NCBI GenBank assembly: GCA_945885475.1 | Contig: CAMCYR010000007.1 | Coordinates: forward strand, 1-64,000 | Origin: Chitinophaga pinensis | GTDB taxonomy: Bacteria; Bacteroidota; Bacteroidia; 2-12-FULL-35-15 | Reading direction: 5' to 3' | Length of the DNA: 64,000 nt | Shown: piece by piece, positions 1-64,000 of the stretch | How the letters are laid out: the number at the start of each line of letters is the position of its first letter | Position numbering within the stretch: the stretch's first letter is position 1 | Notes under the pieces: generated by a model | Seen by the model: the letters and a program-made list of their open reading frames with translations, nothing else | What the model was told of the DNA's origin: nothing | The model's database searches: none | Program-made: the position numbers and the translations under genes

Positions 1-1581
1 ATGGAACTCCAATTAAAAAGGAAAACTAGCTTTTTAAAAAATCTAATCAAAGTAAACGAAATAGAAATCCAACTTATAAAAAAAGATTTTAACGGAATAA
101 ATGAAGGCATCGAATTCATCGACAAGCAGCATCATTTCATTTCCGACCTTGATATTTTCGGAAGAAAATCCATTTTTCAAATTTTAAATCGTACATCTAC
201 ATATACAGGAAGAGTGAAGCTTGCAGATTGGTTGACAAATCCATTTCTCGATAAAAAGAAGATCATTCAGCGACAAACTGCAGTTAAGGAACTATCTACA
301 AAACCTGAATGGAACCACGAATTTATTGCATTGGGTTTTCAAAACAAAGAGCAGGCAAAAGACAAAGAAGTAATTGAAGAATGGCTGAATGAAAAAAATA
401 CGTTTTCAAATTTATTTCTAAAGATCTCTTCTATCCTTCTTCCGGTATTGTCGGTTATTTCCATCGTTCTTTATTTTACCGGAATAATCAACGAAACACC
501 ATTCACTCTATTATTTTTCACTCAACTTTTTATTATCGGCTCTTACACTAAACGTATCAATAAAATACACGACAATCTCAGCCGCAAATTCGATTCTATT
601 GAAAAATACCGCCAACTGATTTCCCTAATTGAATCAGAGACATTCGATTCAACATTATTAAACGACTTAAAATCAATTTTCAAAAAAGAAAACGAGTCTG
701 CAAGTGAAAGTATTAAGGAATTAAAAAAACAAACGGACAAGCTGGATGCGCGGATGAATATTGTAGTAGCTGTTCTTCTGAATGGCATCTTGCTATGGGA
801 TATTAATGTAATGCGTAGAATAGAAAAATGGCGCAATTTTTATAAAGACAATTTCATAAAATGGGTGGATGCAATTGCTGAATTCGATGCGTTTATCAGC
901 TTAGGAATGTACGCACATAACAATCCAGATTATATATTTCCAGAGGTTGAAACCGACTACTTTATAATTGAAGCAGAGAATATCGGACATCCGCTACTCA
1001 ACGAAAAGCTACTTATAAAAAACAATTATCACATCAGTCGTGCACCCAAAGTAGACTTACTTACAGGGGCAAACATGGCCGGAAAAAGCACGTTCTTAAG
1101 AACGGTAGGCGTGAACTTAACGATAGCAATGATCGGAGCTCCGGTTTGTGCAAGTAAATATAAATTTTCACCTATACATTTATTTACCAGCCTTAGAACA
1201 AATGATTCTTTACAAGAAAATGAATCCTTCTTTTATGCCGAATTAAAACGCTTGCATTTATTAACGGAACAATACGAACAAGGAAAAGAAGTTTTCTTTT
1301 TGTTAGATGAAATTTTAAAAGGAACCAATAGCAAAGACCAACATGCAGGTTCGGAAGCACTCATCAAAAAAATATTAAAATTAAATGGAGTTGGAATTGT
1401 AGCCACACACGATGTAGATTTATCTAAACTATCATCGCAATTTCCAAATCAAGTTCGAAATTTACGTTTTGAAATTACCATCAAAGATGATAAACTTAAT
1501 TTCGACTACAAACTATCCGAAGGAGTTTGCTCTACAATGAATGCTTCATTCTTGATGAAGAAAATGGGGATTGTTGATTAG
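1..1581 (+). CDS. MutS-like ATPase, probably membrane-associated; 5' end probably cut by window edge
   Basis: This protein has the ATPase half of the MutS fold but no mismatch-recognition domain, as in the MutS-related proteins common in Bacteroidota. It should not be read as the canonical repair MutS, and its role is not established. Walker A (GANMAGKST) is at residues 356-364, the MutS signature around TNDSLQENESFF follows, and Walker B (LLDEILKGT) is near 434-442. Hydrophobic stretches at about 138-162 and 167-181 suggest a membrane hairpin, with a weaker one near 251-265. The first base of the window is an ATG, but from memory relatives are usually longer at the N-terminus, so the true start may lie to the left. 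It converges on tex, and its last codons are repeated downstream. Confidence 0.85.
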   Translation: MELQLKRKTSFLKNLIKVNEIEIQLIKKDFNGINEGIEFIDKQHHFISDLDIFGRKSIFQILNRTSTYTGRVKLADWLTNPFLDKKKIIQRQTAVKELSTKPEWNHEFIALGFQNKEQAKDKEVIEEWLNEKNTFSNLFLKISSILLPVLSVISIVLYFTGIINETPFTLLFFTQLFIIGSYTKRINKIHDNLSRKFDSIEKYRQLISLIESETFDSTLLNDLKSIFKKENESASESIKELKKQTDKLDARMNIVVAVLLNGILLWDINVMRRIEKWRNFYKDNFIKWVDAIAEFDAFISLGMYAHNNPDYIFPEVETDYFIIEAENIGHPLLNEKLLIKNNYHISRAPKVDLLTGANMAGKSTFLRTVGVNLTIAMIGAPVCASKYKFSPIHLFTSLRTNDSLQENESFFYAELKRLHLLTEQYEQGKEVFFLLDEILKGTNSKDQHAGSEALIKKILKLNGVGIVATHDVDLSKLSSQFPNQVRNLRFEITIKDDKLNFDYKLSEGVCSTMNASFLMKKMGIVD

Positions 1582-1805
1582 GTGAAAACAATCCCCCTTA
1601 CCCCCTTCACCAAGGGGGAATAAATCCTGCTAAAATATTGGTTCGAAGTTGCTTTACAATTGTACAACTCCTCAATAGAAAAAGGGAAACAAATTCTTCG
1701 AAATAATATTTCGGAGTAGTAATATTGTCGTACAATTCCCCCTTAGAAAAAGGGGGTTAGGGGGATTCCCTACTTAAACTTTTCCTTCAAAGCAGCTAAC
1801 TGACT
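1566..1805. repeat. Direct repeat, copy A of the mutS/tex junction
   Basis: This stretch begins in the last codons of the mutS-like gene and runs into a copy of the tex 3' end. It matches 1982-2221 at a constant offset of 416 bases with few mismatches. Each copy contains two inverted palindromic elements (here 1589-1621 and 1735-1766) around a shared core. The junction between two convergent genes has therefore been duplicated. Confidence 0.9.
1589..1621. repeat. Dispersed palindromic element (CCCCCTTCACCAAGGGGG core)
   Basis: The core CCCCCTT, 4 bases, AAGGGGG forms a 7-bp stem flanked by AATCC- and GAAT-type ends. Related copies lie at 1735-1766 (inverted), 1895-1926, 2005-2036, 2150-2183 (inverted) and, more diverged, 45873-45913. 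One copy is inside murF at about 47047-47079. Such short G/C-rich palindromes are dispersed in many Bacteroidota genomes. No encoded function is visible. Confidence 0.8.
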
Positions 1806-1848
1806 AACAAAATCATTGGCTGGTTGTTCAACTTTCCCTTTTTTTAAA
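1770..1848 (-). pseudogene. Second, diverged copy of the tex 3' end
   Basis: Read on the minus strand, this fragment encodes a tail ending in ANDFVSQLAALKEKFK and a stop. The intact tex gene ends in ANDFAGQLAALKEKFK. The differences leave the frame open over about 26 codons and look like codon-level divergence, as expected from a related tex allele and not random decay. There is no start or body of the gene attached. Confidence 0.8.
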
Positions 1849-1887
1849 CACTTCGCTTCTGATGAAGACTAAGGGATTGTGGATTAA
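1846..1887 (+). pseudogene. Degraded copy of the mutS-like gene 3' end
   Basis: The stretch resembles the last 13 codons and stop of the gene at 1-1581 (GATGAAG..., GGGATTGTGGATTA against GGGGATTGTTGATTA), with at least one small deletion. It follows directly on the duplicated tex tail, so the order mutS end, spacer, tex end occurs again in the spacer. Confidence 0.6.
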
Positions 1888-1980
1888 GTGACAACAATCC
1901 CCCTTGCCCCCTTCACCAAGGGGGAATAAATCCTGCTAAAATATTTGTTCGAAGTTGTTTTACAATCGGATAATTCCTCT
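1873..1980. repeat. Short partial copy B of the mutS/tex spacer repeat
   Basis: It contains the palindromic element (1895-1926) and the following sequence up to about GAAGTTGTTTTACAATC. It then breaks off, and the full copy C starts at 1981-1982. It lacks the second inverted element and the tex tail. Confidence 0.75.
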
Positions 1981-1981
1981 T

Positions 1982-2221
1982 GGGGATTGTGGATTAGATG
2001 AAAACAATCCCCCTTACCCCCTTCACCAAGGGGGAATAAATCCTGCTAAAATATTGGTTCGAAGTTGTTTTACAATCTTACAATTCCCCGATAGAAAAAG
2101 GGAAACAAATTCTTCGAAATAATATTTCGGAGTAGTAATATTGTCGTACAATTCCCCCTTAGAAAAAGGGGGTTAGGGGGATTCCCTACTTAAACTTTTC
2201 CTTCAAAGCAGCTAACTGACC
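1982..2221. repeat. Direct repeat, copy C of the mutS/tex junction
   Basis: This is the partner of 1566-1805 at offset 416. It carries palindromic elements at 2005-2036 and 2150-2183 and runs into the genuine 3' end of tex (stop at 2186-2188). Copies A, B and C together fill the whole 604-base spacer, and nothing else was recognised in it. Confidence 0.9.
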
Positions 2222-4441
2222 AGCGAAATCATTGGCAGGAACTTCCGGCTTACCTTTTTTATTATTGATATTGGCTTGAACAGGTTTAGAAACAGTTGGA
2301 CTTGCAAGAGCATCTTTCATTGACAACGCAATTCGTTTTCTTTGTGCATCTACTTCCATTACTGTTACCATTACTTGCTGTTGCACCTTAACAACAGTAT
2401 TCGGATCAGATACAAATGTGTTTGACAATTGTGAAACGTGCACCAATCCGTCTTGGTGAATACCAATATCTACAAAGGCTCCAAAGCTAGTAACGTTGGT
2501 GACAATTCCAGGCAATTTCATTCCAACTCTTAAATCGGCAATTTCATGAACGCTATCATCGAAACTAAAAACTTCAAATGATTTACGCGGATCGCGCCCA
2601 GGCTTATCCAACTCATTCATGATATCATTCAAAGTAGGCAGACCAACTTTTTCGGTTACATATTTTTGCAAAGAAATTTGTTTTCGAAATTCTTTCTCTG
2701 TCATCAATTGTTCAATCGTACAATTTAAATCGGTCGCCATTTTCTCAACAATACCATAACTTTCGGGATGCACTGCACTTTTGTCTAATGGATTTTTCCC
2801 ATTTGCTATTCTTAAAAATCCTGCCGCTTGCTCAAATGCTTTTTCTCCCATTCTTGGAACTTTCAAAATATCTTTTCGGGATTTGAAGGGACCGTTTTCA
2901 TTTCTGTAGTCAACTATATTTTTTGCAAGTACTGATCCTAATCCGGAAACATAGGTCAGCAATTGTTTACTCGCAGTATTCACTTCCACTCCTACTTTAT
3001 TCACACAACTTTCTACAACTTCATCTAATTTTTTCTTCAAAAGATATTGATCCACATCGTGTTGATATTGTCCCACACCGATCGACTTCGCATCGATCTT
3101 CACCAATTCGGCTAATGGATCTGCCAATCTTCTTCCGATAGAAACAGCTCCACGCACGGTGATATCTTTATCTGCAAATTCTTCACGCGCAACATCCGAA
3201 GCCGAATAAATAGAAGCTCCACTTTCGTTGACCATAATTACATTGATGCTTTTCGGAAGTTCTTCAATGCTTCTAATAAATGTTTCTGTTTCTCTTCCAG
3301 CTGTTCCGTTTCCAATGGCAATCGCTTCGATTTTAAATTTATCACACCAAGCCAAAACTAATTGTTTTGTTTGAAATATTTTATTCTGCTCATGCGGATA
3401 GATCACTGTATCGTCCAATAATTTTCCTTGCTTGTCCAGTGCGACAACTTTACAGCCAGTTCTAAAACCCGGATCAATCGCTAAAATTGCCTTTTGTCCG
3501 AGTGGAGAAGCAAGCATCAATTCGCGCATGTTATCTGCAAAAACCTGAATCGCTTTTTCATCAGCAAGTTCTTTGGTCATCATACGCATTTCACTTTCAA
3601 TAGAACTCTGCATCATGCGATTATATGAATCGCCACAAGCTAACTTCACTTGAGCAGAAGCAATATTGTTAGCGTTCACAAATTGATTCACCAGAATATC
3701 CAATGCTTCTTCTTCAGGTGGCGCAATGTGAATACTTAATACTTCTTCACTCTCTCCTCTGCGGATAGCCAATAATCGATGAGAAGGGCAAGCCATTAAA
3801 TTTTCTTCCCATTCAAAATAATCTTTAAATTTTTCTCCCGCTTCTTCTTTTCCTCTCAACACTTTACTTTTAATGGTTGCCGAACGTTTGAATAAATTAC
3901 GGATCTTATCACGCGCTTCAGCATTTTCATTCACCCATTCTGCAATAATGTCGCGTGCTCCAGAAATCGCATCAGCAGTAGATTTAACATCCTTCTCCTC
4001 TGAGATAAAACTTTCTGCTTCTGCTTCAACGTCAATTTTGCCTTGCTCAAAAATCAGTTGCGCTAAAGGCTCTAATCCTCTCTCACGGGCAATTGTTGCT
4101 CTCGTTCTTCTTTTTGGTTTATATGGCAAATAAATATCTTCCAAAGTAGAAACTGTTTCCGCATATCTTAATAATGAAATCAATTCGGGAGTCAACTTCC
4201 CTTGCCCTTCAATAGATTCTAAAATAAACTCTCGTCTTTTTTCTAATACACGTAAGCGTTCTATCTCGTCACGCACATTTGCAACCTGTACTTCATCCAA
4301 ACTACCCGTCATTTCTTTCCGGTAACGGGAAATAAAAGGAATGGTAGCTCCTCCATCCAATAATCCAACAACGGCATCAACCTGTTTTTCGTTAATGTTT
4401 AAGCTTAAAGCTATCTTTTTATAAAAATGAGTTTCTGACAT
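2186..4441 (-). CDS. tex: Tex, RNA-binding transcription accessory protein
   Basis: Tex is a conserved cytoplasmic nucleic-acid-binding protein tied to transcription. The product of about 751 residues has the full family order: an N-terminal helical region containing DGGATIPFISRYRKE, a YqgF/RNase H-like domain from about residue 318 (AILAIDPGFRTGCK), a helix-hairpin-helix region at about 493-540, and a C-terminal S1 domain at about 634-703 (TSFGAFVDIGIHQDGLVHVS). The ATG at 4441 (MSETHFYKK) was chosen over one 14 codons upstream because family proteins start near this point. The gene is intact. A second diverged copy of its last codons lies just beyond its stop. Confidence 0.93.
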   Translation of the reverse strand: MSETHFYKKIALSLNINEKQVDAVVGLLDGGATIPFISRYRKEMTGSLDEVQVANVRDEIERLRVLEKRREFILESIEGQGKLTPELISLLRYAETVSTLEDIYLPYKPKRRTRATIARERGLEPLAQLIFEQGKIDVEAEAESFISEEKDVKSTADAISGARDIIAEWVNENAEARDKIRNLFKRSATIKSKVLRGKEEAGEKFKDYFEWEENLMACPSHRLLAIRRGESEEVLSIHIAPPEEEALDILVNQFVNANNIASAQVKLACGDSYNRMMQSSIESEMRMMTKELADEKAIQVFADNMRELMLASPLGQKAILAIDPGFRTGCKVVALDKQGKLLDDTVIYPHEQNKIFQTKQLVLAWCDKFKIEAIAIGNGTAGRETETFIRSIEELPKSINVIMVNESGASIYSASDVAREEFADKDITVRGAVSIGRRLADPLAELVKIDAKSIGVGQYQHDVDQYLLKKKLDEVVESCVNKVGVEVNTASKQLLTYVSGLGSVLAKNIVDYRNENGPFKSRKDILKVPRMGEKAFEQAAGFLRIANGKNPLDKSAVHPESYGIVEKMATDLNCTIEQLMTEKEFRKQISLQKYVTEKVGLPTLNDIMNELDKPGRDPRKSFEVFSFDDSVHEIADLRVGMKLPGIVTNVTSFGAFVDIGIHQDGLVHVSQLSNTFVSDPNTVVKVQQQVMVTVMEVDAQRKRIALSMKDALASPTVSKPVQANINNKKGKPEVPANDFAGQLAALKEKFK

Positions 4442-5253
4442 ATGATGATCCGATTTATGAACTTTTTTAAAACACATTGACACATAGTTTTTAAGAACTT
4501 TGCGTTTGGGTAATATCTAACATAGTTTAAGCAAGCTTCAAACAAAGAGATTATACTACATGAAATCAATCTATATGTTTAAAATTTTATTTTTCTATAC
4601 ATAACTAGTTATTTTATTTGACTCTTTTTTTTAATAAGTAAAAACAGCTACGTTTCTTTGTGTTAAAAACTAGGTTTAACAAATATAACTATCCTTAACA
4701 CTTAGTATTTATAATATTTTCAACAGCTTCGATGATTTTGTTGAAAAATAAATATCAATTTCGAAATGTGTAATAATTGAACTGCTTTTAAGGATATATT
4801 CCGAGCTCAATAGAATACAAAAGGAACAAAACAACAGAAATAGATACGCACATTGCAACAATTCGCTTTGTGCAGATTGCAAGTCCGATATACAAATTGG
4901 ATATATATTTAAAAATATTCTACATTTAGTAACCACAAGAATTCAGACTTGTTTCACTTTAGACCATACCATCATTGACAAAGAGAAAAAAATATCAGCA
5001 TAATAAAAAGACCTCGCACTAAAAAGATTATAGAGCGTGCAACTTTTGACAGATCGTAAACATCATATGTAATATTGTAATTCGAAAACAAAAAGACCTT
5101 GTACTAATAAGTTTATAGAGCGTGCAACTTTTGACGGATCTTTAACATCATGCTTGTAATATTATATTTCGAAAGTAGAGACCAGCGACTACTCAAAAAA
5201 CGGGGCGACACTGAAAAGCCATACGAGTAAGGATAAAATTTAATCACGTAAAT
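4442..5253. other. 812-base AT-rich gap with no supported gene
   Basis: The only structure recognised is the 85-bp tandem repeat at 5005-5174 and a possible short stem (TACTC...GAGTA) in the leader just before the gene at 5254. A 75-codon open frame on the minus strand (4709-4936) has low-complexity, Cys/Ser-rich content and no homology signal. Confidence 0.6.
5005..5174. repeat. Two-copy tandem repeat, unit 85 bp
   Basis: Copy 1 starts at 5005 and copy 2 at 5090. Both contain AAAAAGACC, then TATAGAGCGTGCAACTTTTG, then GATC and AACATCAT, and end in TAATATT...TTCGAAA. The copies differ at scattered positions, so the duplication is not recent. No open frame spans them. They lie 80-250 bases upstream of a T9SS cargo gene and could be part of its regulatory region or a structured RNA. 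Confidence 0.8.
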
Positions 5254-5841
5254 ATGAAACATCTCTTCTTAAGTTCAATTTTACTTTTAATGACTACGGT
5301 CAGTTTTTCTCAAAGCACTAATTTTTCGGTTTATGTTATCAATCCAACTAATTGCCCTTATAGTATAGTAGGTACATGGTGGGATACTGCAGGAGCTGGT
5401 AGTATTAATTGGAACTCAGTAGATACTACCTCCTCTTTCCAAGATGTATGGTCAGCCACTGCGCTAACAAATACATCAACGGACAGTATGATAATTTGTG
5501 TAGTTCCTGCTTGTCCTTGCCCTCAGGTTTGCATAACACAAGCAATAAATCCAGGAGCATACACATTGGAGTTATGCCCTGGTGTTGGAATAAATGAAAC
5601 AGTAAAAGAAAATAATTTCTTAGTCTATCCCAACCCAGCTGAGGACAAAATTAATGTAAAGACAGACGCAACATTATTAGGTTCAGTTTATACTGTTTAT
5701 GACAACACCGGGAAATCCGTTTTATCAGGAAAAATTAACTCAGAAAATACGATTATTGAACTAGGTAGCCTATCGGCTGGCATTTATTTGTTCAGCGTGG
5801 GGGATAATATGAAACAATCATTGAAAGTAATAAAAGAATAA
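5254..5841 (+). CDS. Small secreted protein with T9SS type A sorting domain
   Basis: The 195-residue protein has a signal peptide (about residues 1-20, ending VSFSQ), a Cys-containing central region of about 90 residues that I do not recognise (CVVPACPCPQVC near its end), and a C-terminal type A sorting domain from about residue 124 (VYPNPAEDK ... LSAGIYLFSV ... KVIKE). It is therefore expected to be exported by the type IX system and anchored or released at the cell surface. It stands alone on the plus strand after an 800-base gap and ends at a hairpin (5861-5897). Function is unknown. Confidence 0.85.
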   Translation: MKHLFLSSILLLMTTVSFSQSTNFSVYVINPTNCPYSIVGTWWDTAGAGSINWNSVDTTSSFQDVWSATALTNTSTDSMIICVVPACPCPQVCITQAINPGAYTLELCPGVGINETVKENNFLVYPNPAEDKINVKTDATLLGSVYTVYDNTGKSVLSGKINSENTIIELGSLSAGIYLFSVGDNMKQSLKVIKE

Positions 5842-5860
5842 AAGCAGCCCATAATCGAGT

Positions 5861-5897
5861 AGGCGGCTCCGTCAGAGTGAAATGACGGAGTGCGCCT
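5861..5897 (+). terminator. Hairpin after the T9SS cargo gene, likely terminator or palindromic repeat
   Basis: AGGCGGCTCCGTCA pairs with TGACGGAGTGCGCCT with one bulge around an 8-base loop, followed by CTTTTAT. It sits 20 bases after the stop of the gene at 5254. The CGTCA/TGACG stem resembles dispersed palindromes elsewhere in the window, so it may be a repeat serving as a terminator. Confidence 0.55.
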
Positions 5898-5989
5898 CTT
5901 TTATACAACAGCACTTATATTTCTGGTATTAATACGAATGAAATAAGACGCGTTATCTCGACTCTCGAGCGAAGTCAAAAAATATTTTC

Positions 5990-8101
5990 CTAGGATATTC
6001 TGCTCCAATTCGTACGATTACTATTCATCATCGAGAAGTGATAGGCAATTGGAGCATTTTCCAGATTTTTCAAGTCGGCATCTTCCGACAATAATTCGAT
6101 CACCATATTTCTTGCGGTATGCAAAATTTGTGCATCCTTTGCCAAGTCGGCAATATTCAGATCTAACACTCCACTTTGCACGGTTCCTGCCATATCACCC
6201 GGACCACGCAATTTAAGATCCACATCGGCAATTTCAAAACCATCATTCGTTCTGCACATAGTTTCCATTCGCAATTTACCATCTGCACCCAACTTATGAC
6301 TCGTCATTAAAATACAATACGACTGATCTGCTCCTCGACCAACTCGGCCACGCAATTGGTGTAACTGCGACAAACCGAAACGTTCGGCACTTTCTATCAC
6401 CATCACACTCGCATTCGGAACATTCACGCCCACTTCTATCACGGTGGTGGCAACCATGATCTGCGTTTCATGTTTTACAAAACGTTGCATCTCATATTCT
6501 TTTGCATCCGCTTTTAATTGTCCGTGTACAATGCTTACCTGATATTTCGGCTGAGGGAATGCGCGTACAATACTTTCATATCCATCCTGAAGATCTTTAA
6601 AGTCCATCTTTTCAGATTCTTTGATCAAGGGGTATACGATATAAATTTGTCGACCTAAAGCAATTTGCTCACGCATAAATCCAAAAACGCGGTCGCGATG
6701 ATTATCAAATCGGTGCGTAGTAGAAATCGGTTTTCTTCCCGGAGGCAATTCGTCAATAACACTAACATCAAGATCTCCATAAAGTGTCATGGCGAGCGTA
6801 CGAGGAATTGGTGTTGCAGACATAATCAACACGTGTGGCGGCTGTGTGTTTTTTGACCACATCTTGGCTCGTTGGGCAACACCAAATCTATGTTGTTCAT
6901 CAATTACAACCAAACCTAAATTTTTAAACTGAACTGTATCTTCAAACAAGGCATGGGTTCCAATAAGGATCTGAAGTTCACCGCTTAACAATTGTTCGTG
7001 TAGTAGTCTCCGTTCTTTTGTTTTTTTTGATCCGGTAAGTAATCCTACTTTTATGTCGAGCGGTATCAGCAATTCGGAAATGGTTTCAAAATGCTGATTT
7101 GCCAATATTTCAGTTGGTGCCATCAGAGAAGCCTGAAAACCATTATCCAGCGCAATCAACATATTCATTAAAGCAACCAAAGTTTTTCCGCTACCAACAT
7201 CACCTTGCAGCAAACGATTCATTTGTTTACCACTTCCCATATCCAAACGAATTTCTTTAATCACTCTTTTTTGTGCATTTGTTAATTCGAATGGAAGATA
7301 CTCATTGTAAAAACCATTGAAATAGTCTCCGACTTTAGAAAAAATAAAACCTCTGTATGTTTTTTCCCTCAATCCTTTTTGCTTCAATAATTTTAATTGA
7401 ATAAAAAAAAGTTCTTCAAATTTCAAACGGAACTCCGCCTTTTTAAGTAGCTCGGGATTCTGTGGAAAATGAATTTGCTTCATCGCGTCCTCTCTCGACA
7501 TCAACTGGTAGCGATCGATAATTGTTTTGGAAAGAGTTTCTGGAATATTATTTTTGATAAGAGAACTCAACATTTTTTGAATACGTACAATTCCTTTAGT
7601 ATCCATACTTCTACCTTTGAGTTTATCTGTACTATGATAAACGGCTTGAAGTGCTGGAGCAAATGTGGTATTCTCTTCTGTTGCCAATTCAATTTCAGGG
7701 TGAGCAATATTAAATTTAGAACCAAAAACAGAAGGCTTACCAAAAATTACATATTCATTTGTGAGATGCGGTTTAATTTTTTCAGCGATCCACTTTGCTC
7801 CTTGGAACCAAACCAATTCCAACTTACCTGTTCCATCCGTAAAGGTTGCAACAAATCGCATTGTACGTTTCACGCCTACCATTTCGGTATGCATAATTTT
7901 ACCGCGTAATTGAACAAAGGGAAGATCGGCATTGATCTCATTTACCTTATAAAACTTCGTACGGTCAACGTAACGAAAAGGATAATAACTAAGAAGGTTG
8001 GAATAATTGAAAATACGCAATTCCTTTTTCAGCAGATCCGCTTTTTGAGGGCCAACGCTTTTAAGATATTCAATCGGGGTATTTAAAAAATTATTCGACA
8101 T
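5990..8101 (-). CDS. recG: ATP-dependent DNA helicase RecG
   Basis: RecG is a superfamily 2 helicase that remodels stalled forks and Holliday junctions. The 703-residue protein is normal length. The N-terminal wedge/OB domain lies at about 60-170. The helicase core has Walker A GDVGSGKT near residue 302, a DEQH box (VIDEQHRFG) near 399, SATPIPRTLAMT (motif III), and QLRGRVGRG (motif VI). The ATG at 8101 gives MSNNFLNTPIEYLKSVGPQK, a typical start. It is a single gene. The 131 bases upstream hold only a palindromic repeat (8172-8204). Confidence 0.96.
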   Translation of the reverse strand: MSNNFLNTPIEYLKSVGPQKADLLKKELRIFNYSNLLSYYPFRYVDRTKFYKVNEINADLPFVQLRGKIMHTEMVGVKRTMRFVATFTDGTGKLELVWFQGAKWIAEKIKPHLTNEYVIFGKPSVFGSKFNIAHPEIELATEENTTFAPALQAVYHSTDKLKGRSMDTKGIVRIQKMLSSLIKNNIPETLSKTIIDRYQLMSREDAMKQIHFPQNPELLKKAEFRLKFEELFFIQLKLLKQKGLREKTYRGFIFSKVGDYFNGFYNEYLPFELTNAQKRVIKEIRLDMGSGKQMNRLLQGDVGSGKTLVALMNMLIALDNGFQASLMAPTEILANQHFETISELLIPLDIKVGLLTGSKKTKERRLLHEQLLSGELQILIGTHALFEDTVQFKNLGLVVIDEQHRFGVAQRAKMWSKNTQPPHVLIMSATPIPRTLAMTLYGDLDVSVIDELPPGRKPISTTHRFDNHRDRVFGFMREQIALGRQIYIVYPLIKESEKMDFKDLQDGYESIVRAFPQPKYQVSIVHGQLKADAKEYEMQRFVKHETQIMVATTVIEVGVNVPNASVMVIESAERFGLSQLHQLRGRVGRGADQSYCILMTSHKLGADGKLRMETMCRTNDGFEIADVDLKLRGPGDMAGTVQSGVLDLNIADLAKDAQILHTARNMVIELLSEDADLKNLENAPIAYHFSMMNSNRTNWSRIS

Positions 8102-8171
8102 ATTTCTATGCGAATTTAATAAAATTGTACGTACTCTTTATTAATTTATTTGCTTACAAAAATCCTATCAA

Positions 8172-8204
8172 GCCCGAAATGACGATAGAATTGTCACTTC
8201 GAGC
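8172..8204. repeat. Palindromic intergenic repeat
   Basis: GCCCGAAATGAC and GTCACTTCGAGC are near-perfect inverted arms around a 9-base loop. The TTCGAG-type sequence resembles short dispersed repeats of Bacteroidota. A similar half-site (CTCGAGCGAAGTC) occurs at 5963-5975. Confidence 0.55.
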
Positions 8205-8232
8205 CTGGCAGAAATCTATTACTATGTGGAAA

Positions 8233-8634
8233 TTACTTTTCTACAGGAGCAGGTGATTGAGGAGCAGCTTTGGGTGGCGGTGGGGATTGTTTCCGTCTTT
8301 CTTCCCTGTTCTTTTTCATTTCTTCCTCTTTCTTCTCAAATTTTTGAAACTGCTCAGGAGTTAAAAATGCTTTAAACGCACTTTTGGTTTTTTCATGTCC
8401 TTCACGGGTAGCCTTTTGCAAATTTTCTTTTGCTTCTTCACGCTGTAGAATAATAGCCTTCGCTTTTGCCTGTTGCTCGGCAGTCAAACCTAATTCTTTT
8501 GTTAAACGTTTTGTTTGATTCTCTGCGCGCTGTTCAGGTGTTTTTGCAGCTGCATTCTTCGGGGGTGGTCCTTGAGAGAAACCGTTTACGGAAGCTATCG
8601 CAACAGTAAATAAAATAATCATAAGTTTTTTCAT
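8233..8634 (-). CDS. Secreted Spy/CpxP-like helical protein
   Basis: The 133-residue protein has a signal peptide (to about GFSQ, residue 21), a highly charged helical body with two copies of the LTxEQ-type motif (LGLTAEQQAKA and FLTPEQFQKF) and a Pro-rich C-terminal tail. This is the pattern of periplasmic Spy/CpxP-like and DUF4890-type proteins, which in other bacteria bind misfolded envelope proteins or metals. The exact role here is inference. It lies upstream of recG in the same direction, 131 bases apart, so it is probably not an essential partner. Confidence 0.7.
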   Translation of the reverse strand: MKKLMIILFTVAIASVNGFSQGPPPKNAAAKTPEQRAENQTKRLTKELGLTAEQQAKAKAIILQREEAKENLQKATREGHEKTKSAFKAFLTPEQFQKFEKKEEEMKKNREERRKQSPPPPKAAPQSPAPVEK

Positions 8635-8707
8635 AGCGTTTTTATATTTTTGAGGTCTGACCCTGAGAATTAAAAAAGGTTTAATCGACTACTAAAAATT
8701 ATTCAGA

Positions 8708-8905
8708 TTAGAGGATACTATTTGTACTGGCTTGAACTTTAGCCTTTTCCTTCTTTTTAAAATAATTCCTCAATAAGATATTATGCTTCCATGTCTCCAT
8801 CAAATCCTTTTGTCCTATTTTTAATATTCTCCATACTCTTGTTCAAATTTGAAACAAAAGTAGTATCCATTAAAAGCGTTCCTGACTGTTTCTTTAACAC
8901 TTTTC
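8708..8905 (-). pseudogene. Remnant of MCE/MlaD-like gene, 3' end only
   Basis: Read on the minus strand, one frame gives GTLLMDTTFVSNLNKSMENI and then hits a stop. A small shift leads to WKHNILLRNYFKKKEKAK and a stop at 8708-8710. From memory this matches the C-terminal pattern of Bacteroidota MCE proteins, which end in a helical segment followed by a lysine-rich KHNFLLRGYFKKKEK-like tail. Only about 65 codons remain and they are frameshifted. MCE proteins bind lipid in periplasmic transport, and this copy cannot be functional. Confidence 0.55.
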
Positions 8906-8929
8906 ACAGTTAATGTAATGTAATGCAGA

Positions 8930-9194
8930 TCACCTGTTACAAGTGTTAAAGAAAATGATACCATTTTCGGAAGCCAAGGTTGTGCGCCAAACTCAACAGG
9001 TGTAGACAGCGATTAAATCGCGATTGCCAAGCCTATAATGAATGTAGTAATAGCAACTAAAGGCGATGACCTCTTACCAATATAATAAGGTTGACGGGCA
9101 AACTCAGGAAATTCAAAAGTAGTTTAACGACCTCACGACAAAATCTTCCTGCAAATGGTGCGATTAAACCTAATTCAATAATTATTTCTTTCAT
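8930..9194 (-). pseudogene. Remnant of MlaE-like ABC transporter permease gene
   Basis: An ATG at 9194 starts MKEIIIELGLIAPFAGRF. After a frameshift near 9120 the reading continues as FARQPYYIGKRSSPLVAITT, then FIIGLAIAI, an in-frame TAA at 9013-9015 where the family has a glutamine (IQS), and then TPVEFGAQPWLPKMVSFS. This is the conserved first half of MlaE-family permeases. The second half is missing, and the reading runs into the MCE-gene tail. A frameshift, a nonsense codon and truncation make it a clear pseudogene. Confidence 0.75.
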
Positions 9195-9372
9195 CAATAA
9201 AAAATCAATTACAAAAATGGGGTTAAAAGCCGATTAAAGAAAGAGTTATGTCATTTACGTTACTGATAAACATCATATAATATTAATGGTCTGATATGTT
9301 TTTTTCAATTGAAAAGAGGACGAAATATGACGAAATAAAAGACATTCGGATTTATGACTACCTTTGAAAAAA

Positions 9373-10566
9373 ATGAAAACAACTGTTACAATTATCGGAG
9401 GCGGCTCAGCTGCTATCATGCTGGCATCGCAATTGGATGAAAATAAATTTGATGTTACTCTGTATGAACGCAATTCCGCTTTGGGCAGAAAATTTCTCGT
9501 GGCGGGTGACGGAGGATTCAACCTTACCCACGCGGAAGAAACTGAAAAACTCATCAACCGATACCAACCGGCATCTTTTTTCGAGAAAATTATTTCTTCT
9601 TTTAACAATACAGATTTGAGAGACTGGCTTTCAACAATTGGAATAGAAACTTTTATAGGAACAAGTAACCGTGTTTTTCCTATAAAAGGTATTAAACCAA
9701 TCGATGTATTAAATGCTATTTTAAATGAACTAAAGAAAAAAAATGTTGAAATAAAAACAAACCACTTTTGGAAAGGCTGGGAAAAAGATGAGCTATTGTT
9801 TGAAGATAATAACAACATCGTTCGTGTTAAATCAGGAATAACAATTTTTTGTCTGGGTGGATCGAGCTGGAAAGTTACCGGATCGGATGGTTCATGGACA
9901 AACCATTTTGCTGAACGAGGAATAGAGATCATTCCATTTCAATCATCCAACTGCGCTTATGAAGTAAAGTGGAAAGATGAATTCAGTTCATTTGCGGAAG
10001 GAAAATCACTGAAAAACATTTCACTCCGCTGCAATGCATCTGAACGTAAAGGTGAATTGGTGATCACGAAATTCGGATTGGAAGGAGGAGCTATCTATGC
10101 TCTTAGTCCACAAATCCGGCGACAACTGAGTGATACTGGCAGTGCAACTATATTCCTGGATCTTAAACCATCGCTTACAATTGAACAAATAAAAGATAAA
10201 TTCAGTGCCCGAGGAAACCGTTCAATAAAAAAATTGTTGATCGACCGCTTAAACTTTGATGCTATACAGATCGAACTTTTAAAATCACTTTTAAGCAAAG
10301 ATGATTTTACCTATTTAGAAGATCTTGCATTAAAAATTAAAAAACTACCTATTATCATCACCGCTATAGCTCCAATCGATGAGGCAATTTCTACCGTTGG
10401 CGGAATCTCATTAAATGAAATTGATACTCGTTTTCAATTAAAAAAATTGCAGGACAATTATTGCATTGGAGAAATGCTCGACTGGGACGCACCAACTGGC
10501 GGCTATTTACTACAAGCCTGCTTTAGCATGGGACATCAGCTTGCAGTACTTTTAAATTCAAAATAA
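9373..10566 (+). CDS. NAD(P)/FAD-dependent oxidoreductase (HI0933/BaiN family)
   Basis: The roughly 397-residue protein is a flavoprotein of the HI0933-like family, whose physiological substrate is generally unknown. The N-terminus has the dinucleotide-binding motif IIGGGSAAIM followed by an acidic residue in the next strand (YERNSALGRKF). AGDGGFNLTHAE is the family signature after the FAD motif, and the C-terminus has the second FAD-contact region with AISTVGGIS and DAPTGGYLLQACFSMG. The ATG at 9373 is preferred to a TTG three codons upstream. It stands alone between the mla remnants and the convergent MHS transporter. Confidence 0.85.
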   Translation: MKTTVTIIGGGSAAIMLASQLDENKFDVTLYERNSALGRKFLVAGDGGFNLTHAEETEKLINRYQPASFFEKIISSFNNTDLRDWLSTIGIETFIGTSNRVFPIKGIKPIDVLNAILNELKKKNVEIKTNHFWKGWEKDELLFEDNNNIVRVKSGITIFCLGGSSWKVTGSDGSWTNHFAERGIEIIPFQSSNCAYEVKWKDEFSSFAEGKSLKNISLRCNASERKGELVITKFGLEGGAIYALSPQIRRQLSDTGSATIFLDLKPSLTIEQIKDKFSARGNRSIKKLLIDRLNFDAIQIELLKSLLSKDDFTYLEDLALKIKKLPIIITAIAPIDEAISTVGGISLNEIDTRFQLKKLQDNYCIGEMLDWDAPTGGYLLQACFSMGHQLAVLLNSK

Positions 10567-10654
10567 ACAAATTTTCCATATTCAATTTTTGTCCAAAAAA
10601 AAGACAAAACCATTCCGGATGAAAAAAACAGTCCTTTTAAAATAAAATTCGAAG

Positions 10655-12133
10655 CTAACGTTTCTTATCCTTTATTAAAAAAATACCCAAGACTGCTGTT
10701 GCTCCGGCAACAATAATGGGATACCACAATCCTGAAAATATATTACCGGTGCTCACAACCAGCGACTCAGCGATAAGAGGTGTTAATCCACCAAATACAC
10801 CATTTCCAATATGATAAGGAAGTGAAAGGGATGTGTACCTAATCTCGGGAGGAAATAGTTCAACTAAAAAAGCGGCGATAGGCCCATAAGCCATGCATAC
10901 AAAAACAAGCTGTATGAAAATAAATAATCCGATCATGAAAATATTTCTCTGTGGAAGATGTATTGTATTTGTTGTTTTAACAATTTTATTTTTGTCTTCA
11001 GGCTTTAACGACTGCTCTATCTTTTCAATTCTCGATCCGCCATTTGTATATTGATAACGATTCGTGACAATTGAAATTTTCATTTTATAATCAGTTTTTT
11101 GTTCAGAAATTAGCGAAACAGTTGGACTCTGCTCCCACGATTTCCAATCCGCTTGCGCTGCCATCCCTTTATATAGCGACATATAACTGCAGGCCGCAAT
11201 TGCCATACCCGAAAGCATGATCCATTTTCTACCGAACCGATCCGACAATTTTGCAAAAACAATGAACAAGGGAGTCCCGACCAGCAAAACAGGAATAAGC
11301 ATCCATTGAATTTGTGCTGCATCGATATTTAAATTTTTAATACAAAAGTTCATCGCATAAAACTGTCCGGTATACCACACAACTCCTTGCCCTGCAGCAA
11401 CACCAAACAAAGCAATCAACACTAATTTAAGATTCGACCATTTACCAAAACTTTCTTTCAACGGATTTTTCGATGTTTTACCCTGTGCTTTCAATTCTTT
11501 AAAAACAGGCGACTCTTCCATTTTTGTCCTGATGTAATACGAAATGATCACAAGGAAAATAGAAATCAAAAACGGGATTCTCCAACCCCAAATATTAAAA
11601 TCATCAGCACTCATTAACGATTTACAAGTAAGAATTACTACAAGAGAAATAAATAATCCGAATGTGGCTGTAGTTTGTATGAAGCTGGTATAGTATCCTT
11701 TTTTTCCTTCAGGAGCATGCTCTGCCACATAAATTGCAGCGCCACCATATTCACCACCAAGCGCAAGTCCTTGCAAAGCTCTTAAAACAAATACAAGTAT
11801 AGGAGCAAGAATTCCTATTGTTTCATAATTGGGGATTAGTCCGATCGCAAATGTTGCACCACCCATTATGAGCAGCGTTAATAAAAAAGTATATTTCCGT
11901 CCAACGAGATCTCCCAATCTACCAAACACAATTGCTCCAAATGGGCGAATCACAAAGCCGACTCCGAAAGCTGCCAACGTTGCCAAAAAAGCGGCAGTAG
12001 GGTTTTCTTTCGGAAAAAATTGTGTGGCAATGATGGGCGCTAAACTTCCGAAAATATAAAAGTCGTACCACTCAATCATTGTCCCGACTGAGGATGCTGT
12101 TATAACTTTGCGAATAGAGTTGGTCGTCGACAA
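10655..12133 (-). CDS. MFS transporter, metabolite:H+ symporter (MHS/ProP-like) family
   Basis: The 492-residue, 12-segment membrane protein belongs to the MHS family (relatives carry compatible solutes, organic acids or aromatic acids). Family marks are VGTMIEWYDFYIFGSLAP at the start, GRLGDLVGRKYTF in the first cytoplasmic loop, RALQGLALGGEYGGAAIYVA in helices 4-5, and RFGRKW in the middle loop. An unusually long polar loop of about 75 residues follows helix 8. The start must be the TTG at 12133, because an in-frame stop lies shortly upstream and the next Met falls inside the conserved helix 1. Substrate cannot be told from sequence. Confidence 0.85.
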   Translation of the reverse strand: MSTTNSIRKVITASSVGTMIEWYDFYIFGSLAPIIATQFFPKENPTAAFLATLAAFGVGFVIRPFGAIVFGRLGDLVGRKYTFLLTLLIMGGATFAIGLIPNYETIGILAPILVFVLRALQGLALGGEYGGAAIYVAEHAPEGKKGYYTSFIQTTATFGLFISLVVILTCKSLMSADDFNIWGWRIPFLISIFLVIISYYIRTKMEESPVFKELKAQGKTSKNPLKESFGKWSNLKLVLIALFGVAAGQGVVWYTGQFYAMNFCIKNLNIDAAQIQWMLIPVLLVGTPLFIVFAKLSDRFGRKWIMLSGMAIAACSYMSLYKGMAAQADWKSWEQSPTVSLISEQKTDYKMKISIVTNRYQYTNGGSRIEKIEQSLKPEDKNKIVKTTNTIHLPQRNIFMIGLFIFIQLVFVCMAYGPIAAFLVELFPPEIRYTSLSLPYHIGNGVFGGLTPLIAESLVVSTGNIFSGLWYPIIVAGATAVLGIFLIKDKKR

Positions 12134-12180
12134 ATTATTATAGTATAATTATAGCTGCTACTAATATACAATTATATAAC

Positions 12181-12210
12181 AAAAAAACGCCCCGCAATGA
12201 ACGGGGCGAT
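12181..12210 (-). terminator. Rho-independent terminator after pdhC
   Basis: Read on the minus strand, CGCCCCG, a 7-base loop, CGGGGCG is followed by seven T residues (12181-12187). It lies 30 bases beyond the pdhC stop codon. Confidence 0.9.
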
Positions 12211-12238
12211 TAAAATAATATTTATGAAATTGAGATAA

Positions 12239-13849
12239 CTAAATCGAACTTGCACCTAACATCAACACAGGATTTTCTAGATTGTGTTTTAATGTTTGCA
12301 AGAATGCAGAACCCACAGCACCGTCAACTGTTCTATGATCGCATGATAAAGTTACTTTCATAACATGACCTGCAACAATTTGTCCGTTTTTGACAACAGG
12401 TGTTTGTTTGATTCCACCTACTGCCAAAATACAAGAATCTGGAGTATTTATAATTGCAGTAAATTCTTCGATACCAAACATTCCTAAATTAGAAATAGTA
12501 AATGTATTTCCTTCCCAATCGCTTGGCTGCAATTTTTTCTCGCGTGCTTTCACAGCATAGTTACGCACTTCTGTTCCAATTTGTGTCAATGTTTTACCAT
12601 CGGCAAAACGAACTACAGGAACCAATAATCCCTCTTCAACAGCAATTGCAACACCAATATGAATATGATTGTTATAACGGATTCTATCTCCTAACCAAGA
12701 TGAATTTACTTTTGGATGCTTACGTAAACTTGCTGCAACTGCTTTAATAACGATATCGTTGAAAGAGATTTTTAATCCGGCAACAGTGTTAATAGCTTCA
12801 CGCGCTTTGATAGCTTCATCCATATCAATTTCCATAGTTAAATAGAAATGAGGAGCAGAGAATTTACTTTCACCCAAACGTTTTGCAATTACTTTACGCA
12901 TTTGCGAAACAGGCTCTTCGGTGAAACTTTCAACACCAACAAATGTTGAAGCTGCGCCATTTGATTTAAAATTATCGATATCGCGTTTGATGATACGGCC
13001 ATTATCGCCACTACCTTTTAATGCAGAAACGCTAATACCTTTATCTTCCGCTAACTTTTTAGCAAGCGGAGATATTTTCATTCTTTCGCCATTAGCAGAC
13101 TGCGAAGCAACAGTTACAGTTGTTTTTGTAGCTACCGGAGCGGTCGATTTATTTTCTGAAACAACTTTGACTTCTTCCTTAACTGGTTCATCCGACTTGT
13201 TTTTTTCCGCTTCAATAATTGCAGCCACATCTTCTCCACCTTTCCCAAGGATCGCGAGGATAGAATCTACAGGAGCACCTTTACCTTCATGAACACCGAT
13301 GTGCAGGATAACGCCATCTTGAAACGATTCAAACTCCATTGTTGCTTTATCGGTTTGGATATCTGCAAGCAACTCACCTGATTTAATTTTATCACCTACT
13401 TTTTTATGCCATTTTGCAACAACACCTTCCGTCATTGTATCACTTAATTTCGGCATACGTACAATCTGAACCGTATCCGGAATTTTCACTTCTGCTGCTT
13501 GCGCCGTCTTAGGCTGAGCGGACGCTCCTTTTATAGATTCTTCTTTTACTAATTCTTTTGCAGCTGAATTTTGCTTTGCTTCAGCAGCAATAAGCGAAGT
13601 AATATCTTCCCCTTCATTCCCTAAAATTGCGAGAATCGAATCAACAGGTGCACCTTTACCCTCTTGAACACCCACATGTAATAAGACACCGTTCTGAAAA
13701 GATTCAAACTCCATGGTTGCTTTATCAGTTTCGATATCAGCAAGCACTTCACCGGATTTTACTTTGTCGCCTACTTTTTTATGCCATTTTGCAACAACAC
13801 CATCAGTCATGGTATCACTTAATTTGGGCATTCGCACTACTTCAGCCAT
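12239..13849 (-). CDS. pdhC: Pyruvate dehydrogenase E2, dihydrolipoamide acetyltransferase
   Basis: This is the core acyltransferase of the pyruvate dehydrogenase complex, which moves acetyl from E1 to CoA. The 536-residue protein has two lipoyl domains with modified lysines at K43 and K168 (each DKATMEF), a peripheral subunit-binding domain at about 257-293 (ISPLAKKLAEDKGI), linkers, and the catalytic domain from about 305 with the active-site motif DHRTVDGA near residue 507. It follows pdhA by 51 bases in the same direction and ends at a strong terminator, so the two form a transcription unit. The E3 component is encoded separately at 59408-60811. No E1-beta gene lies in the window. Confidence 0.96.
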   Translation of the reverse strand: MAEVVRMPKLSDTMTDGVVAKWHKKVGDKVKSGEVLADIETDKATMEFESFQNGVLLHVGVQEGKGAPVDSILAILGNEGEDITSLIAAEAKQNSAAKELVKEESIKGASAQPKTAQAAEVKIPDTVQIVRMPKLSDTMTEGVVAKWHKKVGDKIKSGELLADIQTDKATMEFESFQDGVILHIGVHEGKGAPVDSILAILGKGGEDVAAIIEAEKNKSDEPVKEEVKVVSENKSTAPVATKTTVTVASQSANGERMKISPLAKKLAEDKGISVSALKGSGDNGRIIKRDIDNFKSNGAASTFVGVESFTEEPVSQMRKVIAKRLGESKFSAPHFYLTMEIDMDEAIKAREAINTVAGLKISFNDIVIKAVAASLRKHPKVNSSWLGDRIRYNNHIHIGVAIAVEEGLLVPVVRFADGKTLTQIGTEVRNYAVKAREKKLQPSDWEGNTFTISNLGMFGIEEFTAIINTPDSCILAVGGIKQTPVVKNGQIVAGHVMKVTLSCDHRTVDGAVGSAFLQTLKHNLENPVLMLGASSI

Positions 13850-13900
13850 ATTTCTTATTTTGTATTTAGAAATTTTTTGATTTAGGATTTTCTTAAAAAA

Positions 13901-14947
13901 TTACTCCATGATGTATGGGTAATCTGTTTGTGTATAAACATCTTTGTACAATTCGTCTGCTGTCGGGTATGGAGAATCTTCACCAAACTTAACTGACTCA
14001 GCAACAATATCCTCTACATTTTTTTCAGCAGCTTCGATGTCCGCATCAGTCATCCACTTATTTTTTTTGATGGTCGCTAACACTTTTTCAATCGGATCTT
14101 GCGCTTGATAATCTTTCACTTCATCTTTCGAACGATACGTCTGAGCGTCACTCATTGAGTGACCTTTGTAACGATAGGTTTTCATCTCAAGTAATGTAGG
14201 ACCATCACCTTTTCGAGCACGGTTAACGGCTTCTTCAATGGCTTCATGAACCGCCTCGCAGGTCATACCATCAACAGCATAAGAAGGCATTTCGTAAGAC
14301 AAACCTAACTTCCAAAGATCATGAACATTAGAAGTACGTTCAACTGAAGTACCCATTGCATAATTATTATTTTCAATAATGAAGATCACCGGTAATTTCC
14401 ACAGCATTGCCATATTGAAGGCTTCATGCAATGCGCCCTGTCGAACAGCACCATCACCCATGTAACAAAGCGTTACATTATCATTTCCATTATATTTATC
14501 CGCAAATGCGATACCTGCTCCCAAAGGAATTTGTCCGCCAACAATACCATGACCACCAAAAAAGTTAAATTCTTTCGAAAAAATGTGCATCGACCCACCT
14601 TTACCCTTAGAGCAACCGGTTACTTTTGCCATCATTTCAGCCATAATATATTTGGGGTGTAATCCTCTTCCGATCGGATGCGCATGGTCACGGTAGGCAG
14701 TGATTACGCGGTCTTCTCTGCGCAAAACAGATTCAGAACCAGCTACTAAGGCCTCCTGGCCGATATACAAGTGGCAAAATCCACGAATTTTTTGCTGAAT
14801 ATATAAATGACCGGTTTTTTCTTCAAATTTTCGCATCAGCAACATCGATTCAAACCATTTGATATAGGTCTCTTTACTGAATTTTGTGCTTGATTTTTTT
14901 TCTGCCACCGGTGTTTCTTTTTTTGTTTTAATAACTACTTTTTCCAT
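13901..14947 (-). CDS. pdhA: Pyruvate dehydrogenase E1 component, alpha subunit
   Basis: The thiamine diphosphate-dependent alpha subunit decarboxylates pyruvate and passes the acetyl group to E2. The 348-residue protein is the usual size for an alpha chain, so a separate beta chain is required. The ThDP motif begins at YMGDGAVRQGALHEAFNMA and ends at ENNNYAMG. The phosphorylation-loop-like region YRYKGHSMSDAQTYRSKDEV is also typical of E1-alpha. A good promoter lies 24-54 bases upstream (14971-15001), so transcription of pdhA-pdhC can start here independently of cdd. Confidence 0.95.
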   Translation of the reverse strand: MEKVVIKTKKETPVAEKKSSTKFSKETYIKWFESMLLMRKFEEKTGHLYIQQKIRGFCHLYIGQEALVAGSESVLRREDRVITAYRDHAHPIGRGLHPKYIMAEMMAKVTGCSKGKGGSMHIFSKEFNFFGGHGIVGGQIPLGAGIAFADKYNGNDNVTLCYMGDGAVRQGALHEAFNMAMLWKLPVIFIIENNNYAMGTSVERTSNVHDLWKLGLSYEMPSYAVDGMTCEAVHEAIEEAVNRARKGDGPTLLEMKTYRYKGHSMSDAQTYRSKDEVKDYQAQDPIEKVLATIKKNKWMTDADIEAAEKNVEDIVAESVKFGEDSPYPTADELYKDVYTQTDYPYIME

Positions 14948-14970
14948 CGTATACAGTTTGTGTAGAACTA

Positions 14971-15001
14971 CAAATTTAACAATAATAATTCTAATCCCAA
15001 A
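14971..15001 (-). promoter_or_regulatory. Bacteroidota-type promoter for pdhA-pdhC
   Basis: On the minus strand, TTTG (14998-15001), exactly 19 bases, then TAAATTTG (14971-14978). This fits the Bacteroidota -33/-7 consensus closely and lies just upstream of the pdhA ATG at 14947. Confidence 0.7.
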
Positions 15002-15033
15002 TCCATGGTTCCTTAACGCAAAATCTCACTAAA

Positions 15034-15525
15034 TCAGCCTCTTTTTAAGGCTTCAGCCTTAAACATAAACGGAAGCAGATCGGCAATGCTTTCCATCACC
15101 CTTATTTTGCCTGTTTCCCCTGCCAAAATAATACGAATATTTTTGTGATGACGCATCTCATATTCCGACATGGCCTGGCGACAAGCACCGCAAGGAGAAA
15201 GAGGTTCATCAACATGAAACTGTTTTGATTTACATGTAATGGCAATTACTTTAATCGCAACATTCGGATACTGCGCTCCCGCAGCATAAATGGCAACTCG
15301 CTCGGCACATAAACCACTTGGATAAGCTACATTTTCTTGATTATTGCCGCTAACGATAACTCCGTTTTCTAAAAGCAATGCCGCTCCTACGAAAAAATTA
15401 GAATAGGGTGCATATGCCGAATCGCTTGCATCACGTGCTTTTTGCAACAGATCCTGTTCCAACAAACTTAATTCTGAGTCAGAATCGTACTCTGTAAATA
15501 CAATCTTTAATTCTTTCTTTATCAT
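15034..15525 (-). CDS. cdd: Cytidine deaminase
   Basis: This enzyme deaminates cytidine and deoxycytidine to the uridine forms in pyrimidine salvage. From the ATG at 15525 (MIKKELKIVFTEY) the product has 163 residues. The zinc site is complete: C73-A-E75 (GLCAERVA, using Cys in place of His as in the tetrameric class) and C112/C115 (SPCGACRQ). YSNFFVGAAL and GNNQENVAYPSG are family motifs. A longer frame starts 13 codons upstream but is not family-like. It precedes pdhA by 86 bases. From memory, a porV-cdd-pdhA-pdhC neighbourhood is common in Bacteroidota. Confidence 0.94.
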   Translation of the reverse strand: MIKKELKIVFTEYDSDSELSLLEQDLLQKARDASDSAYAPYSNFFVGAALLLENGVIVSGNNQENVAYPSGLCAERVAIYAAGAQYPNVAIKVIAITCKSKQFHVDEPLSPCGACRQAMSEYEMRHHKNIRIILAGETGKIRVMESIADLLPFMFKAEALKRG

Positions 15526-15766
15526 TTTTAGAATGCTATTTAACTCAAAGATAAGAGAATTCAATCAACAGCCTTCTGATCATCAGAAACAATTTAATCC
15601 ATTAAAAGATGACGATGTGCAAATATATTCTTTAAATCTGGCAGTTCTGATTCAAAATCAATTCGAAAAAATGTTTAAAAATATGAACAAATCATATCTC
15701 ACCTACAAATTAGTTTTAATCACCTCAATATTGATCGTTAAATAAAATTCATTTCCACTTTTGATT

Positions 15767-15774
15767 TACATTTG
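15767..15774 (+). promoter_or_regulatory. Possible -7 element for lytS
   Basis: TACATTTG fits the -7 consensus and ends 5 bases before the ATG at 15780. No good -33 TTG is at the right distance. If used, transcription would begin at or next to the start codon and the message would be leaderless. Confidence 0.3.
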
Positions 15775-15779
15775 TGTTA

Positions 15780-16826
15780 ATGAACTCAAAAATCAATAAG
15801 TTAATTATTCACATAACAGGCTGTTTAGCATTGCTATCGCTTCCTCTACTATACACACCAAGTCTGTCTTCCGAACTCGAATTTATTAGATCTAGAGGAT
15901 TTCAGCGCGATCTTGTTTTTTCCATATTCCTTATTTTATTTTTTTACCTGAGTTATTTCATTCTTGTACCCAAACTTTATTTCAATAAAAAGTACATTTA
16001 TTTTTTTTCTATTTCAGTTATTTGCTTTTTATTTATTTACACATCAGCCGTACTATTCTTTCCAAAACCACTTCCACTCCATGGGCCTCCACCTCATGCG
16101 GTAGCAGAGCATATTCACAACAAGATGCCACCTCCAGCCGGATATTTCTTTAATGAATTCAGAAAACTTTCTCTTCAGTTTTTGATCGTTTTTATTTTTT
16201 CTTTAATGCTGAAAATAAACAACCGATGGAAAAAATCTGAAAAAGAAAAACTAGATGCCGAATTATCCTACTTAAAAGCGCAAATCAACCCTCACTTTTT
16301 ATTTAATACATTAAACAGCATTTATTCGCTGGCAATTATTAAATCGGACGATGTTGCTTCCTCTATTGTAAAACTTTCGAACATGATGCGCTATGTTTTA
16401 AGTGAAAGCTCAAACGAATTTGTGATTCTGGAGAAAGAGATCGAATATATTCGTAATTACATTGAGTTACAACAAATTCGCTTTGGTAACTTTATTCAGT
16501 TCGATTGTATTATAAGCGGTGACCAAAAAAACAAAACGATTGCTCCCTTAATATTGATCCCTTTCATTGAAAACGCATATAAACATGGGGTGAACGCGGA
16601 AGAAAACTCTGCGATAAAAATTAAAATTGAGATTACAGAGTCGCAATTAATTTTACTGGTAAAAAATAATAAAGTAGTCGTTCAGCGAAGTGAAGAATTA
16701 AAAAGTGGTTTGGGTGTTGAAAATACAAAAAATAGATTGCAGTATATCTATCCGACAAAACATTCACTTATCATTAATGATATAGAAAAAGAATATTCGG
16801 TTTCACTTACATTAAACCTAAAATGA
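15780..16826 (+). CDS. LytS/YehU-type sensor histidine kinase
   Basis: Membrane sensor kinase paired with the LytTR regulator downstream. Predicted helices lie at about residues 9-25, 45-63, 72-94 and 132-146. The periplasmic loop before the last helix is rich in Pro and His (H101, H106, H111, H113). The cytoplasmic part starts with the His-kinase motif LKAQINPHFLFNTLNSIYSL (phospho-acceptor H172 in NPHFLFN) and continues to the ATP-binding region with PFIENAYKHG and GLGVENTKNRL. The ATG at 15780 is preferred to a GTG two codons earlier. The last 4 bases overlap the regulator gene, so the two are co-translated. It opens a 13-kb plus-strand block. Confidence 0.9.
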   Translation: MNSKINKLIIHITGCLALLSLPLLYTPSLSSELEFIRSRGFQRDLVFSIFLILFFYLSYFILVPKLYFNKKYIYFFSISVICFLFIYTSAVLFFPKPLPLHGPPPHAVAEHIHNKMPPPAGYFFNEFRKLSLQFLIVFIFSLMLKINNRWKKSEKEKLDAELSYLKAQINPHFLFNTLNSIYSLAIIKSDDVASSIVKLSNMMRYVLSESSNEFVILEKEIEYIRNYIELQQIRFGNFIQFDCIISGDQKNKTIAPLILIPFIENAYKHGVNAEENSAIKIKIEITESQLILLVKNNKVVVQRSEELKSGLGVENTKNRLQYIYPTKHSLIINDIEKEYSVSLTLNLK

Positions 16827-17518
16827 TAAAAGCGATTGCTATTGACGATGAGATCCCGGCATTAAAGATCATTGAAAATTTCTGTGAACGAACGGGCCTC
16901 ATCGAATTGCAAAAAACATTCTCAAAACCGAATGAAGCTCTGAAGCATCTTCGTAAATTCCCAACCGACCTTCTTTTCCTTGACATAAATATGCCTTCAA
17001 TGTCAGGAATTGAACTTTATAAATCAATCGAACAAAATACAATGGTTATTTTCACAACGGCATACAGCGAATATGCGGTTGAAGGATTTAACTTAAATGC
17101 AATTGATTACCTCCTCAAACCGTATAGCTATGAACGCTTTTTGCAGGCGGTAAATAAGGCGAACGACCTTTCTTTAGTACCCAGCAAACTAGATAAAAAT
17201 CAGGCGCAATATCTTTTTGTACGTGCTGATTATAGCCTTGTTAAAATTGCAATAAACGACATTCTATTTATTGAAGGATTAGATGATTATTTAAAAATTC
17301 ATATTATAAATAGTGCCAAACCTGTTGTCGCCAGAATTACGATGAAAGGCATTATGGAAAAATTATCCCTTGCAGAATTCATCCGGGTTCACCGATCGTT
17401 TATTATTCCGTTCAGTAAAGTAGAAAATGTAAGGAAGAAGATAATATCCATCGGAGGTAAAGAAATCCCTATCGGCAGCAGTTACGAAGCCGATTTTTTT
17501 GCCATTTTCAAAAAGTAG
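16823..17518 (+). CDS. LytTR-family DNA-binding response regulator
   Basis: The 231-residue regulator has a receiver domain (acidic pocket D8-D9, phospho-acceptor D54 in LFLDINMP, conserved TTAYSEYAV and LLKPYS) and a C-terminal LytTR DNA-binding domain at about 130-230 (IEGLDDYLKIHI, FIRVHRSFIIP, IPIGSSY). It is activated by the kinase whose gene it overlaps. Only 7 bases after its stop lies a perfect 9-bp direct repeat with LytTR-site geometry, followed by a promoter for the exported-protein genes, so these genes are its most likely targets. Confidence 0.93.
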   Translation: MIKAIAIDDEIPALKIIENFCERTGLIELQKTFSKPNEALKHLRKFPTDLLFLDINMPSMSGIELYKSIEQNTMVIFTTAYSEYAVEGFNLNAIDYLLKPYSYERFLQAVNKANDLSLVPSKLDKNQAQYLFVRADYSLVKIAINDILFIEGLDDYLKIHIINSAKPVVARITMKGIMEKLSLAEFIRVHRSFIIPFSKVENVRKKIISIGGKEIPIGSSYEADFFAIFKK

Positions 17519-17525
17519 AACTTTT

Positions 17526-17555
17526 TACCGCATTAAATTAAACCTCTACCGCATT
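17526..17555 (+). promoter_or_regulatory. Putative LytTR binding site: TACCGCATT direct repeat
   Basis: TACCGCATT occurs at 17526-17534 and again at 17547-17555, with a 12-base spacer, so the halves are 21 bases apart and on the same DNA face. LytTR regulators characteristically bind 9-bp direct repeats with spacers of about 12 bp. The repeat lies right upstream of the promoter elements at 17559-17589, where an activator would sit. Confidence 0.65.
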
Positions 17556-17558
17556 TTT

Positions 17559-17589
17559 TTGTCAATAATTAACATTAAACCGATATTTG
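17559..17589 (+). promoter_or_regulatory. Promoter for the T9SS-cargo/CotH/VTC gene block
   Basis: TTG (17559-17561), 20 bases, GATATTTG (17582-17589), a near match to TAnnTTTG. The start codon at 17608 follows 18 bases later, which leaves a short leader. The direct repeat at 17526-17555 abuts the -33 element. Confidence 0.5.
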
Positions 17590-17607
17590 ATAAAAATAAT
17601 TTAACCT

Positions 17608-19299
17608 ATGAAAAACCTAAAATTAACAACAAAGCTTTTGACGCTCATTGGCTTTTTTATATTCGCAACTGCTATTGCTCAGCAATCACCTGGGTATACG
17701 CTTTATAGTATTAAAAACAGTACCACAACACAACTGATAGACACCAACAGTGTTGTTTATCACACATGGACACATACCGGAGATCCTACTTGCTATTCAT
17801 CCTATTTGATGCCTGGAGGGTATCTTTGGAGATCTGTTACAAATACAAGCTCCACCTTTATGGGCGGACCAATTTCGGGACAAGTTCAAAAAATTGATTA
17901 TGCTGGAACTTTAGTATGGGACTTCGTATATTCAACAACAACCTATGTTACACATCATGATATTTGTCCGATGCCCAATGGGAATGTATTGCTCATAGCA
18001 TATGAATTAAAATCCGCAGCCGATGTTGCTGCTGCAGGTTGCAGTTCATTCAGCGGAGCAATGTGGCCAGATAAGATCGTTGAAGTTCAACCTACAGGTG
18101 CAACAACAGGAACAATTGTTTGGGAATGGCACGCCTGGGATCATTTAGTGCAAAACACAAATGCTTCTGCGGCAAATTACCAGACTTCGATCGTAAACCA
18201 TCCCGAACTTTTAAATATTAATTACGGTGCTAAAAAAGATTGGTTACACATGAATGGAGTTAACTACAATCCGATATTAGATCAGGTTACATTTAGTTCC
18301 CACAATTTAAATGAAATGTATGTTGTGGACCACAGCACATCAACAGCAGAAGCGGCAAGCCATACAGGTGGAAATTCAGGAAAAGGCGGAGATATTTTAT
18401 ATCGCTGGGGAAATCCTGCAGCTTATGGAGCATCCGGAACCGCAATATTGAATGTTGTTCACGATGCCCATTGGGTTCCTGAAGGGTCTCCTAATGCAGG
18501 ATCTTTAGTTGGGTACAACAACAAAGGTATTTCTGGAACAGCATCCTGTGTCGACATTTTTACTCCACCTGTTTCTGGTTATAATTATTCATTAACACTT
18601 GGTTCGGCATACACACCTTCAACCTATTCATTTCGTCAGGCTTCTGGTGGATACAATAGTAATGAAGGAGGCTCGCAACAATTACCAAACGGCAACACAT
18701 TATTGTCAATGGGTATATCCGGATATTTAAAAGAATTCAGTCCGTCAGGTGCACTACTGTGGTCAAAAACACTAACCGGAGGTTGCGCAAAAGCATTCAG
18801 ATATACCGACTGTTACATTAATAATGCAGCACCTGCGACACCGACAATTTCAGCAGCAGCCAATATATTAACATCCTCTGCTGCAACAACCTATCAGTGG
18901 TATTTGAATGGAGCACTAATTTCGGGAGCAACGAATCAAACATACAATGCAACTGTTAGTGGTATTTATGTTGTGCGGACAACTGATATCAATGGTTGTG
19001 TAAATGTTTATTCTGACGGATTTAATTTCTCTTTTGTAACGGGCGTGTCTGAAAACAATTTAGCGAATGGAATTATTATTTATCCAAATCCGACAAACGG
19101 CATTGTAACTATCGATGCTTCCATTTTAGTTGGAATAAATTACGAGGTTGCTATATTTGATCTTGTAGGAAAATTAGTTTTGAAAGAAAAAAATGTATCC
19201 TCTATTGATTTATCTGCATATGAAAATGGCGTATATATCATCAAAATAACAAGTATAACAGCAGGTTCTGTTTCAAAAAGAATTTCATTAATTAAATAA
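17608..19299 (+). CDS. Arylsulfotransferase-like beta-propeller protein with T9SS sorting domain
   Basis: The 563-residue protein has a signal peptide (to about AIAQQ, residue 26), an arylsulfotransferase (ASST)-type propeller over about 40-400, an Ig-like linker (AATTYQWYLNGALISGATN) and a type A sorting domain (IYPNPTNGIVTI ... ENGVYIIKI ... KRISLIK). Family-like motifs include DWLHMNGVNYN, FSSHNLNEMYVVDHST and NVVHDAHWVPEG near residue 284, which has the histidines expected of the active site. ASST enzymes move sulfate between phenolic compounds. Whether this one is catalytic is not shown. It is the first cargo gene after the regulator. Confidence 0.8.
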   Translation: MKNLKLTTKLLTLIGFFIFATAIAQQSPGYTLYSIKNSTTTQLIDTNSVVYHTWTHTGDPTCYSSYLMPGGYLWRSVTNTSSTFMGGPISGQVQKIDYAGTLVWDFVYSTTTYVTHHDICPMPNGNVLLIAYELKSAADVAAAGCSSFSGAMWPDKIVEVQPTGATTGTIVWEWHAWDHLVQNTNASAANYQTSIVNHPELLNINYGAKKDWLHMNGVNYNPILDQVTFSSHNLNEMYVVDHSTSTAEAASHTGGNSGKGGDILYRWGNPAAYGASGTAILNVVHDAHWVPEGSPNAGSLVGYNNKGISGTASCVDIFTPPVSGYNYSLTLGSAYTPSTYSFRQASGGYNSNEGGSQQLPNGNTLLSMGISGYLKEFSPSGALLWSKTLTGGCAKAFRYTDCYINNAAPATPTISAAANILTSSAATTYQWYLNGALISGATNQTYNATVSGIYVVRTTDINGCVNVYSDGFNFSFVTGVSENNLANGIIIYPNPTNGIVTIDASILVGINYEVAIFDLVGKLVLKEKNVSSIDLSAYENGVYIIKITSITAGSVSKRISLIK

Positions 19300-19318
19300 T
19301 AAAGAAATTTTCACGCTC

Positions 19319-20323
19319 ATGAAAAAAATCATATTAATAGCTGTATTGTTATCACTCCAATCGATTGGCTTTGCAAAAAAAGTAAAATTTGCTGTTGACA
19401 TGACGGGGCTAACGATCAGTACATTTGGAATGCATATTTCCGGTGATTTTCAAACTATTGCTGGTTTTGCAGGGGGAGATTGGATGCCCAACACCACGCC
19501 ACTTGCTCAGGAAACTGCAGACACAAATATTTATAGTATTGTTGTAGATATTCCTGCGTTTGCAAAATACGAATATAAATTCGTGAATGGCGATCAGTTT
19601 TATGAAGCAGAATTTGTTCCTATTGAATCTCGTGTAGGATATAATTTTGACGACAACCGTTGGATTTACGTTGACTCACTTTCAAATGATACTTCTTTTG
19701 TTGGCGCAATCCGATTTTCACAAAATGCTCCGAAAGGTTATCATTTGTTAAGATTGAAAGTTGATATGAGAAACGCTGGACTTATCGACCCCTCTGGAAC
19801 ACATGTTGGCGGCAGTTTTCAGGGATGGAATACAAACAACAGTATTTTATATAGTTTGAATGATACGATTGAAGAATTAATCGTATACATTGATACATTA
19901 ATTACCAGCGCACAATTCAAATATATTAATGGTAATACATCGGTAGGATATGAAACCGTTCCCGCAATTTGTGCTTCGTCAGGAAATCGGGACTTCCAAA
20001 TCCCCAAAGATACGGTTCTGAATGTTGTTTGCTTTTCAGAATGCATGGATTGTCTGAATGTAGGAATTGCTGAAAGGGCAGCAACAGAAAATGTTAATTT
20101 ATATCCTAATCCAACAAACGATTTCAGTGTTTTGGAATTTGAGAATAACGATATTCGAACTATTTCAATTATAAACACGCTAGGCAGTATCGTTCGCTCG
20201 TATTCAAATATAAATGAAACTAGTTTAACGATAGAGAAAAATGATTTAAAGAAAGGAATCTATTTTATAATTATTCGTGCGAGCGAAAATAATATCTCAA
20301 CAACTAAATGGGTCATTCAATAA
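19319..20323 (+). CDS. Secreted protein with two carbohydrate-binding-like beta-sandwich modules and T9SS sorting domain
   Basis: The 334-residue protein has a signal peptide (to about GFAKK), two related modules at about 22-118 and 145-235 and a type A sorting domain (LYPNPTNDFSVLEF ... LKKGIYFIII ... TTKWVIQ). Each module starts with a VDM strand (KFAVDMTG; LKVDMRNAG), contains a GG/GS-F turn (HISGDFQ; HVGGSFQGWN), and ends with FKY/YKFVNG (KYEYKFVNGD; AQFKYINGN). This pattern resembles starch-binding (CBM20/CBM48-like) modules. The ligand is unknown. It starts 19 bases after the upstream gene, so the two are probably co-transcribed. Confidence 0.7.
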   Translation: MKKIILIAVLLSLQSIGFAKKVKFAVDMTGLTISTFGMHISGDFQTIAGFAGGDWMPNTTPLAQETADTNIYSIVVDIPAFAKYEYKFVNGDQFYEAEFVPIESRVGYNFDDNRWIYVDSLSNDTSFVGAIRFSQNAPKGYHLLRLKVDMRNAGLIDPSGTHVGGSFQGWNTNNSILYSLNDTIEELIVYIDTLITSAQFKYINGNTSVGYETVPAICASSGNRDFQIPKDTVLNVVCFSECMDCLNVGIAERAATENVNLYPNPTNDFSVLEFENNDIRTISIINTLGSIVRSYSNINETSLTIEKNDLKKGIYFIIIRASENNISTTKWVIQ

Positions 20324-20329
20324 AATATT

Positions 20330-22630
20330 ATGCGTATTAAAAAAAATTGTGTTTACTTTTCTGTTTTAATTGTTTTACTTTCATTTGCACAAAAAAGTAA
20401 AGCACAAAGTCCTTTTTACAATATAAGCACAATTCAAAAAATAGAATTATTTTTTTCGATAACCGATTGGGATTTCCGCATGGATACAGCCAAATCGGGT
20501 TCTGAAGGTTATTTACTATCTGATTCCATAAAAATAAATGGACTAGCGCTGGATAGTGTTGGGGTGAAATACAAAGGGAACAGTTCTTATAATCCATCCA
20601 ATTTTAAAAACCCATTTCACATTGCTATTGACGAATTTAAGAATCAATCATATTTGGGTATCAAGGATATTAAATTAGGAAACGGCTACTCGGATCCTTC
20701 CATGATACGAGAAGTTTTGGCATATAGCATATTGAATAATTATATGGATTGCCCGGAGTCCAATTTTTCACAAGTATATATTAATGGAACCTATATTGGA
20801 TTATATTCTAATACCGAAAACATTGGAAAAGATTTTTGTTCGTCAAAATTTTACTCTTCACAAAATACATTCATTAAATGTAATCCAATAGTAAATCCTG
20901 GTCCAACAACAAAATGTAATTTGAAATACATCACAACAGGTGACAGCACGGCGTATTTTAATTTCTATGAAATAAAATCAAACTCCGGATGGAACGAATT
21001 GGTTAAACTATGTGATACAGTTACAAATATTCCTGCAAGCATTGGCTCTATAATGGACATGGACAGAGTGATATGGATGTTAGCATTCAACAATGAATTA
21101 GTAAATCTGGATAGCTATACCGGTGCTTTTTGTCAGAATTATTATTTATACAAAGACAATACACGCAGGTTTAATCCGGTTGTATGGGATCTGAACATGT
21201 CATTCGGAGGATTTCCTTTCGTTGGAGCGGGATACACGAGTATGGGAACACTTAGTTTAACGAACATGGAACAACTTTCGCCTACCATTCATTCAGCAGA
21301 TCCATATTGGCCATTGATAAATGATGTAATGAACAATGCCATGTATAAAAGAATGTATTTTGCTCATATGCGAACGATCAATAACGAAATGTTTGTAAGC
21401 AATTTATATCAAACTACGGCAGTAACATTGCAAACAATTATTGATACGGCTGTTCAATCCGATGCTAATAAATTTTTTAGCTATACTAATTTTCAAAACG
21501 GCCTGTCGGCAAATGTTGTAGCAGGCAGCACTACAATTCCGGGAATCAGTAATTTAATGTCGGCACGTCAAACATATTTATCAACTCTCCCCGATTTTAC
21601 AGCGATTCAACCTACCATTACTGCGATTACACCAACCATTCTTTCTCCACTTATTAACAGCAATGTAACCATTTCAGCAAATGTCATCAACACAAATACA
21701 AATGGCGTTTATTTGGGCTACCGATTGAATAGTCAGGATAAATTCACACTCACACTCATGTATGATGATGGATTACATAACGATGGCTCGTCCGGAGATA
21801 ATGTTTATGGTGCTTCCTTTATTATATCTTCTGCTCAGGCACACTATTATATTTATGCCGAAAATAATACTGCAGGAATATTTTCTCCGGAAAGAGCTGA
21901 ACATGAATTCTATCTGTTACAAGCAAATGTGGCAACAGCATCAGTAGGCGAAGTTGTGATTAATGAGTTCTTAGCGAGTAATGTATCCATGAATACAAAT
22001 GAATCTGGTCAATATCAGGATTGGATTGAATTACACAATTTAACATCAACAGCACTCGATCTTTTTGGATTATACCTTTCGGATAACTATTCGAATCCGA
22101 CAAAATTTGCAATCCCTGCAAATACAGTTATTCCTGCAAATGGTTATTTAATTATCTGGGCAGATGAAAATCCGACAACGGCTGCTTATGTTCATTCCAA
22201 CTTCAAGTTATCGGCCAGCGGAGAAGAATTAATGCTGAGTAATTCAACCGGTGTTGTTTTTGACAGTGTTACGTTCGGACCCCAGACGGCTAATATTGCT
22301 TTAGCAAGATGCGCTAATGGAACAGGAAATTTCACACCGCTTTACCCAACTTTTAATTCATGGAATTGTATTAGCGGCATTTCAGAAAATGAAACACAAT
22401 CAAAGAACTTACTGATTTATCCAAACCCAGCAAAAGATAACATCACGCTAGTATATCCTTCGGATGAAAAAGAAAACGAAATACGGATCTATAATTCATT
22501 GGGCGAAATATTGATCAAACAAATATCAAGTAAGAACGAAGAAAAAATTAATCTTTCAGAGCTTAAATCGGGTGTATATTTAATAAATATCAATCAAAGA
22601 TTCTTTAAACAACTGGTTATTGTAAAATAA
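20330..22630 (+). CDS. CotH kinase-family protein with lamin-tail domain and T9SS sorting domain
   Basis: CotH proteins are atypical protein kinases; the founding member phosphorylates spore-coat proteins. This 766-residue form has a signal peptide, a CotH domain over about 75-420 (VKYKGNSSYNPSNFKNPFH, GTYIGLYSNTENIGKDF, NLDSYTGAFCQNYYLYKDN), a lamin-tail domain at about 540-645 (VVINEFLASN ... DWIELHN) and a type A sorting domain. The motif usually written WDxDxxFG reads WDLNMSFGG near residue 285. The first Asp is kept but the second is Asn, so activity may be altered. It starts 6 bases after the preceding stop. Confidence 0.87.
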   Translation: MRIKKNCVYFSVLIVLLSFAQKSKAQSPFYNISTIQKIELFFSITDWDFRMDTAKSGSEGYLLSDSIKINGLALDSVGVKYKGNSSYNPSNFKNPFHIAIDEFKNQSYLGIKDIKLGNGYSDPSMIREVLAYSILNNYMDCPESNFSQVYINGTYIGLYSNTENIGKDFCSSKFYSSQNTFIKCNPIVNPGPTTKCNLKYITTGDSTAYFNFYEIKSNSGWNELVKLCDTVTNIPASIGSIMDMDRVIWMLAFNNELVNLDSYTGAFCQNYYLYKDNTRRFNPVVWDLNMSFGGFPFVGAGYTSMGTLSLTNMEQLSPTIHSADPYWPLINDVMNNAMYKRMYFAHMRTINNEMFVSNLYQTTAVTLQTIIDTAVQSDANKFFSYTNFQNGLSANVVAGSTTIPGISNLMSARQTYLSTLPDFTAIQPTITAITPTILSPLINSNVTISANVINTNTNGVYLGYRLNSQDKFTLTLMYDDGLHNDGSSGDNVYGASFIISSAQAHYYIYAENNTAGIFSPERAEHEFYLLQANVATASVGEVVINEFLASNVSMNTNESGQYQDWIELHNLTSTALDLFGLYLSDNYSNPTKFAIPANTVIPANGYLIIWADENPTTAAYVHSNFKLSASGEELMLSNSTGVVFDSVTFGPQTANIALARCANGTGNFTPLYPTFNSWNCISGISENETQSKNLLIYPNPAKDNITLVYPSDEKENEIRIYNSLGEILIKQISSKNEEKINLSELKSGVYLININQRFFKQLVIVK

Positions 22631-22686
22631 TACTCCGCTTTTCATCGTGTAAATAATAATGCTAAATTTACCTCAAAAGCGAGAAT

Positions 22687-25600
22687 ATGTTTAACCCTTA
22701 CTCAACACTTCTTCTATACAGTATTATCATTTGTACTTTTTCATCGAAAGCACAAATTGTAATAAACGAAGTATCAAGTGCTAGTGTATCTAATTATTTA
22801 GATGAAGATGGTGATCAGGAAGACTGGATTGAATTTTATAACACTTCCTCCTCGTCCGTAAACATGGGTGGATATACGATTACCTCTGATGAAAATGGAA
22901 CACTAAAATCCTGGACTTTCCATAGCATCAATATAAAAGCGAACGATTACCTTACTGTTTTTTGCTCTAAAAAAAATCGTAAAGCTTATTTTGATCATTG
23001 GGAAGTGCCTGTTTACCCTCAGCTTTCTTGGAAATATTTTTTAGGCACCACAAATCCTCCTCCAGCCTGGACAGATATTACCTTCAACGATGCATCATGG
23101 ATGAGCGGAATGGGCGGCATAGGATATGGCGATGGTGATGATAGCACCATTACTCCACCAATAAGTTCTATTTTTATGCGCACAACTTTCAACATTGCTG
23201 ATACAAGTAAAATTCCGACCGCATTATTATTCCTGGATTACGATGATGGTTTTGTCGCGTATTTAAATGGCGTTGAAATTGCTCGTGCTAACATTGGCGT
23301 TTACGGAGATCATCCGAACTTCAACACGTGGGCATATGACGAACACGAGGCAACAGTATATTCAACTGGAAATTTTTCTGCCGCCTATTTCGTTTCTCCT
23401 GAAGTGGTTGATGCTGCAATTAAACCGGGAACAAATGTATTTAGCATTCAAACACACAATTTCTCCGGAGGAACGGATGACTTAACATCGATTCCATATT
23501 TTCTTATAGGAGTAAATGATACGCTTGTAACTTATTACCCTTTCTCTGCAACCGTTAAGCTTCATACCAATTTCAACTTAAACAGTACGGGACAAAACTT
23601 AATTTTATCTGACCCAGCTGGAAATATTGTTGACCAACACTCCATCGGGAATATGCAATTGAATAATACTTTCGGAAGAAGACCAAATGGTTCCAACAAT
23701 TGGTATTACTTTGAAAGCCCAACTCCCGATACAACCAATAATACTTCCGCTTTTTATACCAACTATTTAAGTAAACCGGCTTTTTCTTTGAATGCAGGAT
23801 TTTATAATTCGACTCAAACACTTTCTATCACTTCAGCAACAGGATTGGTCAGATACACATTAGACGGAAAAGATCCGAATCAAACAAGTGCATTGTATAC
23901 TATACCAATAAATATTGATACCACTACCGTTGTGAGAGCGCGAACATATTCAACCAATCCTTTGGAATTGCCAAGTGAAATTATTACAAACACTTATTTC
24001 ATAAATGAAGACATTACTCTTCCAGTAGTTGCTTTAACCAGTGATCCGTATAATTTATTTGATTATAATTATGGAATTTATGTTTTTGGTCCTAATGCAG
24101 ATACCGTGAATGTCCCTTTTCAAGGCTCTAATTTCTGGCAGGGATGGGAACGACCTGCAAACATAGAATACTTCGACACAGAAGGGAATCTCGGTTTTGA
24201 AACCCCTTCTTCCATTGCCATTCAGGGGAACTATTCCAAAGCATGGCCACAACGTGGATTTACAGTAAAAACAAAAGAAAACTATAAGGGGGAAACAATC
24301 GATTATCCTTTGTTTCCCGACAAGCCGCATATTTCAAAATATAAATCATTCAACATCCGGAATGCCGGATCGGATTGGAACAAAGCACATATGCGTGATC
24401 GTTTCAATCAAAAAAATGCTCAAAAAAGTACAAGCCTCGATATAATGGATGGTAAACCTTGCGTACTTTTTATCAATGGTAACTATTGGGGTGTTTATGA
24501 GCTTCGTGAAAAACAAGACAAAGATTACATTGAAAATAATAGTGGTGTACCTGCCGACAAGATCGACTTCCTGCAATTTGACGGAAGCATAATCGAAGGC
24601 AGCAATACCGCATTTTTAAACATGTCCAATTATATAGGAACAAACGATATGTCAGTAGCTGCAAATTACAATACAGCAAAAAGCATGTTAGACATTGAAA
24701 ACTTTTGTGACTATTTTATTACAGAAACATATATTTTAAACATCGACTGGCTGGGCAGTTACACGAACAACATTAAATTCTGGAGACCAACTAATCCTGT
24801 TGGAAAATGGCGTTATGTTTTATGGGATACTGATTTATCACTCGGATTTGGATCTGCATTGGGTGGATCAGTAAATACCGACTTCTTGGATGTAGCAATT
24901 CACCCTACAACGGCAAACCCTCATTCCACAATGCTTGCCGGACTACTTGAAAACACAGAATTCAAAAATTATTTTGTTGATCGTTACGCGGATTTGATGA
25001 ATACTATTTTTCTTCCAAGCACAATGCAACAAAATGTGGATGAAATACATGATGAAATGTTACCTGAAATGGAAAGACATTTTAATCGCTGGGGCGGAAG
25101 TTTTTGGGGAGGACTGATTGGTCCGTCGAGCAATGTAACTGAATGGGAAAACGAAATTGATACAATGATGGTGTTTGCAAACGACAGGATTAATTTCGTT
25201 CGTAATCAGATACAAAACCAATTTTCACTCGCAAAACAAGTTGATGTTTTATTAGACGTTACTCCTGATGGTGCAGGAAAAATAAAGATCAGTACGATTA
25301 CACCGGAAACGCTGCCTTGGACAGGTGTATATTTTGACGGTGTCCCGGTAACGATTACTGCAATTGCTAACCCCGGTTATGAATTCAACTATTGGGAAGC
25401 AAATAATAACATTACCACAAATGACTCTTCTGCCGGAATAACGCTGAATATTTCTTCAGACGACTTGTTTAAAGCACATTTTGACTTTCTGGAACCCGGT
25501 ATGGATGTTTATCCCAACCCTTTTAACGACATCGTCACCATTAATTATCAGATTCCTGAAAGCATGCAGGTTAGCATAAAATTATATTCTATTCTGGGCC

Positions 25601-25767
25601 AAGAAGTTGCTGAAATCGTTTCTCCTGAATCCTTTCAGAAGGAAGGGAGTCATTCTTTAAATTTTAACACAAACAATTTATCCATCTCTCAAGGTTTATA
25701 TTTTATTGAACTTAAGACAAAAGATGTTAGTAAAACAACAAAACTTATAAGAGCAAAATCAAATTAA
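22687..25767 (+). CDS. Large CotH kinase-family protein with lamin-tail and chitobiase-like domains and T9SS sorting domain
   Basis: The 1026-residue multidomain protein has a signal peptide and an N-terminal lamin-tail domain (about 22-100, VINEVSSASV ... DWIEFYN). A jelly-roll-like region (about 110-275) and a chitobiase C-terminal-like beta-sandwich follow (about 365-435, VRYTLDGKDPNQTSALY). The CotH kinase domain covers about 440-830 (GNYWGVYELREKQDKDYIE; intact WDTDLSLGFG near 713). An InlB-like repeat (about 890-930, GYEFNYWEANN) and a type A sorting domain end the protein. Unlike its neighbour it keeps both acidic residues of the WDxD motif. Its export to the surface suggests targets outside the cell. 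Confidence 0.88.
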   Translation: MFNPYSTLLLYSIIICTFSSKAQIVINEVSSASVSNYLDEDGDQEDWIEFYNTSSSSVNMGGYTITSDENGTLKSWTFHSINIKANDYLTVFCSKKNRKAYFDHWEVPVYPQLSWKYFLGTTNPPPAWTDITFNDASWMSGMGGIGYGDGDDSTITPPISSIFMRTTFNIADTSKIPTALLFLDYDDGFVAYLNGVEIARANIGVYGDHPNFNTWAYDEHEATVYSTGNFSAAYFVSPEVVDAAIKPGTNVFSIQTHNFSGGTDDLTSIPYFLIGVNDTLVTYYPFSATVKLHTNFNLNSTGQNLILSDPAGNIVDQHSIGNMQLNNTFGRRPNGSNNWYYFESPTPDTTNNTSAFYTNYLSKPAFSLNAGFYNSTQTLSITSATGLVRYTLDGKDPNQTSALYTIPINIDTTTVVRARTYSTNPLELPSEIITNTYFINEDITLPVVALTSDPYNLFDYNYGIYVFGPNADTVNVPFQGSNFWQGWERPANIEYFDTEGNLGFETPSSIAIQGNYSKAWPQRGFTVKTKENYKGETIDYPLFPDKPHISKYKSFNIRNAGSDWNKAHMRDRFNQKNAQKSTSLDIMDGKPCVLFINGNYWGVYELREKQDKDYIENNSGVPADKIDFLQFDGSIIEGSNTAFLNMSNYIGTNDMSVAANYNTAKSMLDIENFCDYFITETYILNIDWLGSYTNNIKFWRPTNPVGKWRYVLWDTDLSLGFGSALGGSVNTDFLDVAIHPTTANPHSTMLAGLLENTEFKNYFVDRYADLMNTIFLPSTMQQNVDEIHDEMLPEMERHFNRWGGSFWGGLIGPSSNVTEWENEIDTMMVFANDRINFVRNQIQNQFSLAKQVDVLLDVTPDGAGKIKISTITPETLPWTGVYFDGVPVTITAIANPGYEFNYWEANNNITTNDSSAGITLNISSDDLFKAHFDFLEPGMDVYPNPFNDIVTINYQIPESMQVSIKLYSILGQEVAEIVSPESFQKEGSHSLNFNTNNLSISQGLYFIELKTKDVSKTTKLIRAKSN

Positions 25768-25851
25768 TTAAGAAAATAATTTAATTTTAAATAAATAACC
25801 AATTAAATTATTTAACTTTAAAGTAACCTAATTTTAACAATTTAAATTACA

Positions 25852-26262
25852 ATGAAAAAAATAGTTTCTATTCTAATTCTCTCGCTAAGTACAATGCTTA
25901 TTTCTTGTGAAAAACCGGAAGGTCAGGGTGGCGATTCAACCATTACAGGAAAAGTACATGTAACAAATTATAATGCAACATTTACGGTCGTGAATTCAAC
26001 TTATTTCGGCGGTGATGTGGATGTATTTATTGTTTATGGTAATGATGCAACCTATGGCGACAAAACCTCTACCGGACCTGATGGCGTATTTGAATTTAAA
26101 TATTTACGTACTGGGAATTATAAGGTTTTTGTTTATTCAAAAGACAAAGCAGCATATCTTGCAGGTAATATAAATGCACCAGAAACTACTGTTTTCAAAT
26201 CAGGAGAGATAACCGATAAAAAACAAACTGTTGATTTCGGTACACTGGAAATATTCAAATAA
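25852..26262 (+). CDS. Small lipoprotein with a predicted beta-sandwich domain
   Basis: The 136-residue protein has a lipoprotein signal peptide with lipobox LISC (C19). The rest resembles a carboxypeptidase-regulatory-like fold: STITGKVHVTN at the start, then GPDGVFEFKYLRTGNYKVFV, the usual turn of such domains. It is probably anchored in the outer membrane and may act as a scaffold or binding partner for its neighbours, which is inference. It follows CotH after 84 AT-rich bases and precedes the next gene by 23 bases. Confidence 0.75.
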   Translation: MKKIVSILILSLSTMLISCEKPEGQGGDSTITGKVHVTNYNATFTVVNSTYFGGDVDVFIVYGNDATYGDKTSTGPDGVFEFKYLRTGNYKVFVYSKDKAAYLAGNINAPETTVFKSGEITDKKQTVDFGTLEIFK

Positions 26263-26285
26263 TATTCAACCTGACATCTATTATT

Positions 26286-26855
26286 ATGAAATATCCGACA
26301 ACGGTCTTTATTCTATTTTTAGCTCTTTTAACTGTGAATTCATTTTCGCAAAGCAAAAAAGAAGTGAAAAAATTCAAGATCAAATCCATCACTAACATTG
26401 TTACTGAATCAATTGACGGCAAAGAAAAAACACGTACAGATTCGTATCAAAAATTTGATAAATCCGGCAATATTCTGGAAGAATTCGAATATAACAAAGA
26501 TGGCAGTTTCAAAAAGAAAGAAAGTCACAAATACAATAAGAACAATGACAACACCGAAGATATCATCTTTGATGAAAAGGGGAATGTGCAAAAGAAAACG
26601 GTAACAGAATACAACATAAATAAAGACAAAATAAGTGAAACAGTTTACGACGAAAAGGGTAAAGTAATTGAAAAAACACAATTCGGATATAATCTCAAAG
26701 GCTATAGATCTTATGAAATTACGACTGATGAAAAAGGTAAAATGATCAAAAAATCAATTTATGCTTACGACAAAAACGGTTTGAAAACCGAGAAAAAAAC
26801 AAGCGATGTAAATGGAGCAGTGATCTCTGTTAAAAAATATAATTACGAATATTAA
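26286..26855 (+). CDS. Secreted repeat protein (DEKGK repeats)
   Basis: The 189-residue protein has a signal peptide (to about NSFSQ) and then about five imperfect repeats of 20-25 residues of the form Y-x-DEKGKxxxK, for example IIFDEKGNVQKKTVTEYN, TVYDEKGKVIEKTQFGYN and ITTDEKGKMIKKSIYAYD. The repeats are lysine-rich (predicted basic protein) and resemble YD/MORN-like repeats of surface proteins. It lacks a T9SS sorting domain, so it is probably periplasmic or released by another route. The gene ends 2 bases before the VTC gene. A basic partner beside a polyphosphate polymerase is noteworthy, but no function is proven. Confidence 0.7.
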   Translation: MKYPTTVFILFLALLTVNSFSQSKKEVKKFKIKSITNIVTESIDGKEKTRTDSYQKFDKSGNILEEFEYNKDGSFKKKESHKYNKNNDNTEDIIFDEKGNVQKKTVTEYNINKDKISETVYDEKGKVIEKTQFGYNLKGYRSYEITTDEKGKMIKKSIYAYDKNGLKTEKKTSDVNGAVISVKKYNYEY

Positions 26856-26857
26856 TT

Positions 26858-27625
26858 GTGACGGAATTAAGTACCATATTAAAAGAGTTTACTCCCATCG
26901 CCCTTAAGGAAATGGACAGAGTGAAACTAATGGACAGAACGGACACGAAATTTATTTTTAAGTACGACCAACTGCATGAGCTATTAGATCAATTAAAAGA
27001 AGATTACAGCATTCTGGAAGTAAACGGAAACAGGTTAAGTAGATATGAATCGCTATATTTCGACACAAAAAATTTCGACTTATACCACTGTCATCACAGA
27101 GGAAAAGCAAGTCGTTTTAAAATCAGATTCAGAAAATATGTTGAATCTGAATTGCATTTTTTTGAGGTGAAATTCAAAAACAATAAAGGAAGAACCATAA
27201 AAGACAGAGTCAAACAAAAGGAGATCGATGGGAGTATAAAAGAAAATGCTGAGGAATTACTGAATGATAAAACACCTTTAAAATCGAGCAACTTAGAGGC
27301 TAAGATCTGGGTAAATTATTCAAGAATAACCTTTGTAAACAAACTTTCCCCTGAACGCGTAACCATTGATTTGAATCTAACTTTTAAAAATAACGAACAA
27401 ATTAAAACTATTCACAATTTAGTAATTGCAGAAGTGAAACAGGACAAAGCAATTACATCAACATTCATCAAATTAATGAAAAAGAACCATATTCGCGAAG
27501 GCTCCATCAGCAAGTATTGTTATGGAATTATAAGCTTGTATGAAAAAGTAAAACACAACAACTTTAAACCAAAACTAACCTTAATAAAAAAAACATTGTA
27601 TGGTACTTCTGCAAGAATTAACTGA
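26858..27625 (+). CDS. VTC-domain polyphosphate polymerase
   Basis: VTC domains (PF09359) make inorganic polyphosphate in a tunnel lined with basic residues. This 255-residue protein is a stand-alone VTC domain with no SPX domain. Expected features are present: K31 (DTKFIF), YFDT at 67-70, R86-K88-R90-R92 (RFKIRFR), E103 and K105 (FFEVKFK), GR 111-112, K115, R117, Y154-R156 (YSR), R167 and D171 (RVTIDLN), E192-K194 (AEVKQ) and S218-K219-Y220 (ISKY). The start is the GTG at 26858, because the next Met would remove the first conserved strand. It overlaps the DUF4956 gene by 26 bases. Confidence 0.88.
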   Translation: MTELSTILKEFTPIALKEMDRVKLMDRTDTKFIFKYDQLHELLDQLKEDYSILEVNGNRLSRYESLYFDTKNFDLYHCHHRGKASRFKIRFRKYVESELHFFEVKFKNNKGRTIKDRVKQKEIDGSIKENAEELLNDKTPLKSSNLEAKIWVNYSRITFVNKLSPERVTIDLNLTFKNNEQIKTIHNLVIAEVKQDKAITSTFIKLMKKNHIREGSISKYCYGIISLYEKVKHNNFKPKLTLIKKTLYGTSARIN

Positions 27626-28226
27626 AGAAACAATTTCTACAGGCTTTACGCTATTCGAAAAACTAGGTCCTAAATTTTTCATCCGCTTAGCAATAAACCT
27701 TGCTTCGGTATTTATTCTTATCCGATTTATTTATTTTCCGGCTTATAAAAACAGGGAGAACTTTTTTACCCTTTTTATATTCAACCTCATCATTTTCCTA
27801 ATCACATTTATCTTAAATAAATCGGATATGAGTATGGGTGCTGCATTTGGTCTCTTTGCGGTTTTTTCTATGCTGAGATACCGAACAGAAGGCATCTCCA
27901 CAAAAGACATGACCTACCTTTTCTTAGTAATTGCAATGGGATTGATCACTGCATTAAGTAAGGGGAACTGGATGGAGATCTCTTTCATCAATTTGATTAT
28001 CATCATCTTTACGTTTGCCCTGGAGACTAGCATTTTCATGAAAAAAGAAGTTTCTAAAAACGTTCAATATGAAAATATTGAAATGATAAAACCCGAATTC
28101 AGAAACGAGTTGATGGCTGATCTTGAAAATAGAATGGGTCTTAAAATAAACCGGATCTCCATCGGGAAAATTGATTTCCTTAAAGACACAGCCCTCATCA
28201 GAGTGTATTACTACGAGGCGAAATAA
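27600..28226 (+). CDS. DUF4956 membrane protein
   Basis: The 208-residue protein has about five hydrophobic segments (near 29-48, 57-73, 79-95, 104-118 and 124-140) and a soluble C-terminal region. GAAFGLFAVFSMLRYRTEGI is typical of the DUF4956 family. DUF4956 genes often sit next to VTC and CotH genes in diverse bacteria. A role as membrane partner or conduit for the polymerase has been suggested by this linkage but is inference here. The ATG at 27600 lies inside the VTC gene, which indicates translational coupling. Confidence 0.88.
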   Translation: MVLLQELTEETISTGFTLFEKLGPKFFIRLAINLASVFILIRFIYFPAYKNRENFFTLFIFNLIIFLITFILNKSDMSMGAAFGLFAVFSMLRYRTEGISTKDMTYLFLVIAMGLITALSKGNWMEISFINLIIIIFTFALETSIFMKKEVSKNVQYENIEMIKPEFRNELMADLENRMGLKINRISIGKIDFLKDTALIRVYYYEAK

Positions 28227-28257
28227 ATTATTTTATTCTATTTCCATTTATATTAAA

Positions 28258-28941
28258 ATGAAAAAGATTGCTTTTTTAATTATTCTTACAACAGGTATTT
28301 CATCCCACACATTCGCTCAAACGATAAATGACGCGGGACTCTGGTGTACATTTAATGTCGAAAAAAAGCTGACACAAAAATTCGGAGTTTTTCTGACGGA
28401 AGAATATCGCTTGAAAGAAAACTTTTCCAGAAACAATCTATTCTATACTGACCTGGGATTATTTTACAAACCCATTGATTTAATAAAAGTTTCACTCTCC
28501 TATCGTTGCATTCAAAAATTTCAACTTGATGAATCCATTAGTTTTCGCCACAGGATAACACTGGATATACTTTTAAAGAAAAAGATGGAGAAATTTGTGC
28601 TCTCCTTTCGTCAACGCCTACAAACAGAATACAGGAATGTTTATTCAAGTGAATTGGGAAGTATTCCTGAATGGTATACCCGAAGTAAATTGACGGTAAA
28701 ATATGATCTAGACAAACCAATTACTCCTTATGTGGCAGTAGAAATTAGATACCAGATCTATAATCCACGATCAGTTGAGGTTAATAAACTGTGGCACAGA
28801 GCAAGATTTATTGCCGGACTGGATTACAAGAGAAATGACATGCACACGTTTGGAGTCTATTATCTGATACAGCGAGAATGGAATGTATCCTCTCCTCAAA
28901 ATTTATACATTGTAGGATTAGAATATACTCTTTCGTTTTAA
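28258..28941 (+). CDS. DUF2490 outer-membrane protein
   Basis: The 227-residue protein from the ATG at 28258 has a signal peptide (to about HTFAQ) and a beta-barrel pattern of alternating strands, ending in LYIVGLEYTLSF with a terminal Phe as in many outer-membrane proteins. GLWCTFNVEKKLTQKFGVFL at the start, YRLKENFSRNN and the WHRARFIAGLDY region match the DUF2490 family. A longer frame starting at 28171 overlaps the DUF4956 gene and has no signal sequence, so the internal ATG was taken. It closes the plus-strand block and converges on ispF with 6 bases between them. Confidence 0.82.
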   Translation: MKKIAFLIILTTGISSHTFAQTINDAGLWCTFNVEKKLTQKFGVFLTEEYRLKENFSRNNLFYTDLGLFYKPIDLIKVSLSYRCIQKFQLDESISFRHRITLDILLKKKMEKFVLSFRQRLQTEYRNVYSSELGSIPEWYTRSKLTVKYDLDKPITPYVAVEIRYQIYNPRSVEVNKLWHRARFIAGLDYKRNDMHTFGVYYLIQREWNVSSPQNLYIVGLEYTLSF

Positions 28942-28947
28942 AAATTT

Positions 28948-29427
28948 TTATTGTTTCTGAATAAGTGCAACGGCATACGCACAAACACCATCCTCACGTC
29001 CTACATAACCCATCTTTTCGTTTGTAGTCGCTTTTATTCCGATATCATTCACCTCCACGTTTAAAATAGTAGACAATGTTTTTTTCATTTCATCAATATG
29101 CGGATTGATTTTGGGTTGTTCCAATACTAAGGTACAATCAATATTTCCGATTGAATAACCTTCTTTTTTTAGCAATTGACTTACTCGATCCAATAATATT
29201 TTACTATCGATCCCTTTAAATTCCGAAGCGGTATCCGGAAAATGAAATCCAATATCACGCATTCCGGCAGCACCCAAGAGTGCATCACAAATGGCGTGAA
29301 TTAAGACATCTGCATCCGAATGGCCAACAGCACCTTTTGTATGAGCAAGTTTAATTCCACCTAGCCATAAATCATTTCCATCTTTTAATTGATGAACATC
29401 AAATCCGAAACCTACACGTATTTTCAT
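28948..29427 (-). CDS. ispF: 2-C-methyl-D-erythritol 2,4-cyclodiphosphate synthase
   Basis: IspF closes the cyclic diphosphate in the MEP pathway to isoprenoids. The 159-residue protein is standard length. The metal site is visible as GFGFDVHQL (Asp and His) and the later conserved HSDADVLIHAICDALLGAAG, with FPDT and KATTNEKMGYVGR as further family motifs. It follows porV on the same strand but a terminator (29443-29476) lies between them, so it probably has its own transcript. Confidence 0.96.
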   Translation of the reverse strand: MKIRVGFGFDVHQLKDGNDLWLGGIKLAHTKGAVGHSDADVLIHAICDALLGAAGMRDIGFHFPDTASEFKGIDSKILLDRVSQLLKKEGYSIGNIDCTLVLEQPKINPHIDEMKKTLSTILNVEVNDIGIKATTNEKMGYVGREDGVCAYAVALIQKQ

Positions 29428-29442
29428 AGTACTTAATTATTA

Positions 29443-29476
29443 AAAAAATACCCATATTCTTTTAGGTGAATATGGG
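29443..29476 (-). terminator. Rho-independent terminator after porV
   Basis: On the minus strand GAATATGGG and CCCATATTC arms (29451-29459 and 29468-29476, with one further pair possible) enclose an 8-base loop and are followed by a T tract (29443-29449). It lies 24 bases after the porV stop. Confidence 0.8.
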
Positions 29477-29499
29477 CATCTGCAATTAGTTCATTTATA

Positions 29500-30774
29500 T
29501 TATTCTGTTTTTGATTCTTCTTTATTCTGATCTTTAAATGCGTCAAAGTCAAATGTAAGGGTGAATCGCAAAGTATTTTCTAAAGGATTACGTTGTTGGG
29601 TCGGAATCAAATACGCGAAATCCAAACCAAAAACATTATACCTTACACCGGCACCAATCGTAAAAAACTGACGGTTACCTTTGGTAGGATGCTCATAAAA
29701 ATATCCAGCACGAATCGCAAACAAATGGTTGTACCAATATTCTAATCCAACGGAATAGTTGATCTCTCTTAACTCTTCTTTTCCACCACCAGGTGCATCA
29801 CTGAATGAGCCAAACATTCCTTCGGCAACACCTCTGTTTGGATCCTTACCTGAAGCAATAATCGGATTCCCATCAGCATCTGTTGCAACCTCTCCCGTTG
29901 TTACACCATTGGTATCCACTTTATACTTAAACGTAGGTGGAGTTGGCACCATTAATTTATTGATATCCGCCAAAATAGAAATGGAATTATAATCATCCAG
30001 ATCCACATTTAACGATCCGCCTATGCGTAAATTGATCGGAATAAAGTCATCACTATTTTTATCTCCTCTGTCAGAATATGACATTTTATTTCCGATATTA
30101 GAAATATTAAGTCCGAAAGCAACAATCGCTTTTTTATCCGCTAACTTTACTTTGTCTTTCTTATACAATACAGAAAGATCAACACCTACAGCACGTCCTG
30201 GCTTCGTTTGAGCACTTTCAACAAGCGCATTTCCTGTTAAATTAGAATTAATGTAACGCACAGCACCACCTACTGAAAAAGTCTTTGACAACTTTGTAGC
30301 ATAAGCAATATCAATTGAGAATTCGTTCGGACGAAATTGCCCGGTTGTTTGTCCGTTCGCATCTGTAAATGTAATATCACCTAATGAAAAATAACGAAGA
30401 GAAGCGCCTATCGTTCCACGCTTTTTTAACTTATAAAAACCGGTAATGTATGCTAAATTAATATCCGGAACCAAGGCTCTCAACCACGGAGTATAAGAAA
30501 CACCGAAGCCCATCTTTTTATTAGCGAAAGCAAGTTTGGCAGCATTCCAATGAATTGCGTTCACATCATTTAATGATGCGCATCCAACATCTCCCATTCC
30601 ACCGGCTCTTGAATCAGGAGTGATCAACAAAAACGGAACAGCAGTTGTAATTGTATTCAACTGAAGTTCTTCCGCTCTTTGACTGGAACTCGATTGTGCT
30701 TTAATGCCTGTTCCAACAATAAAAGCGATAGCAAATAAAATACTGTTCTTGCCGTTTGCTCTAATATCCATCAT
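29500..30774 (-). CDS. porV: T9SS outer-membrane protein PorV (LptO)
   Basis: PorV is the outer-membrane shuttle that carries type IX cargo from the translocon to the sortase PorU. The 424-residue protein has a signal peptide (to about GIKAQ), then the conserved ITTAVPFLLITPDSRAGGMGDVG start of the mature barrel, FHW-type sequence DVNAIHWNAAKLAF, and a FadL-like barrel ending in LRFTLTFDFDAF. Either of two adjacent ATG codons (30774 or 30771) may be used. It follows porU by 36 bases and forms a unit with it, closed by the terminator at 29443-29476. Confidence 0.95.
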   Translation of the reverse strand: MMDIRANGKNSILFAIAFIVGTGIKAQSSSSQRAEELQLNTITTAVPFLLITPDSRAGGMGDVGCASLNDVNAIHWNAAKLAFANKKMGFGVSYTPWLRALVPDINLAYITGFYKLKKRGTIGASLRYFSLGDITFTDANGQTTGQFRPNEFSIDIAYATKLSKTFSVGGAVRYINSNLTGNALVESAQTKPGRAVGVDLSVLYKKDKVKLADKKAIVAFGLNISNIGNKMSYSDRGDKNSDDFIPINLRIGGSLNVDLDDYNSISILADINKLMVPTPPTFKYKVDTNGVTTGEVATDADGNPIIASGKDPNRGVAEGMFGSFSDAPGGGKEELREINYSVGLEYWYNHLFAIRAGYFYEHPTKGNRQFFTIGAGVRYNVFGLDFAYLIPTQQRNPLENTLRFTLTFDFDAFKDQNKEESKTE

Positions 30775-30810
30775 TCTATTTTTCGTTTTTAAGGATTGCT
30801 AATGTACTAA

Positions 30811-33800
30811 TTAATTTAAAATAACAAGTTTTTCATATTTTTCTGCTGTAGCGCCTTCACTTGTTTTCACTTTTATTCTATAAATATAAACTCCTTTGCC
30901 GATTTTATCTCCGAAATCATCTCGCCCATCCCATTCTATAGGATCAGATCGAAATCCTTCGGTTGTCACAAACTGATCAATATTTTTCACCAACTTCCCT
31001 GAAACAGTAAAAATTTGAACCTGCACATCTAAAACCTGACAACATTGATTTTGTTCAAAATAAAACTGTGTTCTTGTTGTAAACGGATTCGGATAGTTCA
31101 ACACATGACTCAATGCTAATTCCGCTGACCGTGCAACAATAAACTCCGTATACGACTGACTTGAGTTATTATACACATCCCATACTTTTAAACTCAAGGT
31201 GTGTTTCCCTTCGCTTAATTCAGAAAAAGGATAGCGAATCGTACCGCTTTTGTAACTATTCAGATCAGCCTGATAATAATCGTTCAGCACAACTGAATTT
31301 TCGGTATTCGCATCCAACACAGCAGTGATATCATGACCAATACCATTTCCAACAGTGTTTACCCCATTTTCATCTTTTAAAATTGCAAACAAATCAGGTG
31401 TCTCATCCGTTAAACCACCAAAAACAAATTTCGTGTCATTTAAAAACAAATCAACGGAAGGACCTGCATTATCAGCCAAGGCAGAATCATTCGAGCCACC
31501 AATGATTACTTTTTCGTAAAAACCGTTTGCATCTTCAGTACCATTTTCAGCATAATAACTAATTCGCCCGATACCAAATTGATACGCAATATCTTTAGGA
31601 ACAACAAAAGAAAATTTAAACGCACCATTTGTTACGCTGGCTTTTCCTTTGTACAAAATATTTTTTTGAATTCCAAAAGTATATGGAGGACTGGATGCAC
31701 CGTCATTTGAAAGAGTAGTAATGTTTTGTGATTTATCAAATACTGTAGGGTAGATCACACCATTGTATGCATTAAGAATTGCACCTCCGCTATTTCTTAC
31801 GAATCCGCTGATTGTAACTAATGAAAGGGCTTTCAATGTATCCGAACTGCTTATTGAAACTGGAATAGAATTTACTGTATCCGTAGAAACTTCGTATTTA
31901 GGATATGCGAGTGTTAATGCAGGGTCGCCAAGCAAAGCAAAATTTCGACTGTTTACGGAATTGCCGCCCGGCTCGGTTTTTATATGTTGATACAAATCAC
32001 CTAAGCGTGGCATTTTACCATTAACCGGAACGAATGCTTTTTCATAAAAATCGCGGTTCACAATAAAGTTTCCGGAAGCAAAAACCAATCGGACTGTTGT
32101 CAATAAGGCTATTCCTCCACCAGCAGGATTCAGGATCACATACTCACCTGCGGAAACTCTTTCCGGGTCATCGTAACGACTAAACTCACACGTAGCAGTA
32201 ATAAACAGAGGAAGATTATTATAATTTTTCCAGTTATTAATTGTCGAAACTTCAATTACCCGCTCATGCGCCAAGCCCACTTCACCTCCGTGACCCGTAT
32301 AATTCATAATCAAACAACCTTTTTCAATACGATTGTCAATTGCAGCTGTAGCTGTGGGAAAACGATTACCACCGGGAGTTGCTTCCTGCTTATACGCATC
32401 CATATATATTTTATCGACATTAAAGTCGCTGGCAGCAGTATCAACCATCGTTGCCAATTTATTAGCATCCATCTGATGTAATCCGCCATCTTCATCGTCT
32501 GCAATAAAACAAACAACATTTCGCCAATCTCCGAAAGGAGATTTGGAAGATAGATTAGAGCAACCATTATTGGTTGTAGAAGGAGAAAAACCTGTTTTAG
32601 TATAATCCAAAACTTTATTAAGAACCGTTGCAGACTCCATTCTGTTTCTTACAGGAAAACGTCCGATCCCAATATCTACAGCATCACTAGCCGTCCAAAG
32701 CCCTTCCGAATCATCTAACAAACCATAAAAATCATCCGAAACATACGAGTTTGTTAAAACTGTAGAATTAAACGATTGATAAGTAGGAATATAGTTTGTA
32801 TTGCTACCCGATTGTTTTTTATTATTATAGGAACCATCACCGTACATCAATAAGTATTGAGGTAACTCTCCGGCCACTGCCGCTTTATCATAAAACATTT
32901 TTACAAAATCTCGAATCGCAGAGATGTCCTGTGCTCCTGAAGAAAACTCATTATAAATTTGCTGAGGAGTAACTACAATTGTTGAAAGCGTATCAACACT
33001 TTCGTGATGCGCAGCCAACTGAAGTGCATCGGAGTAAAAATCAGGATGTGCAACAATAATAAAATCCTTATCCGCCAAAGCATGCAAATCCTGATTGGCG
33101 ACTGTTCCGGATATACCCGGAGTCAGATAACTGTTTCCATTATGTGCAACAAATTCTTTCAGGGTATCCGAAGGAAGTGTAAAGTCATATGTTGATCCGG
33201 ATACATTTAATGTTTGAAGAAAAACGTTTGTTGGTTCTGTAACATCCCAGATCTGAACAGAAGTAGGACTGACAAGAGAATATTTAGAGACATTTCCAGC
33301 ACCTACAGCTTGGGCATCGCGGAAGAGCATCTGATCTCCGGACATTGTGAGTTGCCGTCTCGCATTGACTTCAATATAATCTAACCAAGCCAATGCATCT
33401 GAACTCAACTTTGTAACATTAACAACAACAGAAGGGCTAGTAGGATTAAACGAATAACAGCTTGAACCAATAATTGCATAATCGCTGTAATAATCACCAG
33501 GAGTCGACCCAATTATAATATTGGTACTGCCTGTTTGACTTGCCACCGAATAATTTGCTGAAGAAGTTAGATCGCGGGAAGCGATACTCGCTTTAACACT
33601 TGTAGGAGCAGCTCCGTCAATATTTGGGAAACTGAATGCAAAATTATAGGAAGAAATATTATCAAACAGTTCACCAAACCATTGCCGTCCAGATTTAATG
33701 AAATTCACATAGTTGTTTTCATGAAATCCATAATCATCAAATGAGGTAACATTATTAGTAACGGTAGCCATTGAAGATGCTTGATTCTGAATACGTTTAC

Positions 33801-34695
33801 CTGCCCCCAGATCAATCGTAATAAAATAATAAGCCGAATCGGAATACAGATTCAGTTTATGCGAAAACTTGGGACAGCTCGATGGGTTATAAGACCAGGT
33901 TTGAGGACCCTTACCATAAAACAAAACATAGTCCGATACATCAAAAACACCATCCGTTTCACCTTGCACAAAAATGGCATTTTCAACCAGATCATCCTTG
34001 CGCGCAATCGAATTTAATTCGGGTAGCATCCCTCCACCATTCCCATAAATTCTGATATTCTGAGGATTAAGGGTAGAAACATCAATTCCCAAATTTTGAA
34101 AAAAGGAATAGGACAACTTATAGATCCCGTCTTTTGAAAGACCCACTTTATACCAATTACCTGTCTGCAGTACCGAATTTGAAGCATATATACGCGGGGC
34201 TCGTGAAGCGGCTTTCACAGATGACCCATCATATAAAACTGAAACGTCAAAGGCGATCAGTTTCTCAAACTTACCAGAACCCAAATTTTTTCGAATTGGA
34301 ATGAAAGAATAAACACCATAATTCTGCTTTTTCGAAGTAGAAATGGAAACATCCACCTTTATATCTGATAAAATCAAAGAAGGATCCTTTATTATAGAAG
34401 ACTCTTCTTCGGTTAAGGGCTCAAATACCTGATTAAGTAACGAAACAGTGAAGCCTATATTATTTCCTGATAAAGCTACCTTCTGAGAAAAACGAGGTAA
34501 AAAAGCATCCTCAAACACAAATTGAGCACCTGAAAAATTCAAAAATTTCTGGGTGATATTTTCTGAAGGCTTAACAGAACCTAATGTTTGCCAAGCGATC
34601 GTAAATTGTGACGACTGTTTTGGAGCATATTTTGACTGACCTAAAACAGGAACTCCCAAAACAACTATAAGAAAGAATAAAATTAGAACACGCAT
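30811..34695 (-). CDS. porU: T9SS C-terminal signal peptidase/sortase PorU
   Basis: PorU is a gingipain-type (C25) cysteine peptidase at the cell surface that removes the sorting domain of type IX cargo and attaches the protein to its anchor. The 1294-residue protein has a signal peptide, an N-terminal beta-rich region (to about 500), the C25 domain with its catalytic His in NYTGHGGEVG near residue 803 and Cys in FITATCEFSRYDDP near 836, Ig-like modules, and its own C-terminal domain (NYPNPFTTRTQFYF ... KGVYIYRIKVKT). The ATG at 34695 (MRVLILFFLIV) replaces an upstream TTG. A -7-like TAAATTTG lies at 34716-34723. Confidence 0.95.
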   Translation of the reverse strand: MRVLILFFLIVVLGVPVLGQSKYAPKQSSQFTIAWQTLGSVKPSENITQKFLNFSGAQFVFEDAFLPRFSQKVALSGNNIGFTVSLLNQVFEPLTEEESSIIKDPSLILSDIKVDVSISTSKKQNYGVYSFIPIRKNLGSGKFEKLIAFDVSVLYDGSSVKAASRAPRIYASNSVLQTGNWYKVGLSKDGIYKLSYSFFQNLGIDVSTLNPQNIRIYGNGGGMLPELNSIARKDDLVENAIFVQGETDGVFDVSDYVLFYGKGPQTWSYNPSSCPKFSHKLNLYSDSAYYFITIDLGAGKRIQNQASSMATVTNNVTSFDDYGFHENNYVNFIKSGRQWFGELFDNISSYNFAFSFPNIDGAAPTSVKASIASRDLTSSANYSVASQTGSTNIIIGSTPGDYYSDYAIIGSSCYSFNPTSPSVVVNVTKLSSDALAWLDYIEVNARRQLTMSGDQMLFRDAQAVGAGNVSKYSLVSPTSVQIWDVTEPTNVFLQTLNVSGSTYDFTLPSDTLKEFVAHNGNSYLTPGISGTVANQDLHALADKDFIIVAHPDFYSDALQLAAHHESVDTLSTIVVTPQQIYNEFSSGAQDISAIRDFVKMFYDKAAVAGELPQYLLMYGDGSYNNKKQSGSNTNYIPTYQSFNSTVLTNSYVSDDFYGLLDDSEGLWTASDAVDIGIGRFPVRNRMESATVLNKVLDYTKTGFSPSTTNNGCSNLSSKSPFGDWRNVVCFIADDEDGGLHQMDANKLATMVDTAASDFNVDKIYMDAYKQEATPGGNRFPTATAAIDNRIEKGCLIMNYTGHGGEVGLAHERVIEVSTINNWKNYNNLPLFITATCEFSRYDDPERVSAGEYVILNPAGGGIALLTTVRLVFASGNFIVNRDFYEKAFVPVNGKMPRLGDLYQHIKTEPGGNSVNSRNFALLGDPALTLAYPKYEVSTDTVNSIPVSISSSDTLKALSLVTISGFVRNSGGAILNAYNGVIYPTVFDKSQNITTLSNDGASSPPYTFGIQKNILYKGKASVTNGAFKFSFVVPKDIAYQFGIGRISYYAENGTEDANGFYEKVIIGGSNDSALADNAGPSVDLFLNDTKFVFGGLTDETPDLFAILKDENGVNTVGNGIGHDITAVLDANTENSVVLNDYYQADLNSYKSGTIRYPFSELSEGKHTLSLKVWDVYNNSSQSYTEFIVARSAELALSHVLNYPNPFTTRTQFYFEQNQCCQVLDVQVQIFTVSGKLVKNIDQFVTTEGFRSDPIEWDGRDDFGDKIGKGVYIYRIKVKTSEGATAEKYEKLVILN

Positions 34696-34715
34696 ATAAT
34701 TCAATAATTAGATTT

Positions 34716-34723
34716 CAAATTTA
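34716..34723 (-). promoter_or_regulatory. Possible -7 element for porU-porV
   Basis: TAAATTTG on the minus strand lies 20 bases before the porU ATG. No clear TTG lies 19-20 bases further upstream, so only the -7 part is supported. Confidence 0.35.
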
Positions 34724-34744
34724 GTTAAAAATGGGCATTTATTA

Positions 34745-34774
34745 TTGATTGTAATCATTTTTTATATAGATTTG
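34745..34774 (+). promoter_or_regulatory. Promoter for the porP/sprF-like gene
   Basis: TTG (34745-34747), 19 bases, TAGATTTG (34767-34774) fits the Bacteroidota consensus. The start codon at 34917 follows about 140 bases later, so the transcript would have a long leader. Confidence 0.5.
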
Positions 34775-34916
34775 TGTATGAAATATCTTTATAAAAGCTT
34801 TTGAAGAACGCATTTTTTGGCTGTATATTGCCTTTAAAATAAAAATAATGCCTCTAAAATGAAACATTTAAGGAAATATTTATGTATACTTGTATCCCAT
34901 TAAAAACAGAGTTATT

Positions 34917-35873
34917 ATGTTAAAACGCTTCGTTTTAATTTTATTAGTTGTATTTTCATTTGGATTCAGCGAAAAACTATTTGCTCAAGACCCTGAATTT
35001 ACTCAATTCTACGCCAATCCTTTGTACCTCAATCCGGCATTCGCTGGAACAGCTCGATGCCCGAGAATTAATTTAAATTACCGGAATCAATGGCCGAATA
35101 TTTCCGGAACATATGTAACGTACTCTGCATCATATGATCAGCATGTCGATAAAATTGCGGGTGGATTCGGACTTTTAGTTACGAATGATAAGGCGGGACA
35201 AGGGACATTAACAACTACGAATATTTCTGCGATGTACTCTTACCAATTGAACATTAGTCGTGAGTTCTCGATGAAATTTGGTTTTCAGGGTACTTATTTT
35301 CAGAAAAGTATCGATTGGAGTAAACTCACTTTTGGTGATATGATTGATGAACGGAGAGGATTTGTTTACAATACAAATGAAGTACCCGGAGTTTCAAAAA
35401 AGGCAAATGTCGATTTATCTGCTGGAATCTTAGGATATAGTAAACGTTATTTCTTCGGTGCAGCTTTCCACCATTTAACACAACCCGATGAGGGACTTAT
35501 CGGACCAAGTAAATTACCTTTAAAAATTACAGGGCACGCAGGAGCGGTTCTTCCTGTAGGTGATAAAGGAAACGAAACGTATATTTCTCCAAACATCTTA
35601 TACCAAAAACAACAGGATTTTCAGCAGTTGAATTTAGGTGTTTATGTTGTGAGAGGTGCAATTGTTGGTGGACTTTGGTATCGTAACCAGGATTCATTTA
35701 TTGCACTTATCGGATTCCAACAGCATTTTTTTAAAGTTGGATACAGCTATGATGTAACTGTTTCGAAACTTACGAATGCAACAGCAGGTTCTCATGAAAT
35801 TTCTTTTTCATTACAATTTGAATGTAAGCCCAAGAAGAAAAAATTCAGAACGGTTAGTTGTCCTTCGTTCTAA
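34917..35873 (+). CDS. PorP/SprF-family T9SS outer-membrane protein
   Basis: PorP/SprF proteins are small barrels that support secretion or surface attachment of particular type IX cargo, usually beside a large type B cargo gene. This 318-residue protein has a signal peptide (to about KLFAQ) and the family signature DPEFTQFYANPLYLNPAFAG with RCPRINLNYRNQWP, and FEISFSLQFECKP-like strands at the end. The ATG at 34917 (MLKRFVLIL) is taken in place of an upstream TTG. It is divergent from porU and followed 79 bases later by gldJ, an arrangement that groups three T9SS functions. Confidence 0.9.
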   Translation: MLKRFVLILLVVFSFGFSEKLFAQDPEFTQFYANPLYLNPAFAGTARCPRINLNYRNQWPNISGTYVTYSASYDQHVDKIAGGFGLLVTNDKAGQGTLTTTNISAMYSYQLNISREFSMKFGFQGTYFQKSIDWSKLTFGDMIDERRGFVYNTNEVPGVSKKANVDLSAGILGYSKRYFFGAAFHHLTQPDEGLIGPSKLPLKITGHAGAVLPVGDKGNETYISPNILYQKQQDFQQLNLGVYVVRGAIVGGLWYRNQDSFIALIGFQQHFFKVGYSYDVTVSKLTNATAGSHEISFSLQFECKPKKKKFRTVSCPSF

Positions 35874-35952
35874 AAAATATTCATAGACACAATTTAATAT
35901 TTAATTTATAGTTAATTAGGAATACGCTTATTTACAAACTAAAACAAACGAA

Positions 35953-37485
35953 ATGAGAAAAGTATCAAGCAAGTTTATCGCACTAGCAGCCCTTGTTGCC
36001 CTTGCATCTTGTAGCAAGGAGAGATCTCCTGTTACTGCTTGGGAATACAATGAGCCTAGAAACGGAGGATTTGAAGTTGGACCTTATGAAGAACAAGAAA
36101 CCGGTCCAGGGCTAATTTTGGTTGAAGGTGGAACGTTCACAATGGGAAGAGCCGAACAAGATGTTACATACGAATGGAATAATATTCCACGAAGAGTGAC
36201 TGTTTCTTCATTTTATATGGATCAAACAGAAGTTCGTAACTTGGATTATCTTGAATACTTGCATTGGACAGGACGTGTCTTTGCGGCTAACTTTCCTGAT
36301 ATCTTAAAAAAAGCAACTCCTGACAGTTTGGTATGGCGCGATCGTTTAGCATACAACGAACCATATGTTGAATATTACTTACGTCACCCTTCTTACAGAG
36401 ATTACCCGGTAGTTGGTGTTAACTGGCTTCAGGCCTCTGACTTTTGTGCTTGGAGAACAGACCGCGTGAATGAATTTATTTTAGTGCGTGAAGGAATTCT
36501 TGATTACGCTCCAACGCCTACTGAAAACGATTATTTTAACACGGATCAGTATTTAGCCGGGAAATGGACAGGACCAGTAAAAACACCAATCCCAAGTATG
36601 GATCCGAACGGTGGTGAGCGTTTAGTGAGAATGGAAGATGGTATATTTTTACCGCGTTACAGACTCCCAACAGAGGCTGAATGGGAATTTGCTGCTTATG
36701 GCTTAATTGGTAATACAATTGGTGAGCGTATCACCGACAGAAGATTATATCCTTGGAATGGACATGGTACTCGTAACCCTGATTCAAAATACTTAGGTCA
36801 AATGTTAGCGAACTACCAACGTAGTAATGGTGACATGATGGGTAATGCTGGGCAATTGAATGATGCTGGTGATATTACAACTCCTGTTTTCTCTTATTGG
36901 CCAAACGATTACGGTTTGTATAATATGGCTGGTAACGTTTCGGAGTGGGTTATGGATATTTACCGTCCACTTTCTTCCGAAGATAAAGCTGATTTCCGTC
37001 CTTTCCGTGGTAATGTTTTTAAAACACAAGAACGCGATATTGATGGTATCATGATTAGCGATACAATCAAGTATGATGCTGACAGTAATATCATTTCACT
37101 TCCTGGTATGGTTCGCTGGAGAGATGTTAGTACTGCTTTCCCTGACGACAACTTGGATGAAAGAAGAAATTACAAATATGCTGATAACATCAACTATTTA
37201 GATGGTGACGTTCAGTCTCAAGCCGTAGGTTTAATCGGAGCTAGTTGGAGCGAACCATTTGATCCGTCTTCAGGAAAACCTGAATCAAGCGGAATGTATG
37301 AGTATGCAAATACTTCTATGATCAATGATAAAGCTCGTGTTTATAAAGGCGGTTCTTTTAAAGACCGTGCATATTGGATGGTACCGGGAACAAGAAGATA
37401 TTTGGATCAACGTCAGTCAACAGCATGGATTGGTTTCCGTTGCGCAATGACACGTGTTGGTAGCCCTGTGGGATTAGGCAGATAA
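35953..37485 (+). CDS. gldJ: Gliding-motility/T9SS lipoprotein GldJ
   Basis: GldJ is an outer-membrane lipoprotein of the type IX apparatus, related to GldK and needed to keep the complex stable. The 510-residue protein has a lipoprotein signal with lipobox ALASC (C20) and a formylglycine-generating-enzyme-like (SUMF1) fold: GGTFTMGRAEQDV, YPVVGVNWLQASDFCAWR, YRLPTEAEWEFAAYG, GLYNMAGNVSEWVMD, and the final VYKGGSFKDRAYW ... IGFRCAM. The FGE fold is structural in this family. The gene is closed by a strong bidirectional terminator. Confidence 0.93.
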   Translation: MRKVSSKFIALAALVALASCSKERSPVTAWEYNEPRNGGFEVGPYEEQETGPGLILVEGGTFTMGRAEQDVTYEWNNIPRRVTVSSFYMDQTEVRNLDYLEYLHWTGRVFAANFPDILKKATPDSLVWRDRLAYNEPYVEYYLRHPSYRDYPVVGVNWLQASDFCAWRTDRVNEFILVREGILDYAPTPTENDYFNTDQYLAGKWTGPVKTPIPSMDPNGGERLVRMEDGIFLPRYRLPTEAEWEFAAYGLIGNTIGERITDRRLYPWNGHGTRNPDSKYLGQMLANYQRSNGDMMGNAGQLNDAGDITTPVFSYWPNDYGLYNMAGNVSEWVMDIYRPLSSEDKADFRPFRGNVFKTQERDIDGIMISDTIKYDADSNIISLPGMVRWRDVSTAFPDDNLDERRNYKYADNINYLDGDVQSQAVGLIGASWSEPFDPSSGKPESSGMYEYANTSMINDKARVYKGGSFKDRAYWMVPGTRRYLDQRQSTAWIGFRCAMTRVGSPVGLGR

Positions 37486-37500
37486 TTCTTATAGAACTAA

Positions 37501-37545
37501 TAACAAAAAAGCCCTTCCGAAATTTCGGAAGGGCTTTTTTGTTAT
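37501..37545. terminator. Bidirectional rho-independent terminator after gldJ
   Basis: GCCCTTCCGAAATTTCGGAAGGGC (two perfect arms of 12 bases at 37511-37534 with no extra loop bases) is flanked by A and T tracts on both sides, so it can work on either strand. Confidence 0.92.
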
Positions 37546-37556
37546 AGTCTCCCTCG

Positions 37557-37793
37557 TCCTGAAATAAGTTGTCACACAAAACAACTTAAATTATGGAACA
37601 CTGCATTAAATGTTGCCATCGATATCTACAGATGAGCTATTAAAAATGGATATTCGAAAAAGTATTTGCCCAAACAAGCCGAGAATCAAAAGCCCCAATC
37701 ATAGGCATTAAGGGAGTTAGTTCATTGTTTGGGTTTAGTAGACAATCCTATTACAAAGACAAATCACCACATCCGTGTCAACTTTTTTCAGGA
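37557..37793 (+). mobile_element. 237-bp relic of an IS3-family insertion sequence
   Basis: The ends are inverted repeats: TCCTGAAATAAGTTGTCACAC (37557-37577) against the complement of GTGTCAACTTTTTTCAGGA (37775-37793), about 16 of 19 positions matching. Just inside the right end a frame encodes APIIGIKGVSSLFGFSRQSY followed by YKDK, the N-terminus of an IS3-type OrfB transposase. The rest of both transposase frames is gone, so it is an internally deleted element or MITE-like form. No clear target duplication is visible. Confidence 0.7.
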
Positions 37794-37807
37794 CTAGACA
37801 CCCTATC

Positions 37808-39103
37808 TTACACAACTTCTGCAACCGTAAATGTACTACCGCCAACAAATACAAGATCATTTTCCGAAGCCTGTTTTTTTGCCGCTGCTAAAGCATCCTT
37901 TACAGATGGATACGCTGCTCCCATTAGACCAAACGCTTTAGCCTGCAGCAGCAAGTCTTTTTCTGGTAAAGCACGCGGTATGGCTGCTTTGCAGAAATAA
38001 TAGCTTGCATTAACGGGAAGCAAACTCAGAATTTTAGTAATGTCTTTATCACTTACTACTCCCAACACAAAATGAAGATGATCATAATGCGTTAACTTTA
38101 TCTGGGCTAATACTTCTTGTATCCCTGATTCATTGTGTCCGGTATCAGCAATTACGAAAGGCTGGCGGGATAAAATTTGCCAACGACCTAATAATCCGGT
38201 TTGCGAAATCACATTTTTTATTCCTTCGCGAATGATATCTTCTGAAAGTTGAAACCCTTTTTGATTTAATATTTCAATTACAGACAAAACCGTAGCAACA
38301 TTTTTTTGCTGATACAAGCCTAATAATTCACTTTCAAGATCCTTATAAATCAAAATGCCTTCTTTTTCAATGTCCATTTTCAGCAAATTGTTTTCAGCAA
38401 TAACCTGTCTGACATTTTTTACTTTATACTTTTGATCAGCAAAGACAAGCGAAGTGTTTTTATCAATTGCCGCATTGATAAATACAGTTTTTGAATCTGC
38501 TTGCGTTTCACCAATAACAACAGGCACTTCACTTTTAATGATACCTGCTTTTTCCAAAGCAATTTTTCCAATCGTATTTCCTAATAAAGCCATATGATCA
38601 AAACTGATATTTGTAATCACAGAAACTTCGGGCTGAATGACATTCGTTGAATCTAGGCGTCCGCCAAGCCCTACCTCTATTACAGCAATATCAACATTTT
38701 CCTTTGCAAAATAATCGAATGCAAGACCAACAGTCATTTCAAAAAAGGAGGGCTGAATTTTTTCAAAATCCGTTTTATAATTCGCAATAAAATCAACTAC
38801 AAACTCCTCAGGAATTAATGTCCCATTAATTTTTATTCGTTCTCTGAAATCCTTAAGATGCGGCGAAGTATAGAGTCCGACCTTTAATCCGGCAGACTGA
38901 AAAACAGAAGCAAGCATATGAGAAGTAGAGCCTTTCCCATTAGTACCAGCAACATGAATAGATTTGAATTTATGTTCGGGATTACCAAGTAATTTGCAAA
39001 TAGCAATCGTATTGTCCAAATCTGCTTTATAAGCAGAAGCACCAACACGTTGAAACATGGGAAGCTGACTGAATAAATAATCGACCGTTTGTTGGTAATT
39101 CAT
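37808..39103 (-). CDS. folC: Bifunctional folylpolyglutamate/dihydrofolate synthase
   Basis: FolC adds glutamate to dihydropteroate and to folates. The 431-residue protein has the Mur-ligase-like order: the P-loop HVAGTNGKGSTSHMLAS, SPHLKDFRERIKING, the VIEVGLGGRLDSTN motif, SFDHMALLGNTIGKIALEKA, and the C-terminal domain with ADTGHNESGIQEVL. The ATG at 39103 (MNYQQTVDYLF) fits the family start. A frame running 18 codons further upstream does not. It is downstream of the tonB-exbB-exbD-tonB genes on the same strand but separated from them by a 168-base gap with a hairpin. Confidence 0.94.
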   Translation of the reverse strand: MNYQQTVDYLFSQLPMFQRVGASAYKADLDNTIAICKLLGNPEHKFKSIHVAGTNGKGSTSHMLASVFQSAGLKVGLYTSPHLKDFRERIKINGTLIPEEFVVDFIANYKTDFEKIQPSFFEMTVGLAFDYFAKENVDIAVIEVGLGGRLDSTNVIQPEVSVITNISFDHMALLGNTIGKIALEKAGIIKSEVPVVIGETQADSKTVFINAAIDKNTSLVFADQKYKVKNVRQVIAENNLLKMDIEKEGILIYKDLESELLGLYQQKNVATVLSVIEILNQKGFQLSEDIIREGIKNVISQTGLLGRWQILSRQPFVIADTGHNESGIQEVLAQIKLTHYDHLHFVLGVVSDKDITKILSLLPVNASYYFCKAAIPRALPEKDLLLQAKAFGLMGAAYPSVKDALAAAKKQASENDLVFVGGSTFTVAEVV

Positions 39104-39158
39104 ATTATACACCTGTGTTGTAAGATTAAGCTCAACGTAACTTAGGTCCATCATCAAG

Positions 39159-39223
39159 AGGAACGAAGTAATCTCTCACGATTAGGGTATTGGCCCCCAA
39201 TGAATAGAGATCGCTTCGTTCCT
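39159..39223. repeat. Inverted repeat (AGGAACGAAG/CTTCGTTCCT)
   Basis: AGGAACGAAGTAATCTCT (39159-39176) and AGAGATCGCTTCGTTCCT (39206-39223) are inverted arms with two mismatches and a 29-base loop. The GAGGAACGAAGCAATCTC-type sequence is a widely dispersed intergenic palindrome in Bacteroidota. It may end the transcript coming from the TonB gene at 39272. Confidence 0.75.
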
Positions 39224-39271
39224 TGTAGTGATGTGTTTAAACAAAGTAACGTAACAAATTACAATTGAATT

Positions 39272-40075
39272 TTATTCTAAAGTAAAGACAAAAGTATAGG
39301 TACCCCGTTGTTCTTTAGTACCATCGGGGCTCGGACTAAATTTCACTTCTTTAGCGGCACCACGCGCTTTTGCATACAGCTTCGAACTTTGAGTAGTTGA
39401 TCCACGTTGTCCGGGAGTAGCTTTAATTACATTCCCTTTTTCATCTACTATAATTTCAACAACCACTTTCCCTTCTTCTTCGGAGTCCGTCATACGTTCA
39501 GGCTTTTTAACCAACGAACGGCCTTTTAAATCCCAGCCGCTGCCCCCGGGACCAACAGTTGGACCATCACCAAAACCAGTACCAGGTCCGGCACCAATGC
39601 CCACATTATTACCTGTCCCCGTTCCACCTGTATTTTTCCCACCATCTCCTTTACCCTTTTTTTCCTTCATAGCTTTAATTCGCGCCAAGGCCTTTTCTAG
39701 TTCTTCACGTTCCTTTTTTTCTTCGGGGCTAAGAACATCAACTTTTGTTTCAGAAGTAGAATTAGGATTTGTTTTGACAGTCACATCCGTTTCCGTATCA
39801 TCAGTAACAACATTAGCAGCATCACTTGGCGAAGTTGCAGCGGCAACCTCTGTACTTGCAGCCATTTCGGGATCATTTTCACCGGAACCGCCACTCTCGC
39901 TGTTCCCGGTACCTTCCATGCCTAAACCAATTTCAATTTCCGGAACAGGTTTAATTTCAAAAGGAGGAATGGGTGTGATGAATACAATTAAAATAAATAG
40001 CAAGAACAACAGGGCATGAAAACCGATGGTAAATGCCAGAGCAAAATATTTATTTTTGTTTTCTACCGCTTCCAT
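39272..40075 (-). CDS. TonB-family energy transducer (second of the operon)
   Basis: The 267-residue protein has one N-terminal transmembrane helix (about 12-36), a Pro/Glu/Thr/Gly-rich periplasmic region with a low-complexity stretch (GTGTGNNVGIGAGPGTGFGD), and a C-terminal TonB-like domain (GKVVVEIIVDEKGNVIKATP ... YTFVFTLE). It should span the periplasm and pass energy from ExbB/ExbD to outer-membrane transporters. It follows exbD by 2 bases. Its C-terminal domain differs from that of the first TonB in the operon, so the two may serve different receptors. Confidence 0.85.
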   Translation of the reverse strand: MEAVENKNKYFALAFTIGFHALLFLLFILIVFITPIPPFEIKPVPEIEIGLGMEGTGNSESGGSGENDPEMAASTEVAAATSPSDAANVVTDDTETDVTVKTNPNSTSETKVDVLSPEEKKEREELEKALARIKAMKEKKGKGDGGKNTGGTGTGNNVGIGAGPGTGFGDGPTVGPGGSGWDLKGRSLVKKPERMTDSEEEGKVVVEIIVDEKGNVIKATPGQRGSTTQSSKLYAKARGAAKEVKFSPSPDGTKEQRGTYTFVFTLE

Positions 40076-40077
40076 TT

Positions 40078-40479
40078 TTATTTATTTGTAGGCTTGGTTG
40101 CTAATACCATTTTCACTCCCAATGAATATCCTATCTGCATTACATCCGCCAGATCCTGTATTGGTAGTGTATTATCAAGTTTTAATACGACAGTAGGCGT
40201 TTCCACTTTCGATATTTCAAATTTCAAAGCATCCTCTAACTGGGTAAAAGAAATGGGCGTTTTATTTATCACGTATTGATGATCCGCATCCACTTCAATG
40301 GTGATTTGCTGCTTTTGCATTTGCTCTGCAGGCTTTGAGCTTGGCAGAGTCAACTTCAGTACACTCGGATTTGCGAGTGTAGATATGATGAGGAAGAACA
40401 ACAAAAGAAAGAACATGATATCATTTAATGATTCCGTGCTAACTTCGGCAGCCTCTTTATGTCTTCTTTTTATTTTCAT
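40078..40479 (-). CDS. exbD: ExbD/TolR biopolymer transport protein
   Basis: The 133-residue protein has one N-terminal transmembrane helix containing the proton-relay Asp (SLNDIMFFLLLFFLI) and a periplasmic domain ending in KMVLATKPTNK, as in ExbD. It forms the inner-membrane proton channel with ExbB, 2 bases upstream, and energises TonB. The tight packing exbB-exbD-tonB shows an operon. Confidence 0.93.
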   Translation of the reverse strand: MKIKRRHKEAAEVSTESLNDIMFFLLLFFLIISTLANPSVLKLTLPSSKPAEQMQKQQITIEVDADHQYVINKTPISFTQLEDALKFEISKVETPTVVLKLDNTLPIQDLADVMQIGYSLGVKMVLATKPTNK

Positions 40480-40481
40480 TT

Positions 40482-41237
40482 TTATTTCGTTGGCTCTTGT
40501 AATAGATCAATAAATTCTACAGATGCAGTTTCCATTTTATTTACGGTTTTATCCAGCATTGCATTTAAAATATAGTAACCAATAAATGCCAACAACCCAA
40601 CAACCAAACCGGAAGCACTCGTGATCATCTTTTGATATAGACCGGTTGAAATAACACCGATACTGATATTGTCCGTTAATGAAATATCATAGAAAATTTT
40701 AATAACTCCAGCAATTGTACCAATAAAACCAAAGATGGGAGCAATTCTACCAATCAAACTTAAGACACTCAGGTTTTTTTCAAGTCTGTTTAACTCCAGT
40801 TTACCAACACTTTCCATCGACTCTTCAATTTCTTTGATTGGTTTACCGATGCGGCTCACTCCTTTTTCAATCATGCGGGCAGCTGGACTTACCGTATTTC
40901 TGCAAAGTGATTTTGCAGCATCAATATTTCCGTTATGAATAAAATCTTTAATGCTATTCATAAAATTCTTGTCCAGTTTAGATGCTTTACTGATCGTCAT
41001 AAAACGTTCAAAGAAAAAGTAAATGGTTAACACGGAGAGCAGTCCCATTGGAATCATAATGATCCCACCTTTCATGATCAGATCAAGCAGTGAAAGAGAA
41101 TCCTGTTTAGGAATTACAATTGTTGAAGTAGCGGGAACAGCCGCCGCTTGAACTGCAACATTTGCAGCTGTGTCTGCAACTTGATTTGCAACTGTTGCTG
41201 CACCACTAACAATTTGAATAAAGACCGAATTTAACAT
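40482..41237 (-). CDS. exbB: ExbB/MotA/TolQ-type proton channel protein
   Basis: The 251-residue protein has three transmembrane helices (about 55-75, 160-185 and 200-225) and the ExbB/TolQ motif LSLIGRIAPIFGFIGTIAGV followed by the ISTGLYQKMITSASGLVVGL helix. An Ala/Val-rich N-terminal segment before the first helix is longer than in short ExbB proteins. It is the first of three tightly packed genes (exbB, exbD, tonB). A hairpin at 41271-41299 separates it from the upstream TonB gene, although both are on the same strand. Confidence 0.93.
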   Translation of the reverse strand: MLNSVFIQIVSGAATVANQVADTAANVAVQAAAVPATSTIVIPKQDSLSLLDLIMKGGIIMIPMGLLSVLTIYFFFERFMTISKASKLDKNFMNSIKDFIHNGNIDAAKSLCRNTVSPAARMIEKGVSRIGKPIKEIEESMESVGKLELNRLEKNLSVLSLIGRIAPIFGFIGTIAGVIKIFYDISLTDNISIGVISTGLYQKMITSASGLVVGLLAFIGYYILNAMLDKTVNKMETASVEFIDLLQEPTK

Positions 41238-41270
41238 GTGAATTAGTTTAGATTATATAACTATACAAAA

Positions 41271-41299
41271 GCAATCGTGAGTAAAATACCCGCGATTGC
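41271..41299 (-). terminator. Hairpin between tonB and exbB
   Basis: GCAATCG (41271-41277) and CGATTGC (41293-41299) form a 7-bp stem. On the minus strand it is followed by CTTTTG. The T run is short, so it may only attenuate transcription into exbB. Confidence 0.5.
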
Positions 41300-41363
41300 T
41301 AAATTACTTTATAAGCAAAGGCTACAGTTTATGCAAGCGCTCAACTTATAAACACTGGATTGT

Positions 41364-42140
41364 TTATTTAATCCTGAATTTTATGGGGAGATTACATTGC
41401 ACCCTGGCTGGTTTATTTTTGTTCATCCCAGGTTCCCAGAGGGGCATAATTCCCACAACACGCATGGCTTCTTGCTCGCAACCATCACCAATCCCTTTCA
41501 ATAATTTTATGTCTGTAATACTTCCATCCATTTCAACAACAAAGGTGACAAAGACGGTTCCGGAAGTACCGTTCTCAACCGCAGCTCTTGGATAAACTAA
41601 ATGATCGGCAATAAATTGTGCCATGTTATCCAATTTAGGCATTTTATCTGCAAATTTCTCTACAGGAGGCGGAGTTATGTTCGCCGGTGGAGTCGGCAGC
41701 TTTATCTCCGGATCATCTTTTGCTGTGCTGTCATTCCCATTCGGATTCGGATTTTTACTAATAATTTGCTGATCATTTGTCTGATCATTTTTATCATTCG
41801 GATTATCTGAAGCTACTTTTTGCCCTGAAATAGATTTAGGTGTCGCCTCCACTTTCTTTTTCGGGACAACTATCGGTTTATCCAACTTAGGGATCTCGAT
41901 AACTCTGCCAAAAGGAATAGCAGGAGGATCATTCCCTGTGAAAACCGGAATCTTCACATCTCTGTTTGTCAAAAAAATCGCTAACAAAGCGAGTAAAGCA
42001 AAAAAAGTTGTCGTAAGCAGTAACGAAATTGTAACATTATCACTGTACGACCTTCTCATGGCATATGCGCCATATGCTTTGTTTCTATTTTCGAAAACTA
42101 ATTCGTTTAAGTTTTCCCCGGAGTTGATGGATGGATTCAT
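41364..42140 (-). CDS. tonB: TonB-family energy transducer (first of the operon)
   Basis: The 258-residue protein begins with the Bacteroidota TonB signature LNELVFENRNKAYGAYAMRR, has one transmembrane helix (about 38-59), a Pro/Lys-rich spacer (PKKKVEATPKSISGQ) and the C-terminal TonB domain (YPRAAVENGTSGTVFVTFVV, GIGDGCEQEAMRVV, PARVQCNLPIKFRI). It precedes exbB by 126 bases. Typical role is energy transfer to SusC-like or siderophore receptors, none of which is encoded in the window. Confidence 0.92.
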   Translation of the reverse strand: MNPSINSGENLNELVFENRNKAYGAYAMRRSYSDNVTISLLLTTTFFALLALLAIFLTNRDVKIPVFTGNDPPAIPFGRVIEIPKLDKPIVVPKKKVEATPKSISGQKVASDNPNDKNDQTNDQQIISKNPNPNGNDSTAKDDPEIKLPTPPANITPPPVEKFADKMPKLDNMAQFIADHLVYPRAAVENGTSGTVFVTFVVEMDGSITDIKLLKGIGDGCEQEAMRVVGIMPLWEPGMNKNKPARVQCNLPIKFRIK

Positions 42141-42633
42141 GGCGATTAAGTTAAAGGGTTACTATTTTATTTCTGATACTAAGATGCCTGGGCATTAAAA
42201 ATTCCATAACCGTTTTTTATTTTGATTATGCTTTAAAACCATTTAAGCAGGGGATCTGTCCAGAAAATATGGACGTACTTAACCGTTTTGAAAATTATTT
42301 ACGGGGATGTAAAATTGTTTTCGGTAGAATAACGCAATTATAATTTGTTTATTGTGTGGGTTCAAATCGGGATGAATATTCGTATCATTTTTTTATTCAG
42401 AAGCAAATTAAATAAAGCAAAACCCGAAAAAAAAAGAAGTAAAAAAAATTATGTATTTATATTTTTATGTTTTAAATTTATATTCAAATACAAAAGACCA
42501 AAAATAAGAGATAAAAAAATATCTGTTTTTTTTCATTTATTTTTTGTTTGAAAAATATTTTTTCAGAAATTTGTATCGCGAGTAATATATTAAAATAAAA
42601 CAAAAACATTTTGCAAAAAAAATTTCATTCGAA
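42141..42633. other. 493-base AT-rich gap with no recognisable gene
   Basis: The stretch between the divergent tonB and small acidic protein genes is very AT-rich (long A and T runs near 42420-42560). No palindromic repeat, tRNA or convincing open frame was seen. It must hold promoters for both flanking genes, but no clear -33/-7 pair was found. Confidence 0.6.
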
Positions 42634-42876
42634 ATGAAAAAGCCAAGCAATACAAAAAAGAGTGCCGTTAAAAAAACTTCCGAAAAAGGAAAGGACTCAG
42701 GAGAATTAAGAAAGCCGTCTAAGTTGACTCCATTAAAGGAAAAGGACAAAAAGAACTGGAAAAGCAGCCTTGATGATGAAGAGGATGAATTTACAATGGA
42801 AGATGATGTGAAATTAGATAGCAATTTCGATGATGACGATGACGATGCGGATGAATTCTATGATGATGATTTCTAA
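42634..42876 (+). CDS. Small charge-polarised protein, conserved hypothetical
   Basis: The 80-residue protein is split by charge: the first half is Lys/Ser/Thr-rich (MKKPSNTKKSAVKKTSEKGK) and the last third almost wholly acidic (DDEEDEF, DDDDDDADEFYDDD). The middle KLTPLKEKDKKNWKSSLDDE is, from memory, the part conserved in similar small Bacteroidota proteins. It has no signal peptide, membrane segment or known domain. Such proteins may be chaperones for basic or nucleic-acid-binding partners, which is speculation. A hairpin with a T tract follows the stop, which supports a real single-gene transcript. Confidence 0.7.
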   Translation: MKKPSNTKKSAVKKTSEKGKDSGELRKPSKLTPLKEKDKKNWKSSLDDEEDEFTMEDDVKLDSNFDDDDDDADEFYDDDF

Positions 42877-42890
42877 AAATATTTTACTCA

Positions 42891-42922
42891 ACAGCTTCCT
42901 TTAAAAGGGAAGCTGTTTTTTT
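42891..42922 (+). terminator. Rho-independent terminator after the small acidic protein gene
   Basis: ACAGCTTCCTTT and AAAGGGAAGCTGT form a stem with one bulge, followed by a run of T residues on the plus strand (42915-42921). It ends next to the stop of the convergent anmK gene. Confidence 0.85.
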
Positions 42923-43999
42923 CTATAAATAAACAGCACCTCCGCAACTATCACGCATCGCTCCGGTAACGCTCTTCAGGCAATTCACTTCATTCCTCAT
43001 TCTGAGTACTCCTAAAAAAGCAAAGATCAACGCTTCCTTATATTCAACAGTATTGTTATCAGGAATGATCAATTGATGCTCTGTCTGCTTTTGAATACAT
43101 TCCATCAGAAAAGAATTGTATACACCTCCACCGGTTACGAGGATTTTCCCTTTCGGCTTATTTTTTAAGGACTTAGCAATCTGAAAAGCGATGTGCTCAC
43201 AGAACGTGCGCAGCATATCATTATCTGCAAGCTCATAAAGTTCTAATAAAGGACTAATATTTTTTAAAACCCATTCTTTCCCTAAAGACTTCGGGCTATC
43301 CGGAATCATTTTATAAAATCCGATCTGATTTAATTCATTAAGCAAATAGCCGCTCAGCAAACCTTCCCGAGCCATATTTCCACCATCATCAAACGGCTTA
43401 CCAGTTTTTTCCGCGATCGCATTCATAACAATGTTAACAGGACAAATATCATAGGCAATGCGCTGCCCGTTAAAATGATACGATACATTTGCAAAACCAC
43501 CTAAATTCAGACAAAAATCATAATCAGAAAATAATAATTTATCACCAATGGGCACTAATGGAGCGCCTTGTCCGCCTAAAGCAACATCTGTTGTGCGGAA
43601 ATCACAAACAACAGGCAAGTTACATTTTGCAGAAACGGCACTCCCCGAACCAATCTGAACGCTGAGCTTTTTTCCTGGTTGGTGAAAGATCGTATGACCA
43701 TGTGATGCAATAAAATCGGCCTTAATATCATTTTTTATTATGAAATCCGAAACCATACAGCCAAGATAATGTCCATAGTCAACATTTGTTTGCTCAAAGA
43801 ATAATGCGTTGCAAGATTCAAGGCTTAGAAATGTTTTTTTCCATTGCTCGGAATAGGCGATTGTCTGAGCCACTTTAATTTCAAAATCCCATTGATCATT
43901 ATCGAAAGTAAACCGACAAAATGCCATGTCCAGCCCATCAAGTGAGGTTCCCGACATTAAGCCAATAACGTTATAAGTCGCCCTTTCTAAATTAATCAT
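42923..43999 (-). CDS. anmK: Anhydro-N-acetylmuramic acid kinase
   Basis: AnmK phosphorylates and opens 1,6-anhydro-MurNAc so cell-wall sugars can be re-used. The 358-residue product has the ATP-binding start IGLMSGTSLDGLDMAF, SHGHTIFHQP, VCDFRTTDVALGGQGAPLVP, LNLGGFANVSY, the PFDDGGNMAREG loop and the late VTGGGVYNSFLMECI. All are in family order. The ATG at 43999 is used, because the two codons before it start only with TTG. It is convergent with the small acidic protein gene. Confidence 0.95.
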   Translation of the reverse strand: MINLERATYNVIGLMSGTSLDGLDMAFCRFTFDNDQWDFEIKVAQTIAYSEQWKKTFLSLESCNALFFEQTNVDYGHYLGCMVSDFIIKNDIKADFIASHGHTIFHQPGKKLSVQIGSGSAVSAKCNLPVVCDFRTTDVALGGQGAPLVPIGDKLLFSDYDFCLNLGGFANVSYHFNGQRIAYDICPVNIVMNAIAEKTGKPFDDGGNMAREGLLSGYLLNELNQIGFYKMIPDSPKSLGKEWVLKNISPLLELYELADNDMLRTFCEHIAFQIAKSLKNKPKGKILVTGGGVYNSFLMECIQKQTEHQLIIPDNNTVEYKEALIFAFLGVLRMRNEVNCLKSVTGAMRDSCGGAVYL

Positions 44000-44029
44000 A
44001 AACAATTAGCAAAATTTAAATTTAACATA

Positions 44030-44037
44030 TATATTTG
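44030..44037 (+). promoter_or_regulatory. Possible -7 element for the acyl-CoA dehydrogenase gene
   Basis: TATATTTG lies 80 bases before the ATG at 44118. No good TTG is found 19-20 bases upstream, so support is partial. Confidence 0.3.
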
Positions 44038-44117
44038 CTTTCCCTCCCGAACATACTGATTTTTTTTTCGGTCTGGGCTCAAAAATAAAGCAATTTTTAA
44101 CATAAAATTTATTCAAA

Positions 44118-45257
44118 ATGTTATTTAACTTAACAGAAGAGCACTTAATGATTCAGAAGGCTGCTCGTGATTTTGCAAACGATGTATTAAAGCCAGGAGT
44201 AATTGATCGCGATGAGCATCAAAAATTTCCGACAGATGAAATAAAACAAATGGGTGACTTAGGCTTTATGGGCATGATGGTAGACCCTAAATACGGTGGT
44301 GGCGGAATGGATTGCGTATCTTATGTGTTGGCGATGGAAGAAATTTCAAAAGTTGATGCCTCCTGCTCCGTTGTGATGAGTGTAAACAACTCTTTGGTAT
44401 GCTGGGGAATAGAGAAATTCGGAACAGAAGAACAAAAACAAAAATACTTAATACGTCTAGCCAAAGGAGAGATCATTGGGGGATTCTGTTTATCGGAGCC
44501 GGAAGCAGGTTCTGATGCTACGTCTCAAAAGACAACAGCAATCGACAAAGGAGATCATTATTTAGTGAACGGAACAAAAAACTGGATTACGAATGGTAAT
44601 TCGGCATCTGTTTTTTTGGTGATCGCTCAAACGGATACTTCAAAAGGGCATAAAGGAATTAATGCCTTGATCATTGAAAAAGGAGCACCTGGATTTGTGG
44701 TGGGACCAAAAGAAAATAAATTAGGAATCAGAGGTTCAGATACACATTCATTAATGTTCACGGATGTAAAAGTTCCAAAAGAAAACAGAATTGGCGAAGA
44801 TGGTTTTGGTTTTAAATTCGCGATGCAGGTATTATCTGGTGGAAGGATCGGAATTGCAGCTCAGGCTTTGGGAATTGCCTCTGGAGCATACGAATTGGCA
44901 TTGGCTTATTCAAAAGAGCGCAAAGCGTTTGGAAAAACGATCAATCAGCATCAGATCATTCAATTTAAATTAGCAGATATGGCTACTGATATAGAAGCTT
45001 CACGTCTACTTTGTATTAAAGCAGCGTGGATGAAAGATCAGCATATGAATTTTGATACTGCAAGTGCAATGGCAAAAGTATTCGCTTCAAAAGTAGCCAT
45101 GCAAACAACAGTTGAAGCTGTTCAGATACATGGAGGATATGGGTTTGTGAAAGAATACCACGTAGAACGTCTGATGCGTGATGCAAAGATCACTCAGATT
45201 TATGAAGGAACAACAGAGGTTCAGAAAATCGTTATCTCGAGAGCGTTGTTAGCGTAA
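44118..45257 (+). CDS. Acyl-CoA dehydrogenase (short-chain type)
   Basis: This FAD enzyme makes the trans-2 double bond in acyl-CoA, the first step of beta-oxidation. The 379-residue protein is the standard soluble size. It shows FCLSEPEAGSDA (FAD/substrate region), YLVNGTKNWITNGN, LGIRGSDTHSLMF, the helical GGRIGIAAQALGIASGAYEL, QIHGGYGFVKEYHVER and the catalytic glutamate context QIYEGTTEVQKIVISR. The Glu in YEGT is the expected base of the short-chain class. It ends at a terminator and has no fatty-acid genes beside it. Confidence 0.94.
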   Translation: MLFNLTEEHLMIQKAARDFANDVLKPGVIDRDEHQKFPTDEIKQMGDLGFMGMMVDPKYGGGGMDCVSYVLAMEEISKVDASCSVVMSVNNSLVCWGIEKFGTEEQKQKYLIRLAKGEIIGGFCLSEPEAGSDATSQKTTAIDKGDHYLVNGTKNWITNGNSASVFLVIAQTDTSKGHKGINALIIEKGAPGFVVGPKENKLGIRGSDTHSLMFTDVKVPKENRIGEDGFGFKFAMQVLSGGRIGIAAQALGIASGAYELALAYSKERKAFGKTINQHQIIQFKLADMATDIEASRLLCIKAAWMKDQHMNFDTASAMAKVFASKVAMQTTVEAVQIHGGYGFVKEYHVERLMRDAKITQIYEGTTEVQKIVISRALLA

Positions 45258-45280
45258 TAAAAAATTTCCATTATATAAAG

Positions 45281-45308
45281 TCCTAAGAGTTTTTCTTAGG
45301 GCTTTTTT
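45281..45308 (+). terminator. Rho-independent terminator after acyl-CoA dehydrogenase
   Basis: TCCTAAGA and TCTTAGGG arms with a 5-base loop are followed by CTTTTTTG. It overlaps the last codons of the convergent gene at 45296-45736. Confidence 0.8.
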
Positions 45309-45736
45309 GTTTTCCTAAAAAACGGAGACTTAAATCCAATTTCAATAATTTCATTTTTACCGACATAACTCATTGTAAAGGATACCCAAATTAAAAGCGG
45401 AAGAAAAAAATAAAACAAAGGGAAAAGCCAGAAAGAGCTAAGATCATACAACAAAGGTAAATTCGGACTTTTATTTATGAGTAATACAGGAACAGTTTCG
45501 ACTTCTTCATAAGTGGTATTTTCTTTTGCACGAAACTGGTAAGTGCTATCTTTTATGTTGTATTCAATGATTGGAAAATTTACTTTTTCTTCTTTCACTA
45601 TTTCTTCAATGTAAAAAACAAATGTGCCTGTGATTTTTTCAGAACCAATGATCAGCCGGAAGCGTTCTAAGAAATAAACCGAGAGCATTAGTACTAAACC
45701 TGATAGTATTAATTTTGTTTTGGAAAGTTTAAGCAT
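45296..45736 (-). CDS. Membrane protein, DUF3592-like
   Basis: The 146-residue protein has an N-terminal helix (about 8-28), a polar domain of about 70 residues (PIIEYNIKDSTYQFRAKENT, then VETVPVLLINKSPN) and a second hydrophobic segment (about 101-124). This two-helix layout with an intervening strand-rich domain resembles DUF3592 proteins. No function is known. It lies downstream of murF on the same strand, separated by a 190-base gap with repeats. Confidence 0.65.
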   Translation of the reverse strand: MLKLSKTKLILSGLVLMLSVYFLERFRLIIGSEKITGTFVFYIEEIVKEEKVNFPIIEYNIKDSTYQFRAKENTTYEEVETVPVLLINKSPNLPLLYDLSSFWLFPLFYFFLPLLIWVSFTMSYVGKNEIIEIGFKSPFFRKTKKP

Positions 45737-45872
45737 GGGATAATTTCGTTATAACAATAATTTCAACTACTAATTGAAATCCCGTGTCGTGACAAGGGAT
45801 GACGGTATAAAGGGAAATAGACCTTAGCAATAACATACAAAGGACATTACAGCTTAATAACTTATATTCTGA

Positions 45873-45913
45873 TCAATCCCTCTGGCCCACTTTTCAAAGG
45901 GGGAATTATCCCG
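45873..45913. repeat. Diverged copy of the dispersed palindromic element beside murF
   Basis: AATCCCTCTGGCCCACTTTT, then CAAAGGGGGAATTATCCCGA, is a degraded form of the element in the mutS/tex spacer and inside murF. Its end (GAATTATCCCGAC) matches the murF copy (GAATTGTTCCGAC) better than the mutS/tex copies. It ends 13 bases from the murF stop codon. Confidence 0.6.
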
Positions 45914-45926
45914 ACTTGCATCCTAG

Positions 45927-47366
45927 TTACAACACCGCAACAACTTTCTCTAACTTAATTCCACGCGAGCCTTTAATAAGAATGGTAGCGTCTTTTATTT
46001 GATGTTGTATTAAAAACTGAACCAAATCATCACTGGAAGCAAATGTTTTAGCATTCACCTTTCCACCGGCTTTTACAAAAAGTGACCCAACCAGAAAAGC
46101 ATTTGAAATATTTTTTTGTTTCAGAAGTTCGACAATGGCATCATGCTCTTTTTCGCTCTCGGAGCCTAACTCAAGCATATCACCAAGTATCACAATTTTA
46201 TTTGACTGATTCAACGTTGCGAAATTTTCAATCGCCAAACTCATGCTGGATGGGTTGGCATTATAATAATCCAATATCAACGTGTTGTTCTTTGTCTTTT
46301 GTAATTGAGAACGATTATTTGACGGTGTATATTCTTTCAGTGCCTGATTAATGAATATATCATCAACTTTAAAATAGTTTCCGATACATGCAGCGCACAA
46401 TAAATTATAATAATTATAAATACCAACCAGTTGGGTAGAAACGATCTCCGACTTTTTAATATTGGCGGCAGAATAGCGAGTTCCCCATTGAAAAGAAATA
46501 TATTCCCCATTGTTTTCAAGAACTGCACCAACAATATCATATAATTTTTTTGTGCCGTAGGTTACTCTTTCAATTCCTGCGGATAGATCAGTAAGAACAC
46601 CATCGTCGCCATGAACAAATAATTTTCCCTTTTTTTGCTGAATGAATTTATATAATTCACTTTTACCTTTTATAACACCTTCTATTCCGCCAAATCCTTC
46701 CAAGTGAGCTTTACCAATGTTTGTGATAACACCAAAATCGGGTTCGGCTATTTTACTAAGCATATCGATCTCGCCCTGATGATTGGCGCCCATTTCTATA
46801 ATGGCAATTTCATGTTCTTTCCTTATATTTAAAAGAGTAAGCGGAACACCGATGTGATTATTTAAATTTCCAACCGTTGCAAGCACCTTGTATTTTTTGG
46901 AGAGGACTGCATTGATCAATTCTTTAGAAGTTGTTTTACCATTAGAACCAGTGATTCCAATAACTGGAATATTCAATTGTTTGCGATGATGATTTGCGAG
47001 TTGTTGAAGAGCGGCGAGAACATTGTCAACTAAAAAAAATTTCGCATCAATCCCCCTGCCCCCTTCTCCAAGGGGGAATTGTTCCGACTCACGATTAAGA
47101 TTGTCTTTCTCTACATTCAAATCCCCAAGGGGGAATTGTTCCGACTCACGATTAAGATTGTCTTTCTCTACATTCAAATCTCCAAAGGGGAATTGTTCGT
47201 CAATTACAGCATAGGCACAACCCATCTCAATTGCTTTTTCAGCAAACAGATTTCCGTTAAAATTTTCGCCTTTGAGAGCAAAGAAGATCGATCCGGGTTT
47301 GATGTCCCGTGTATCCGTGCAAACGGAAGGGTGTTTTAAAAAAATAGAATAAAGTTTGTCTATCAT
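45927..47366 (-). CDS. murF: UDP-MurNAc-tripeptide:D-Ala-D-Ala ligase MurF with an in-frame repeat insertion
   Basis: MurF adds D-Ala-D-Ala to complete the peptidoglycan precursor. The 479-residue protein has the N-terminal Mur domain (CTDTRDIKPGSIFFALKG), the P-loop IGITGSNGKTTSKE, EMGANHQGEIDML, the central-domain IGKAHLEGFGG and DYYNANPSSM, and a C-terminal domain ending in IKGSRGIKLEKVV. Residues 58-106 are an insertion not expected in the family, made of two 19-residue repeats (QFPxGDLNVEKDNLNRESE) and a third start followed by GEGGRGI. The frame stays open, so the protein is probably made. It follows nadE on the same strand with a 54-base gap. Confidence 0.94.
   Translation of the reverse strand: MIDKLYSIFLKHPSVCTDTRDIKPGSIFFALKGENFNGNLFAEKAIEMGCAYAVIDEQFPFGDLNVEKDNLNRESEQFPLGDLNVEKDNLNRESEQFPLGEGGRGIDAKFFLVDNVLAALQQLANHHRKQLNIPVIGITGSNGKTTSKELINAVLSKKYKVLATVGNLNNHIGVPLTLLNIRKEHEIAIIEMGANHQGEIDMLSKIAEPDFGVITNIGKAHLEGFGGIEGVIKGKSELYKFIQQKKGKLFVHGDDGVLTDLSAGIERVTYGTKKLYDIVGAVLENNGEYISFQWGTRYSAANIKKSEIVSTQLVGIYNYYNLLCAACIGNYFKVDDIFINQALKEYTPSNNRSQLQKTKNNTLILDYYNANPSSMSLAIENFATLNQSNKIVILGDMLELGSESEKEHDAIVELLKQKNISNAFLVGSLFVKAGGKVNAKTFASSDDLVQFLIQHQIKDATILIKGSRGIKLEKVVAVL
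47049..47195 (-). repeat. Repeat insertion inside murF: palindromic element plus 57-bp tandem repeats
   Basis: At about 47047-47079 the CCCCCTGCCCCCTTCTCCAA plus GGGGG palindrome appears inside the coding sequence. The sequence after it (GAATTGTTCCGACTCACGAT ... CATTCAAATC) is repeated in tandem with period 57 (units starting at 47076 and 47133, partial third at 47190). 57 is divisible by 3 and the insertion totals about 147 bases, so the murF frame is preserved. Confidence 0.9.
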
Positions 47367-47420
47367 AATTTTGTCGACCTCAGTACTTCATATCTCGGCA
47401 TAGAAGAAGTGAGTTAATTG

Positions 47421-48200
47421 TTATTTTAGTTTTTCCGGAATAATACAAACCGGAATCGGATTCATTTTGTGTTGATTTGCCTTATTCATTCTGGTAAAAA
47501 TATCCAACACTATTTTTTGTCTTTCGCTCAATGTTAAACGTTCGCCATTAAGTTCAATAAAGGTCATCGCCCATTCCAATTCATCGTATGTTGCGCCAAT
47601 CTGATCTTCATCACTTCTACTATCAGCAAAAAGTCCGTCCGTTGGAGGAGCCGTTAAAATAGAACTTACCACACCAATTTCTTTGGCAAGCGCATACACA
47701 TCGGATTTCATTAAATCAGCTATTGGGCTAAGATCAACACCACCATCACCATATTTTGTAAAAAAACCAATTCCAAAATCTTCCACTTTATTTCCAGTAC
47801 CTGCGACCAACATTTTATGGTGACAAGCAAAAGCATATAAGGTGGTCATGCGCAATCGCGAGCGCATATTTGCCATTGTGAGCCAGTCATTAATATCAGA
47901 AGGTAATGCAGCACTAATCGTTTTAAACGTTTCTGTAAGTTCCACTTCGTGTGAAGAAACATTACTAAAATTAGACTTTAACCAAAGAATGTGTTCCTGT
48001 CCGCGATCGTATTCCGCTTTGTGCTGATGGATGGGCATATTCAAACAAATAACAGGCTTAGCTGTTTTTGCACATAGCGTAGAAGTAAGCGCAGAATCTA
48101 TTCCACCAGAAATGCCAATTACGAAGCCGGATGTTTTACTTTCTTCGCTGTATTTTTTTAACCAATCTACAATGTGATTAATTATTTCTATATTTTTCAT
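47421..48200 (-). CDS. nadE: NAD synthase
   Basis: NadE amidates nicotinate adenine dinucleotide to NAD. The 259-residue protein is the short, ammonia-using form with no glutaminase domain. The P-loop VIGISGGIDSALTS, RLRMTTLYAFA, the AGTGNKVEDFGIGFFTKYGD region and APPTDGLFADSRSDEDQIG are all family motifs. It is divergent from the barrel/gldB region. From memory, nadE often lies next to gldB-gldC in gliding Bacteroidota; here one gene for a barrel protein lies between. Confidence 0.95.
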   Translation of the reverse strand: MKNIEIINHIVDWLKKYSEESKTSGFVIGISGGIDSALTSTLCAKTAKPVICLNMPIHQHKAEYDRGQEHILWLKSNFSNVSSHEVELTETFKTISAALPSDINDWLTMANMRSRLRMTTLYAFACHHKMLVAGTGNKVEDFGIGFFTKYGDGGVDLSPIADLMKSDVYALAKEIGVVSSILTAPPTDGLFADSRSDEDQIGATYDELEWAMTFIELNGERLTLSERQKIVLDIFTRMNKANQHKMNPIPVCIIPEKLK

Positions 48201-48204
48201 ACAT

Positions 48205-48245
48205 CAAAAATAAAAATCCCGACCTCATAAAAATGAGACCGGGAT
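48205..48245 (-). terminator. Rho-independent terminator after the outer-membrane barrel gene
   Basis: On the minus strand ATCCCG, GT, CTCAT pairs with ATGAG, GT, CGGGAT (48216-48245), followed by TTTTTATTTTT. It lies between the barrel gene at 48268 and nadE. Confidence 0.8.
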
Positions 48246-48267
48246 GAATGTTACTAACTATTGTTTG

Positions 48268-49170
48268 TTAGAATAAAACACCAACTGTTAAAACTACAGC
48301 GTTTGATTTAAGTTCTTGTGGCATTTTTGATACCGTGACTTTCGTTTGATTTCCTGAGTTATAATCAGCAGCATTCGTTCTTTTCGCAATATAATCAGAA
48401 TCCTTTTTTACAAAATTTGTAAATCCTAAATTATAGTTTAATCCAAATGTTAATGAGGTTGATCCAGAAAGGTTCATTTCAGCACCTAATCCAAATGTTA
48501 AAGCAGCCTTAAAAAATGCAACATCTTTCGTGACATCTACCTTTGTCTTTTTTTCTGAAGCACCTAATGAAAGTACATTAGTGGAAGTAGAAGACTGGTT
48601 AATTTTAGTAACTTCATCATTTGCTGTGGCTTTCCAACGGAAAGAAGAATTGACACCAAACTGACCGAAGTAAGTCATCGTTCCAATTTCTTTTGTTTTT
48701 AGCTTTAAAACCAAAGGGATAGTAATATAGGTTGCTTTGTATTGGCGCTCATTTAATTGATAATGGTTTTGCCCTGCTGTTGTTGCTGGATCATAAAAAG
48801 CACCACCCACAGTTGGAGCCGTATACTCGATAATTTCATCATCAGCCGTACTATATAAATAACTTACAATATTTGAATTCGCAGTTTGTATATCGCCATT
48901 GATGTATTTCACTTTTCCACCTTCTCCATGAATACGAACACCCGTTTGCAAGGATGCTACTTTTGCTAAGCGAAATTCAAGAATTACTCCGCCACCAAAC
49001 TTCACTCCCGCTCCGTTTTTATCAATATTTTTCGTTTCAGGCTTTAGCCAATTCACAGAAGGATCTATCACCAATCCAAAGCGGAAGTTTTTCAGCTCAT
49101 TAGCGCCATCTTGCGCCAATGAAAATTGTCCTGCGAAAGCAAGTGCAGTTATTGTAAGGATTTTCTTCAT
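48268..49170 (-). CDS. Outer-membrane beta-barrel protein (PorT-like family)
   Basis: The 300-residue protein has a signal peptide (to about QFSLAQ) and barrel-like alternating strands (FRFGLVIDPSVNWL, FGGGVILEFRLAKVASLQTG, YITIPLVLKLKTKEIGTMTY, FGLGAEMNLSGSTSLTFGLN) with a C-terminal strand ending in Phe (VVLTVGVLF). YITIPLLLK-like strands are typical of the PorT/OmpW-like barrels used in Bacteroidota envelopes. A link to the T9SS is possible from position next to gldB but is not shown by sequence. It is divergent from gldB (71-base shared promoter region). Confidence 0.75.
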   Translation of the reverse strand: MKKILTITALAFAGQFSLAQDGANELKNFRFGLVIDPSVNWLKPETKNIDKNGAGVKFGGGVILEFRLAKVASLQTGVRIHGEGGKVKYINGDIQTANSNIVSYLYSTADDEIIEYTAPTVGGAFYDPATTAGQNHYQLNERQYKATYITIPLVLKLKTKEIGTMTYFGQFGVNSSFRWKATANDEVTKINQSSTSTNVLSLGASEKKTKVDVTKDVAFFKAALTFGLGAEMNLSGSTSLTFGLNYNLGFTNFVKKDSDYIAKRTNAADYNSGNQTKVTVSKMPQELKSNAVVLTVGVLF

Positions 49171-49241
49171 TTTTTTTATATTTTTGGGGTTATAAATCTA
49201 GGAGACATTAATCTCAGACAATATTAAGTATATTTTTTTAT

Positions 49242-50258
49242 ATGAAAAATTTTAGTGCCTACATATCTGTTATTTTGTTGTTAACACTTGCAAGTTGTGG
49301 AAGCGACCGCTTGGACGTGAACACATCAGACAGCTCGATTCAGGACATCACAGTCCTCAGGCTGGAGCAAGACATCTTTAAGATGGACACAAACAACATT
49401 GAATTGGCCAGCAATCAACTAAGGGCGAAATACGGGAATTTCTATGTTACCTTTATCTCAATGATACTGAACAATGGCGGATTGAGAGATTCCTCTTATT
49501 CCTTTCGGATGAAGAGTTTTATCCGGGATTATTATATGCACAAGGCCTATGAAGAATCTCAAAAAAAATACCCAAACACCGATGCGATCAAAGAGAAATT
49601 ATTGAAAGGCTATCAACGTTTTAATTATCATTTTCCAAACAGAGCGATTCCTCAGGCAATTACAATGATTTCCGGATTCAATTATTCGGTAGTAATGGCA
49701 GACAGTACACTAGCGATCGGCATAGAAACATATTTGGGAAGCAAAAGTGAATTTTACACCGGATTAGGTATACCAAAATACAAATCGATGTTTATGAATG
49801 AAGAGAATATCGTTCCGGATGCCATCCGTCAATGGATGTTAACTGAGTTCCCAAACAACATGAACAAGCAGGATTTTCTGAGTGAAATCGTATATATGGG
49901 GAAAATCATGTATTTAACAGATGCTCTTTTACCTGAGACACCGGATTCATTAAAAATCCAATATTCTACGACTCAATTAGAATATTGCCATCAGAATGAA
50001 TTTAATATTTGGAGTTATTTTGCTGCGCAGAAAACATTGTATACCACAGACCAGGCCGAAATCATTAAATTTACTGCTGATGGTCCGTTTACCAGCGCAA
50101 TAAGTAAAGAAGCACCGGCAAGAATAGGTCATTGGATCGGTTGGCAATTGGTGAGACAATACATGAAAAACAATCCGGAATTATCTTTAAAAGACCTTAT
50201 GAATGAAGAAGATGCGCAGTTATTATTAGCAAAATCAAAATACAAGCCCGGAAAATAA
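49242..50258 (+). CDS. gldB: Gliding-motility lipoprotein GldB
   Basis: GldB is a lipoprotein needed for gliding in Flavobacterium; its precise step is unknown. The 338-residue protein has a lipobox LTLASC (C19) and the family sequence DITVLRLEQDIFKMDTNN, LRAKYGNFYVTFI, then GFNYSVVMADSTLAIGIETY and LGSKSEFYTGLGIPKYKSMF and the late ARIGHWIGWQLVRQYMKNNP. The order and spacing are complete. It is followed after 37 bases by gldC, the usual arrangement. Confidence 0.94.
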   Translation: MKNFSAYISVILLLTLASCGSDRLDVNTSDSSIQDITVLRLEQDIFKMDTNNIELASNQLRAKYGNFYVTFISMILNNGGLRDSSYSFRMKSFIRDYYMHKAYEESQKKYPNTDAIKEKLLKGYQRFNYHFPNRAIPQAITMISGFNYSVVMADSTLAIGIETYLGSKSEFYTGLGIPKYKSMFMNEENIVPDAIRQWMLTEFPNNMNKQDFLSEIVYMGKIMYLTDALLPETPDSLKIQYSTTQLEYCHQNEFNIWSYFAAQKTLYTTDQAEIIKFTADGPFTSAISKEAPARIGHWIGWQLVRQYMKNNPELSLKDLMNEEDAQLLLAKSKYKPGK

Positions 50259-50295
50259 AAAACAATAATTCAGATATTTAAACAACAAATACATT

Positions 50296-50631
50296 ATGAG
50301 AGAATCGGAGATCAATTTTAAAATTACGCTGGACGAGAATAATTTACCTGAGAAAATCGACTGGAGTGCTTCTGAAGGAGCAGAACAAAGCAGCAGCAAG
50401 GCAGTAATGATAGCACTTTGGGACGCAAAAGAAAACAACACCCTCCGAATTGACCTTTGGACTAAAGATATGATGGTAGATGAAATGAAGCAATTTTACC
50501 ACCAATGCCTATTATCGATGGCAGACACCTTTGACAGAGCGACAGGAGAGACGGAAGCGGCAAAAGAAATGAGAGGATTTGCACAGCATTTTGGAGAAAA
50601 ACTGGAATTAATTGCAAAGAAGCAATCGTAA
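50296..50631 (+). CDS. gldC: Gliding-motility protein GldC
   Basis: GldC is a small cytoplasmic protein that improves gliding. The 111-residue protein is a normal-length GldC and contains ITLDENNLPEKIDWSAS, MIALWDAKENNTLRIDLWTK and MMVDEMKQFYHQCLLSMADT. It has no signal peptide. It follows gldB closely and probably shares its transcript. Confidence 0.93.
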   Translation: MRESEINFKITLDENNLPEKIDWSASEGAEQSSSKAVMIALWDAKENNTLRIDLWTKDMMVDEMKQFYHQCLLSMADTFDRATGETEAAKEMRGFAQHFGEKLELIAKKQS

Positions 50632-50725
50632 GTATTTAATCAGCATCTACTTTAAATATACAAAAAATTGGTTTTTTAGACTAAAATCACTTATTTTTGT
50701 TTTAATACTCAATATACCGGTAAAC

Positions 50726-52558
50726 ATGAAAAAAACTACTAAACGCATTTTCAGTCATTCGTTCGCAATTTTAGCTTTAACAGGTGGAATATCTTCTTTG
50801 GCTTCTGCACAGACGATCTTCTTTAATAATGGTGCTCAGATCTTCACGGCCTCAGCAGCAATTGTTCAGGTTAATGGTGGATTTCAAAATGATGGCGCAG
50901 CAGGTACAACGCCGGTGTTTGAAAACAATGGAACAATGACCATCGCAAATAGTGGAACACCCGGAAGTGTTTTTCTGACAAACGGTTCAACGTTACAAGG
51001 TGACGGAACTATTTTTGTAGAACAAGACTGGACGAACGATGCCACTTTTACAGCAGACAATAGCACAGTAAATTTCAATGGCGATTTACAACAATTCATA
51101 ACGAGTACAATTGCAACGGTTACCACGTTTAACAATTTAACATTGAGTGGTTCCGGTGTTGGAACAACTAATCGTAAAAAAACACTTCAATTTGTAAATG
51201 CGAATGTAGGAACAAATGGAATTTTAACCATTAACGACCGCGAATTGGAAACCCAAACAAATACAATGTTTGTATTAAATCCTGCAGTAACAGCAGTGAC
51301 CAACACAGCTACCTTTGGAGCAGAAGGATTTGTGAGTAGCGCTTTCGGAGGAACCTTTTCTAGAGCAACGAATTCAACATCCACTTATTCTTTTCCAACG
51401 GGATCAAGCACCGGAACATTGCGTTTCCGTGAAGTAGAATTAACACCGGCATCGGCTGCAACGAATACCTTCACAGCAAGATTAGGGAATAATACAGCAA
51501 CAATTGACGGTTTTAACGTTACACAATTCGACACTTCAATGTGTAAAGTTACAAACAAATTTTATCACCAGATCACAAGAAGTGCAGGAACTGATGCTGC
51601 GGATATCGATGTATTTTATGATGAGGTAACTGACGGTCCTTGGGATGGTTTAGCACAGTGGAATACACCAACAGCAGCATTATGGAATAACATGGGAACC
51701 ATTACTGCAGCTACTGCGGCAACCTATAATGACAATAAAAAATTAGGTTGGACAGGATTTACAGAATCTCCATACATTTTATCTCGCGCGAAATTGGCAG
51801 ATCCGGTCTTTGCTTGTGCAGATGTATGCGTGAATTCAACAGGAAATATTTTTACCGCATCCGGAGCACCTGCAGGAGCAAATTACGTATGGTCTAGTCC
51901 GGCAGGAACGACAATTACATCGGGTAACGGAACCAACACCATTACGGTAGACTGGGGAGCATCGAGCGGGCCGATTGTAGTGATAGATACCAATTCGGTT
52001 GGTTGTTTTTCAGATCCTGTTTCTTGTTTTGTAAACGCATCTACCCCACCAACAGCAGCATTCGATACAGCATCTGCAGGATTTACTTATAACTTTACAG
52101 ATCTAAGTACTGGCGGTGCAACAACTTGGCTTTGGGATTTTGGTGACGGGAGTTCATCAGCATCGCAGAACCCCTCACATATTTTCACCTCTAACGGAAT
52201 TCAAACAGTTTGCTTAACGTCAGGAAACGCATCAGGATGTGTTGATTCTGTTTGTTATACAATTGAAGTAGATGTTTTCGAATTCATAAATATACCAAAT
52301 GTTTTCACTCCTGACGGAGATGGTACAAATGATCAGTTTTACATTAACAATTCAGGATTAAAAGAATTTCAGATTGAGATCTTCAACCGTTGGGGAATCA
52401 AAGTATTTGAATCTGAATCAGGAAGTGTAAAGTGGGATGGACGATCAACAGCAGGTGTTGAGCTGAGTGACGGAACGTATTATTACATCTTGAAAGCGAT
52501 ATCAGTTACGAATAAAGATTACAGCACGAAAGGATTTATTAATCTACTTCGCAACTAA
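50726..52558 (+). CDS. T9SS cargo protein with PKD domain and type B sorting domain
   Basis: The 610-residue product from the ATG at 50726 has a signal peptide (to about LASAQ), a long Thr/Ala/Asn-rich beta region, an Ig-like segment (ANYVWSSPAGTTITSGNGTN), a PKD domain (FTDLSTGGATTWLWDFGDGS) and a type B (gliding-associated, CHU_C) sorting domain (IPNVFTPDGDGTNDQFYINN ... IFNRWGIKVFESES ... DGTYYYILKA). Type B cargo often depends on PorP/SprF-like partners. A longer frame from 50612 overlaps gldC and lacks a signal, so the inner start is used. A strong terminator follows. Confidence 0.87.
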   Translation: MKKTTKRIFSHSFAILALTGGISSLASAQTIFFNNGAQIFTASAAIVQVNGGFQNDGAAGTTPVFENNGTMTIANSGTPGSVFLTNGSTLQGDGTIFVEQDWTNDATFTADNSTVNFNGDLQQFITSTIATVTTFNNLTLSGSGVGTTNRKKTLQFVNANVGTNGILTINDRELETQTNTMFVLNPAVTAVTNTATFGAEGFVSSAFGGTFSRATNSTSTYSFPTGSSTGTLRFREVELTPASAATNTFTARLGNNTATIDGFNVTQFDTSMCKVTNKFYHQITRSAGTDAADIDVFYDEVTDGPWDGLAQWNTPTAALWNNMGTITAATAATYNDNKKLGWTGFTESPYILSRAKLADPVFACADVCVNSTGNIFTASGAPAGANYVWSSPAGTTITSGNGTNTITVDWGASSGPIVVIDTNSVGCFSDPVSCFVNASTPPTAAFDTASAGFTYNFTDLSTGGATTWLWDFGDGSSSASQNPSHIFTSNGIQTVCLTSGNASGCVDSVCYTIEVDVFEFINIPNVFTPDGDGTNDQFYINNSGLKEFQIEIFNRWGIKVFESESGSVKWDGRSTAGVELSDGTYYYILKAISVTNKDYSTKGFINLLRN

Positions 52559-52578
52559 ACGAAGAAAAAATATCTATA

Positions 52579-52615
52579 AAAAAATCCCCTGGTAAGCATA
52601 CCAGGGGATTTTTTA
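52579..52615. terminator. Bidirectional terminator between type B cargo gene and engB
   Basis: ATCCCCTGGTA (52584-52594) and TACCAGGGGAT (52599-52609) are perfect 11-base arms with a 4-base loop, with A tract before and T tract after. The genes on both sides point into it. Confidence 0.92.
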
Positions 52616-53212
52616 TTTAAATAGTTTATTTGTTTTTTCAATAAAATCGAGGAGTTCTTTTCTCCCTTCCTTTTTTTCTGCGGAGGTGTAAAAACATTCA
52701 GGCAATTCATCCCAATGTTTTCCCATTTCGTCTTTATAGTGCTTGATATTATCCGAAAATTGTTTTTTTGAAAGTTTATCAATTTTTGTAAAAACCATAA
52801 TAAAAGGGACACTATTTTCACCGCACCAATCCATAAACTCAAGATCTATTTTCTGTGGTTCCAAGCGTGAATCCAACAAAACCATAAGGCATAACAAATT
52901 TTTTCTTTCCAAAATATATTCGGAGATATATGCTTGAAAGATATCACGTCTATCCTTAGACACTTTTGCATAACCATAGCCGGGTAAATCTACAAGATAC
53001 CAGGTGTCGTTAATTCCAAAGTGATTAATGAGCTGTGTTTTCCCGGGTTTTCCGGAAGTTTTAGCCATATCTTTTCTTTCCACCAACATATTAATCAGGG
53101 AAGACTTACCAACATTGGACCTGCCGATAAAAGCATATTCTGGCTTAACGGGCAGGGGGCATTTAGAAACATCGGTATTACTAATTACAAACTTCGCAGA
53201 TTTAATTTCCAT
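52613..53212 (-). CDS. engB: Ribosome-biogenesis GTPase EngB (YihA/YsxC)
   Basis: EngB is a TRAFAC GTPase needed for late large-subunit assembly. The 199-residue protein has G1 [11 protein letters not shown]2 region ([15 protein letters not shown]), G3 [12 protein letters not shown]4 VFTKIDKL and G5 YTSAEKKEG. The ATG at 53212 is preferred to the TTG one codon upstream. The gene converges on the type B cargo gene across the terminator. Confidence 0.95.
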
Positions 53213-53262
53213 CAATGAATTACTAATTTTAACATGTTATGAATGTACAAAAATGCAATTCA

Positions 53263-54186
53263 TTATTTTTTATAGGTGTTGATATGACGTTCTTTTTTTG
53301 TTTCGTAAATATCAGCGATTGTCACAAGGATACCGGTTTCTTCCACTTCACCAAAATGGGTGTTCAATGCTGTTCCGAACATTTTCATTGTAGCAGAAAG
53401 ATTCATGTATGCATTAACAAGTGGAGGAATGTTTTCTCCTTTTTCACGGACATTTTGTCCGAGAATACGATGCGCTTCCTTATAAGACAGTCCCTCAATA
53501 GATTTAAAGAATCCGGTAGTATCTGTTTTTGGTTTCAATGGTTCGATCGGATAGACTAATTTTTCGTTGTCAGGAAAAAAGTAATTCATAAAAGAAAGAA
53601 TATAATCACGGGCATAGATATTAAAATCGGTATACATAGTGACTTTACCATAAAAATGTTTTACATCGGGATTGTCGACAACAATGGCACCGAGACCATC
53701 CCAAAGGTTGTCAAGTGAGAATAAACCTTTACGGTTATCAAAGGAAGGTTGATATTTCGGTTGAACAAATGACCTTCCCAATTCGATAGTTTCAGGAACA
53801 TATTTTTGTACAAATGTGTCCGAAAAATCAAATAGTTCAGTCGTAGCAACATGAACGACCCCATTAATAACGGGAGCATCCTTCAATTTAATATACCGAT
53901 ATCCGCCAACAATTTCCTGTTCTTCAGGATTCCAAACGATCAATTGTTTGTATGGAGCATCAGCCGTATCAAACTCGTCTATATCAATTTCGTGACCGGT
54001 ACCACCACCCGCAACGCGAAACGTATGCTCACGTAGGCGTGCAATCTCTCTCATCACATTGGGGGAATCATGATGTGTAATGATGTATATATGATTATCA
54101 CCATTATTCGTTTCGCGGATAAACTTATCAGCCGAAAGTTCAGCTACAAGAATACTTTTTGCAATCGGTTCTATAATTGGGTTCAT
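53263..54186 (-). CDS. N-acyltransferase (GNAT/hemolysin-like, GlsB/OlsB-type)
   Basis: The 307-residue protein is of the acyltransferase family that makes the N-acyl bond of amino-acid lipids. It has HTFRVAGGGTGHEIDIDEFD near the start, VGGYRYIKLKDAP, the TIELGRSFVQPKYQPSFDNR motif and NLWDGLGAIVVDNPDVKHFY. In Bacteroides the paired genes glsB and glsA make glycine lipids; GlsB adds the first acyl chain. The gene follows an O-acyltransferase gene with a single base between them, the same pairing. Substrate amino acid (glycine or ornithine) cannot be read from the sequence. Confidence 0.8.
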   Translation of the reverse strand: MNPIIEPIAKSILVAELSADKFIRETNNGDNHIYIITHHDSPNVMREIARLREHTFRVAGGGTGHEIDIDEFDTADAPYKQLIVWNPEEQEIVGGYRYIKLKDAPVINGVVHVATTELFDFSDTFVQKYVPETIELGRSFVQPKYQPSFDNRKGLFSLDNLWDGLGAIVVDNPDVKHFYGKVTMYTDFNIYARDYILSFMNYFFPDNEKLVYPIEPLKPKTDTTGFFKSIEGLSYKEAHRILGQNVREKGENIPPLVNAYMNLSATMKMFGTALNTHFGEVEETGILVTIADIYETKKERHINTYKK

Positions 54187-54187
54187 A

Positions 54188-55081
54188 TTATTTATTTGAA
54201 ACGAAATCTTTTTTTACCGTGGGCAGCATTTTTGAAGTATCACCCGATTTTAAAGCATATACATGCTGTTTCACTCTTTCCGACCAATATTCAGCCGATT
54301 TGTCTTTCGTAAATATTTCCCACGAAATAGCCTCACCGAATGTAAAGGTAAGTGTTTTACCTCTCTGTTTATACATTTCATCCACCAAATAAAACATTTC
54401 GATATTTGCTTTAATACCTATTTTTTTTCTCCAATACGCCAAGTTATAAAAAAACGTAGAATTCGTTCCATGAATATGAACAGGAATAATATTTTTTTTA
54501 TACTGAACAGCCTTCGTAATAAAACTTTTTTTCCAGACAAGATCCTCTATTCTTCCATCCTTTTGTTTTCTGGAAACAAGTCCGGCAGGGAACAACAACA
54601 AACAATTATCAGAAGCATAGATCTCTTCAAATTTTTTGGAGTATTCCGTAGAATTTTTTCCATGCTTATTAACTGGAATTAAAATAGAAGATAAATTTTT
54701 GAAAGCCATCAACAGATCGTTCACAAAAAATTTTATGTCTTTACGATATTCTCCAACAACATCCATAAAAGCGATTCCATCAAGTCCACCGAGAGGGTGA
54801 TTGGCCGTCATGATAACACCTCCGCTTTGGGGAATATTTTCGTCCCCTTTTACGGCAATTGCAACTTTAAACTCCTCAATTGCAGCATCTACAAAATCGT
54901 GCCCGAATCGGTTCTTATATCGTTCAACAGCTTCATTCAATTCATCCTGATGAACAGTCCGGATAACATATCTCAGTATAAAACCAGGAAGAATTTTTAA
55001 CAGCTTAGGATTTTTACCTGCAATCGCTTTTTCGACATCAATAAATTTTTCAGATTTAATATTTGCAGGTTGCTCGGTCAT
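54188..55081 (-). CDS. Lysophospholipid-type O-acyltransferase (GlsA/OlsA-like)
   Basis: The 297-residue protein has the HX4D acyltransferase motif in TANHPLGGLDGIAFMD, the downstream LLLFPAGLVSRKQKD motif and VKKSFITKAVQYKKNIIPV-like block, typical of the 1-acyl-glycerol-3-phosphate acyltransferase superfamily. It lies one base upstream of the GNAT-type acyltransferase, and this paired layout supports a role in the second acylation of glycine- or ornithine-lipids. It could also act in general phospholipid synthesis, but the tight pairing argues against that. Confidence 0.8.
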   Translation of the reverse strand: MTEQPANIKSEKFIDVEKAIAGKNPKLLKILPGFILRYVIRTVHQDELNEAVERYKNRFGHDFVDAAIEEFKVAIAVKGDENIPQSGGVIMTANHPLGGLDGIAFMDVVGEYRKDIKFFVNDLLMAFKNLSSILIPVNKHGKNSTEYSKKFEEIYASDNCLLLFPAGLVSRKQKDGRIEDLVWKKSFITKAVQYKKNIIPVHIHGTNSTFFYNLAYWRKKIGIKANIEMFYLVDEMYKQRGKTLTFTFGEAISWEIFTKDKSAEYWSERVKQHVYALKSGDTSKMLPTVKKDFVSNK

Positions 55082-55144
55082 AAATTGTATTTTGAATATA
55101 CTATTCCTCCGTAAAAATAAGGAATAATACCAAAAATGGAAACC

Positions 55145-55807
55145 CTATTCAGGATTGGTAATAAACGAATACGTTGTTTTTTGATATTTCTCATTCATCA
55201 GCATCTCTCTCATTTTAACGGACGTATCAAAAGGGCCATCAACAAGGGCCAGATTAACAAGCCATGCGGGGATATTTCCACCGGGATTAACCAGCAATTC
55301 ATAGTTCACCTCTACAAAACCATTTTTCAAGGGAATGAGTGTCCATAATGCTCTGAATTCCCGAACACGCACATGTCCTTTTACCAAAGGAATATAATCG
55401 GGTATAGAGTTCACCTTTTGGTAAACGATCTTTGTTTTTTTATCCTGAAAGGAATTTACTTCAAGGATCATATCACGGTTATCAACGGGCCAGGGAGCAA
55501 CGACAGTCTGGTAACGAATAATATGATTATCGGAATCTTTTTTCAGCGCCATTGACTTTTCACATCGGTATACCCATTTGGGAAACGATTCAAAATCATT
55601 TAATAAAGCAATAATACTTGACAAGGACGTTTTGATCTGGTAAACCGCTTTTAATTCTTTGTATTTAGAATTTTCAGGAGTACGGGTATAAATCGTGATT
55701 CCATTTTCGATTTTTTTGAGTTGCCAGTTGTAAGTATTCTGAAAGCTTGAAAGCGTAATAAAAAGAAGAAAAAAAAGAAATAAAGATACTGTTTTAGTGT
55801 TTTTCAT
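55145..55807 (-). CDS. Secreted START-domain protein
   Basis: The protein of about 220 residues has a signal peptide or N-terminal membrane helix (MKNTKTVSLFLFFLLFITLS) and a START-type lipid-binding fold: NGITIYTRTPENSKYKELKA, FPKWVYRCEKSMALKK, VAPWPVDNRDMILEV, FRALWTLIPLKNGFVEVNYE and LVDGPFDTSVKMREML. These are the family positions. START proteins bind lipids, and the nearby amino-acid-lipid acyltransferases make a lipid-related role plausible. The ATG at 55807 replaces a TTG three codons upstream. Confidence 0.82.
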   Translation of the reverse strand: MKNTKTVSLFLFFLLFITLSSFQNTYNWQLKKIENGITIYTRTPENSKYKELKAVYQIKTSLSSIIALLNDFESFPKWVYRCEKSMALKKDSDNHIIRYQTVVAPWPVDNRDMILEVNSFQDKKTKIVYQKVNSIPDYIPLVKGHVRVREFRALWTLIPLKNGFVEVNYELLVNPGGNIPAWLVNLALVDGPFDTSVKMREMLMNEKYQKTTYSFITNPE

Positions 55808-56028
55808 AAAATGCAATGCTTACAAATGGCTTAAACGAACTTATTTACGATACTAATAAAAGTTGAAATTAAATGATATGAATTCCTAGTAAATAAAACC
55901 TTTCATTTGGCTTGTATATTTGAGAGTAAAATTTCTCTCCTATACATTGAAATATAAAGATAAAATTACAATAAAATAACAAACCTAACATTGTAATAAA
56001 AATCACTTCAAAACATTTTATCGGGCTA

Positions 56029-56058
56029 TTGCTATTCGAAAAAGAAATCTTATCTTTG
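56029..56058 (+). promoter_or_regulatory. Promoter for the two-gene secreted-protein unit
   Basis: TTG (56029-56031), 19 bases, TATCTTTG (56051-56058) fits the Bacteroidota consensus and lies 26 bases before the ATG at 56085. Confidence 0.6.
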
Positions 56059-56084
56059 TTTTAAAAATTATAACTCTCCACATT

Positions 56085-56486
56085 ATGAATCAATGCTTTA
56101 GCATAAAAATCTTAATGATTTTCGTAGAACTATTTATTATTTCTAGTGGATTTTCTCAAGTAGCTTCTTCGTCAAAATTAAACGACCCTTTTCAAAACGC
56201 GGTTATTTTATCCCATTATTCAACGACTGATCTTGCCGCCATTCAAGTAAGTGACACTGTAAAATACAATACTATCCTTTACTATTACACTCAATCTTTC
56301 TTATTAGAAACGATAGCTTGTTCCAACTGTATTGCGTTTGATGCTTCTAAATTTGATGTTTCTACTTACGAACGTTTTAGAAAAAAGAGTGAACGATATA
56401 CTAGAGTATACGATAAATATGGATTTAAACTTACTTTATTATCGATTGATGAATTAACCTATAAACTGCCGATACATAACCAATGA
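56085..56486 (+). CDS. Secreted hypothetical protein paired with a T9SS cargo protein
   Basis: The 133-residue protein has a signal peptide (to about GFSQ, residue 25) and no sorting domain. The mature part has two Cys four apart (ACSNC near residue 90) and a Tyr/Ser-rich C-terminus. I do not recognise it. Its stop overlaps the start of the next gene by 4 bases (ATGA), so they are translated together, and it could be a partner or processing factor of that cargo. Confidence 0.7.
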   Translation: MNQCFSIKILMIFVELFIISSGFSQVASSSKLNDPFQNAVILSHYSTTDLAAIQVSDTVKYNTILYYYTQSFLLETIACSNCIAFDASKFDVSTYERFRKKSERYTRVYDKYGFKLTLLSIDELTYKLPIHNQ

Positions 56487-58375
56487 TTGTTGTGCAAAAA
56501 CATACAAGCTTCATAAGAAGAGTACTTGCTATTACTTTTTTACTTTTTGCGTTTAACAGCTATATATATGCCCAAACAGACTTGTGCGCTGGTGCGCCTG
56601 TCATACCAATTAATTCAACTTGTGTTACTACTACTTATAGCGTTCCGGGTACATTTGGAGTTGAAATTGCACTTCCAAGTTGTGTTGGTGCATCTATCCG
56701 AGATGGATGGTATACTTTTACGACAAACGCTACTCAAACGTTTATTACAATAGTTTGTACAACCAATAGAAATGTAGGCATAGCTGTTTATACTGGTGCT
56801 TGCGGTACCTTAGTAGAAGCTGGTTGTAGAAATTCAGCTGGAGGAGGAGGAACAGAAACCCTAAATATGACAGTAACTCCTAGTACTACCTATTATTTAA
56901 GAATTTCCAGGGTGAATAGCACTGCTACGAATAGTATGACCGGAAACGTTTGTATCATTAGTCCTATTACTACAACTACTTGCTCTGCTACTTTTACGGA
57001 TACAGGCGGTGGTGCGGGAAATTATTCGAATAATCAAAACTATACTGTAATTTATTGTCCTAGCACACCAGGACAATGTGTTCAAGCAGCATTCACTTCT
57101 TTTGCATTGGAAAGCGGATGGGATTTTTTGACTGTATACAACGGCAACTCTCCACTGGCTGCCCAATTGCCTGGCAGTCCATATTCAGCTACTTCACCTG
57201 GCACAATAATAGGTACAACACTCAATACTTCAGGTTGTCTTACTTTCACTTTTAGTTCTGATGGAAGCAATACCAATACTGGATGGTCTGCCAACATCAC
57301 TTGCGCAACTTGTGTAACACCTCCAGCAGCAGTTGTTGAAGATTGCAATGGAGGAACAACCGTATGTAATGATGCTGCATTTGTTGGCAATAGTGGAGGT
57401 GCTGGAAATGTTGTGGATCTCAACTCTACTAATGATGGCTGTTTAGCAGGAGAAAATCAATCATCTTGGTATTATTTTTCTGCAACTTCAGCAGGAACTA
57501 TTTCATTAAATATTACGCCATCCGTCCTTACTGATGATTATGATTTTGCGATTTGGGGTCCGGGTGCAATAACTTGTCCACCTGTTGGGGCGCCTATTAG
57601 ATGCTCTTGGGCGGCAGTTACTGGAATTACAGGATTAAATGCAGCTTCACCAGAAACTTCTGAAGGTGTTGGAGGTGATGGATTTGTTAATTCAATCAAT
57701 GCGACTGCAGGCAGCCAATATGTTTTGGTTGTTGACAATTATACCAGTTCCTCAGCTCCATTTACTTTAGATTGGACATTAACAGCTGGAGCATCATTAA
57801 ATTGCACTCCGCTTCCTGTTGAACTGATTCGTTTTAACGCTATCGTTAATGCTAGTAAAGTTGATATTAATTGGGCAACAGCTTCTGAAATAAACAATGA
57901 TTATTTTAGTGTTGAACGCAGTAAAGATGGGATTGTTTTTGAAGAAGTTCTTAAGGTTGATGGGGCAGGAAATAGTTCTTCAATGATTAATTATTTTGAA
58001 GTGGATTACCATCCAATTGTAGGTGTTTCATATTACCGTTTAAAACAAAGAGATTTTAATGGTGTGGATATTTATTCAAGCATTGTTCCAGTTAGATACC
58101 AGCCAAATGGAAACTTTGGATTCTCTTTATTTCCAAATCCAGGAGAAGCAAAAGATATAAAAATTGAGTTGAGTGCTGTAAAAGGACAAAACATTTTAGT
58201 GGTAGTGAGAGATATTGCTGGAAGAGAATTTTACTCTAAAGTTTTTATTACAGAAACAGATGGAAATAAAACTGAAGCGATTGAAATAGAAAGCACTCTT
58301 GCTCCAGGAATCTATATGGTAACAGCTTCTAGTAAAGATGCTTCCTTCAGCAAAAAACTGGTTATTATGAAGTAA
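56483..58375 (+). CDS. T9SS cargo protein with CUB domain
   Basis: The 630-residue protein has a signal peptide (to about SYIYAQ), a region like bacterial pre-peptidase domains (about 35-155), a CUB-type domain (about 160-270, TFTDTGGGAGNYSNNQNYTV ... GWDFLTVYNGNSPLAAQ ... TFTFSSDGSNTNTGW), a further beta domain (about 285-435), a WATASEINNDYFSVERSKDG linker common in these cargo proteins, and a type A sorting domain (FSLFPNPGEAKDIKI ... APGIYMVTASS ... KLVIMK). It is Thr/Ser/Gly-rich and likely an adhesin or matrix protein. Its stop is 3 bases from the convergent hemH stop. Confidence 0.85.
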   Translation: MIVVQKHTSFIRRVLAITFLLFAFNSYIYAQTDLCAGAPVIPINSTCVTTTYSVPGTFGVEIALPSCVGASIRDGWYTFTTNATQTFITIVCTTNRNVGIAVYTGACGTLVEAGCRNSAGGGGTETLNMTVTPSTTYYLRISRVNSTATNSMTGNVCIISPITTTTCSATFTDTGGGAGNYSNNQNYTVIYCPSTPGQCVQAAFTSFALESGWDFLTVYNGNSPLAAQLPGSPYSATSPGTIIGTTLNTSGCLTFTFSSDGSNTNTGWSANITCATCVTPPAAVVEDCNGGTTVCNDAAFVGNSGGAGNVVDLNSTNDGCLAGENQSSWYYFSATSAGTISLNITPSVLTDDYDFAIWGPGAITCPPVGAPIRCSWAAVTGITGLNAASPETSEGVGGDGFVNSINATAGSQYVLVVDNYTSSSAPFTLDWTLTAGASLNCTPLPVELIRFNAIVNASKVDINWATASEINNDYFSVERSKDGIVFEEVLKVDGAGNSSSMINYFEVDYHPIVGVSYYRLKQRDFNGVDIYSSIVPVRYQPNGNFGFSLFPNPGEAKDIKIELSAVKGQNILVVVRDIAGREFYSKVFITETDGNKTEAIEIESTLAPGIYMVTASSKDASFSKKLVIMK

Positions 58376-58378
58376 AAA

Positions 58379-59398
58379 CTATCCGTTTGCCTTCAAAACC
58401 ATATTCTTCAAGGCCTTGATCCAGATAGGCGAATCATTCAAGCTCTCGACCAAGGTTACTTTATTTCCACCATGTTCTTTAAATATCTCATCGTATTCAG
58501 CACCGATCTCATAGATTGTTTCCAAGCAGTCTGCAACAAATGCAGGAGAAAAAACAAGAATATTTTTCATTCCCTCTTTGGCTTTTGCTTCAACCACCTT
58601 ATCGCTGTAAGGCTTGATCCATTTATTATCTAAGCGCGATTGAAAAGTTGTTTCGAATTTTCCTTGAGGAATATTTAACCTTTTCACCAATTGACGAGTT
58701 GTTTCAAAACAATTGGCACGATAACAATATTGATTTTTTTCAGTTATGGTATCGCAACAGCTTCCTAATTTGCATGAGTCAGCGCCATAATGGGCTGAAC
58801 CTTTCATAATATGCCGTTCCGGCAAACCGTGGTAACTAAAAACAAAATAATCATAGGCACTTAAATCATATTTTTGCGCACGATCAACACAAGCATCAAT
58901 AAAATCGGGATTGTCATAAAACTTGGAGATCACTTCAATGGAGGGAGTTACGTCCCAATTTTTCATCAAGCGCATCGCTTCGGTAACAGAAGAACCTGTA
59001 CTGGAAGATGCATATTGCGGGTATAGTGGAATCATTATAATCTTCTCCACTTGAGCGGCTTTCAATGCATTTAGAGCTAGTTCTAAACTTGGGTTCTGAT
59101 AGCGCATACCCAATTCAACAATAAAATTTTCACCCAATTCTTTTTGCAAAAGATCTTTCATCTTCATGCTGTTTATCAGCAGAGGAGAACCATCTTTTGT
59201 CCAGATCGCCTTGTATAATTTTGCAGATTTAAAAGAACGAAAGGGAACGATGATACCGTTCACCAAAATAAAACGAGCAATCGGATTGATATCAATCACG
59301 CGCGGGTCGTTCAAAAATTGTGTTAAATAAGTTCTGACATCTGAGGTCTTCGGACTATCAGGCGTACCTAAATTTATTAATAGTATTCCTGTTTTCAT
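58379..59398 (-). CDS. hemH: Ferrochelatase
   Basis: HemH inserts iron into protoporphyrin IX. The 339-residue protein has LLINLGTPDSP at the start, the catalytic His in FSYHGLPERH, a Cys-rich insertion (CKLGSCCDTITEKNQYCYRA, then C) and the acid-rich C-terminal FSPAFVADCLETIYEIGAEY. The Cys cluster may bind a metal or an iron-sulfur cluster, as in some ferrochelatases. It is the last of a minus-strand series with lnt and lpdA (gap to lpdA is 9 bases). Confidence 0.95.
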   Translation of the reverse strand: MKTGILLINLGTPDSPKTSDVRTYLTQFLNDPRVIDINPIARFILVNGIIVPFRSFKSAKLYKAIWTKDGSPLLINSMKMKDLLQKELGENFIVELGMRYQNPSLELALNALKAAQVEKIIMIPLYPQYASSSTGSSVTEAMRLMKNWDVTPSIEVISKFYDNPDFIDACVDRAQKYDLSAYDYFVFSYHGLPERHIMKGSAHYGADSCKLGSCCDTITEKNQYCYRANCFETTRQLVKRLNIPQGKFETTFQSRLDNKWIKPYSDKVVEAKAKEGMKNILVFSPAFVADCLETIYEIGAEYDEIFKEHGGNKVTLVESLNDSPIWIKALKNMVLKANG

Positions 59399-59407
59399 GT
59401 TTCAAGA

Positions 59408-60811
59408 TTAAATATGCAAAGCACGTTTAGCGGTTGCATCCAAACAAGCTTCTTTCAATGATTCTGTGTATGTTGGATGCGCATGGCTCATGCGAGCAAT
59501 ATCTTCTGCGCTAGCGCGGAATTCCATGGCAACAACAGCTTCTGCGATCACATCAGCAACGCGAGGTCCAATCATATGTACACCTAAAATTTCATCCGTT
59601 GTTTCGTCCGCCAATACTTTTACAAAACCATCGGTATCCATAGAAGCACGTGCACGACCACTTGCTTTAAAGGGAAAACTTCCTACTTTGTATTTTTTTC
59701 CCTGCTCCTTCAATTGTTCTTCAGTGAATCCAACAGCAGCAACTTCCGGCCAAGTATATACAACTCCCGGAATCAAATTATAATTGATATGCGGTTTTTG
59801 TCCTGCAATAATTTCGGCAACAAAAGTACCTTCTTCTTCCGCTTTATGAGCTAACATAGCACCTTTAACAACATCACCGATCGCATAAATACCGGCTACA
59901 TTCGTTTGCAGATGTGCATCCGTTTCTATTCTTCCTCTGTCATCCATTTTCACTCCGGCTTTATCTAAACCGAGATTATCAGTATATGGTTTACGTCCAA
60001 CAGAAACGAGACAATAGTCTCCTTTTAATTCCAGCTTTTCACCCTTTGCATTGTCAGCAGAAACAATAACTTCATTCCCCTTTACTACTGCACCGGTTAC
60101 CTTATGATTAAAATGAAATTCAAATCCGATTTTTTTCAAACTCTTTTGAAGCTCTTTACCTAATGCACCATCCATAGTACTGATGATCCCACCAGTAAAT
60201 TCCACAACAGAAATCTTTGCACCCAAACGGGCATAAACAGAACCTAATTCCAGTCCGATCACACCGCCACCGATAATCACCATATGCTTCGGTACTTCCG
60301 TCATTTCCAATGCTTCAGTTGACGTGATAACACGTTTTTTATCAATCTCAATTCCTTTTAAAGAAGCCGGTTTTGAACCGGTAGCAATAATTGTTTTGTC
60401 TGCTTCAATTTGTGTTTTTTTACCCTCAGCGGAAGCGATTTCAATTGTATTTTTATTAACAAAAGACCCGTGACCTGTAAAAACAGAGATCTTATTCTTC
60501 TTCATTAAAAAATTAATGCCATCGCATGTTTGTTTAACAACCTCACCTTTACGTTTGATCATTTGAGCAAGATTCACTTTCACATCTTTCACATCAATAC
60601 CATGCTCAGCAAAAGTATGTGTAGCATTATGAAAATGTTCAGAAGAGTCTAATAAAGCCTTAGAAGGGATACATCCAACATTTAAACACGTTCCGCCAAG
60701 TGTCGAATAACGTTCTACGATTGCAGTTTTCATTCCTAACTGAGCACAACGGATTGCGGCAACATATCCACCTGGTCCTGAACCAATAACTACAACATCA
60801 TATTTTTCCAT
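59408..60811 (-). CDS. lpdA: Dihydrolipoyl dehydrogenase (E3)
   Basis: This flavoprotein re-oxidises lipoamide in 2-oxoacid dehydrogenase complexes, including the pyruvate dehydrogenase whose E1-alpha and E2 are encoded at 12-15 kb. The roughly 467-residue protein has the FAD motif VVIGSGPGGYVAA, redox-active C42/C47 (GGTCLNVGCIPSK), the NAD-site VIIGGGVIGLELGSVY, and the C-terminal active-site pair in MSHAHPTYTESLKEA. The ATG at 60811 (MEKYDVVVIG) is used in place of an unlikely start 16 codons upstream. It precedes hemH and follows lnt by 51 bases. Confidence 0.96.
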   Translation of the reverse strand: MEKYDVVVIGSGPGGYVAAIRCAQLGMKTAIVERYSTLGGTCLNVGCIPSKALLDSSEHFHNATHTFAEHGIDVKDVKVNLAQMIKRKGEVVKQTCDGINFLMKKNKISVFTGHGSFVNKNTIEIASAEGKKTQIEADKTIIATGSKPASLKGIEIDKKRVITSTEALEMTEVPKHMVIIGGGVIGLELGSVYARLGAKISVVEFTGGIISTMDGALGKELQKSLKKIGFEFHFNHKVTGAVVKGNEVIVSADNAKGEKLELKGDYCLVSVGRKPYTDNLGLDKAGVKMDDRGRIETDAHLQTNVAGIYAIGDVVKGAMLAHKAEEEGTFVAEIIAGQKPHINYNLIPGVVYTWPEVAAVGFTEEQLKEQGKKYKVGSFPFKASGRARASMDTDGFVKVLADETTDEILGVHMIGPRVADVIAEAVVAMEFRASAEDIARMSHAHPTYTESLKEACLDATAKRALHI

Positions 60812-60861
60812 AATCAATAAAATTAAATAAATATTAATCCCAAAAATAAGGACGCACAAAA

Positions 60862-62457
60862 TTACGATTTTTTAATAATCTTAAAGCGAATTAACGAAGA
60901 ATAAATAATCAATAGAAATGCTGTATACATTGCAACACGACCAATATAATCACCAAAACGGGTATAAAAAGTAAGTTCATTTTTTAAAGTTACACTACCG
61001 GAAATGACAGCAGGTACCCAATAGTCAGTCGCTTGCAAAATTTCTCCGCTCGGATCGATAAAACAAGAAATGCCTGTATTGGCAGAACGGGCAATCCACC
61101 TGCGGTTTTCAATCGCACGCAGACGACCCAACTTTAAATGTTGAATATGTCCGGCCGTATTCCCCCACCAGCCATCATTGGTAATGATGGAGATGAAGGT
61201 TGCTCCTTTTTTTACATAATCCGTCACAAATTCGCCATACACACTTTCATAGCAAATTATGGGAGCAATAATTGCAGAATGATCAGAAGAGTTGAAAACA
61301 GTTCTGTAAGTCTGAGAACCTAAACTACCGGTTGTTCCGCCCATCTCCAGGGCAAACTCTTCAAAGTATTTAAAAATAAACTGCAAGGGCATTTGTTCCA
61401 CACCTGGTACTAATTTGGATTTGTGATACTTTTGAATTTGTTGGCGACTATCTACTTGGAAGGCCGTATTAAAAACATCATAATAACCCTCTCCATTCGA
61501 AAATTTTCTAGCAGTAGTAGAAATGTCTTCAGTTTGTCTGTATGCTTTTGCCGTTGCCGCTCCGATAATCACTTTTAATTTAGGGAAAGGAACAATAAAT
61601 TTCTTGATCGTGTTTAACGATTTTGATTTTTCCAATTCATCCTCCCAAATATCCTCGATAAGTGCCGTTTCCGGGAAGATGACATAATCGGTTGTAGAGT
61701 CAACTTTGAGAGATGCTAAGTCCAGCATTTTTTGAAGCTGCTGTTCATAAGAGCCTGTAAATTTTTCGTTATAAGGATCGATATTGGGTTGAACAATTAC
61801 AACCTTTTGTTGTCCGATCCCTTTTTCATATTTATCCTTTGGATATAAAAGAAAAACTGAAAACAGGATTGGCAATAAAATGAGAGAAGCGATCGCAATG
61901 AATTTGTTTTTTGTCCTTTCAGCAGTTAACAAAGAAAAAAGCAAACAATTAATGGTGAGTACCCATAAACTGCCGCCCAATATCCCTGTGTATTCATACC
62001 ATTGGATCAAGGATGTACTATCTGCGAAAGCGTTACCAATAGAGAGCCAGGTCCAGGTGATTTGATCACCATGATACAGAAATTCAAATGTAATCCATAA
62101 AGAAATAAAAATCAGATAGCCCCACTTTTGTCCGATTCGTTTTTTTACTTTATGAAAAAATAAAAAAACAAGTGCCATAAATAGAGAATTCAGAACGATG
62201 GCCATAGCGGCTCCTCCCCAAGAAGCATTTTTTAACCACCAGGTCGTTAATATATTCCAAGTAAAAAAAGATAGGTATGCAGTAAAGAAAACGATGCGGG
62301 ATTTAAATTTATCCGGGTTAGAAAACACAGTGTGCTCTATCAACAACAAAGGAATGAATGCAAAAAATAGGAGAGCAATCCAGCCATGAGGAAACCATGC
62401 GAATGCTAAAAGCAGTCCGGATAGAATTGACAATAGGTATAGCTGGTATTTTTTCAA
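60862..62457 (-). CDS. lnt: Apolipoprotein N-acyltransferase
   Basis: Lnt adds the third acyl chain to lipoproteins at the inner membrane. The 531-residue protein has an N-terminal multi-pass membrane part (about 1-210) and a nitrilase-like periplasmic domain with the catalytic triad in context: VIFPETALIEDI (Glu), QKYHKSKLVPGVE (Lys) and ICYESVYGEFV (Cys). GWWGNTAGHIQHLKLGRLRA and RANTGISCFIDP-like sequences are conserved. The start is the TTG at 62457, because a stop codon immediately precedes it and the next Met is about 80 codons in. GldB, GldJ and other lipoproteins here are potential clients. Confidence 0.94.
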   Translation of the reverse strand: MKKYQLYLLSILSGLLLAFAWFPHGWIALLFFAFIPLLLIEHTVFSNPDKFKSRIVFFTAYLSFFTWNILTTWWLKNASWGGAAMAIVLNSLFMALVFLFFHKVKKRIGQKWGYLIFISLWITFEFLYHGDQITWTWLSIGNAFADSTSLIQWYEYTGILGGSLWVLTINCLLFSLLTAERTKNKFIAIASLILLPILFSVFLLYPKDKYEKGIGQQKVVIVQPNIDPYNEKFTGSYEQQLQKMLDLASLKVDSTTDYVIFPETALIEDIWEDELEKSKSLNTIKKFIVPFPKLKVIIGAATAKAYRQTEDISTTARKFSNGEGYYDVFNTAFQVDSRQQIQKYHKSKLVPGVEQMPLQFIFKYFEEFALEMGGTTGSLGSQTYRTVFNSSDHSAIIAPIICYESVYGEFVTDYVKKGATFISIITNDGWWGNTAGHIQHLKLGRLRAIENRRWIARSANTGISCFIDPSGEILQATDYWVPAVISGSVTLKNELTFYTRFGDYIGRVAMYTAFLLIIYSSLIRFKIIKKS

Positions 62458-62473
62458 TTAAATTTTTGTTGAC

Positions 62474-62481
62474 AAAGATAA
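62474..62481 (-). promoter_or_regulatory. Possible -7 element for lnt-lpdA-hemH
   Basis: TATCTTTG on the minus strand lies 16 bases upstream of the lnt TTG start. No clear TTG is at 19-20 bases, so only part of a promoter is supported. Confidence 0.35.
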
Positions 62482-62486
62482 TAAAA

Positions 62487-63137
62487 TCAGTGGTAGAATG
62501 ATTGCACGATACATTTAGGTATATTCCACCTACCGGCCCACTCTAACTTTGAAATGACGGAGCCACTACAATCAACAAAATTACCATTCTGATCTTTTTT
62601 TATAATGGTCAGCTTACCTGCAGCAAGCGCTTCCAGGATTTTATTGATGACTTGATCCTTTGAGATAATTTCATATTTTTCAACAAGGGAAACACCTGAT
62701 TCATTATTTTTTAGATCCATTACAGAGCTTACCGAATCGGGGAGAATAGCATCTTCCTGGCGATGTTTTTGAAAGTCCAGATAGTTCCCTTCTTCATGTG
62801 CATATCCCAGTTTCAATGCTTGTTTTCTACCAATTTCCAATGCCAACGAAGCCATCCAAAAACTGTGCTTAAATGCATCAAGGGAACCTCCGTTATTATC
62901 TGAGCCGATAGTTCCGGAGCGCTTAAGGGAATCAACAACCTGCTGAACGGCAACAGTAATTCCCTGCGCTTTATTTGCTTTAAAAGGATGTAGCATCACC
63001 CATTTTTTTTCTGGAGTAGAAAGGGCTTTAAAAGAAGATTGTGAAAGCGCCTTTTCAGAAAAAATAACAATAAAAAGGAGAAATATAAGCGTTTGAATTT
63101 TTTTTGCGTTCAAAATAAAAACCGTTACTACTTGCAT
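62487..63137 (-). CDS. Secreted DUF6973-like protein
   Basis: The 216-residue protein has an N-terminal hydrophobic signal (ALSQ cleavage-like end near residue 33) and a helical domain with GGSLDAFKHSFWMASLALEI and KLGYAHEEGN, which match the DUF6973 family (a DxxxH-type pattern that could form a metal site). Function is not known. It lies upstream of lnt with a 29-base gap on the same strand and may be co-transcribed. Confidence 0.65.
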   Translation of the reverse strand: MQVVTVFILNAKKIQTLIFLLFIVIFSEKALSQSSFKALSTPEKKWVMLHPFKANKAQGITVAVQQVVDSLKRSGTIGSDNNGGSLDAFKHSFWMASLALEIGRKQALKLGYAHEEGNYLDFQKHRQEDAILPDSVSSVMDLKNNESGVSLVEKYEIISKDQVINKILEALAAGKLTIIKKDQNGNFVDCSGSVISKLEWAGRWNIPKCIVQSFYH

Positions 63138-63164
63138 ATATTTTTTTACATTTAAGTAATTTAA

Positions 63165-63314
63165 CTTTGGGACTTCATAAAATTTGGTAAAACAACTACT
63201 GAAAACTGGGAGGCCTTATTATTATTTGAAAACAAAAAAATGATCTGGGGAAGTGAGGATGAGCGCTATTACATTTATTCCATTGAATTCAAAAAAGAAA
63301 CGTTAGCGCATTAA
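63165..63314 (+). pseudogene. Possible C-terminal remnant of an unidentified gene
   Basis: A frame of 49 codons without a good start runs LWDFIKFGKTTTENWEALLL, then FENKKMIWGSEDERYYIY, and ends at the stop 63312-63314. The composition looks like real protein and not random sequence, but there is no ATG before codon 26 and no upstream body. It overlaps the last 12 bases of the convergent PorU2-like gene. I do not recognise the family. Confidence 0.35.
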
Positions 63315-64000
63315 AAACATTTTACCAAATCCTTTTTTGAAGTGTTGGTCTGCACCACTTTCACGTTTTTCAATTTCATCTCCACGAATAGACGTCACTA
63401 CTCTGTATAAATAAACACCATTTGCGAGCTGGTCGCCAAATTCATCTTTACCATCCCAGGCATAATCAGTAATGTTTCTACCGATGTGAAGGGCTCCCAA
63501 CTCATCATTCGTTATTTCACGAATGACCTTACCGGTAATCGTTAAAATCTGAATTTTAAAATACGTTGGCACTTCCGCACCTGTCAGTGTAAATACAAAA
63601 TGTGTTGCAGTTGAAAAGGGATTTGGGTAATTCATTACTTCGGTTATTGTAGACCGGTTTATTACCTCGAAATTAATTTTATAATCAATTGCTCCCGATT
63701 GATTATCCGACTTATCTTTCGCCTGAACGATCAGTTGATATTTCCCATCTTCCGTTAAGGCGGGTGTAAGATTTATTTTACAACTATTATTTGGCAATAC
63801 AGCCGGGACAAAAGACATCAGTGGACCAAAATAAATTCTTTGCGCAATCGGTAAAGAAGGAGAGAGAATAAATAATTTAAAATCGTTTGTATCATTCAGC
63901 GCTAAAAACTGATTCTCGTCCTTCAGCTGAATCAATATGTTTGGTTTAGAGGATACAATATCACTGTTTAAAATATGGACTCCATCGAATGTCACATCTA
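63303..64000 (-). CDS. PorU2-like C25-type T9SS protein, C-terminal part (cut by right window edge)
   Basis: Only the last 232 or so residues are in the window, and the frame is open at base 64000. They contain beta-rich modules (DVTFDGVHILNSDIV, NILIQLKDENQFLALNDTND, ALTEDGKYQLIVQAKDKSDN) and a C-terminal domain with NYPNPFSTATHFVFTLTG, EITNDELGALHIGRNITDYA, WDGKDEFGDQLANGVYLYRV and the end KKGFGKMFLMR. This combination is, from memory, the tail of PorU2, a second gingipain-like T9SS sortase-related protein. The GTG at 63995 is internal, not a start. The catalytic domain lies outside the window. Confidence 0.75.
   Translation of the reverse strand, partial: DVTFDGVHILNSDIVSSKPNILIQLKDENQFLALNDTNDFKLFILSPSLPIAQRIYFGPLMSFVPAVLPNNSCKINLTPALTEDGKYQLIVQAKDKSDNQSGAIDYKINFEVINRSTITEVMNYPNPFSTATHFVFTLTGAEVPTYFKIQILTITGKVIREITNDELGALHIGRNITDYAWDGKDEFGDQLANGVYLYRVVTSIRGDEIEKRESGADQHFKKGFGKMFLMR

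Follow-up and report, generated by a model that had tools for sequence, protein, structure and literature searches.

A CotH–VTC–DUF4956 locus outside Pel biosynthesis, with a conserved five-gene envelope core and a linked LytTR regulator, in Bacteroidota

What does a gene trio treated until now as part of Gram-positive Pel biosynthesis do in a bacterium with an outer membrane? Genes for CotH, VTC and DUF4956 proteins are known beside Pel operons (pelDEADAFG) in Gram-positives (PMC7112168), SIR_1591-1594 of S. intermedius being one such Pel-linked accessory set (PMC12345266), and a 2025 study did not find the arrangement outside Pel loci. In S. intermedius, deletion of the DUF4956 homolog or the CotH homolog alters Pel amount and aggregation, the former raising and the latter lowering Pel, and no change was reported upon deletion of the VTC homolog SIR_1593 (PMC12345266). 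These reports bear out the initial annotation of the locus studied here, which had taken the three genes for known neighbors with no settled function (PMC7112168, PMC12345266).

The window, a 64,000-nucleotide stretch of DNA, carries eleven consecutive plus-strand genes by ORF calls between positions 15780 and 28941 (Table 1); its host is an uncultured Bacteroidota bacterium. The unbroken series with short gaps described previously is exact to the base, with spacings of 89, 19, 6, 56, 84, 23, 2, -26 and 31 nt in order from the LytTR gene to the DUF2490 barrel gene, and all of its family calls were confirmed by Pfam. The LytS and LytTR genes overlap by 4 nt, and the 26-nt overlap is that of VTC and DUF4956. 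Cytidine deaminase/PDH and ispF-porV-porU genes flank the locus. The adjoining porU-porV are T9SS sortase genes; with PorV matched at 2.3e-149 and PorU at E=0 inside the window, these two components place T9SS machinery in this genome. An Rfam search gave no match.

Table 1. Genes and regulatory features of the locus in the window
Feature	Coordinates	Strand	Basis
LytTR-type direct repeat CACCTA-N15-CACCTC, period 21, 5' of lytS	15700..15726	+	same arrangement in relatives' loci L050, L063, L130
-7 box TACATTTG (Bacteroidota TAnnTTTG) of lytS promoter	15767..15774	+	motif count upstream of lytS
LytS-like membrane histidine kinase	15780..16826	+	PF06580 1.1e-29; about four hydrophobic segments
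LytTR response regulator, co-inherited with locus across families	16823..17518	+	PF00072+PF04397; tree
LytTR-type direct repeat TACCGC-N15-TACCGC, period 21, cargo promoter	17526..17552	+	aligned reading and motif scan
-7-like box GATATTTG	17582..17589	+	35 nt from second half-site start; spacing kept in L045, L050, L063
ASST-like beta-propeller, T9SS type A cargo	17608..19299	+	PF05935 (Arylsulfotrans) 6.4e-15; Por_Secre_tail 6.3e-13
Carbohydrate-binding-like T9SS cargo	19319..20323	+	weak X25/CBM20-like domain below cut-off; only Por_Secre_tail above
CotH kinase + LTD + T9SS tail	20330..22630	+	PF08757 8.4e-39
LTD + CHB_HEX_C_1 + CotH kinase + T9SS tail	22687..25767	+	PF08757 1.9e-40
Lipoprotein, beta-sandwich-like (CarboxypepD_reg/SdrD_B-like, weak); core gene	25852..26262	+	invariant lipobox Cys19 + GxGG
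Secreted Lys-rich repeat protein (weak RHS/MORN-like beta repeats); core gene	26286..26855	+	composition, orthologs
Stand-alone VTC (triphosphate-tunnel) polyphosphate-polymerase-like protein; core gene	26858..27625	+	PF09359 2.5e-32
DUF4956 membrane protein, C-terminal cytosolic domain; core gene	27600..28226	+	PF16316 5.1e-52, 1-169/169
DUF2490 outer-membrane beta-barrel; core gene	28258..28941	+	PF10677 4e-20

Comparison of 103 non-redundant Bacteroidota loci, with denominators that vary by feature, rules out an order arisen by chance in one genome, since the succession lipoprotein, Lys-rich repeat protein, VTC, DUF4956 and DUF2490 barrel recurs among them. VTC lies directly 5' of DUF4956 in 94/99 loci and overlaps it in 87 of 97, by a median of 26 bp as in the window. 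The DUF2490 gene follows downstream in 81/98, the Lys-rich repeat protein gene is present in 69/94, and the lipoprotein gene lies upstream in 58/88. By this comparison, the five-gene core is vertically conserved. CotH is found upstream in 44/82 loci, and 22/77 have LytTR nearby, so neither is obligatory; the core stands without CotH in about half of the loci, and in some it adjoins unrelated cargo (a beta-propeller with a T9SS tail, or PorP/SprF). The cargo (ASST, CBM-like and CotH) and the LytTR pair are common but can be replaced. The initial annotation was supported in that the system is conserved, but it had not singled out the five-gene core, the part of the whole cluster to which that conservation applies.

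Within the core, the VTC domain is full length (2-235/235; 112.8 bits against a Pfam cut-off of 23). Its R-x-x-x-K, R-x-R, YFD and R..D-x-L motifs align with those of Vtc4 (3g3q), with the C-terminal part outside the structural alignment; E192, K194, S218 and K219 are invariant in our alignment A1, as are the basic and acidic tunnel residues in 25 divergent sequences. Vtc4 was reached by alignment profile alone; a single-sequence PDB search with VTC gave no match. A Pfam scan showed neither an SPX domain nor a fused Vtc1-type TM domain in VTC or DUF4956. We found no fusion of VTC with DUF4956; in the one candidate, a 516-aa ORF in a relative (G043), the N-terminal half reads as out of frame and low in complexity, extends over the neighboring gene and has no VTC match. 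The AF2 model of DUF4956 (pLDDT 80) ends in a beta-alpha-beta-beta domain, and the PDB fold search gave no match below 1e-3, which leaves a channel role unsupported by structure. The Lys-rich repeat protein (19% Lys, pI 9.3) carries a net positive charge in 85/86 orthologs; its single-sequence model (pLDDT 66) resembles OspA/Rhs-like folds at a low TM-score, as a hint only. The DUF2490 domain was present in 20/20 orthologs.

The cargo section points to the cell surface. Type A sorting domains of the four cargo proteins all score above the curated Pfam and NCBIfam cut-offs, and CotH is extracytoplasmic among relatives in either a T9SS-tail or a lipobox form, lipoboxes replacing the tails in Cytophagales. 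Together with porU-porV next door, this sustains the surface export proposed earlier. The predicted CotH kinase encoded at 20330..22630 keeps the catalytic Asp pair and matches B. cereus CotH (5jd9) by profile at 1.8e-34, and a loose form of the catalytic motif occurs in 77/81 CotH sequences. For the second CotH, a single-sequence PDB search gave no match, and alignment profiles alone reached relatives.

A dedicated regulator had also been claimed, and here the comparison lends weight. A His_kinase-family sensor sits beside a receiver-LytTR regulator, the composition of a two-component system; the sensor part of the LytS label stands, but no Lyt-type 5TM domain was matched. In the LytTR tree, the regulator falls in an 11-row clade (support 100/99) from which four paralogs of its own genome are excluded. 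Direct repeats two helical turns apart precede both lytS and the cargo genes and are conserved in relatives. Period-21 repeats were found in nine promoters against 0.07 expected, and in 0/104 control regions from loci without LytTR; 5/9 ASST upstream regions carry one (0.03 expected), and TAnnTTTG occurs in 6/10 lytS upstream regions (0.5 expected). An initial scan demanding near-identical 9-mers missed the relatives' sites and was replaced by aligned reading and a motif-based scan. Sigma-70-type promoter matches were no more frequent than chance, and the Bacteroidota -7 box was therefore used instead. Over the whole genome the pattern shows no enrichment (49 matches versus 97 for the reversed pattern); the case for LytTR sites rests on position and conservation. 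The best-looking other match in the genome (C28:23655) lies inside a coding gene and was dropped as a further target. Judged from sequence, then, LytS and LytTR are an orthologous pair in different families, with predicted binding repeats at their own and the cargo promoters, the upstream repeat likely serving lytS autoregulation. The promoter conserved ahead of ASST, just after the LytTR gene, suggests at least two transcription units; the 13-kb series is probably two or three units and not one operon.

The closest known arrangement is the Gram-positive Pel accessory set (CotH, polyphosphate polymerase, DUF4956 and DUF4832), with which the locus shares contiguous CotH, VTC-type polymerase and DUF4956 genes, a secreted CotH and a multi-TM DUF4956 with a cytosolic C-terminal domain. 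Unlike that set, the locus lacks pel genes and glycosyltransferases: pelDEADAFG is not contiguous with it, and no glycosyltransferase lies inside the cluster or its immediate flanks; a DUF4832 hydrolase was not found either. It adds the DUF2490 barrel, lipoprotein, Lys-rich repeat protein, T9SS tails and LytS/LytTR. C. perfringens NELoc-2 also unites VTC-domain genes and CotH but differs in its duplicated VTC, chitin-synthase-like glycosyltransferase and sigma factor, in a Gram-positive without outer membrane (PMC2879425). The eukaryotic VTC complex (Vtc4; 3g3q, 5iiq, 7ytj) shares with the VTC protein of the window a triphosphate-tunnel catalytic domain in which R-x-R and further tunnel residues agree, whereas the latter lacks SPX and its membrane part would be DUF4956, encoded separately and belonging to a different family. 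Spore-coat CotH kinases (5jd9, 5jda) share the family profile and Asp pair, but the CotH proteins here carry fused LTD and T9SS domains and are directed to the cell surface. B. thetaiotaomicron BT3498-BT3499, in a cultured, tractable species, is an adjacent DUF4956-DUF2490 pair like that of the core; in the expression table of that study, its change with iron was not significant (0.175) (PMC10434189). We found nothing direct in the literature on DUF2490 with VTC or CotH, or on surface polyphosphate in Bacteroidota.

These features lead us to favor, tentatively and at a little under an even chance, a trans-envelope module for surface modification that LytTR controls and whose cargo section is replaceable, with a polymer-making VTC-DUF4956 pair and CotH proteins that modify the surface. 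Its architecture and predicted regulation are well supported by sequence comparison; polymer synthesis, export and phosphorylation are what we infer from them. An envelope signal would lead LytS to activate LytTR, which would increase transcription of its own gene and of those from ASST to DUF2490. Cytosolic VTC would build a chain from ATP phosphate and hand it to DUF4956, acting as the membrane part does in yeast VTC and perhaps exporting polyphosphate. In the periplasm, the basic repeat protein and lipoprotein would retain the polyanion, which DUF2490 would let cross the outer membrane or anchor there. On the cell surface, polymer, CotH-phosphorylated proteins and carbohydrate-binding cargo may form an anionic matrix or adhesive coat. 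Core order, the VTC-DUF4956 overlap, tunnel residues, the CotH Asp pair, the basic protein and the DUF2490 barrel favor this module, as do the LytTR repeats, the orthologous LytTR, the CotH export forms and the S. intermedius deletion effects (PMC12345266). Against it count the ATP supply for a surface kinase, a real difficulty; the SIR_1593 deletion, for which no change was reported (PMC12345266); the optional CotH and LytTR; the lack of a VTC-DUF4956 fusion, of a DUF4956 fold match and of genome-wide enrichment of the repeats; and PPK1, also present in the genome, which makes VTC dispensable for bulk polyphosphate. A bolder version, to which we give little credence, has VTC and DUF4956 make polyphosphate and push it over the inner membrane, from where the basic protein and DUF2490 would bring it to the surface; CotH kinases there would use it instead of ATP as phosphoryl donor on T9SS-exported proteins.

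Other explanations were weighed against the surface-modification module. VTC and DUF4956 may instead be a cytoplasmic-membrane pair, an MgtC-like membrane part with an ACT-like domain plus a triphosphate-tunnel protein, that senses phosphate or nucleotides and tunes the production or phosphorylation of a secreted matrix, with no polymer exported. In S. intermedius, the homolog has been assigned an MgtC-like TM part and an ACT domain, the opposite effects of its deletion and that of CotH on Pel form a regulatory pattern, the VTC deletion had no reported phenotype (PMC12345266), and the C-terminal domain of our DUF4956 model agrees; a purely cytosolic sensor, however, would hardly account for the constant presence in the core of an outer-membrane barrel, a lipoprotein and a basic secreted protein, and the VTC tunnel residues are invariant. 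We consider this pair possible but doubtful.

It is unlikely that the core and the CotH/ASST/CBM cargo are separate units sharing a position by porU-porV, the cargo a LytTR-regulated adhesin or biofilm set and the core housekeeping. The loci without CotH or with unrelated cargo would suit such a division, as would the distinct promoter region that some loci have ahead of the lipoprotein gene (313 bp in L050) and the constancy of the ispF-porV-porU and cytidine deaminase-PDH flanks in several relatives, but CotH also joins VTC-DUF4956 in Runella, Dyadobacter and Emticicia (Cytophagales) without T9SS tails, in a second CotH-VTC-DUF4956 copy of the same genome and in Gram-positive Pel loci (PMC7112168). 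That second copy lies among glycosyltransferases and a polymerase-like protein and, with the Gram-positive copies adjoining pelDEADAFG (PMC7112168), could suggest a phosphorylated or otherwise modified exopolysaccharide, with VTC and CotH acting on a glycan synthesized elsewhere, as has been proposed for Pel. This seems improbable given that no glycosyltransferase occurs in the cluster, in its immediate flanks or by the core among the scanned neighbors of relatives.

To conclude, our findings show that the CotH-VTC-DUF4956 module, linked until now to the Pel slime of Gram-positives, has a Gram-negative counterpart that forms a surface system of its own; the Bacteroidota version is found elsewhere than in Pel loci and is rebuilt for the outer membrane. 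Its wide spread in Bacteroidota without Pel, three more constant envelope partners and a dedicated regulator make the function of the trio separable from Pel. Candidate partners are now assigned to two domains of unknown function, and Runella, Dyadobacter and Emticicia, along with B. thetaiotaomicron for the DUF4956-DUF2490 pair, are cultured hosts in which to ask what bacterial VTC and DUF4956 do.

All eleven genes of the initial annotation matched exactly, as did the strand assignment and each of the nine gaps, and its family calls were borne out by Pfam and NCBIfam for the regulator pair, the cargo, the polyphosphate-polymerase-like VTC protein and DUF4956. The sensor belongs to the His_kinase family and its partner is a receiver-LytTR regulator. 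Four proteins (ASST-like, weakly X25/CBM20-like, and two CotH-LTD proteins) end in type A T9SS tails above the cut-off; the VTC and DUF4956 domains are full-length, and DUF2490 is recognized in the window protein and in 20/20 orthologs. The small protein upstream of the repeat protein is called a lipoprotein because of its invariant lipobox Cys and weakly recognized beta-sandwich. The repeat protein (19% Lys) weakly resembles RHS or MORN repeats. A profile of 25 VTC sequences matches yeast Vtc4 structures, with the R-x-R and nearby motifs aligned; the charged residues, both basic and acidic, that characterize the tunnel are invariant, and R-x-x-x-K stands where other triphosphate-tunnel enzymes carry an N-terminal E-x-E-x-K. 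Profile comparison pairs the CotH domains with B. cereus CotH (1.8e-34), and both catalytic aspartates align. The DUF4956 model (pLDDT 80), which had no match below 1e-3 among solved folds, predicts a number of helices in the membrane followed by a beta-alpha-beta-beta domain at the C-terminus, in line with the TM-plus-ACT architecture described for its homolog in S. intermedius (PMC12345266).

Of 79 related genomes, 55 have window-type DUF4956; by our own count of the tabulated hits at E < 1e-20, so do 25 of the 43 that belong to other families of the class. Neighborhoods were compared at 103 loci with DUF4956 <95% identical, taken from 40 sequence stretches and 80 named loci; denominators are loci with enough flank, and since about one-fifth come from the window's own genus, the loci are not fully independent. 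VTC lies directly 5' of DUF4956 on the same strand in 94/99 loci, the two genes overlapping in 87/97 by a median of 26 nt, the window value. DUF2490 follows in 81/98, and the Lys-rich protein (69/94) and lipoprotein (58/88) precede, delimiting a five-gene core beyond the first reading. Upstream, CotH on the same strand (44/82) and T9SS-tailed cargo (43/82) are also found, and the whole order from LytS-LytTR through ASST, CBM, CotH, lipoprotein, repeat protein, VTC and DUF4956 to DUF2490 recurs in other families (loci L080, L130, L164). Cytophagales loci (Runella, Dyadobacter, Flectobacillus, Emticicia, Lacihabitans, Larkinella) have CotH without a T9SS tail upstream of VTC, several of these proteins being lipoprotein-like, and LytS-LytTR is often adjacent and divergent.

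Loci L069, L070, L071, L101, L122 and similar ones encode a longer DUF4956 (~250-280 aa) whose N-terminus resembles a signal peptide and which also contains a Lys-rich segment; at some of these loci VTC is on the opposite strand or absent. DUF4956 relatives at L082 and L083 (~45% identity) have no VTC gene nearby. A contig filed under Candidatus Methanoperedens (L126) carries VTC-DUF4956 66% identical to the window's, through either Bacteroidota genome contamination or recent transfer.

Directly downstream are ispF and the T9SS sortase genes porV and porU. The ispF-porV-porU flank also adjoins the core in several other families, and cytidine deaminase and PDH genes form the other flank in some; the chromosomal site of the locus is therefore conserved.

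Coordinates of features in and beyond the window
Feature	Location	Remark
Direct repeat 5' of lytS	window 15700-15726	binding-site-like, period 21
Direct repeat 5' of ASST	window 17526-17552	binding-site-like, period 21
ispF, porV, porU	window 28948-34704	minus strand, directly downstream of locus
Divergent second DUF4956-VTC-CotH set	G000 (window's genome) C18:23643-31858 (L012:8644-16859)	
Tandem CotH pair	G000 C21:33312-37488 (L013:7313-11489)	T9SS-like C-termini

A LytTR gene lies within 11 kb at 22/77 loci, against ~4% expected by chance from the density in the window's genome only (five genes in 3.06 Mb). Phylogenetically, the regulators encoded at the loci of the window's genus group with those from L080, L129, L130 and L164 in a single clade (100/99), and all four own-genome paralogs fall outside it. 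The direct repeat [TC]ACC[GTC][ACT], period 21, precedes ASST in 5/9 LytTR loci and lytS in 4/20 (0.03 and 0.04 expected from dinucleotide shuffles) and occurs in 0/104 regions of loci without LytTR. In the window and at L045, L050 and L063, the second half-site 5' of ASST and a GAT[AT]TTTG box start 35 nt apart, the box lying downstream, and TAnnTTTG precedes lytS in 6/10 regions (0.5 expected). By itself the repeat shows no genome-wide enrichment in the window's genome, so the case that the locus has its own regulator and target sites, which like the core goes beyond the first reading, rests on position and conservation. A predicted promoter between lytTR and ASST implies at least two transcription units, and the long gap upstream of the lipoprotein gene in some relatives suggests that the core may be transcribed from its own promoter. 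Gaps between locus genes contain no plus-strand terminator-like matches.

In our reading, the locus is a module that modifies the cell surface under regulatory control. VTC would synthesize polyphosphate, which would pass via DUF4956 and then DUF2490; the basic repeat protein would bind it, and CotH would carry out phosphorylation. The main rival reading makes VTC-DUF4956 a regulatory or sensing pair without export. PPK1 is also present in the window's genome, so VTC likely has a separate, distinct role. The earlier proposal of an inducible machine producing a phosphate polymer and phosphorylating or decorating surface material holds in part: the gene content, its conserved order, the vtc-DUF4956 overlap, the export signals, the orthology of the regulator and the binding-site-like repeats are shown, whereas polymer synthesis, export and phosphorylation are inferred.

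In streptococci and clostridia, pelDEADAFG is accompanied by CotH, polyphosphate polymerase, DUF4956 and DUF4832, and in bifidobacteria by the first three (PMC7112168). Deleting the S. intermedius DUF4956 gene raises Pel and deleting CotH lowers it, both reducing aggregation; no effect was reported for VTC deletion (PMC12345266). B. thetaiotaomicron BT3498-BT3499 is an adjacent DUF4956-DUF2490 pair (PMC10434189). The further CotH protein of the second set (864 aa) apparently lacks the catalytic Asp pair, and the tandem CotH pair has no VTC or DUF4956 nearby. The authors of PMC12345266 write that they found no such arrangement away from Pel. The trio without pel genes, in the window and at the related loci, is a direct counter-example to a Pel-only view. 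The second set (VTC 25%, DUF4956 23% identical to the window's) lies inside a glycosyltransferase cluster, together with genes for a phosphoesterase-like protein and a membrane protein resembling O-antigen polymerase, so the trio serves two different envelope contexts within a single cell.

Follow-up and report, generated by a model that had tools for sequence, protein, structure and literature searches.

A dispersed REP-like palindrome in frame inside murF of a Chitinophaga pinensis genome, and its likely helper of the DUF559 nuclease family

The murF gene of the Chitinophaga pinensis genome studied here (45927..47366, minus strand, of the 64,000-nucleotide stretch that we call the window) holds a palindrome and tandem 57-bp repeats within its reading frame, raising the question of how such DNA enters a protein gene and what moves it. 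The ORF of 479 aa encodes a UDP-MurNAc-tripeptide--D-Ala-D-Ala ligase: the Pfam profiles Mur_ligase, Mur_ligase_M and Mur_ligase_C each pass their cut-off, thus the N, M and C domains are present, and the top PDB matches are MurF structures. Read along the minus strand, the protein runs AYAVIDE-QFPFGDLNVEKDNLNRESE-QFPLGDLNVEKDNLNRESE-QFPLGEGGRGI-DAKFFLVDN. The first two segments are encoded in frame by 57-bp units 1 (47142..47198, minus strand) and 2 (47085..47141, minus strand), which differ at two positions, and QFPLGEGGRGI by a full palindromic element, AATTCCCCCTTGGAGAAGGGGGCAGGGGGATT (47049..47080, minus strand). TRF reports a repeat at 47068-47198 with period 57, 2.3 copies and 97% matches, and the insert amounts to 49 residues (19+19+11), all in agreement with the original prediction, made from the sequence alone. 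The same prediction called murF an essential gene; its identity as MurF stands, but essentiality is unproven because the genome also has an alanine racemase/Mur ligase fusion, a second MurF-type gene (locus L335, contig 21, 972-3509).

The AlphaFold model of this MurF has a mean pLDDT of 82 and is confident except mainly at residues 62-106, where pLDDT drops below 50 against about 90 in the surroundings. The insert is hence predicted to be unstructured between intact strands, in keeping with the proposal that it occupies a surface loop able to tolerate it, and MurF bearing it is presumably active. Its predicted translation yields NLNRESEQFPLGD as a candidate peptide.

The palindromic element, about 32-39 bp long and open in the frame in which it is read here, is a hairpin with C5/G5 arms and a G-rich tag after it; in murF, these parts are the hairpin CCCCCTTGGAGAAGGGGG, a spacer and the tag AGGGGGATT. 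The 57-bp units lie beside the palindrome, but a unit is not a palindrome copy: it joins a half-hairpin to a 42-bp spacer that has no other occurrence in this genome. Directly after murF, where a related copy had been noted, there is a second, degenerate one (45872..45916, minus strand; 84% identity over 44 query bases), also found in the genomes G035 and G003 and absent from G011 and G006. Since the unit junction (GAGTCGGAACAATTCCCCC) is similar to the outer flank of this copy (AAGTCGGGATAATTCCCCC), the 57-bp unit may derive from a second element plus its outer flank. The lengths 57, 39 and 30 are all multiples of three, as expected if an open frame is selected for, and the predicted tandem growth in frame-keeping steps is supported. 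A repeat of ATTGATG..AAATT surrounds the murF palindrome; as a target duplication it is only suggestive, because the net gain there is 18 bp and not 39.

Copies of the element are dispersed through the genome. Six matches to the hairpin core CCCCCTT..AAGGGGG were found in the window, against none in 200 mononucleotide shuffles. Over all 84 contigs of the genome (3.06 Mb), the strict pattern of hairpin and tag gave 26 copies and a spaced pattern 33 matches per strand (some being overlapping readings of one site), with none for the reversed control of either; BLAST with the murF stretch also gave 26 matches. The non-coding DNA at 1.6-2.2 kb, where the palindrome had been predicted to recur, contains two REPIN-like doublets, that is, inverted pairs with tags outward. 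The first (1590..1767) reads tag-hairpin, about 119 bp, hairpin-tag; the second (2006..2183) is identical to it at 172 of 178 aligned positions, and a single copy (1896..1924, minus strand) lies between the two. Rfam gave no match at the element sites, and a known RNA element was rejected on this ground. Elsewhere in the window, Rfam RF03081 (“DUF805 RNA”) matches 5170-5238 with 78.5 bits (gathering score 51.1), immediately preceded by an 85-bp tandem repeat of 2.0 copies (5005-5174).

We found a MurF-like match in all 59 genomes searched; the murF loop was readable in 22 members of the genus, and in G007 it was read separately, from a contig end. The palindrome is present in murF of three of the 22: this genome (G000), G035 (KFPLGEGGRGID) and G003 (KFPLEKGARGID), the latter two with the hairpin only. 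The remaining readable loops lack it, as VIDEKEFQKNENYFLVDD in G011 illustrates, so a normal MurF loop is ruled out: the insert is missing from most relatives. Between DTR and GSNGK, our MurF shows a net gain of 44 residues over the element-free G011 and of 38 over the element-only G035. The nearest relative, G007, is an independent MAG whose MurF shows 94% identity across residues 1-101; it has four or more 57-bp units, with the contig breaking off within the array. The loop thus occurs empty (G011), with the palindrome only (G035, G003), with palindrome and two units (G000), and with at least four units (G007). The insert is not private to this genome: murF of G007, G035 and G003 has either the palindrome or units of it, and pyrF has the element as well. 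The murF loop of G005 contains a different palindrome, ACCTGCCTG-CCGCA-CAGGCAGGT, from a family represented by 1-6 exact copies per genome in six sister genomes. The carriers are not monophyletic in the MurF core tree, where insert-free G011 groups with G035 and G003 (97/92). At least two changes are therefore required, and one has to suppose a loss, a recombination event or a second insertion.

These comparisons also bear on the quality of the assembly. In a draft of 84 contigs, short tandem repeats might be an assembly artefact; however, the independent draft of another species, G007, has the 57-bp unit at matching codons, and the palindrome is found in murF of G035 and G003 as well, which leaves an artefact extremely unlikely. 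That a mobile palindrome sits in frame in murF is, in our view, nearly certain.

The element has also entered other protein genes. In pyrF, which encodes orotidine 5'-phosphate decarboxylase according to Pfam, it lies in frame in one loop, again in tandem, with three units in G000 and two in G007; the pyrF loop of G035 has two full element copies 39 bp apart. At the same loop, G017, G011, G003, G031 and G006 carry a sibling palindrome, TCCCCCTCTGGAGGGG..AGGGGGAGG, and G024, G021, G001 and others have neither. The element is in frame too in a UvrD/PD-(D/E)XK helicase of G022 (L135, 280-3027; SFPLEKGVRGI), and once in a 765-aa ORF of G002 without Pfam match. The 83 element sites surveyed include loci chosen for murF and pyrF, so the share of in-gene copies among them is not an estimate. 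The murF insert is in frame, absent in most relatives and predicted to be unstructured, and the element recurs in pyrF; for these reasons we regard it as an intragenic REP-like element with RPE-like behaviour.

What could move such an element is suggested by a family of genes that lie between copies of it. The type-G DUF559 protein matches the PF04480 profile with 100.3 bits (cut-off 20.6) and has a PDB relative, 3hrl; VDF and IE-x-DG are among the conserved residues of these nucleases. Solo DUF559 genes in the genus lie between a hairpin with its tag on one side and, on the other, an inverted tag and hairpin: inverted flanking copies scoring at least 34 were detected at 31 of 35 such genes (36 cases were read, one of them too short; locus L111 was left out). 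The threshold of 34 was not preset, as it was taken from the maximum of the first shuffles (n=108). Direct copies were noticed in the control run, hence both orientations were counted outside the genus, where flanking copies, inverted or direct, were present at 34 of 47 DUF559 genes and in none of 235 shuffles; inverted copies alone reached a score of 34 in 20 of 49. Among control ORFs, a set of 257 that includes orthologues from many genomes, one had inverted copies and none direct copies. Other Bacteroidota families, in which 38 of about 49 solo DUF559 matches were read (18 + 20 fetched) and 36 had enough flank, contributed 26 of these 36 in either orientation, with copies often direct and up to 259 bp. 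On plasmids of other phyla (Cyanobacteriota, Alphaproteobacteria, Deinococcota), the count was 8 of 11; 12 of 37 records were fetched, and one was excluded with its DUF559 inside a large protein. At score 34, no flanking copies are seen for 4 of the 35 genus genes and for 13 of the 47 from elsewhere.

Among the plasmid cases, direct copies flank the DUF559 gene of Picosynechococcus sp. PCC 7002, and the palindrome flanking that of S. meliloti is found at 26 places in one record; the corresponding repeat is found at 508 places in 161 records of the plasmid collection. Palindromes of the CCCTCACCC type, which we take to occur near DUF559 genes in proteobacteria, were tested for on the plasmid set. 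Copies of the type-G element gave no match in the plasmid search. We also observed plasmid DUF559 genes between sufB and sufC in Sphingomonas parapaucimobilis (L281, 1462-1872) and between paaD and paaZ in Deinococcus psychrotolerans (L283, 1504-1857). Broken DUF559 genes still between hairpins were seen at L334 and L214 (G010, G035). On contig 11 of this genome, an element array with an 81-bp period lies at a DUF559 gene and partly forms its C-terminal codons. At L047 (3486-4388), the DUF559 ORF of this genome continues through about seven 27-residue repeats built of the 81-bp hairpin array, and contigs 19 and 34 carry related arrays without DUF559.

The double flanking also speaks to the nature of the hairpins themselves. 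Most copies examined elsewhere in this genome are intergenic, as would suit ordinary terminators or mRNA stabilisers, with the murF and pyrF copies as chance G/C-rich codon expansions. That reading was already disfavoured, and we consider it highly improbable given the matching sequence at both ends of DUF559 genes, the tens of dispersed copies, and homologous loops that carry the element in some sister species and lack it in others.

For one DUF559 cassette, the site is unoccupied in sister species. Only 5 bp lie between cutC and an asparaginase-family gene (named from sequence) in G003, and in G033 the two genes overlap; a DUF559 cassette separates them by 625 bp in G006, 796 bp in G017 and 1228 bp in G000, and lies beside cutC at a contig end in G007. 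The gap in G035 (158 bp) has two hairpins and no DUF559, a remnant, and that in G011 (96 bp) has another palindrome.

The type of flanking palindrome follows the type of DUF559 protein. The clade marked by MTYNKELKPFARENR.. goes with CCCCCTTGGAGAAGGGGGCTAGGGGGATTGA, the kind to which the murF element belongs; ..IIPYNPNLK..LARDLRNNSTLGEV goes with CCCCTCTTGAGAGGGGYYAGGGGTGTGT, MPASKSN..YSYNK with CCCCCTCTCCGAGGGGGCAGGGGGAGG, and further clades likewise. Over 23 of the 31 genus cases scoring at least 34 (eight were omitted, the domain as cut holding stops), DUF559 clade and hairpin type were correlated with a Mantel rho of 0.45, a value reached in none of 2000 permutations. DUF559 pairs within one genome differ in their palindromes (mean similarity 0.34 over 8 pairs), whereas like DUF559 proteins in different genomes have like palindromes (0.68, 26 pairs).

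Dispersed copies, moreover, abound where the matching nuclease type occurs. Every one of the eight genomes that have a type-F DUF559, whether intact or broken, contains the type F hairpin (5-97 raw copies); of the 28 genomes lacking this nuclease, 5 have the hairpin (Mann-Whitney p 4e-6 on raw counts, uncorrected for kinship). The hairpin is most numerous in G032 (97 copies) and G010 (62), and G003, G028 and G017 have 9-13 copies without that nuclease. In G032, 19 of 19 type-F regions, chosen for paired hits, show the order tag-hairpin, an interval of about 85-97 bp, hairpin-tag; their ends are constant and their flanks dissimilar. Types C/G count 0-27 copies away from the gene in eight nuclease genomes versus 0-13 in 28 without (p 0.002, likewise uncorrected for kinship). 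The genomes richest in type-G copies are close relatives; G003 (13), G008 (8) and G011 (7) hold type C/G copies without a type C/G DUF559, and G019, G018, G006 and G002 have the nuclease yet 0-3 copies away from it. Type E is sparse, with 1-8 copies in 11 of 36 genomes, some being DUF559 flanks themselves.

Taken as a coupled system, which we think they very probably are, DUF559 genes and palindromes still admit an explanation in which the nuclease does not act on the repeats. Vsr-like homing endonucleases exist, and DUF559 could be a passenger, a homing-type or IS-like nuclease gene that inserts at pre-existing palindromes spread by an absent or unlinked transposase. Palindromes do occur in genomes without a matching DUF559, and a palindrome type tracking the DUF559 clade fits target choice as well as it fits a helper role. 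REPs are also described as insertion targets in a 2006 paper, as cited in PMC3733652. The flanks, however, are two complete copies, direct or inverted, and not two halves of one cut copy. We hold this main rival to be unlikely, though deserving of attention. A second rival, in which RAYT/TnpA-REP (Y1 HUH) transposases move the palindromes and DUF559 is a mere neighbour, draws on the RAYT subclasses with atypical hairpins in Bacteroidetes described in PMC6006769 and on the single Y1 transposase gene of this genome, its only match to PF01797. No palindrome was found within about 1 kb of that gene, whereas the DUF559 genes are flanked, and we judge RAYT-driven movement to be improbable.

The best explanation overall is, we believe, that of a REP-like palindrome in frame in MurF with DUF559 as its likely helper. 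A REP-like palindrome would have inserted into a variable loop on the surface of the MurF N-terminal domain and be translated as an unstructured peptide; the 57-bp half-hairpin repeats would then have arisen beside it, their copy number shifting in frame-keeping steps. The likely helper would be the small, little-studied Vsr-like PD-(D/E)XK nuclease DUF559, which may bind its cognate hairpin and tag, probably while the DNA is single-stranded at forks or in the course of repair, and nick at the tag, with repair synthesis or strand transfer then pasting the hairpin elsewhere; in-gene copies would survive only in loops and in frame. An action of DUF559 on hairpins is suggested by its position and pairing, in analogy with RAYTs, and on that analogy the chance that it catalyses the movement is about even. 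With slightly less confidence, we propose that solo DUF559 genes with flanking hairpins could make up a widespread class of minimal mobile elements, found in Bacteroidota, Cyanobacteriota, Alphaproteobacteria and Deinococcota. Mobilised by a Vsr-like PD-(D/E)XK nuclease, they would stand beside REPIN-RAYT as an independent counterpart and would seed tandem peptide inserts in loops of MurF, PyrF and other conserved enzymes. REPs are common bacterial repeats, of which the GTAG class has a known partner enzyme and the CGTC class had none found (PMC3733652). With nuclease genes lying between cognate hairpins in several phyla, what moves palindromes becomes directly testable, and DUF559, if this is true, would be a candidate helper type for palindromes without a known transposase. 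The murF and pyrF inserts let one follow clearly how selfish DNA turns into protein sequence, from the empty loop by way of the palindrome to tandem units. A link between DUF559 and dispersed palindromes was not found in the literature searched, a collection that lacks most subscription papers.

Among known systems, Caulobacter VsrA and other Vsr-like nucleases share the Pfam family PF04480 with DUF559; VsrA is tied to DNA damage, and the accessible part of PMC12907096 describes these nucleases without a link to dispersed palindromes. MITEs are likewise non-autonomous and dispersed with inverted ends; here, in contrast, solitary ends of about 35 bp are found and there is no classical transposase. 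As in transposons and IS, a gene (DUF559) lies between repeat copies and has an empty site in relatives. The original prediction likened the insert to the Rickettsia palindromic elements (RPEs), short palindromes open in frame inside unrelated protein genes (PMC10969869, PMC3733652), and in this behaviour, seen in both murF and pyrF, the likeness holds. RPEs, however, are about 150 bp long (PMC10969869) and end in CGTC (PMC3733652), whereas the present element has about 32-39 bp, a G-rich tag (AGGGGGATT) with no CGTC at the element ends as read, another sequence and phylum, and a linked nuclease gene; it is by description that we set it apart. PMC3733652 distinguishes GTAG and CGTC classes of REPs, the latter including the Rickettsia elements, with no dedicated transposase found in the account it gives. 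The closer parallel is REP/REPIN-RAYT: a dispersed short hairpin with a conserved end tag, singlets, inverted doublets and in-gene copies, with cognate repeats that flank a gene and a repeat type that tracks the protein type (PMC3116915, PMC3733652, PMC6006769). Inverted doublets are found here in the window and at 19/19 regions of G032, whose type-F doublets match the REPIN layout given in PMC3116915. The tags, in contrast, are G-rich (AGGGGGATT, AGGGGTGTGT, AGGGGGAGG), neither GTAG nor CGTC, GTAG being absent from the element copies read; this genome has no flanking Y1 (HUH) RAYT, and the linked protein is not a Y1 HUH enzyme but a PD-(D/E)XK nuclease, DUF559 taking the place of RAYT.
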